Source of the DNA: a virus
IMG/VR virus record: IMGVR_UViG_3300031841_005340
Location: 1-22,690 of that record
DNA: 22,690 nt
Strand: one strand, 5' to 3'
Each line of letters begins with the position of its first letter. Within the stretch, counting starts at the first letter, position 1. A program made the translations under genes and the position numbers. This document shows positions 1 to 22,690 of the stretch, piece by piece. Below the pieces are notes generated by a model. That model did no database searches. It was not told where the DNA came from and worked only from the letters and a program-made list of their open reading frames with translations.

Positions 1-1
1 A

Positions 2-67
2 GTTGCAAACCCTGTCAAGAAAACAGAAGACAGAGAGTTTACATTCAAACTAAAACTTGATATATAA
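2..67 (+). CDS. C-terminal end of an upstream gene (partial)
   Basis: Frame 2 is open from the window edge to TAA at 65-67 and reads as a plausible protein end, with alternating charged and hydrophobic residues (EFTFKLKLDI at the C-terminus, probably a beta strand). The stop lies 5 bases before the next start, which matches the tight packing of the rest of the window. Frames 1 and 3 are also open for shorter distances (to 60 and 51) but give less protein-like sequence. The fragment is too short to name. Confidence 0.4.
   Translation, partial: VANPVKKTEDREFTFKLKLDI
38..66 (+). promoter_or_regulatory. weak sigma70-like promoter candidate
   Basis: TTTACA at 38-43 is followed after 17 bases by TATATA at 61-66 (or after 19 bases by TATAAT at 63-68). 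The -10 box would put the transcription start at or inside the ATG at 73. Any transcript from it would be leaderless for the resolvase gene, which indeed has no visible Shine-Dalgarno site. The region is AT-rich, so this may be chance. Confidence 0.22.
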
Positions 68-72
68 TATAT

Positions 73-606
73 ATGATTCTAGGGTTAGATATATCAACCA
101 GCATTATTGGAACAACAATTGTTTCAAAAGGAGGGCAAATAGTTCTAACAGATGCTTGGGATATGAGAAACAAGAACCACCATCCAGACGTATACTCCAA
201 ATACAGTTTGGTTTGTAAAAAGCTAAACGATCTCATTGCTCGTTACGACATCACTCATATCTTTATCGAACAATCTCTCCAGATGTTTCGGTCTGGTTTT
301 TCATCAGCAAAGACGTTATCAACGCTCTCATCCTTCAACGGAGTTGTAACTTACCTGTGCTTTAGAGAATTAGGAATAAAACCAGAACACATCTCAGCCT
401 CATCTGCTCGCAAATCATGTGGCATAAAAATTGCAAAAGGCACAAAAGCAAAAGAACAAGTTGTAAAATTTTTGCTTGACAACGAACCTAAATTTGTCGT
501 AGAGTATACAAAATCTGGTAACCTCAAACCTAAGTATTACGACATTGCCGATAGCATTGTTATAGCAAAAGCAGGATACGAAATTTGTCAGAGCAGAAAA
601 AAGTAA
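73..606 (+). CDS. RuvC-like Holliday junction resolvase (RNase H fold)
   Basis: This 177-residue protein fits the RuvC/RNase H-like nuclease family. The first strand is MILGLDIST with acidic Asp6, the second acidic residue is Glu66 in IFIEQS, and the C-terminal acidic pair is Asp157/Asp160 in YDIADSIVIA, the spacing seen in RuvC (D, E, D-x-x-D). The length matches RuvC. It probably cuts branched recombination and replication intermediates before packaging, the job done by endonuclease VII (gp49) in T4. The start at 73 is fixed because MILGLDIST is the first core strand, although no Shine-Dalgarno site is visible. Its end overlaps the primase by 22 bases, so the two are probably translated together. 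It could instead be another RNase H-fold nuclease such as a Cas-free RuvC relative; the catalytic pattern makes a nuclease role likely. Confidence 0.82.
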   Translation: MILGLDISTSIIGTTIVSKGGQIVLTDAWDMRNKNHHPDVYSKYSLVCKKLNDLIARYDITHIFIEQSLQMFRSGFSSAKTLSTLSSFNGVVTYLCFRELGIKPEHISASSARKSCGIKIAKGTKAKEQVVKFLLDNEPKFVVEYTKSGNLKPKYYDIADSIVIAKAGYEICQSRKK

Positions 607-1523
607 ACATTCTTGCAGATGCCTTGGGCAGATATTATGTATCTGGTGAAGAGCACATCTTCAAGTGTGGCTTTTGCAATCACCATAAAAGAAAACTTTC
701 TGTCAACATACCAAAAAACAAATACAAATGCTGGATTTGCGAAACAAGCGGCAATGACATTCGCAGGCTTGTTAGGAGATTTGGCTCTCGTGATGAATTA
801 GCAGAATGGGATAAGCTAACAAAGCGTGTTAATATATTAGACTTTGACACCTTGTTTGAGCAAGAGGAAGAAGAACCACCTGTAAAAGTTCGCTTGCCAA
901 AAGAGTTCAAGTCTCTGGTTGGCGCAAAAGATTCTTACGATACAAAGCGGGTCAAAAGATATCTCAAAAATAGAGATGTGACTGACAAAGATATTAGAAG
1001 ATGGAAGATGGGCTATTGTTCAGAAGGCGAGTATGCTGGTCGAGTTATGATTCCATCGTTTGACGACAAAGGCTATCTAAATTACTTTGTTGGTAGAGCT
1101 TACGGTGATGCGTTCCCCAAATACAAAAACCCACCAGTATCAAAGAATATTGTGTTCAACCAGCTAATGGTTGATTGGACAAAAGATATCATCCTTGTCG
1201 AAGGTGTATTTGACGCAGTTGTCGCAGGAGCCAACGCTATTCCGATTCTTGGCTCTTATATCAAGGAAGACGGAAAACTATTTCAAGAGATAGTAAATCA
1301 CGGGTCAGATGTATACTTGGCACTTGACCCTGACGCAGAGAAAAAGACGAGGAGAATCATACAGAAATTGCTGTCCTATGATGTAAAAGTTTACAAGATT
1401 GACATACTCCCATATACCGATGTTGGCGAGATGTCAAAAGAGGAATTTTTGCATAGGAAATCAAGGGCTTCTTTTTTGAATGATGAAAACTACTTACTCT
1501 ACGAAGCTATAAATTCATTATGA
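585..1523 (+). CDS. DNA primase (DnaG/gp61 type, zinc finger + TOPRIM)
   Basis: This is a 312-residue primase with no helicase domain, close in size to T4 gp61 (342). An N-terminal zinc ribbon is made of C28-x2-C31 and C49-x2-C52. The TOPRIM domain is clear: Glu206 in ILVEGVFDAVV and the DxD pair Asp248/Asp250 in LALDPDAEKKT. It makes RNA primers for lagging-strand synthesis and normally works with a DnaB-type helicase (gp41) coded elsewhere. The start is TTG at 585, inside the resolvase gene, with AGGA about 10 bases upstream. No later ATG or GTG would keep the zinc ribbon with a better site. The stop TGA at 1521 is followed in the same frame by the next small ORF. Confidence 0.85.
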   Translation: MSEQKKVNILADALGRYYVSGEEHIFKCGFCNHHKRKLSVNIPKNKYKCWICETSGNDIRRLVRRFGSRDELAEWDKLTKRVNILDFDTLFEQEEEEPPVKVRLPKEFKSLVGAKDSYDTKRVKRYLKNRDVTDKDIRRWKMGYCSEGEYAGRVMIPSFDDKGYLNYFVGRAYGDAFPKYKNPPVSKNIVFNQLMVDWTKDIILVEGVFDAVVAGANAIPILGSYIKEDGKLFQEIVNHGSDVYLALDPDAEKKTRRIIQKLLSYDVKVYKIDILPYTDVGEMSKEEFLHRKSRASFLNDENYLLYEAINSL

Positions 1524-1532
1524 GGGAATAAG

Positions 1533-1592
1533 ATGAAAATTACAAAACAACGTTTGAAAGAGATTATCGCAGAAGAGCTTACAAAAGCTGAG
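1533..1592 (+). repeat. imperfect direct repeat, copy 1 (leader-coding)
   Basis: This 60-base segment codes for the MKITKxRLKxIIAEELxKA leader and is repeated at 1886-1945. The two copies share an identical 16-base core, AGATTATCGCAGAAGA, at 1561-1576 and 1914-1929, while many third positions around it differ. That pattern suggests an old duplication kept by protein-level selection and not a recent slip. Confidence 0.75.
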
Positions 1593-1646
1593 AAAGCTAG
1601 AAAGAAAGAATTAGAAAAGGAACTTGACGACCTCAAACATAAATGA
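1533..1646 (+). CDS. 37-residue protein with MKITKxRLKxIIAEEL leader
   Basis: ATG at 1533 is preceded by GAGGGA with good spacing. The product is 37 residues, highly charged and predicted helical. The N-terminus MKITKQRLKEIIAEEL is almost the same as that of the protein starting at 1886. The rest is a Lys/Glu-rich helix. The ORF stops at TGA 1644-1646, directly followed in the same frame by an ATG and an 80-residue ORF. It is either an independent micro-protein, the leader part of a longer protein made by UGA readthrough, or the 5' part of a gene broken by a nonsense change. The I-A-E site within the leader fits a T4-type prohead-protease cleavage motif. Confidence 0.55.
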   Translation: MKITKQRLKEIIAEELTKAEKARKKELEKELDDLKHK

Positions 1647-1889
1647 ATGAAGGAAGGAAAGCTGAGTTCAGCTTTGCAGGAAAGATACGGAATTAGCGAA
1701 GAAAACGCTGTTGGAAAAGTCCTTTGGCATTCGCTAAACGAGAACGCACAGATTGGTGTTTATGATATGAAATTTGGCGATACAATCATCAGAAACTTGA
1801 CAGAATCTGATATTGAGCCAACCATTGAAGAGGGTCACGGTCACCCTGCTAAAAATGACGACGATCCAGAAAGAGGGAAAAAGAAATGA
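1647..1889 (+). CDS. unrecognised 80-residue acidic protein
   Basis: This 80-residue ORF is in the same frame as the 37-residue ORF before it; its ATG touches the preceding TGA (TGAATG). No Shine-Dalgarno site precedes 1647, so translation probably depends on termination-reinitiation at that junction or on readthrough. The body has a mixed alpha/beta look (KVLWHSLNENAQIGVYDMKF) and ends in a charged His/Asp/Lys tail. I do not recognise the family. The stop overlaps the next start as ATGA at 1886-1889. It may be the body of a protein whose targeting leader is the upstream ORF. Confidence 0.55.
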   Translation: MKEGKLSSALQERYGISEENAVGKVLWHSLNENAQIGVYDMKFGDTIIRNLTESDIEPTIEEGHGHPAKNDDDPERGKKK

Positions 1890-1945
1890 AAATAACAAAA
1901 GCGAGACTTAAGCAGATTATCGCAGAAGAACTTTCAAAGGCTCAA
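1886..1945 (+). repeat. imperfect direct repeat, copy 2 (leader-coding)
   Basis: This is the second copy of the leader-coding segment described at 1533-1592, with the identical 16-base core at 1914-1929. Confidence 0.75.
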
Positions 1946-2383
1946 GGCAATAAGGTCAACGAAAGTATCGATGTGGATACTCTTGAAAACCTTGAAGTCG
2001 CAATCAAGATGGCTTATGAAGAGATGACTACTCCAACAGATGTAGATCAAGTTTATGCTGGTACTGGGGAGCCTGTTTCAAAGGACCCACAAGATATGCA
2101 CGATAAAGCAGTTGAGTTCCTCAAAAGTGTTGTTGAAGATGTTGCTAGAGGCGAAATGCCAAGTTCGCCAAGAACAATAAATGAAGATGGGCACGATGAT
2201 GTGCCTTCTGCTGTTCGTGCAATGAAAACAATTATTGAAGATGCTGGTCAAATGCTACAAGCACTTGAACAAATGGACGGCTCTTTACCAACTTGGTGGA
2301 CAAACAAAATGGCTGTGTCTGCTTCCATGCTGAACAAAATGCGAGACTATCTTCTTGTCCCATCAGAAATGAATGAGCAGTGA
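1886..2383 (+). CDS. putative capsid-targeted protein with MKITKxRLKxIIAEEL leader
   Basis: This 165-residue, mostly helical and acidic protein starts with MKITKARLKQIIAEEL, an amphipathic basic helix. Its I-A-E motif matches the (I/L)-x-E cleavage sites used by T4 gp21 on capsid-targeting peptides. I do not recognise the body, which contains Asp/Glu-rich helical stretches (residues 25-80 and 105-140). The start overlaps the previous stop as ATGA, with AGAGGGAAA upstream. The stop TGA at 2381 has a following C, a weak termination context in E. coli, and the frame stays open for 60 more codons with a well-formed conserved-looking tail. It could be a packaged internal protein; this is inference from the leader only. 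Confidence 0.7.
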   Translation: MKITKARLKQIIAEELSKAQGNKVNESIDVDTLENLEVAIKMAYEEMTTPTDVDQVYAGTGEPVSKDPQDMHDKAVEFLKSVVEDVARGEMPSSPRTINEDGHDDVPSAVRAMKTIIEDAGQMLQALEQMDGSLPTWWTNKMAVSASMLNKMRDYLLVPSEMNEQ

Positions 2384-2566
2384 CCAGAAAAAGAAGAAGC
2401 TCAGTTGGGGCTTGGAGAAAAACTAAAACCATCCGATGGAGCAGGTGCTTATGTGGATGACTTTCGGAAGTCCAAGGCACCGCAATTCAAAGGAAAAAGC
2501 AAGAAGAAAAAACAACAAATGGCAATTGCCGCTTACCTAGATGCAAAAGATCAAAAAAAATCTTGA
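2384..2566 (+). CDS. in-frame continuation past TGA, PQFKGKSKKK tail module
   Basis: Sixty sense codons follow the TGA at 2381-2383 in the same frame and end at TGA 2564-2566. The product contains LGEKLKPSDGAGAYVDDF and then APQFKGKSKKKKQQMAIAAY, a basic tail that I believe recurs at the C-termini of proteins in aquatic phages (from memory, not searched). No ATG exists in the frame before the conserved part. A separate gene would need TTG at 2405 (53 residues) with only a poor purine-rich site upstream. The alternatives are UGA readthrough that adds this module to the 165-residue protein, or a recent nonsense change or sequence error. Codon use looks like real coding sequence. Confidence 0.5.
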   Translation, partial: PEKEEAQLGLGEKLKPSDGAGAYVDDFRKSKAPQFKGKSKKKKQQMAIAAYLDAKDQKKS

Positions 2567-2591
2567 CACACAGTTTCAAATCTAATATTCT
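2563..2591 (+). promoter_or_regulatory. sigma70-type promoter for the Mre11-Rad50 gene
   Basis: A perfect -35 box TTGACA (2563-2568) is followed, after exactly 17 bases, by TATTCT (2586-2591; 4 of 6 matches to TATAAT). The predicted start near 2598 leaves a leader of about 20 bases. That leader carries GAGGTG (2611-2616) just before the ATG at 2620. The -35 box overlaps the stop of the preceding frame. It is the best host-type promoter I see in the window and fits early or middle expression of a recombination gene. Confidence 0.65.
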
Positions 2592-2619
2592 ATTGACAGC
2601 ATTTTACAACGAGGTGTAA

Positions 2620-5600
2620 ATGAGATTTGCTCATATTGCTGATACGCACATACGAAATCTAAAGTATCACTTTGAATATAAAGAAGTATTCAAACAAATG
2701 TATAAAAAACTACGTCAACAAAAAGTGGACTGCATTGTTCATTGCGGAGATATTGCCCATACTAAAACCCAGATTTCACCAGAGTTTGTTGAGATGGCAA
2801 CCGACTTTTTCCGCAATCTTGGTGACATTGCGCCCACCTATATTATCTTGGGAAACCACGATGGTAATCTAAAGAATAGCAGTAGGCAAGATGCAATTAC
2901 GCCTATTGTTGAAGCTTTGGCGCACCCAAATGTTCACCTTCTAAAAGAATCTGGTGAAACAATTCTGAATGATTCCTTTGCACTAAATGTTTTATCAGTC
3001 TTTGATAAGGACAACTGGGTGGTTCCAACTAATTATGATAGGGTAAACATTGCCCTGTATCACGGTTCCATCAGCGGTTGTCAAACTGATATTGGATGGA
3101 CAATGGAGTTCGGTGAACATGACATCTCTATTTTTAATGATTTTGATTACGCTTTCCTTGGGGATATACACAAGACCAACCAAGCCCTCGACAAGCAAGG
3201 TAAAATCCGTTACGCAGGATCCACAGTCCAACAGAATTTTGGAGAAACGAACGACAAGGGATATCTGGTATGGGATGTAAAGGATAAAAACAACTTTACA
3301 TGCAAGCATCAAGTTTTACTAAATCCTAAGCCTTTTATTACGGTGGAACTAACACCCAAGGGCAAGCTGCCTAAAAGTCTAAATATAACCGAGGGTTGTA
3401 GACTTAGACTAGCCACAAACAACAATCTTCCTCTAGATGTGATGAGGAAGGCAATCGATGTTGCAAAAGCAAAATTCAAACCAGAATCAATTACATTTTT
3501 GAATCGGGCTAGTGGCAACTCTAGTGTAGACCACATGACGCACACGCTCATGAAAGAAGATCTTCGTGACATTGCAGTGCAAGAAGAGTTTATCAATGAG
3601 TACCTAAAAGACTACGAAGCTGATGACCAAACGCTGAATAAAGTCTATGAACTAAACAGAAAGTATAATACAATTGCAGAAGAAGAAGAGGAGATTACAA
3701 GAAACGTCAACTGGAACTTGAAAAAGTTTAGCTGGGACAATCTTTTCAATTATGGAAAAGGCAACTCGATTGACTTTACAAAACTAAATGGCGTCGTCGG
3801 TATTTTTGGTAAAAACTTCTCAGGTAAATCTTCAATCATCGATGGCTTGTTGTACACGATGTACAATTCAACCTCAAAGAATGAAAGGAAAAACCTAAAT
3901 GTTATTAATCAAAACAGAGACATTTGTTCTGCAAGTGTAGAAATATCTGTTGGTGATGATCTGTACAACATTTACAGAGAATCAGAAAAGTATTTGAAAA
4001 AACTAAAAGGAGAAGAAACACTTGAAGCTAAAACAAAAGCTGACTTCACTAAACATAATTTAGTGACGGAAGATACTGATGTTCTAAATGGCACAACAAG
4101 AAACGAAACAGATAAGAATATCAAAAAGGTTTTAGGAACACTAGAAGACTTCTTGATGACTTCAATGTCTTCTCAAATGGGATCTCTTTCATTTATCAAC
4201 GAAGGCTCTACAAGACGAAAAGAGATCTTGGCAAAGTTTCTTGACTTGGATATATTTGAAAAGAAATTCAAATTAGCTAAAGAAGACGCCGCTGATTTGC
4301 GTGGCGCACTAAAAACATTAGAGGGGAAAGAATACGATGAAGACATCAAAGCAGCACGAGAACTTTTAGAAAAAAACACTGAAAGAACAGAAGAGCAAGA
4401 AGCAGCATGTTCTGTGTACAAAGATAAGATAGAGGACCTTCGCAATAAAATTGAAACACTAACAAAAAAGATCGAGTCAATTCCGGCGAACATCATAGAT
4501 ATTGCAAAGGTTATGGAGCAAAGAGAAGACAAAGCTAATGCTCTAGAAAATATAATTGCTAGCATATCTGAAAAGAAAGATTTGCACAAACAAAAGCTAG
4601 ACCACTATCAAAAGATAATTCAATTCTTGGACAATTTTGATATTGATGAATTACAATTAAAAAAAGGTCTTATCAATGATAAAGAAAAAGAACTCGAAAG
4701 CATTATCTCAGAGATAAATACTGAGGAAAGGGAGCAAGAAGGAATTGAAAAGAAAGTCGCACTCCTATCAGAGGTCCCTTGTGGTTCTGAGTTTTCTCAT
4801 TGTAGGTTCATACGAGATGCTTATACGCATAAAAAACTTCTTCCAGAGAGTAAGAAGAAGATTGCCCTCCTCAACAACAACAAGACAAAAGTAGAAGAGG
4901 ATATTGACACTCTACAGCCTGATATTGTTGAAAGTCATTTAGACAAGTACAACAAGGTTGTTGAAAAAAAGAATGAGCTTTCAAACGAAATGGCTCGAAT
5001 GGAATTGGAAATAGAAAAAAGCAAGTCTAAAAAGGCTAGTCTAGAAAATGAAATAAAAGAACTGGAGGCAAAGATCAATGAGTACGAAGAGAATCGAGAA
5101 GTTATTGAAAATCTGGAAATTCTTTCAAGAGAGAAAAGAGAGACTACAGAAAGAATCGATAGAGAAAAACAAGAATACGAAGAATGCAGAAACGAAATCC
5201 TAGAGCTTTATAAGCAACATGGATCTCTAGAGCAGCGACTAAACAACTTAATTGAGCAGCAAGAAAACTTAGAAGACCTAAGAACCAAGTATACTGCTTA
5301 TGATTTGTTTATGCGCTGCATGCACTCTAATGGCATCTCTTATGATATCATCAAAAGAAGGTTACCGATTATCAATGATGAGGTATCAAAGGTTTTGGCT
5401 AATGTTGTTGACTTTGAAATCTTCTTCGAGAATGACAGCAACAAACTTGATATCTTTATCAAGCATCCCAAGCATGACCCGAGACCCATTGAGATGGGGT
5501 CTGGTGCCGAGAAAACAATTGCTGCAATGGCAATCAGACTAGCACTGCTTTCTGTGTCATCGTTGCCTAAATCTAATCTGTTTATTCTTGATGAACCAGC

Positions 5601-5769
5601 GACCGCACTTGACGCAGAAAACATGGAAGGCTTTGTTCGCATTGTGGATATGGTCAAAAACTATTACCAGATAGTTTTATTGATCTCGCATGTCGATAGC
5701 CTGAAGGACATTGCTGATACTACTATTGAAATTGAAAAGAACGAGGGATTCGCTTTTGTATCTCAGTAA
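2620..5769 (+). CDS. 47-46: fused Mre11-like nuclease and Rad50-like ATPase (gp47-gp46)
   Basis: One 1049-residue polypeptide contains both halves of the SbcCD/Mre11-Rad50 recombination nuclease. In T4 these are two proteins, gp47 and gp46. Residues 1 to about 330 are a calcineurin-like phosphoesterase with all metal-binding motifs: D8-x-H10, GD44, GNH80D81, H148 and GDIH184. A charged linker leads to the Rad50 part. Its Walker A is GKNFSGKSS (397-405), followed by long heptad-rich coiled coil (about 540-920). A hook region has Cys721 and Cys728 (CGSEFSHC), the signature is MGSGAEK (959-965), Walker B is LFILDEP (987-993) and the switch histidine is His1024. It should resect double-strand ends for recombination-dependent replication. 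GAGGTG lies 3 bases before the start, and a strong promoter lies upstream. No frameshift or stop interrupts the junction. Confidence 0.93.
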   Translation: MRFAHIADTHIRNLKYHFEYKEVFKQMYKKLRQQKVDCIVHCGDIAHTKTQISPEFVEMATDFFRNLGDIAPTYIILGNHDGNLKNSSRQDAITPIVEALAHPNVHLLKESGETILNDSFALNVLSVFDKDNWVVPTNYDRVNIALYHGSISGCQTDIGWTMEFGEHDISIFNDFDYAFLGDIHKTNQALDKQGKIRYAGSTVQQNFGETNDKGYLVWDVKDKNNFTCKHQVLLNPKPFITVELTPKGKLPKSLNITEGCRLRLATNNNLPLDVMRKAIDVAKAKFKPESITFLNRASGNSSVDHMTHTLMKEDLRDIAVQEEFINEYLKDYEADDQTLNKVYELNRKYNTIAEEEEEITRNVNWNLKKFSWDNLFNYGKGNSIDFTKLNGVVGIFGKNFSGKSSIIDGLLYTMYNSTSKNERKNLNVINQNRDICSASVEISVGDDLYNIYRESEKYLKKLKGEETLEAKTKADFTKHNLVTEDTDVLNGTTRNETDKNIKKVLGTLEDFLMTSMSSQMGSLSFINEGSTRRKEILAKFLDLDIFEKKFKLAKEDAADLRGALKTLEGKEYDEDIKAARELLEKNTERTEEQEAACSVYKDKIEDLRNKIETLTKKIESIPANIIDIAKVMEQREDKANALENIIASISEKKDLHKQKLDHYQKIIQFLDNFDIDELQLKKGLINDKEKELESIISEINTEEREQEGIEKKVALLSEVPCGSEFSHCRFIRDAYTHKKLLPESKKKIALLNNNKTKVEEDIDTLQPDIVESHLDKYNKVVEKKNELSNEMARMELEIEKSKSKKASLENEIKELEAKINEYEENREVIENLEILSREKRETTERIDREKQEYEECRNEILELYKQHGSLEQRLNNLIEQQENLEDLRTKYTAYDLFMRCMHSNGISYDIIKRRLPIINDEVSKVLANVVDFEIFFENDSNKLDIFIKHPKHDPRPIEMGSGAEKTIAAMAIRLALLSVSSLPKSNLFILDEPATALDAENMEGFVRIVDMVKNYYQIVLLISHVDSLKDIADTTIEIEKNEGFAFVSQ

Positions 5770-5795
5770 CTAATTACCTCAATAAGGAGGGTAAG

Positions 5796-5984
5796 ATGTT
5801 GAGACACGCATTAGATGGATTTTTATCAAAGATAGTATCAAGAAAACTTTTAGTATGGGGCACTGCCACAGGCTTGCTGGCTTTTGCAAATCTTAGTTCG
5901 AGTGATTGGGTTGCAATTAGTTTAGTTTATATTGGCTCCCAAGGCGCTGTGGATTTGGCGAAGGCATGGAAGCATGGGTCTTAA
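5796..5984 (+). CDS. small membrane protein, holin candidate
   Basis: This is a 62-residue protein with two hydrophobic segments (about residues 18-34 and 37-54) separated by a short polar turn, a basic N-terminus and a basic C-terminal end (AKAWKHGS). It has one of the strongest Shine-Dalgarno sites in the window, AAGGAGGG, about 7 bases before ATG. It leads a run of overlapping small membrane and coiled-coil genes. Size and topology fit class II holins, which permeabilise the inner membrane at lysis, but no endolysin is visible nearby, so lysis is only one reading. It could also be a virion or host-takeover membrane peptide. Confidence 0.7.
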   Translation: MLRHALDGFLSKIVSRKLLVWGTATGLLAFANLSSSDWVAISLVYIGSQGAVDLAKAWKHGS

Positions 5985-6150
5985 GGTGAAGCCACCATAC
6001 GTCCTAGCCGGTGGGCTGGGATATTTTGGTGCAGCCTTTCTGCTAAATGAGCCCTACAACATGATCTTGTGGCTTATTGCAGGTATGTTGTGTGGCTTGG
6101 CTGCTGCACAAATTATTATAGAAATATTCATGAAGGAAAAAGATGATTAG
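5974..6150 (+). CDS. small two-segment membrane protein
   Basis: I place the start at ATG 5974 (58 residues), which overlaps the preceding gene by 11 bases. The longer frame back to 5932 only reads antisense-looking residues inside that gene. The protein has a short basic N-terminus (MGLKVKPPY) and two membrane segments (about 9-26 and 31-51). It ends in a charged tail, MKEKDD. There is no strong Shine-Dalgarno site, so translation is probably coupled to the upstream gene. It may form a holin/antiholin-like pair with that gene; this is inferred from position and topology only. Confidence 0.65.
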   Translation: MGLKVKPPYVLAGGLGYFGAAFLLNEPYNMILWLIAGMLCGLAAAQIIIEIFMKEKDD

Positions 6151-6544
6151 TTACTTGAAAAAAGCAAAAGACTTTGTTGTAAAATATTGGAAAATCTTTG
6201 CTGCTGCTGTATATGGTATTGGCTTGTGGATTTATTTCAAAGGCAAAGTTGGCAATATAAAAGAAGTTATTAAGGTAAAAGAAGACAGCCACAAGAAACA
6301 ACTTGATGCAGTGCAAGAAGCACATAAGCAAGAAATCGCTTTGAGAGATGAAGCGCTGGCAGAGTACAATGCTGTTCTTGAGGCAATTCGGGCTGAGTAC
6401 AAAGAAAAGAAAATGCGACTTTCTAAAAAAAGAAAAGAGGAAGTTGCTAGAATTGTTGAAGAAAACAAAGGAAATCCAAGCGGATTGGCAAAAGAACTGT
6501 CAGAGAAGTTTGGCGTAACATATGTTGGGAGCGGAGAAGCGTGA
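6143..6544 (+). CDS. membrane-anchored coiled-coil protein, spanin-like
   Basis: This 133-residue protein has one N-terminal membrane segment (about residues 16-33) after a basic start, and a long Lys/Glu-rich coiled coil (about 35-115) ending in a short globular tail. The pattern (short inside, one anchor, periplasmic coil) is that of Rz-type inner-membrane spanins, which help disrupt the outer membrane in lysis of Gram-negative hosts. It overlaps the previous gene by 8 bases and the next by 4 (GTGA). No nested or adjacent lipoprotein partner (Rz1 type) with a lipobox Cys is visible. A general membrane-tethered coiled-coil protein remains possible. Confidence 0.65.
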   Translation: MISYLKKAKDFVVKYWKIFAAAVYGIGLWIYFKGKVGNIKEVIKVKEDSHKKQLDAVQEAHKQEIALRDEALAEYNAVLEAIRAEYKEKKMRLSKKRKEEVARIVEENKGNPSGLAKELSEKFGVTYVGSGEA

Positions 6545-7158
6545 AAGAACTACTAACAGAATGGCGAAAGTTTATCGCACTAAATGAAAAGCTAATGCTC
6601 AAACCCGGACCAAATGGCTGGGATAAGTATTGTGAACTAGTTGCAGAGGCTTATGCTAAGGCACCTAAGTTTGATCCTGCTGCTGCTAGTTCGTTCGAGG
6701 CAATGAAGCCATTTGTAGATAAGATGTTCAAGCGGATCGAAGGTGTTGTTGATGTTCAGTTTGTTCCAGAGCACCCATACGAAAATGCGGCAGAACTAAG
6801 ACAGGATGTCCAGCAAAATGGTGTCCTCAAGATTTCTACTCTTGATGCGGAACACGACATTTTCGACCCAGAAACAAATGCTAAGTTTAGAGCAATCCAC
6901 GATTATATGTCGCACATTCAGCGAGGCACTGAGTTCGATGCGAAAGGCGAGATTGCTTCTTATAATGCTCATTTACAAACAATGCCTCCTAAGTCTCACC
7001 CTGCTCTTTTCACAGAAGTGGTAGGTCAGGCTTGCTCGTTTATTGTAAATGGAGAGTTCCCAGAGCAGAAGATTGCTCTACTTCCCGGCTTTGACTACGA
7101 AAAGGTAGGGGTTGTGGAAGGCTACGACATTGTAAATAAGGAGTTAGTAAAGAAATGA
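6541..7158 (+). CDS. unrecognised His-rich protein with LxEWRKF leader
   Basis: This 205-residue protein starts with GTG at 6541, overlapping the previous stop. The first 16 residues (MKELLTEWRKFIALNE) form an amphipathic helix ending in L-N-E, and they resemble the leader of the next protein and T4 capsid-targeting peptides. The body has a dense set of possible metal ligands: HDYMSH (120-125), Glu137 in KGEIASYNAH, His144, His153 and Glu159 in FTEVVGQACSF. This looks like an enzyme core, possibly a helical metal-dependent fold, but I cannot name the family. If the leader directs it into the prohead, it would be injected with the DNA. The stop overlaps the next start as ATGA. Confidence 0.72.
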   Translation: MKELLTEWRKFIALNEKLMLKPGPNGWDKYCELVAEAYAKAPKFDPAAASSFEAMKPFVDKMFKRIEGVVDVQFVPEHPYENAAELRQDVQQNGVLKISTLDAEHDIFDPETNAKFRAIHDYMSHIQRGTEFDAKGEIASYNAHLQTMPPKSHPALFTEVVGQACSFIVNGEFPEQKIALLPGFDYEKVGVVEGYDIVNKELVKK

Positions 7159-7433
7159 AAAAGATGTTGAATGAGTGGAAGCAGTTCCTCAACGAAAATG
7201 AGGGCGAGGATAATCGTGTAAGAGAGATGACGCCTGCTGGCGATTTAGAATACTTTGAAATGATAATGGACAACGACGACTCGTACATTGTCCAGTATAA
7301 TCCATCAAACGGAGAAGCAATGGTCTATATGCACCACGATGCTGGAGGAGACCTTGCAGCCGCAGCCCTCAAGTATTTGCAAAAAGACGCTCCATACGAC
7401 CAAGAAAGATTCCCAGAACCAGAGGACGAGTAA
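7155..7433 (+). CDS. small acidic protein with LxEWKQF leader
   Basis: This is a 92-residue protein. The N-terminus MKKMLNEWKQFLNENE parallels the leader of the preceding gene (MKxxLxEWxxF) and contains L-N-E, a candidate prohead-protease site. The remainder is small, acidic and probably one alpha/beta domain (EYFEMIMDNDDSYIVQYNP, then MVYMHHDAGGD). I do not recognise it. Starts and stops overlap both neighbours (ATGA at 7155, TAATG at 7431). It is a candidate packaged internal protein or a small regulator. Confidence 0.62.
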   Translation: MKKMLNEWKQFLNENEGEDNRVREMTPAGDLEYFEMIMDNDDSYIVQYNPSNGEAMVYMHHDAGGDLAAAALKYLQKDAPYDQERFPEPEDE

Positions 7434-7876
7434 TGAAACAACTACTATCCATATTTTTAGTTATACTCTTTGCTTTCCCTGCTTGGGCGCAAGAGGGAGT
7501 TATAACTGAAATACAGAAAGGTCAACAAGCACCCTTTACTGGTGTCCTAATGGACCCAACGGCAGCAGCCAAGGTTCTCACCGACAAGAAGTATACAGTA
7601 GAGGAATGTCGCTTAGAGATAGACAGAGAACTAAAGCTGTTATCTGCACAACTGGAGCTAGACTTGCAGATTAGCGACATAAAATTGAAGTCTTCAACAA
7701 AAAAGTATGAGCAACTTTTAACCATAAAAGATGAAGAAATTGGCAGACTTCAAGAACTAGCCCTTGAATCGCCCAATGATTATTCTCACTGGTGGTTAGC
7801 TGGTGGAGTGATCGGTGGCATAATTATATCTGTGTCCGTATTTGCAATTGCGGTGGAGATAAAGAACAATGGCTAA
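7433..7876 (+). CDS. envelope protein with signal peptide and C-terminal anchor
   Basis: This is a 147-residue protein with a classic signal peptide (MKQLLSIFLVILFAFPAWA, cut after Ala19). A periplasmic region with helical heptads (about 55-110) follows, then one C-terminal membrane segment (about 119-142) ending in a short basic tail. The order export signal, coil, membrane anchor would hold it in the inner membrane facing the periplasm. A role in lysis (spanin-like) or superinfection exclusion is possible. There is no lipobox Cys. Its start overlaps the preceding stop by one base, and its end overlaps the fibre gene by 8. Confidence 0.68.
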   Translation: MKQLLSIFLVILFAFPAWAQEGVITEIQKGQQAPFTGVLMDPTAAAKVLTDKKYTVEECRLEIDRELKLLSAQLELDLQISDIKLKSSTKKYEQLLTIKDEEIGRLQELALESPNDYSHWWLAGGVIGGIIISVSVFAIAVEIKNNG

Positions 7877-8735
7877 AAGATTTAGAACCCTTGGGCAAAT
7901 TCAAAAATACATTCGTGTAAAAGAAGAGCCCTTTGATGGTACCGCTGCTAGGGGTGCAAATCAGCAAATCCAATATAATGATAATGGGATACGTGCAGGT
8001 ATACCCAATTTCACTTTTGACGGCACAGATCTACAAATAACGCAAGACACTAAACTCAAGTTTGGAACAAATGCTATCTCCGGTTCTAGTGAGGGCATTT
8101 TTCTGTCTGGCTCTAAAATCCAAATAGATGGGACACTGGAAGGGGCATCTCCTTTGAAAATCGGAGGAGAACTGCAATTTACATCTACGGGATCATCAGG
8201 GGCGTTTAACTTTGGTCCTAATAATGATGCAAAAATATTTTATGATGATAATGATACTCTTGTTGTTTCTGGATCTTCTACGGGTGGTCTTCATTTATCT
8301 GGTGCAGTTGTGCATGTGGAAAAACACCTAGCGGTAGGAGCCACGTCTGCCACTCATGGAATAACTTTGCCAGATAGAAGCGACACATCTGGTAAAGTAA
8401 AAGCAAATGCCTTTGTTTCCTATTCTTCCATACGATTCAAAAAGAATGTAGAGCCCTTAGAAAATGCAATCGATACCCTAAAAAAGCTAAATGGAGTTTC
8501 TTATGACTGGAAAGACACCGACAAAAAAGACTATGGCTTTATCGCAGAGGAAGTCGGCAAAGTTTTACCAGAAATTGTAGAATGGTCAGCGGATCCTGAG
8601 TATGCTAATAGCATGGACTATATACGCATTATCTCTTTTTTAGTCGAAGGGGTAAAAGAGCAAGATGAAAAAATAACAGATTTGCAAAATAAACTTGCAG
8701 ATATGAGTAAAAAGATAGACGAAATAAAAGTATAA
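7869..8735 (+). CDS. short fibre/spike with S74 intramolecular chaperone
   Basis: This 288-residue protein has a beta-rich, Gly/Ser/Asp-rich fibre region of fibre-repeat character (about 25-180, such as ANQQIQYNDNG and PNFTFDGTDLQIT). A C-terminal peptidase S74 domain follows (about 184-270). The S74 core shows SSIRFKKN with the expected Ser186/Lys191 dyad spacing, then DYGFIAEEVGKVLPEIV, the hallmark stretch of the family. A C-terminal coil follows (KEQDEKITDLQNKL). In known cases the chaperone trimerises the fibre and then cuts itself off before the catalytic Ser. This protein is short for a main tail fibre, so it may be a head or tail appendage. It starts 8 bases inside the previous gene. 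Confidence 0.85.
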   Translation: MAKRFRTLGQIQKYIRVKEEPFDGTAARGANQQIQYNDNGIRAGIPNFTFDGTDLQITQDTKLKFGTNAISGSSEGIFLSGSKIQIDGTLEGASPLKIGGELQFTSTGSSGAFNFGPNNDAKIFYDDNDTLVVSGSSTGGLHLSGAVVHVEKHLAVGATSATHGITLPDRSDTSGKVKANAFVSYSSIRFKKNVEPLENAIDTLKKLNGVSYDWKDTDKKDYGFIAEEVGKVLPEIVEWSADPEYANSMDYIRIISFLVEGVKEQDEKITDLQNKLADMSKKIDEIKV

Positions 8736-8744
8736 TCATTCAAT

Positions 8745-9155
8745 ATGAAAAAAGATCTAAATTATATCGCCAAGCTTGAGCAAGCAATTGCAAAGAAATA
8801 TGGCGAAGAAGCAATTCAAAATCCAAGGTCCACTTGGACTCAAGAAAAAGAACAAAAATATCTTGAAGAAATAAAACAAATATACAAACAAGAACTCCAA
8901 AGCAAGACTTCGGATGAGAAAATTGAAGCAAATGGTTTTTTTGTTTCAAAAAAACTACTTACTAACAAGGAAGATAGGACTTGCCCTACTTGCTTCGTTT
9001 ATTCTTTTGAACAGAAAGACGACGTTTACATGAATAAGTACGATTGCTGTCACCACTGTTACTTAAAATTCGTCGAGGGCAAAGAACAAAGGTGGCTAAA
9101 CATAGATAAAAGAGTAGAGTTTTTATCCAATTATTATAGTCGAGGAGAAGAATAA
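8745..9155 (+). CDS. zinc-ribbon protein of unknown role
   Basis: This is a 136-residue protein with a helical charged N-terminal half (1-60). The compact C-terminal zinc-binding module has C80-P-T-C83 and C101-C-H-H-C105, with CYLKFVEGKEQRW after it. The knuckle spacing resembles small zinc ribbons that bind nucleic acid or protein partners. I do not recognise a named family. There is no strong Shine-Dalgarno site; ATG lies 9 bases after the fibre stop. The stop overlaps the next ATG by one base (TAATG). Its place before the terminase genes suggests a packaging or late-gene role, which is weak inference. Confidence 0.7.
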   Translation: MKKDLNYIAKLEQAIAKKYGEEAIQNPRSTWTQEKEQKYLEEIKQIYKQELQSKTSDEKIEANGFFVSKKLLTNKEDRTCPTCFVYSFEQKDDVYMNKYDCCHHCYLKFVEGKEQRWLNIDKRVEFLSNYYSRGEE

Positions 9156-9754
9156 TGGCAACAGCTTTAGAAATTGTAAGAGGTATCTCTCAAGTGCTCG
9201 CTAACTCATATGATGGCGCACTAGATGAAAATGGCGATCCAATCAAGATTGGTCTGAGAAGAGAAGAGGAAGTAAAAATCACAGACAAGAGGGTCATGGA
9301 TGGCTTTGGGTGTACAATTGCTGGCAATCGCCTAAAGATTAGTTATCAGTCAGAATGCACACTCAAAGAAGTACACCAAGACAATAAATTTGAAAGTGAT
9401 ATTGCTTCTATGATTGAAAACATCAAAAAGTTTTTGACAAAAGAATATAAAAAAGTTACTGGCGAGACCCTCTCTCTTACCAAAGATGGAGAAATTGATA
9501 TCCTTGTTCAATCTATTTCTAGACAAAGAACAGATGTTTGTGCAACCCAACACTATAAAATTGGTGGCTTAGGTGATGTAGTAGGTGTAGAGGAAGTGGA
9601 TAGAAACAAGGACCCGCATATTAAGGATTTAGATTCAGCTATCAAAAACTTTATGCAGACAGCTAAAGATTCTTACACTGGTGCTAAAAAACCTAGCAAT
9701 TACTCCTCCAAGGATGAGGGTGGTCAGACTCTAAAGGATTTGTACAAAGTATGA
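9155..9754 (+). CDS. unrecognised 199-residue protein before the terminase genes
   Basis: This is a 199-residue soluble, mixed alpha/beta protein without membrane segments or Cys motifs. It starts MATALEIVRGISQVLANSYDG and ends in a Lys/Ser-rich tail (KKPSNYSSKDEGG). The central part has a strand-helix-strand look (CTIAGNRLKISYQSECTL, then an amphipathic helix with IKKFLTKEY). A GAGGAGAAG Shine-Dalgarno site lies inside the previous gene. It overlaps the next gene by 4 bases (ATGA). Co-translation with the next two genes suggests a link with packaging or head completion; no function can be read from the sequence. Confidence 0.7.
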   Translation: MATALEIVRGISQVLANSYDGALDENGDPIKIGLRREEEVKITDKRVMDGFGCTIAGNRLKISYQSECTLKEVHQDNKFESDIASMIENIKKFLTKEYKKVTGETLSLTKDGEIDILVQSISRQRTDVCATQHYKIGGLGDVVGVEEVDRNKDPHIKDLDSAIKNFMQTAKDSYTGAKKPSNYSSKDEGGQTLKDLYKV

Positions 9755-10212
9755 GCGATAAGCTGACTAGAAAAATGATCGAAGAAGACGTTAGGTCTTT
9801 TTTAGATAATTTTAAGTCCTCACTCAAAAGAGGTCAACAAACTAGCGCCACCAGCCAAGCTTCGCCATCCGGTGAAAAGGCAAAACCAAGTCCGGAGAAG
9901 AAAAAGAAGAAGAAGGGTAGTTCGCTCAAGCGCATTCCCGGTCCAGAACTTCAAAAGACACTAAATCAATTGAGAAATAAAGGCATTTCTGGTGAAAAAA
10001 TTGGAGCGTTGTTTGATAAAGCCGCTGACGAAATCTCTAAGGGGGCTGCTGCTGCCCCATCAATACGTCGTGATTTTGAACAAAAAGATAGACCACTAAT
10101 AAACATGATGAGAGATCAGGTGGTGGCTATACTAAATGGAAATTTTGCATCTCTTAAAGAGGGCAAAATTCACAATGGAACAATTGCTTTTTTCAAAGAG
10201 ATTATAAAATAA
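9751..10212 (+). CDS. possible small terminase subunit (position only)
   Basis: This 153-residue basic protein lies directly upstream of the large terminase, the place of gp16 in T4. An N-terminal helix (LTRKMIEEDVRSFLDNFKSS) leads to a low-complexity Lys/Pro/Ser linker with KKKKKKG (about 48-55), then a helical C-terminal region (about 65-150). The helix-linker-helix design is compatible with a small terminase that binds DNA through a basic part, but I see no clear helix-turn-helix and no sequence match to gp16 from memory. It could also be a head-completion or DNA-binding protein. The start overlaps the preceding stop as ATGA. Confidence 0.6.
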   Translation: MSDKLTRKMIEEDVRSFLDNFKSSLKRGQQTSATSQASPSGEKAKPSPEKKKKKKGSSLKRIPGPELQKTLNQLRNKGISGEKIGALFDKAADEISKGAAAAPSIRRDFEQKDRPLINMMRDQVVAILNGNFASLKEGKIHNGTIAFFKEIIK

Positions 10213-10227
10213 CAACAAGGTCGTGGA

Positions 10228-11811
10228 ATGGCTGGATATCAATTATCAAAAAAGCAAATAGTTCAAGAAATCATCAAGTGTGGTAAAGATCCCACACACT
10301 TCATAAATAATTATGTAAAAATATCACATCCTCTTGAAGGGCAAATACCTTTCAAGACCTTTGACTTCCAAGCAGACCTGCTGGAAGACTTCAATGATTA
10401 TCGTTTCAATATTGTGCTAAAAGCTAGACAGCTAGGCATCTCTACCATTGTCGCTGCTTACGTTGCTTGGATGATGGTCTTCCACAGGGACAAAAACATT
10501 CTTGTTATCGCCACTAAGTTTGGAACTGCAACCAACCTTGTAAAGAAGGTGAAAAGCATGATAAAAAACTTGCCTGAATGGATTCGCATCGCAGAGGTAT
10601 CAATTGATAACAGAGCATCATTTGAATTGAGTAATGGATCTCAAATCAAAGCTTCTTCAACTTCTGGAGATGCAGGTCGTTCGGAAGCTCTTTCGCTTCT
10701 TGTTGTTGATGAGGCAGCACACGTTGAGGGTTTAGATGAGCTTTGGACAGGTTTGTACCCTACACTGTCTACTGGTGGTCGTTGCATCGCACTTTCCACG
10801 CCAAACGGTGTTGGTAACTGGTTTCACCAAACTTACTCTGATGCTGAAGTCCAAAATAACGATTTTCATCCAACTATTCTTCCGTGGGATGTACATCCTG
10901 AAAGGGACAAAGCATGGTTTGAAAAAGAAACAAGAAACATGTCAAGAAGACAGATCGCACAAGAGCTTGAGTGCAACTTCAATACTTCGGGAGAATCGGT
11001 TATCCACCCAGACGACATTGTTAATATGGAAGAAAATACAATTTGTGAACCAAAATACAAAACTGGATTTGACAGAAATTTATGGATTTGGGAGCCATAT
11101 CAATCTGGCAATACTTATGTATTAGTGGCTGACGTAGCGAGAGGAGACGGTCGAGACCATTCTGCTTTCCACATTATAAACGCAGACACCATGGAGCAAG
11201 TTGCAGAATACCAAGGCAAGCCAAACTTAGAGATGTACGCCAGTTTGCTAAACCAGACTGGCAGAGAATACGGCGATTGCCTTCTTGTAGTTGAGAATAA
11301 CAACATTGGTTTTTCTGTACTAGAAAAGTTAACAAATGAGTATGAATATCCTAATCTATACTACTCGGTCAAGTCAACTCACGAATATGTGGAACAAGTT
11401 GTTGCAGAACATCAATCAAATACTGTAGCGGGTTTTACCACATCTATGAAGACGAGACCACTAATTATTGCTAAACTAGAGGAATTCGTAAGAAATCAAC
11501 TAATTACTTTGCGCTCGGTACGTCTCACTAATGAACTGAGGACTTTTATTTGGAACAATGGAAGAGCGCAAGCAATGAGAGGTTATAACGATGACCTCAC
11601 TATGAGTATTGCAATTGCTTGTTGGGTAAAAGATACTGCCCTAACAACAAACAGAAGAGCAATGGAATATAATAAAGCTTTTATTAGTTCCATGATCACA
11701 ACTAAGACATCGCTCAATACTAGCATACCGGGAATGAAAGGGTATAAAGAAGTGAAAGAGGGTGATAAAATAAAAAAGCAACAACAATTTGAATGGCTTT
11801 ACAAAGGATAA
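10228..11811 (+). CDS. 17: large terminase subunit (gp17-type TerL)
   Basis: This is a 527-residue DNA-packaging motor with both expected domains. ATPase: the Walker A region KARQLGIST (65-73), Walker B LLVVDEA with Asp161/Glu162, and the coupling motif LSTPNG (189-194). RNase H-fold nuclease: Asp302 in VADVARGDG, Glu356 in LLVVENNN, and Asp455/Asp456 in YNDDLTMS. It cuts concatemers and pumps DNA through the portal made by the next gene. The usual Walker A Lys (GKT) is Ile70-71 here, with Lys65/Arg67 upstream, a variation I know from other TerL proteins. It is shorter than T4 gp17 (610). It starts 15 bases after the previous stop with AAGGTCGTGGA upstream. The portal gene begins 5 bases downstream. 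Confidence 0.95.
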   Translation: MAGYQLSKKQIVQEIIKCGKDPTHFINNYVKISHPLEGQIPFKTFDFQADLLEDFNDYRFNIVLKARQLGISTIVAAYVAWMMVFHRDKNILVIATKFGTATNLVKKVKSMIKNLPEWIRIAEVSIDNRASFELSNGSQIKASSTSGDAGRSEALSLLVVDEAAHVEGLDELWTGLYPTLSTGGRCIALSTPNGVGNWFHQTYSDAEVQNNDFHPTILPWDVHPERDKAWFEKETRNMSRRQIAQELECNFNTSGESVIHPDDIVNMEENTICEPKYKTGFDRNLWIWEPYQSGNTYVLVADVARGDGRDHSAFHIINADTMEQVAEYQGKPNLEMYASLLNQTGREYGDCLLVVENNNIGFSVLEKLTNEYEYPNLYYSVKSTHEYVEQVVAEHQSNTVAGFTTSMKTRPLIIAKLEEFVRNQLITLRSVRLTNELRTFIWNNGRAQAMRGYNDDLTMSIAIACWVKDTALTTNRRAMEYNKAFISSMITTKTSLNTSIPGMKGYKEVKEGDKIKKQQQFEWLYKG

Positions 11812-11816
11812 AATAG

Positions 11817-13775
11817 ATGGCTGACCAAAGAAAAAACCCAAGACAAGCAAATTCACCACTATTCAAGAGGTTGACCAGACTCTTCTCTGGTCCAATTGTA
11901 AATTATCGTGCCCAAACCCCACGACAACTGCGAAGAGGTCAGCTAAATAAGTACGACTTTACATCAGCTAGTGGTATGTCATTCAAAAAAGCTTCATACG
12001 AGCCGCTTAGTGGTTATCCTATGAACTCTGTGATGGGAAATCTTAGCAGAGCAGAAAGATATGCAGATTTTGATCAAATGGAATACATGCCAGAGTTAGC
12101 CTCTGCAATGGATATTTATGCTGACGAGATGACAACATCTTCCGAATTGCAGGAGCTTTTACGGATTGATTGCCCAAATGATGAAATCAAGGCTGTGCTA
12201 GAAACACTCTATCACAATGTTCTTAATATTGATCACAACTTGTTTGGTTGGTGTCGAACTATGTGTAAGTTTGGTGACTATTTCCTCTATCTTGATATCG
12301 ATGAGAAAATGGGAATCACAAATGTAATTGGTTTGCCAACTGCTGAGATTGAAAGATTGGAGGGTGAAGACAAAACAAATCCAAACTACGTCCAATACCA
12401 GTGGAATTCTGGGGGTCTTACTTTTGAAAACTGGCAAATCGGACACTTTAGAATTTTAGGTAATGACAAGTACGCTCCATATGGAACATCTGTTTTAGAG
12501 CCAGCCCGTCGCATTTGGAGACAGCTTACTCTTCTTGAAGACGCAATGATGGCTTATCGTATTGTTCGCTCACCAGAACGTCGTGTGTTTTATATTGATG
12601 TTGGTAACATATCTCCACAAGATATTGAGCAATACATGCAAAAGGTTATGACACAAATGAAGCGTAATCAGGTTGTTGACCCGACCACTGGACGTGTTGA
12701 TCTTCGTTATAATCCAATGTCAGTTGAGGAAGACTACTTCATACCTACAAGAGGAAACGTTAGCTCTAAAATTGAAACACTAGCTGGCGGGACTTACACA
12801 GGTGATATTGATGATGTAAAATATCTTAGAGACAAACTTTTCTCTGCTATCAAAATTCCTTCTTCTTATCTTACAACTTCTGAAGAGGGCGCTGAAGATA
12901 AAACAACTTTGGCTCAAAAAGACATTCGCTTTGCTAGAACAATTCAAAGATTGCAGCGAGCAGTTATAACTGAGTTAGAAAAGATTGGAATTATTCACCT
13001 ATACACTTTGGGATTTAGACAAGAAGATCTTATTTCTTTCAAACTGTACTTAAATAACCCATCTAGAATTGCAGAGTTGCAAGAGCTAGAACATTGGAGA
13101 ACAAAGTTTGAAATCGCTTCAAATGCAACTGAAGGCTTCTTCAGTAAACGATGGGTTGCACATAATATCTTCAACTTGTCCGATGAAGAGTTCTTGAGAG
13201 TTCAAAGAGAAATGTTCCATGATAGAAAGGTCCAAGCCCTTCTTGATGCTGCTGGAGAAGCAGCCACTGCCGATGGCGCAGGAGGAGGAGCACTCGGAGC
13301 AGACATGGGTGCAGGTGGCGAAGAAGACCTTGGCGGCGGTGAAGACCTCGGTGCCGAGGACCTTGGAGGCGGTGAAGATCTCGGTGGAGAAGAAGGCGGG
13401 GCAGAAGAAGGCGGAGGAGACGATGTTCTTCTGGCAACACCAGATGACGCTGGTGCCGAACCACCAGCAAAAAGAGATGATAATGGTCGCATGATGACTA
13501 CAACCCCTAAGTCTAAAGGTAAGCACTATACCCCTCGAATTAGCAGGAACCCAGCAGGTGATAGAAAAAAGAATCACAAGAGCAAATATGCAAATGAGGT
13601 TGGGTTAGGAAACACAAGAAACATCTTTAAGGGATTTGAATTGGCAAAAGGAATTTACGAAGGTAAAGATGCTAATTATAAAGACGAAGAGAAAAAAGTA
13701 TTTGAAGTAAACAATGAAATAAAGAAACTTATAAACGAATTGGAGTCCAAAGATAATGAAGCTAAAGCACAATAA
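11817..13775 (+). CDS. 20: portal protein (gp20 type) with long acidic tail
   Basis: This is a 652-residue dodecameric head-vertex portal. The T4-type core runs from about residue 30 to 470, with recognisable stretches such as MPELASAMDIYADE, GVYWRS-like core positions replaced by HNLFGWCRTMCKFGDYF, and IKIPSSYLTTSEEG before the tunnel helix region. The C-terminal part is unusual: a Gly/Glu/Asp/Leu low-complexity segment (488-536), then a Lys/Arg-rich part and a coiled helical end (about 600-652). T4 gp20 is 524 residues, so about 130 are added at the C-terminus. AAGGA precedes the start. The final 20 bases overlap the next gene. Portals nucleate prohead assembly and form the DNA channel. Confidence 0.92.
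   Translation: MADQRKNPRQANSPLFKRLTRLFSGPIVNYRAQTPRQLRRGQLNKYDFTSASGMSFKKASYEPLSGYPMNSVMGNLSRAERYADFDQMEYMPELASAMDIYADEMTTSSELQELLRIDCPNDEIKAVLETLYHNVLNIDHNLFGWCRTMCKFGDYFLYLDIDEKMGITNVIGLPTAEIERLEGEDKTNPNYVQYQWNSGGLTFENWQIGHFRILGNDKYAPYGTSVLEPARRIWRQLTLLEDAMMAYRIVRSPERRVFYIDVGNISPQDIEQYMQKVMTQMKRNQVVDPTTGRVDLRYNPMSVEEDYFIPTRGNVSSKIETLAGGTYTGDIDDVKYLRDKLFSAIKIPSSYLTTSEEGAEDKTTLAQKDIRFARTIQRLQRAVITELEKIGIIHLYTLGFRQEDLISFKLYLNNPSRIAELQELEHWRTKFEIASNATEGFFSKRWVAHNIFNLSDEEFLRVQREMFHDRKVQALLDAAGEAATADGAGGGALGADMGAGGEEDLGGGEDLGAEDLGGGEDLGGEEGGAEEGGGDDVLLATPDDAGAEPPAKRDDNGRMMTTTPKSKGKHYTPRISRNPAGDRKKNHKSKYANEVGLGNTRNIFKGFELAKGIYEGKDANYKDEEKKVFEVNNEIKKLINELESKDNEAKAQ
13279..13424 (+). repeat. GC-rich minisatellite coding GGEDLG repeats in the portal tail
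   Basis: This stretch encodes degenerate tandem copies of the GGEDLG hexapeptide (about residues 488-536 of the portal). The DNA repeats GGCGGTGAAGAyCTCGGTG-like units at about 13334 and 13370. Base composition is clearly richer in G and C than the neighbouring AT-rich genes. Long reverse-strand open frames here are by-products of this composition. Copy number is likely to vary between relatives. Confidence 0.8.
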
Positions 13776-14580
13776 GAAAAGAAACACTGCCTTTTTGTTT
13801 GAGGTTTTAGTCAGAGAATTGACTAAATCTGTCATACAAAAAAGATCTGAGTACGGCGTAAAAGTTAGCAGAATTGTAAAAGAGCATTTTGGAAAAGGCA
13901 CACTCTTGAAAAAAGAGTTAGAAATTTATAAGTCATTGCAAGAGCAGTCCGGGCTCCAACCTTATGTCGCAGAAAAACTAATCTTTGAAGCTAAAAGCCA
14001 ACATAGCAAACTCAACAAAGAAAAACTTTTTCAAGAACAGAGTGCGCTCATTAATAAGATAAACAAAGAACTCTCTCCAGAAGTGTTCTCTCAGTTTGTA
14101 CCAAACTATAAAAGTATTGCAACAATCCACCAGATATTCAATAACACACTTTCACCAAAGAAAAAGGTTTTATTAGAAACCACGATACTTGAAACTCTAA
14201 CTGCCGTTGAACAATTGACAGAGAGTAAAGAAAAGAAAGTGGATAGTTTAGTAATCAAAAAGTTTGTTGAGAGATACAACAAGCAATACGAAACGGCAGA
14301 TTTACACGAAGAGCAAAAAAAGTTACTTCAAAAGTATATTATGTCCTTTTCTGATAATGGGCTTGATTTGAATGTTTACCTAAACGAGGAAGTCGGTAGA
14401 TTGAAAAGCGCCCTTTCTGAAAGCAATAATGTAAAAGAAATTGTAGAAGATACAGAAATGCTTGAAAAAACCCAAGCTATTCTTGCTCTTCTCGAATCAT
14501 TCAAAGAACAGGCTGTATCAGGAGATATGGTCAAAAAAGTTCTAAGAGTACAAAATCTAGTTAGAGAGATACAAGACTAA
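13756..14580 (+). CDS. unrecognised helical protein between portal and protease
   Basis: This is a 274-residue, Lys/Glu-rich, almost all-helical protein starting MKLKHNKKRNTAFLFEVL. It starts 20 bases inside the portal gene and its stop overlaps the next start (TAATG). T4 codes two prohead-core proteins, gp67 and gp68, in this gap. This protein is larger and I see no sequence likeness to either, but its helical charged nature and place make a prohead-core or portal-linked assembly role plausible. The basic start and long helices (about 40-110 and 150-270) are the visible features. Confidence 0.72.
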   Translation: MKLKHNKKRNTAFLFEVLVRELTKSVIQKRSEYGVKVSRIVKEHFGKGTLLKKELEIYKSLQEQSGLQPYVAEKLIFEAKSQHSKLNKEKLFQEQSALINKINKELSPEVFSQFVPNYKSIATIHQIFNNTLSPKKKVLLETTILETLTAVEQLTESKEKKVDSLVIKKFVERYNKQYETADLHEEQKKLLQKYIMSFSDNGLDLNVYLNEEVGRLKSALSESNNVKEIVEDTEMLEKTQAILALLESFKEQAVSGDMVKKVLRVQNLVREIQD

Positions 14581-15143
14581 TGGCATTAACAATAAAAGTA
14601 GGCGGAAAAGCCAAACAACAAGAAACACCACAAGAGGAAGTAAAAAAAGATCCTCAAGCAACTGTTTCTATGAATATCAAGAAAAGCTTAGACGGCAACT
14701 TCATGATATTCGACCATCCAGAAATTGATATTGCTGTATTACCAGAAACTAAAAAAGTTGTTACATTTGCAAAAGAAAAGCACAGCAAACACGTTTATGA
14801 AGCTCAAGACAGATTGTTTTCTTTTTTGAGAAAAAGAGGCGTGATCCAATTAGGATCTGTACAAGGTGGTAACGTGTATAACTCTCTAGAAGCAATTATT
14901 CCAGAATCTAAGGTAGAAGGAGTAGATGCTACACAAAGCGTCTTGTACAATATCTCTAGATTTTTAGAAGAAGAAAAGCCATATTACGAACACATCAACG
15001 CTTATCACGATCAACTGGAAGACGAGTTGGTTGATCCTGATGCAGAACACTCCACAGAACTTGGTGAAGTACCGCAAGAAGAAACCAAGGGCTCAATCTT
15101 CCCCGGCATGGCACCTTACGGACTTTACTACGAATATAGATAA
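14580..15143 (+). CDS. unrecognised head-operon protein
   Basis: This is a 187-residue soluble protein with a disordered N-terminus (KQQETPQEEVKKDPQ, about 12-27). A mixed alpha/beta middle follows (such as NFMIFDHPEIDIAVLPETKK), then an acidic segment and an aromatic C-terminus (FPGMAPYGLYYEYR). I do not recognise the family. Its start overlaps the previous stop by one base. Position in the portal-protease gap suggests a head assembly function. It has no membrane segment, Cys motif or obvious enzyme signature. Confidence 0.7.
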   Translation: MALTIKVGGKAKQQETPQEEVKKDPQATVSMNIKKSLDGNFMIFDHPEIDIAVLPETKKVVTFAKEKHSKHVYEAQDRLFSFLRKRGVIQLGSVQGGNVYNSLEAIIPESKVEGVDATQSVLYNISRFLEEEKPYYEHINAYHDQLEDELVDPDAEHSTELGEVPQEETKGSIFPGMAPYGLYYEYR

Positions 15144-15157
15144 CAAGAGAGGTATTT

Positions 15158-15466
15158 TTGGAACTTTTATATTTTATTCTCACTTCTTATGGATTAACTC
15201 AAATCTTAGTTTACGGTAGCATATTTGAAAAACAAAGAGATTACATTCTAGAAAAGTCTGAATGGCTTGGCAAACTCGTGCATTGTCCCATGTGTACAGG
15301 CTTCTGGGTTGGAGCCTTTTTGTTTGGGATAAACGGTTTTACAGAACTATTTACATTTGATTATAATATCGCCAATTTATTGATATTAGGTTGGCTAAGT
15401 TCCGGAACATCATACATTATTAGCGTAATTTTTGATGATTCTGGTATAAAAATTAGCGGAGGCTGA
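15158..15466 (+). CDS. DUF1360-like membrane protein
   Basis: This 102-residue protein has about three hydrophobic segments (about 2-20, 50-66 and 70-92). Its central CPMCTGFWVGAF motif (Cys43, Cys46) is typical of the DUF1360 family of small phage and bacterial membrane proteins of unknown function. The start is TTG at 15158, with AAGAGAGG correctly spaced upstream; ATG does not occur before the conserved region. A membrane protein inside the head operon is notable, because T4-like prohead assembly starts at the inner membrane. The next tiny ORF starts 1 base after the stop. Confidence 0.75.
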   Translation: MELLYFILTSYGLTQILVYGSIFEKQRDYILEKSEWLGKLVHCPMCTGFWVGAFLFGINGFTELFTFDYNIANLLILGWLSSGTSYIISVIFDDSGIKISGG

Positions 15467-15467
15467 A

Positions 15468-15542
15468 ATGAAACGCTGGAAATTACAACCGGTTAGAAGA
15501 TGTTGTAAGGGGTCCAAACCCGAACGGGTTGCGCCCGTATGA
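15468..15542 (+). CDS. 24-residue cationic leader-like ORF
   Basis: ATG at 15468 has a very strong Shine-Dalgarno site (GGAGG, 15458-15462, 5 bases away). The product is 24 residues, Arg/Lys-rich with two adjacent Cys (VRRCCKGSKPERV). It ends at TGA 15540-15542, twelve bases before the protease gene. Its last third covers alternative RNA hairpins. The strong ribosome site on such a short frame suggests that translating it matters, either as a micro-protein or as a leader that tunes expression of the protease gene. I do not recognise the peptide. Confidence 0.5.
   Translation: MKRWKLQPVRRCCKGSKPERVAPV
15510..15538 (+). promoter_or_regulatory. mutually exclusive hairpins before the protease gene
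   Basis: Hairpin C pairs GGGT (15510-15513) with ACCC (15518-15521). Hairpin B pairs ACGGG (15524-15528) with CCCGT (15534-15538). C and B can form together. Hairpin A pairs AACCC (15517-15521) with GGGTT (15526-15530) and excludes both. All lie within the tiny ORF, just upstream of the GAGGAA ribosome site (15541-15546) of the protease gene. A ribosome on the tiny ORF would decide which forms. Stems are 4 to 5 bp, so stability is modest. Confidence 0.4.
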
Positions 15543-15553
15543 GGAAATAGATT

Positions 15554-16156
15554 ATGTCGAAAAAACTTTTGAGAGAATATTATGAACTTTGCGAGGGAGG
15601 TGTCTGTCAAGACCTTCTTACTGAGGCTGAAAAGAAGTTTGTGGCTAATGGTGGAATGATTCTCACTGGAAAGCTGCAAGAAGCCGAAGTCCAAAATGGC
15701 AACGGTAGAGTATACCCACAAAAGGTCCTGCGCCGTGAGATGCAAAATTATGACAAGCTTGTTAGAGAGAGAAGAGCATTGGGAGAATTAGACCACCCTG
15801 ACGATTCTGTGATCAACCTCAAGAACGCATCGCATCTTGTAACAGATGTTTGGTGGGACGGTAATTCAGTAATGGGGAAAGTCAAAGTTTTAGACACACC
15901 ATCTGGTCAAGTTCTTCGTTCTCTCGTGGATTCTGGAGTTTCTTTAGGTATCTCATCTAGAGGATTGGGATCTGTCTCTGAGGGAGCCAACGGCACAGTC
16001 ACAGTTCAAGAAGATTTTCAATTGATTTGTTTTGATTTTGTTTCTGAACCATCAACACCCGGAGCATATATGTCTCTTCAAGAGGGTGTTGAAAAACAAA
16101 TTTTTACCAAAGCAGATAGAATCAATCGTGCTTTGAATTATGTTCTGGAGGACTAA
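15554..16156 (+). CDS. 21: prohead maturation protease (gp21)
   Basis: This is a 200-residue serine protease of the T4 gp21/herpesvirus assemblin type (T4 gp21 is 212). Motifs are GELDHPDD with catalytic His81 and SLGISSRGLGSV with the nucleophile at Ser134/Ser135, followed by FDFVSEPSTPGAY, a family hallmark. It cuts scaffold, core proteins and the capsid N-terminus at (L/I)-x-E sites before DNA packaging. Its own N-terminus has L-R-E and L-C-E (residues 6-14), possible self-cleavage sites. GAGGAA precedes ATG by 7 bases. The next gene starts immediately after the stop. Confidence 0.93.
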   Translation: MSKKLLREYYELCEGGVCQDLLTEAEKKFVANGGMILTGKLQEAEVQNGNGRVYPQKVLRREMQNYDKLVRERRALGELDHPDDSVINLKNASHLVTDVWWDGNSVMGKVKVLDTPSGQVLRSLVDSGVSLGISSRGLGSVSEGANGTVTVQEDFQLICFDFVSEPSTPGAYMSLQEGVEKQIFTKADRINRALNYVLED

Positions 16157-16585
16157 ATGAAAAGGTCAGATCTGAAAAAGATAATAAAGCCAATTGTAAA
16201 AGAATGCATTCAAGAATCTCTTTTAGAAGACGGCGTTTTGTCTAAAGTAATTTCAGAGGTGGCAATGGGCTTGTCGTCATCAACGATTGTAGAACAAAAA
16301 CAGTTTGAACAGCCAAAGCAAGAATCTCTTTCCAATAGAAGAGAGTCTGAGGCTCTAGCAAACCTGAAAGAGCAAAGGCAAAAAATGTTAGATGCTATTG
16401 GCAAAGACTCAATGAATGGAGTCAATATTTTTGAGGGCACTGAACCTCTTTCTTCTTCCGGCGAAATTGGACCGGGAGGACCAAAAAACGCACTGAGTGG
16501 TGTAGATCCTAGAGATCCCGGTGTTGACATTTCCGATTTGGCGGGAATTTTTGGTGATACTTGGAAGGTGATAAAGAATGGCTAA
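16157..16585 (+). CDS. putative prohead-core protein
   Basis: This 142-residue protein begins with a basic amphipathic helix (MKRSDLKKIIKPIVKECIQE) and then has a Gln/Glu/Ser-rich, probably flexible, middle. Its C-terminal end is Gly/Pro/Asp-rich (GVDPRDPGVDISDLAGIFG). It has several (I/L)-x-E motifs, such as I-S-E near residue 34 and I-F-E near 93, so it could be a protease substrate like T4 core proteins. It starts at the base after the protease stop and overlaps the bS21 gene by 8 bases. A core or packaged-protein role is inferred; the family is not recognised. Confidence 0.68.
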   Translation: MKRSDLKKIIKPIVKECIQESLLEDGVLSKVISEVAMGLSSSTIVEQKQFEQPKQESLSNRRESEALANLKEQRQKMLDAIGKDSMNGVNIFEGTEPLSSSGEIGPGGPKNALSGVDPRDPGVDISDLAGIFGDTWKVIKNG

Positions 16586-16817
16586 ACCAGTTAATGTAGA
16601 AGTTACTCTAAGACCGGGAGAAGATCCCGGCAGAATGATAAAAAGATTTATTAGAAAGGTAAAAAAATCTGGCATCATGGAAGAATACAGAGACCGCAGG
16701 TTTCATGAAAAAAGGTCCGACAAAAGAAGAAGAATCAAGCAAGCGCAAAAGCGAGCACACGAAAGAGATTTAGCCAAGAAAAAGGCAAAAGAAATACAAT
16801 TAGAGAGGGGAAGATAA
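16578..16817 (+). CDS. rpsU: ribosomal protein bS21 homologue
   Basis: This 79-residue, very basic protein aligns with bacterial bS21 (71 residues in E. coli) across its length: a short N-terminal strand (VNVEVTLRPGEDPGRMI), then RRF-like KRFIRKVKKSGIMEEYRDR, RRFHEKRSDKRRRIK, and a Lys/Arg/Ala-rich helical tail. bS21 sits next to the anti-Shine-Dalgarno end of 16S rRNA and helps initiation. Phage-coded bS21 is known from some pelagiphages and very large phages, and probably replaces the host copy on ribosomes. It overlaps the preceding gene by 8 bases with AAGGTGAT upstream, and the next gene starts directly after its stop, so it is made with head proteins. Confidence 0.85.
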   Translation: MAKPVNVEVTLRPGEDPGRMIKRFIRKVKKSGIMEEYRDRRFHEKRSDKRRRIKQAQKRAHERDLAKKKAKEIQLERGR

Positions 16818-17240
16818 ATGGGTAATTATTATCAATATTCAAAAGGGGTTGGCAATGTCGGTTCATACCAAATTTCTGGTATACCATATGCAACAGCTTC
16901 TTTTACAGTTGCCGCTGCTGGGAGCACCCCAACAGAAGTGACTTTTCCACATGTAACAAAGTTTGTAACAATTTCAAATACAAACACAGGTACAAATGTG
17001 CCACTTAGATTTGGATTTAGTTCTCTGGGAGTTACAGGATCTGCTGCTGGAGGTAGCAATTATTATTTCACTTTGGATAACGGAGACTCCTATACTGGGG
17101 AATTTAGAGTCACAAGTGTTTATTTGCTGAGTGACACTGCCGGAACAGAAACATCTGCATCTATCGTTGCAGGATTGACAGGAATTCAAACTAGAGAATT
17201 ACCGGGACCAAATTGGTCTGGTTCTGTAGGGGTGGGCTAG
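16818..17240 (+). CDS. beta-rich virion protein, head decoration candidate
   Basis: This is a 140-residue, Ser/Thr/Gly-rich, all-beta protein starting MGNYYQYSKGVGNVGSYQIS. Repeated short strands (SFTVAAAGSTPTEVTF, KFVTISNTNTGTNVPLRFGF, RVTSVYLLSDTAG) suggest a small beta sandwich such as a capsid decoration or fibre-tip domain. There are no Cys residues or membrane segments. It lies in the head operon between bS21 and a LamG-like protein, before scaffold and capsid, so it is probably exposed on the virion surface. The family is not named. Confidence 0.7.
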   Translation: MGNYYQYSKGVGNVGSYQISGIPYATASFTVAAAGSTPTEVTFPHVTKFVTISNTNTGTNVPLRFGFSSLGVTGSAAGGSNYYFTLDNGDSYTGEFRVTSVYLLSDTAGTETSASIVAGLTGIQTRELPGPNWSGSVGVG

Positions 17241-17243
17241 TGA

Positions 17244-18176
17244 ATGAACAGGAATGGTTTAGGATCTAAAAGAGCAAAATCTATCTCCTCCACTCAGGCT
17301 GGAAAACGCCGAGTTGCTGATGTAGGTCCAGATAGAATCATTCGTCATTTCGGTGCCAGCGATATTAAGGGCTGGTATGATTCAACCGATGCTAGACTTG
17401 CAAGTTTAGCAAATGATTCAGATGTCACCACTTGGTATGATAAAGGACCAGACGGGCAAGACCTATCACAAACCACAGCAGCGAACAAACCACATTATAT
17501 CCATAGCGGTCTAAACGGAAAACCAGTGCTGAGAAGTGATGGTGTTGATGATATAATGGAAAGTGGCAATATTGACTGGTCTAGTACAACCAGTGCATTT
17601 GTTTTGTTTAAAAAAGGCGACAACGGCGATAATGAAGGACCATTCGGAGGTCTTAATCCAACAGAGCCAGTCCCTAAGTGTAGATTTGGCATAGCAGCAC
17701 GAGAAATAACAGTAGATAAAATTAGAGTGGAAGTGTACGGACAGGGATCTGGCGGAAACTTTGGCTTAAATAGTTTTTATGATACTTCTGGCACAGCAAC
17801 AGATACTCCACCCACAATGACAAATGTAAGAGATGCATATATGCTTTCTTATTATGAGTGGCAAATAAATTCAGGCGTTGCAGCAGCAGGTGCATTTACT
17901 ATGAATGCGTACAACAAAGAAGCCGTTAGCGCAGTGACTGTTACATCCGAATCACCAGATAATGCCTCTAATGTGACAAGTGGAGATGCCACAACGATGG
18001 CTTCGGAAGGTTTTGATACAGCACCAATGCAAGTTTTTAGAAACATCCATTCCCCCGGATTTTTAGATGGAGACATAGCATTTATATTATTCTCAAACCG
18101 CCATTATGACCTAAGGGAAAGACAAAAAATACTCAAAGCAGTCCAGCAAAGATTCGGATACGCCAATATAAACTAA
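17244..18176 (+). CDS. LamG/concanavalin A-like virion protein
   Basis: This is a 310-residue protein with a basic, probably disordered N-terminus (1-30). A domain of concanavalin A-like (LamG) type follows, with typical stretches TTWYDKGPDGQDLSQTTAAN, HYIHSGLNGKPVLRSDGVDD and the late strand DGDIAFILFSNRHYDLRERQ. Such domains often bind sugars. In a head operon this fits a decoration protein that attaches phage to cell-surface or mucus glycans, in the way the Ig-like Hoc protein of T4 does. The C-terminal helix (RERQKILKAVQQRFGY) is also usual for this group. It follows the previous stop after 3 bases. Confidence 0.75.
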   Translation: MNRNGLGSKRAKSISSTQAGKRRVADVGPDRIIRHFGASDIKGWYDSTDARLASLANDSDVTTWYDKGPDGQDLSQTTAANKPHYIHSGLNGKPVLRSDGVDDIMESGNIDWSSTTSAFVLFKKGDNGDNEGPFGGLNPTEPVPKCRFGIAAREITVDKIRVEVYGQGSGGNFGLNSFYDTSGTATDTPPTMTNVRDAYMLSYYEWQINSGVAAAGAFTMNAYNKEAVSAVTVTSESPDNASNVTSGDATTMASEGFDTAPMQVFRNIHSPGFLDGDIAFILFSNRHYDLRERQKILKAVQQRFGYANIN

Positions 18177-18254
18177 AAAGGCTTTTTCGTATTTTATTCA
18201 CTAATTATAAACGATGCAATATATCTACAAGCATTTAAGTATAGGAGCAAAGAA
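18177..18254 (+). promoter_or_regulatory. scaffold leader: weak hairpin and late-promoter-like box
   Basis: The only clear gap in the head operon before the scaffold gene. It starts with an AAAAAGGCTTTTT near-palindrome (18175-18187), a poor intrinsic terminator because it has no G+C stem. A TATAAAC box follows (18206-18212), five of eight bases short of the T4 late consensus TATAAATA only at its end, about 43 bases before the start. AGGAG lies 8 bases before ATG. A late promoter here would boost scaffold and capsid synthesis; the match is partial. Confidence 0.3.
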
Positions 18255-19265
18255 ATGTCTAATATGTTAGAACAAGCGATTGTCGATGCAGAAGCGCTCA
18301 AAGAAGCTGCATTGCAGAATGCAGAACAAGCTGTTATTGAAAAATATCAAGCAGAGATCAAAAATGCTGTTGAAGCTCTTTTAGAGCAAGACGAAGAAGA
18401 TCCGCTTGAGGAACCATTAGACGATGAAGATGGTTTAGAGTCTGATGAAGAATTAGCACAACAAATGCCTTTAGCGGCGACCGGTGGAGACAAGCTTTGC
18501 CCCTGCCCAGATGACGAAGAAGAAGTCGAAATCGACTTTGATCAATTGGCACAACAAATGCAAGCTTCAGATGAAGAGGCGGGGGGAGGGATTCCTGCTT
18601 TGGATTCTCCGTTAGCTTTAGAAGAAGGCGTACATGAAGATGATGAGGAAGTTGAAGAGGAAATTCAAATTACTGAAGAAGAACTCGTAGATATTTTAGA
18701 AGAACTCACACTTGACATGGAGCCTACAAAGGCTGGCTGGCTACAAAGACCAGATTCAAGCGTTGAGCATGAAATTGATATTCTTCAAACAAAAGTGGAA
18801 GAGCCACTTGATGTAAAAGAACTAGAAGAAGAAGATAAAGATGATAAAGATCTTAGCGAGGCTCTAAAAGTATTAGAAGCCGCTGAGAACGAAATTTATA
18901 GGCTTGAAGAAAAAGCAGATAAATACAAAGAAATGCTTTTGCAAATGAAGAACACCTTATCTGAGGTAAATCTTCAGAACGCAAAACTACTCTACACAAA
19001 CCAGACCTTGGTTGATGACTCCCTGAATGAGCGGCAAAAACAAAAGATTGTCGAAGCAATCATGAAATCTGGATCTGTGGAAGAGACAAAGACAATTTTC
19101 GAGGCACTTCAAAGCACAGTGGGAGCACAACCAAACAATAAGAAAGTTGCGCCAAAATCACTTAGCGAGGCAGTTGAGAGAAGGTCTACAACATTACCTA
19201 GAAGGGTAGAAAAAGATTCCCATTCGTTTTCGGATAGGATGAAAATTTTAGCTGGTATAAACTAA
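18255..19265 (+). CDS. 22: prohead core scaffold protein (gp22 type)
   Basis: This is a 336-residue, strongly acidic, mostly helical protein directly upstream of the capsid gene. The N-terminal half (45-165) is Asp/Glu-rich with low complexity, and about 195-255 is coiled coil. The C-terminal part (TLSEVNLQNAKLLYTNQTL, then NERQKQKIVEAIMKS) matches the conserved end of gp22-type scaffolds. Many (L/I)-x-E motifs are present, as expected for a core that gp21 cuts to small peptides. T4 gp22 is 269 residues; the extra length is in the acidic half. It contains CPCP (about 82-85), odd for an intrinsically acidic scaffold. Confidence 0.85.
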   Translation: MSNMLEQAIVDAEALKEAALQNAEQAVIEKYQAEIKNAVEALLEQDEEDPLEEPLDDEDGLESDEELAQQMPLAATGGDKLCPCPDDEEEVEIDFDQLAQQMQASDEEAGGGIPALDSPLALEEGVHEDDEEVEEEIQITEEELVDILEELTLDMEPTKAGWLQRPDSSVEHEIDILQTKVEEPLDVKELEEEDKDDKDLSEALKVLEAAENEIYRLEEKADKYKEMLLQMKNTLSEVNLQNAKLLYTNQTLVDDSLNERQKQKIVEAIMKSGSVEETKTIFEALQSTVGAQPNNKKVAPKSLSEAVERRSTTLPRRVEKDSHSFSDRMKILAGIN

Positions 19266-19282
19266 TATAGGAGAAAAAAACA

Positions 19283-21118
19283 ATGTCAGTTTTAGATAAA
19301 TTAACAGAAGGCATCGTTAATCGTAATCTCCAAAAGGAAGGTACTGCCCTGCTTAATAAGTGGGAAAAGACCGGCCTCCTTGAGGGATTAGATAACGATA
19401 ACACAAAGGCGTCTATGTCACGTCTTTTAGAGAACCAAGCGAAGGAACTTCTTCGTGAAAGTTCATCCATGGCAGCGGGAGACGTTCAAGGTTTCGCTGC
19501 TGTAGCATTCCCAATCGTTCGCCGTGTATTCGGTAGTTTGGTCGCTAATGACTTGGTATCAGTTCAGCCAATGAGCTTACCATCAGGTCTTATTTTCTTC
19601 CTTGATTTCACTTTGAGCAACGCTCGCTTGGATCAAGGACAAGACGCTTCGCTTTATGGCGGAGGAGTTGTTGGTTCACAACTTACAGGTGGTGTGGATT
19701 TGAGTCTTGCAGCAGCAGAGCGCAGCTTCTATGCACTTAACAATGGATACTCATCACCAACTGGATCTCAAGCACTTGCAAGCTTCACTGTTATTGCTTC
19801 TGGTGTTGTTGGCTCTGGAGTTTCTGATGACGTTGAAAGTTCATTGACCCCTGCTACACTTGGTGGAAAGACCACTTACTTGAGTGATCTTGTGCAGTAT
19901 GACCCAGACCTTGAAGGTAAGTCTGTTGTTGTAGCTACAACAACTTGTGCAAATCTTGATGGTCAGATCAATCGTAATGACTTCATAACGGTTGCTCTTA
20001 CTAGTTCCTTCGCCGCAGGGCGCTTGGTACGTCGCTTGACAACTGTTGCAGGTAGAAATGCCGCAAATGTCAACACTTCCGTCAACGGACTCGATTTGGG
20101 CAACACCGCTACAACCAGCATGTTGCTTGTTTTTGAATCCACTGCATCTGCTGGTACATCCACTATAACAAACGATCTAAGCGGTGCTATTGATATCCAT
20201 ATCCCAACCGCTGGAGCACCGGGAGTTGAGTTCGCTCAAGCCGATGCATTCCAGAATGTTGGTGCTGACGCTCTTGGAGCACTTGCTGGTACTTCCCCAT
20301 GGGCTCTTGAAGGTTCAAATGATGCTGGAGGAGCTTTCAACGGAAACGCAGTAGATGTCATGCCAGAAATCGACATCAAAGTTGATTCTGTCAGCGTAAC
20401 CGCAGTAACCAAGAAACTCAAGGCTAAGTGGACACCAGAACTTGGACAAGATCTCCAAGCTTACCACAACCTTGATGCAGAAGTTGAGCTTACAAGCATC
20501 CTCTCTGAGCAAATTGCTCTTGAGATCGACCGTGAGTTGCTCAATGATCTTGTAAAAGGTGCATCTGCTGCTTCTCTTCACTGGTCACGTCGTCCGGGTC
20601 AATTCCTGAACAGAGAGACTGGTGTTAAGATTACTAGTGCGACTGCTCCACCTGACTTCACAGGTACTGTGTCTGAATGGTACGAAACATTACTTGAAAC
20701 TATCAACGATGTATCGGCTCAAATCCACAGAAAGACACTCCGTGGCGGTGCAAACTTCTTGGTTTGTTCCCCAGAAGTTGCGAACATTCTTGAGTTCACT
20801 AGTGGTTTCAGAGCTTCTGTTACTGCTGATACCCCAAGAGGTTCCGCAGGTGCTGTAAAAGTTGGTCAGATTAGTAAGAAGTTCGACATTTATGTTGATC
20901 CTTACTTTATCAGAAACGTAGTTCTTGTTGGACGCAAGGGTGGAAGCTTCTTAGAAAGCGGATATGTGTACGCACCTTATGTGCCACTGCAAGTCACTCC
21001 TACCATCTTTGGTACGGAAGACTTCGTGCCTCGTAAGGGAGTCATGACTCGCTATGCGAAGAAGATGGTACGTCCTGATATGTACGGATTGGTTATCTGT
21101 CACAACCTTGTTGACTAA
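19283..21118 (+). CDS. 23: major capsid protein (gp23)
   Basis: This is a 611-residue HK97-fold major capsid protein of the T4 gp23 family. The helical N-terminal propeptide (1-59) ends in ELLRE, a good L-x-E site for gp21; the mature chain would start SSSMAAGDVQGF, followed by family hallmarks such as AFPIVRRVFGSLVANDLVSV and QPMSLPSGLIFFLDF. The end (VRPDMYGLVICHNLVD) is also typical. T4 gp23 is 521 residues; an Ala/Ser/Thr/Gly-rich insertion at about 120-360 accounts for the difference and may form a surface domain. AGGAG precedes the start. Codons are richer in C-ending and preferred types than nearby genes, as expected for the most abundant product. A strong terminator follows. Confidence 0.95.
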   Translation: MSVLDKLTEGIVNRNLQKEGTALLNKWEKTGLLEGLDNDNTKASMSRLLENQAKELLRESSSMAAGDVQGFAAVAFPIVRRVFGSLVANDLVSVQPMSLPSGLIFFLDFTLSNARLDQGQDASLYGGGVVGSQLTGGVDLSLAAAERSFYALNNGYSSPTGSQALASFTVIASGVVGSGVSDDVESSLTPATLGGKTTYLSDLVQYDPDLEGKSVVVATTTCANLDGQINRNDFITVALTSSFAAGRLVRRLTTVAGRNAANVNTSVNGLDLGNTATTSMLLVFESTASAGTSTITNDLSGAIDIHIPTAGAPGVEFAQADAFQNVGADALGALAGTSPWALEGSNDAGGAFNGNAVDVMPEIDIKVDSVSVTAVTKKLKAKWTPELGQDLQAYHNLDAEVELTSILSEQIALEIDRELLNDLVKGASAASLHWSRRPGQFLNRETGVKITSATAPPDFTGTVSEWYETLLETINDVSAQIHRKTLRGGANFLVCSPEVANILEFTSGFRASVTADTPRGSAGAVKVGQISKKFDIYVDPYFIRNVVLVGRKGGSFLESGYVYAPYVPLQVTPTIFGTEDFVPRKGVMTRYAKKMVRPDMYGLVICHNLVD

Positions 21119-21148
21119 TACAGCTAACTAAACTGTAACAAAAACAAG

Positions 21149-21187
21149 ACCCTGCTTCTAATTTCGGTTGGAAGCGGGGTTTTTTTA
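21149..21187 (+). terminator. intrinsic terminator after the capsid gene
   Basis: ACCCTGCTTC (21149-21158) pairs with GAAGCGGGGT (21171-21180), a 10 bp stem with one G-U pair that may extend inward by T-G and two A-T pairs. It is followed by an uninterrupted run of T to 21186. It lies 30 bases after the capsid stop and would end the late head transcript or set a step in capsid versus downstream neck gene expression. Confidence 0.9.
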
Positions 21188-21190
21188 TTT

Positions 21191-21235
21191 CTATTACTTG
21201 AACGCCAAGCTATTTATAGGTGGAGGAATCTATGC
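21191..21235 (+). promoter_or_regulatory. leader of neck gene; TATAAATA on the minus strand
   Basis: After the terminator the neck gene must get its own or read-through transcription. GGTGGAGGA (21219-21227) is a strong ribosome site for ATG 21236. The palindrome-like CTATTTATAG (21210-21219) gives, on the minus strand, an exact T4 late box TATAAATA (21211-21218) pointing back at the terminator. No sigma70 box pair is convincing on the plus strand. Confidence 0.3.
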
Positions 21236-22510
21236 ATGTCTGTCCCAACACTAACACCTGCAAGCACTACTAGTGCAATTGTCCTGCCGGTTACCGGCGC
21301 TCACTCAAACGTTAATTCGGCTACAAATCCGTTGCCATTTGGAGTATATACTTCCGCTGCGTTTGTTTCTGGAGCAGTAGACCAAGTTGCGTACACCTAT
21401 AAAAAATTAGGTGGTGATGTGTTGGATCTAGAAATAACGGAATATCAGGTGTATTCTGCGTATGAAGAAGCAGTTTTAGAATACTCTTATATTGTAAATT
21501 CACATCAGGCAAAGAATGTGCTATCCGATCTTTTGGGAGCAACGACGGCATCATTTGATCAAGATGGTCAAATTGAAAGTGGCAATAGCTTATCTGGATC
21601 AAATATAGAATTGAAATACCCAAAATTCAATTTTCAATACGCTAAAACAGTGGCAGAAGGTATTTCTACAGAAGTAGGAATCGGAGGCACTGTACCAATT
21701 TACTCTGCTTCATTCAATATGACCGGCGGTCAGCAGGACTATAACTTACAAGAAATTATATCTGGTTCTTCAGCACTTTCAGCCAGCGTCCCGTATTATC
21801 AAAAAGTCGGTGACAAGAGAGTGACCATTAGGAGGGTCTTTTATAAGACTCCAGCAGCCATGTGGAGATTCTATGGATATTATGGTGGTCTGAATGTTGT
21901 TGGTAACTTATCAACGTATGGGCAATATGCAGATGATTCAACATTTCAGATAGTTCCTACTTGGCAAAACAAATCTCAAGCAATGGCTTACGAGGATGCT
22001 TTGTATACTCGTGTTTCTCACTGGTCATATGAGCTAAAAAACAATCAGTTGAGATTATTCCCAATCCCTAGAGACAATTACTCGCCAACAAAGTTTTGGG
22101 TGGAATTCTCTGTTGACTCCGATCCATATACAGAAGCAGATTCTAGTGTAAACACAGGAATAGACGGCGTAAACAATATGAATACGTTGCCATTCCAAAA
22201 CATACCATATGAAAACATCAACGCAATCGGTAAGCAGTGGATTAGAAGATTTGCTCTTTCGCTTGCAAAAGAAATGCTTGGACTTGTAAGATCTAAATTT
22301 GCAACATTGCCAATACCGGGGAATGATATTACTCTAAACGGCAGTGATTTGATAAGTCAAGCAAAAGATGAGCAAGAAAAGCTCAGAGAAGAATTGAAAA
22401 CAGTGCTGGACCAGCTTACATACAAGCAGTTAGCTGAAGACGATGCAACTGTTGTAGAAAACTCTAGTAAAGTGATGCAGCAAATACCCGCAGCGGTATT
22501 CGTAGGATAG
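21236..22510 (+). CDS. 13: neck/head-completion protein (gp13-like)
   Basis: This 424-residue protein sits downstream of the capsid terminator. It has a conserved-looking opening (EYQVYSAYEEAVLEYSYI), an aromatic core (AAMWRFYGYYGGLN) and a strong C-terminal motif block: GKQWIRRFALSLAKEMLG, then RSKFATLPIPGNDITLNGSD and a Lys/Glu coil. This block resembles the gp13-type neck protein of marine T4-like phages, from memory. T4 gp13 is 309 residues; the additional length is in the N-terminal half. It would seal the packed head and join it to the tail with gp14, whose likely gene follows after 4 bases. Confidence 0.62.
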   Translation: MSVPTLTPASTTSAIVLPVTGAHSNVNSATNPLPFGVYTSAAFVSGAVDQVAYTYKKLGGDVLDLEITEYQVYSAYEEAVLEYSYIVNSHQAKNVLSDLLGATTASFDQDGQIESGNSLSGSNIELKYPKFNFQYAKTVAEGISTEVGIGGTVPIYSASFNMTGGQQDYNLQEIISGSSALSASVPYYQKVGDKRVTIRRVFYKTPAAMWRFYGYYGGLNVVGNLSTYGQYADDSTFQIVPTWQNKSQAMAYEDALYTRVSHWSYELKNNQLRLFPIPRDNYSPTKFWVEFSVDSDPYTEADSSVNTGIDGVNNMNTLPFQNIPYENINAIGKQWIRRFALSLAKEMLGLVRSKFATLPIPGNDITLNGSDLISQAKDEQEKLREELKTVLDQLTYKQLAEDDATVVENSSKVMQQIPAAVFVG

Positions 22511-22514
22511 ATAA

Positions 22515-22690
22515 ATGGCAAGAAACAAATGGGAACAACCTAGCCAGCCCCCTCCTCCTTTGTTTACAGGCAAAAAGGAACGTGATCTTGTTAAACAAGT
22601 CAATGATGAGCTTATTGAAAGAGTCATTGGTCAACAAATTCTATATTATCCTATAAGTTTAGATCACACAAACTACCACGAGATATATGG
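22515..22690 (+). CDS. 14: neck protein, gp14-like (5' part)
   Basis: ATG at 22515 opens a frame that runs off the window (58 codons seen). After a Pro-rich start (QPSQPPPPLF) comes KERDLVKQVNDELIERVIGQ and QILYYPISLDHTNYHEIY. I associate this last pattern with the gp14-type neck protein of T4-like marine phages. The pairing with a gp13-like gene 4 bases upstream supports this. Only the N-terminal region can be judged. Confidence 0.6.
   Translation, partial: MARNKWEQPSQPPPPLFTGKKERDLVKQVNDELIERVIGQQILYYPISLDHTNYHEIY

What the first reader, a model, noticed from the sequence alone, without database searches (positions are those of the whole stretch)
1533..2383. Two leader types suggest a set of capsid-targeted, co-injected proteins
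Seen: MKITKxRLKxIIAEEL opens proteins at 1533 and 1886, MKxxLxEWxxF opens those at 6541 and 7155, and a basic helix opens that at 16157. Most have I-x-E or L-x-E in the first 20 residues. Known: T4 internal proteins have short N-terminal capsid-targeting peptides (such as MKTYQEFIAE) cut by gp21 at (I/L)-x-E, and this phage codes gp21 (15554). Inference: these genes, lying outside the head operon, encode packaged proteins delivered with DNA, with leaders swapped onto different bodies.
Basis: partly seen in the sequence, partly recalled or inferred. Interest (0 to 1): 0.65.

Follow-up and report, generated by a model that had tools for sequence, protein, structure and literature searches.

The report
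Swappable leaders on predicted phage-injected proteins
A large group of mostly uncultured, apparently marine T4-like viruses puts one of two interchangeable short tags on the front of many unrelated proteins; the tags end at the cut motif expected of the virus's own head protease, so they probably load those proteins into the virus head for delivery into the next bacterium.

Summary
Leader A (MKITKxxLKxIIxEEL) and leader B (MKxLLxEWRKFLxE) each sit on many unrelated bodies in T4-like viral contigs. In 80 loci chosen only for gp21, 39 carry a leader; random viral contigs gave none. The leader is conserved as protein, while its codons are saturated. Leader A is separable: information falls to background after residue 22, where a second [ILVM]-x-E often sits. 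A and B are exchangeable: the same body carries A in one phage and B in another, including a relative of the window's 6541 gene. In the 1886 family, every domain start is directly preceded by [ILVM]-x-E, even between two fused domains. The window's gp21 and the conserved [LI]-x-E in gp23 supply the matching protease and specificity. AlphaFold makes the 6541 leader a low-confidence helix outside a confident domain.

So the leaders most likely work like T4 capsid-targeting propeptides. They are not detectably homologous to T4's. Packaging, cleavage and injection are inferred, not shown. Corrections: the ORF at 1533 encodes only 37 aa; 16157 is a fixed head-operon gene, not a swapped leader; 1886 may be a cleavable two-domain polyprotein.

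The parts
1533..1646 (+). 37-aa ORF, nearly all leader A (MKITKQRLKEIIAE|ELTKAEKARKKELEKELDDLKHK); short conserved tail
   Evidence: 97% identical in L214; homologs in L428 and L438
1647..1889 (+). 80-aa companion ORF without a leader; also follows the 1533 homolog in L438 and L428, and conserved in L172
1886..2383 (+). 165-aa leader-A protein with two domains, each preceded by a protease-type motif (VNE26|S and INE100|D)
1886..1963 (+). leader A of the 1886 protein (residues 1-26; sites IAE14 and VNE26)
2177..2185 (+). internal site I-N-E (residues 98-100) between domain 1 and domain 2; [ILM]-x-E is conserved here in 7 of 7 homologs
2405..2566 (+). small basic module (GAGAYVDDFRKSKAPQFKGKSKKKKQQMAIAAYL), here a separate ORF (TTG start) but fused to the C-terminus of the 1886 homologs in L438 and L172
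6541..7158 (+). 205-aa leader-B protein (GTG start); leader residues 1-16 (6541-6588), folded body from about residue 20
7155..7433 (+). 92-aa leader-B protein (MKKMLNEWKQFLNE|NEGED...)
15554..16156 (+). gp21-type prohead protease (Peptidase_S77), the proposed processing enzyme
16157..16585 (+). conserved head-operon gene with a leader-A-like N-terminus (MKRSDLKKIIKPIVKECIQE); probable core component, not a swapped leader
19283..21118 (+). gp23 major capsid protein, own predicted gp21 substrate
19451..19459 (+). predicted gp23 cleavage site L57-R-E59|S; [LI]-x-E in 24 of 24 homologs

Best explanation
The leaders are removable capsid-targeting propeptides. An N-terminal amphipathic helix (type A, 14-22 residues, or type B, about 14-16 residues) recruits each protein to the assembling prohead core. 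The phage's gp21-type protease then cuts after [IL]-x-E, removing the helix and leaving the cargo inside the head. The cargo probably enters the next host cell with the DNA, where at least some of it acts on the host or its defences. Unrelated cargo genes acquire, lose and exchange leaders, so the leader works as an address label. Some products, including 1886, carry further [IL]-x-E motifs between domains and may be cut into separate pieces. Shown here: the modular leaders, their exchangeability, protein-level conservation, the cut motif at leader and domain boundaries, and the matching protease. Inferred: recruitment, cleavage, packaging and injection.
For: (1) De novo N-terminal comparison found one or two leader clusters in nearly all of the 13 fetched T4-like or related contigs (not in G039), against 0-3 internal control pairs; the same test on T4 recovered the known IPII and IPIII leader plus gp61.1. 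(2) 436 leader proteins fall into 300 body clusters. (3) Same body, different leader: L177(A)/L216(B), L156(A)/L046(B), L194(A)/L034(B). In the window's 6541 family, 13 members carry B and L434 carries A. (4) Boundaries: in the 1886 family, domain 2 starts right after [ILM]-x-E in 7 of 7 homologs, whether it follows domain 1 or the leader directly, and domain 1 starts right after [LV]-x-E in 5 of 5; the background rate is 1.8% per position. (5) A second [ILVM]-x-E lies at residues 17-27 in 181 of 247 A proteins against 17% of control windows; after it, A/G/S are enriched (38% vs 22% and 19%) and conservation ends at residue 22. (6) gp23 homologs keep [LI]-x-E at the expected cut site, 24 of 24. 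(7) Peptidase S77 occurs in 27 of 36 leader contigs against 2 of 26 random ones; three of the large negatives also lack portal and terminase, so they look truncated. (8) Leader codons: pS 0.78, pN 0.22. (9) AlphaFold: 6541 leader pLDDT 51-60, lowest at 14-18; body 84-96. (10) Recognisable cargo includes ART-PolyVal, GNAT, HD_4, AAA_33 and Zeta-type kinases and an S-adenosylmethionine lyase; ART and GNAT domains are reported in injected polyvalent proteins (PMC5512222), and T4 Alt is an injected ART.
Against: No virion proteomics or N-terminal data exist for any of these proteins in what I could reach. Leader A does not match T4's sequence, and it is absent from T4, KVP40, Syn9, P-SSM2, HTVC008M, RM378 and S-TIM5. 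At the first site of leader A the residue after the cut is nearly always E, unlike gp23, so that site may be structural and only the second one cut. The stringent junction test is positive but modest (29 of 100 pairs vs 4-8, and only 5 of 18 body families). G039 has a T4-type portal and one leader-like gene but no detectable S77. Most cargo has no recognisable function. T4-type late promoters were not found, so timing is untested.
Confidence: 0.77

Rival explanations
1. The proteins are prohead core or DNA-condensing components: recruited and trimmed by gp21 as proposed, but acting in head assembly and never working in the host cell.
For: 16157 is a fixed head gene with a leader-like N-terminus. 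Some leader proteins are short and very basic (L440:1435-1947). In T4, gp22, gp67 and gp68 are core proteins (PMC9026906).
Against: Body diversity is very high (300 clusters) and patchy between phages, as in accessory rather than assembly genes. Enzymatic cargo (ADP-ribosyltransferase, acetyltransferase, HD, kinases) is not typical of scaffolds.
Confidence: 0.2
2. The leaders are docking helices for another partner, such as phage or host RNA polymerase or the replisome, and are not cleaved; [IL]-x-E is just part of an amphipathic helix.
For: Leader A would form an amphipathic helix, and charged helical termini are common docking elements. The near-invariant E15 after E14 is odd for a cut site.
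Against: Two dissimilar leaders exchange on one body and share little beyond a charged helix and [IL]-x-E. The motif tracks domain boundaries at variable spacing. The leader is strongly associated with S77-bearing contigs in the sampled data, within its limits.
Confidence: 0.12
3. The shared 5' ends reflect recent DNA recombination or a translation-level element rather than a functional peptide.
For: Leader genes often lie in tandem arrays, where unequal recombination could copy 5' ends.
Against: Synonymous sites are saturated (pS 0.78) while the peptide is conserved (pN 0.22).
Confidence: 0.01

Closest known systems
T4 internal proteins IPI, IPII, IPIII with capsid-targeting sequences (CTS), cleaved by gp21 (PMC9026906, PMC12373910)
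   Same: Short N-terminal helix-like leader starting MK; [IL]-x-E cut motif; S77 protease encoded; leader shared by bodies with no other similarity; patchy accessory genes.
   Different: Different leader sequences, not detectable in T4. Two exchangeable leader families in one phage. Up to 14 leader genes in one S77-bearing contig (G003) and 25 in G040, which has no S77, against three T4 IPs plus gp61.1. Multi-domain proteins with motif-delimited domains.
T4 Alt, injected ADP-ribosyltransferase
   Same: At least one leader-B protein has an ART-PolyVal domain (L216:7302-7832, E 6.6e-8).
   Different: Different ART family; Alt's N-terminus (MELITE) is shorter.
Polyvalent proteins (PMC5512222) and P1 Dar proteins (PMC12810830)
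   Same: ART and GNAT cargo domains, multi-domain architecture, predicted co-injection; DarA N-terminus is cleaved by the P1 prohead protease.
   Different: Here mostly short proteins, each with its own leader; possible cutting between domains by gp21 rather than by a built-in peptidase.
SPN3US/phiKZ ejection proteins (PMC7411985, PMC10052503; abstracts only)
   Same: Head proteins trimmed by a prohead protease, many of them ejected into the host.
   Different: No shared short swappable leader is described in the abstracts and passages I saw; the protease is only distantly related to gp21 (PMC9026906).

Membership tests
T4-type capsid-targeting sequence proteins (functional kind) | N-terminal leader shared by otherwise unrelated proteins of one phage | tested here: met
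T4-type capsid-targeting sequence proteins (functional kind) | Leader ends in the gp21 consensus (I/L)-x-E | tested here: met
   50 of 55 unselected leader-A proteins; 8 of 9 unselected leader-B proteins with [ILVM]-x-E
T4-type capsid-targeting sequence proteins (functional kind) | Phage encodes an S77 prohead protease with gp23 as substrate | tested here: met
   window gp21; gp23 site conserved 24 of 24; 27 of 36 leader contigs with S77
T4-type capsid-targeting sequence proteins (functional kind) | Propeptide of about 10-19 residues | tested here: inconclusive
   First site at 14 fits; the likelier second site is at 21-22, up to 26 in 1886
T4-type capsid-targeting sequence proteins (functional kind) | Protein present in virions with the leader removed | not testable with these tools
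   No virion mass spectrometry for a leader-bearing phage was found
T4 IP sequence family (homology) | Leader similar in sequence to MKTYQEFIAE | tested here: not met
   Leader-A profile has no match in T4; leader B resembles it only in length and the E-W/F-x-x-F/L-x-E pattern
Polyvalent proteins | Several disparate effector domains in one polypeptide | tested here: inconclusive
   1886 has two domains of unknown function; ART, GNAT, HD and kinase cargo occur singly

The most novel reading that the evidence does not exclude
These phages assemble modular effector polyproteins: [leader]-x-E-[domain 1]-x-E-[domain 2]-..., in which the prohead protease removes the leader and also separates the domains inside the head. 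One gene would then deliver several independent effectors, and new effectors arise by adding a domain behind an [IL]-x-E joint.
Probability: 0.3. Interest if true: 0.8.

Novelty: new variant of a known kind. Interest (0 to 1): 0.64.

Why it matters
Injected phage proteins are the first thing a host meets, but outside a few model phages they are hard to recognise because their bodies share no sequence. A recognisable address label turns this into a lookup: in 3.3 Mb of selected contigs it already marks about 300 mostly unknown body families as candidate injected effectors, including an S-adenosylmethionine lyase and an ADP-ribosyltransferase. The prediction is testable by standard virion proteomics in a cultured relative (Flavobacterium phage immuto carries at least two matches to the leader-A profile).

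Tried and rejected
Non-S77 explanation: the large leader contigs without S77 (G030, G036, G040) also lack a T4 portal and a terminase match, so they say nothing; G039 remains an exception. T4 late promoter upstream of leader genes: not found in these phages for leader genes, so uninformative. AlphaFold of 1886: mean pLDDT 46.5, not interpretable. Foldseek of the 6541 body against the PDB: no match below E 0.001. tblastn of a 22-aa leader against cultured phages: too short to report; replaced by a profile search. The loose junction test (131 of 225 vs about 10) is inflated by alignments that start inside the leader tail, so I rely on the strict version (29 of 100 vs 4-8). One wrong row (L440:1435-1947, a different leader gene) entered alignment A6 and was replaced in A7; A6 was not used. 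Recent DNA recombination was rejected on codon evidence. A RiPP-type leader peptide was considered and set aside because most bodies are proteins of about 60-600 aa, some with known enzyme domains; not tested further. Literature: no held paper contains the leader string MKITK in a phage context, and three text searches found no description of it; subscription papers and preprints are not held, so this does not prove absence.

Full report
WHAT IS THERE. The window is a 22.7-kb contig of a T4-like myovirus: Portal_T4 at 11817, S77 protease at 15554 and Gp23 at 19283. The 1533 ORF, however, is only 37 aa, and is followed by a separate 80-aa ORF at 1647. The 1533-1647 pair is conserved in L438 and L428. 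6541 uses a GTG start.

IS IT MORE THAN CHANCE. I compared the first 17 residues of all proteins within each of 17 genomes or pieces, leaving out pairs with homologous bodies and using internal windows as control. Most T4-like metagenomic contigs showed one or two recurrent leader groups (G040: 191 similar pairs vs 0 internal; G030: 70 vs 2; G029: 60 vs 0). The same blind procedure on phage T4 picked out IPII, IPIII and gp61.1 as one group, although T4 as a whole showed no excess of pairs over its internal control (10 vs 10). G039 showed no excess either. In gp21- and leader-selected contigs I counted 289 unique leader-A and 57 leader-B starts, with none in 80 random viral loci (0.73 Mb) and none in reversed sequence. 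Because part of that set was chosen by a leader pattern, the unbiased figure comes from the 80 loci chosen only for gp21: 39 carry at least one leader, and among 55 proteins matched on residues 1-9 alone, residue 14 is E in 54 and [IL]12-x-E14 is present in 50.

THE LEADER IS A SEPARATE, PROTEIN-LEVEL MODULE. The 436 leader proteins fall into 300 body clusters, 257 of them single. Leader codons differ at saturated synonymous level (pS 0.78) with few replacements (pN 0.22), whereas unrelated bodies give 0.74 and 0.72. Position-by-position information in leader A is high to residue 16, weak to 22 and at background from 23-24. AlphaFold of 6541 with 14 sequences gives a confident body (pLDDT 84-96) and a poorly placed N-terminal helix (51-60), with the lowest values at residues 14-18, where the LNE16 site lies. 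The body has no PDB match but is related to a domain inside larger leaderless proteins of Mycobacterium and Gordonia phages.

THE TWO LEADER TYPES ARE INTERCHANGEABLE. In three body families one phage has leader A and another has leader B: L177/L216, L156/L046 and L194/L034. In the first two, similarity resumes within a few residues after position 14, e.g. MKITRRQLRKIISE|ALELDIEEGDV against MKKLLTEWRKYLSE|IKLDIKVGDV. In the window's own 6541 family, 13 members carry B leaders and L434 carries an A leader on the same body. A and B genes also alternate in the same gene arrays, for example G003 31937-35882 and G030 2165-11331. What A and B have in common is little more than MK, an amphipathic charged stretch and [IL]-x-E.

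THE CUT MOTIF SITS AT BOUNDARIES. In leader A a second [ILVM]-x-E occurs at residues 17-27 in 181 of 247 proteins, against 17% of control windows, mostly ending at 21 or 22; the next residue is A, G or S in 38%, against 22% background and 19% after the same motif in bodies. In the 1886 family the second domain (DGHxDVPSA...) is directly preceded by INE, LNE, INE, IQE, MQE, LDE or LNE in all seven homologs, whether it follows domain 1 or is attached directly to the leader. Domain 1 is preceded by VNE, LNE, LDE, LKE or LNE in five contexts of different length. The chance of this motif at any given position is 1.8%; relatedness makes the cases partly dependent. Across all leader proteins, a strict test of homology starts (both beyond residue 18, different upstream lengths) finds the motif within 4 aa in 29 of 100 pairs against 4-8 at shifted positions, but in only 5 of 18 body families. 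The effect is real but not universal. Five leader proteins also contain an internal copy of the leader, as expected if whole leader genes fuse.

THE PROTEASE. gp23 of the window and 24 of 24 homologs have [LI]-x-E followed mostly by A or S in the region where T4 gp23 is cut after residue 65 (FLTE|A in the T4 sequence; the T4 site is from established knowledge). So this group's gp21 very probably has the T4 specificity. S77 is found in 27 of 36 leader contigs and 2 of 26 random ones (Fisher p 9e-8). This partly reflects lineage, because the random set covers all habitats and phage types. Of the large negatives, G030, G036 and G040 also lack portal and terminase and look truncated; G039 has a T4 portal and one leader-like gene without S77.

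WHAT THE CARGO IS. Most bodies match nothing. Those that do are ADP-ribosyltransferase (L216:7302-7832), GNAT acetyltransferase (L146:2117-2833), HD_4 (L177:1322-2263), AAA_33 kinase (L170:4267-4986), Zeta-toxin-like kinase (L168:8194-9843), and, in the pooled scans, an S-adenosylmethionine lyase, pentapeptide repeats, leucine-rich repeats and YkuD. ARTs and GNATs are listed among injected polyvalent effectors (PMC5512222), and T4 Ip1-3 inhibit GmrSD nucleases while sharing only their leader (PMC12373910). I did not test enrichment against non-leader genes.

DISTRIBUTION. The leader-A profile finds nothing in T4, KVP40, Syn9, P-SSM2, HTVC008M, RM378 and S-TIM5, two places in Flavobacterium phage immuto (E 3e-7 and 2e-3), and weak single places in Bellamy and Mel-JY01. 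The system is therefore largely hidden in uncultured phages, with immuto the practical model. That the source is marine is inferred from the related cultured phages and is not recorded for the window.

ASSESSMENT. What remains unproven is everything that needs a virion: packaging, cleavage and injection. I file it as a new variant of the T4 capsid-targeting strategy, working like it but without detectable leader homology. The most novel possibility, supported in the window by the VNE26 and INE100 joints of 1886, is that some genes encode cleavable effector polyproteins.

Noticed in passing
window 2405-2566: Basic module GAGAYVDDFRKSKAPQFKGKSKKKKQQMAIAAYL is a separate TTG-start ORF here but the C-terminus of the 1886 homologs in L438 and L172; a frame change separates it in the window.
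   Followed up: partly
window 2620-5769: SbcD (metallophosphoesterase) and SbcC (AAA/SMC) are fused in one 1049-aa polypeptide; in T4 they are separate genes 47 and 46.
   Followed up: partly
window 7869-8735: Peptidase_S74 (intramolecular chaperone) domain at the end of a short putative fibre protein, just downstream of the leader genes.
   Followed up: partly
G040 (pieces L266-L270) about 34.6-72 kb: A block of about 40 genes in which most start with leader A or a third type, M-x-LRKYIRxIL-x-E; 36 proteins of the contig form one N-terminal similarity group despite mostly unrelated bodies. No head genes were detected on this contig.
   Followed up: partly
L289 (T4) 18966-19130: T4 gp61.1 starts MKTFKEFIKE, like the IP leaders, suggesting it too may be a packaged internal protein.
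   Followed up: no
L464:1225-1833 (Gordonia phage Skog gp167): By eye, the gene after the 6541-domain homolog has an ADP-ribosyltransferase-like tail (DGIITHD...GEIVD); no Pfam match at E 0.01.
   Followed up: partly
window 7433-7876: Protein with an N-terminal signal peptide (MKQLLSIFLVILFAFPAWAQ) and a C-terminal hydrophobic segment; possibly a spanin or envelope protein.
   Followed up: no
L438, ORF carrying the 1533 homolog: The 1533 peptide occurs as the C-terminal end of a 184-aa ORF in a relative, i.e. a leader-like segment at a C-terminus.
   Followed up: no
window 19283-21118: gp23 is 611 aa, with extra sequence between about residues 110 and 350 compared with T4's 521 aa; a possible inserted surface domain.
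   Followed up: no
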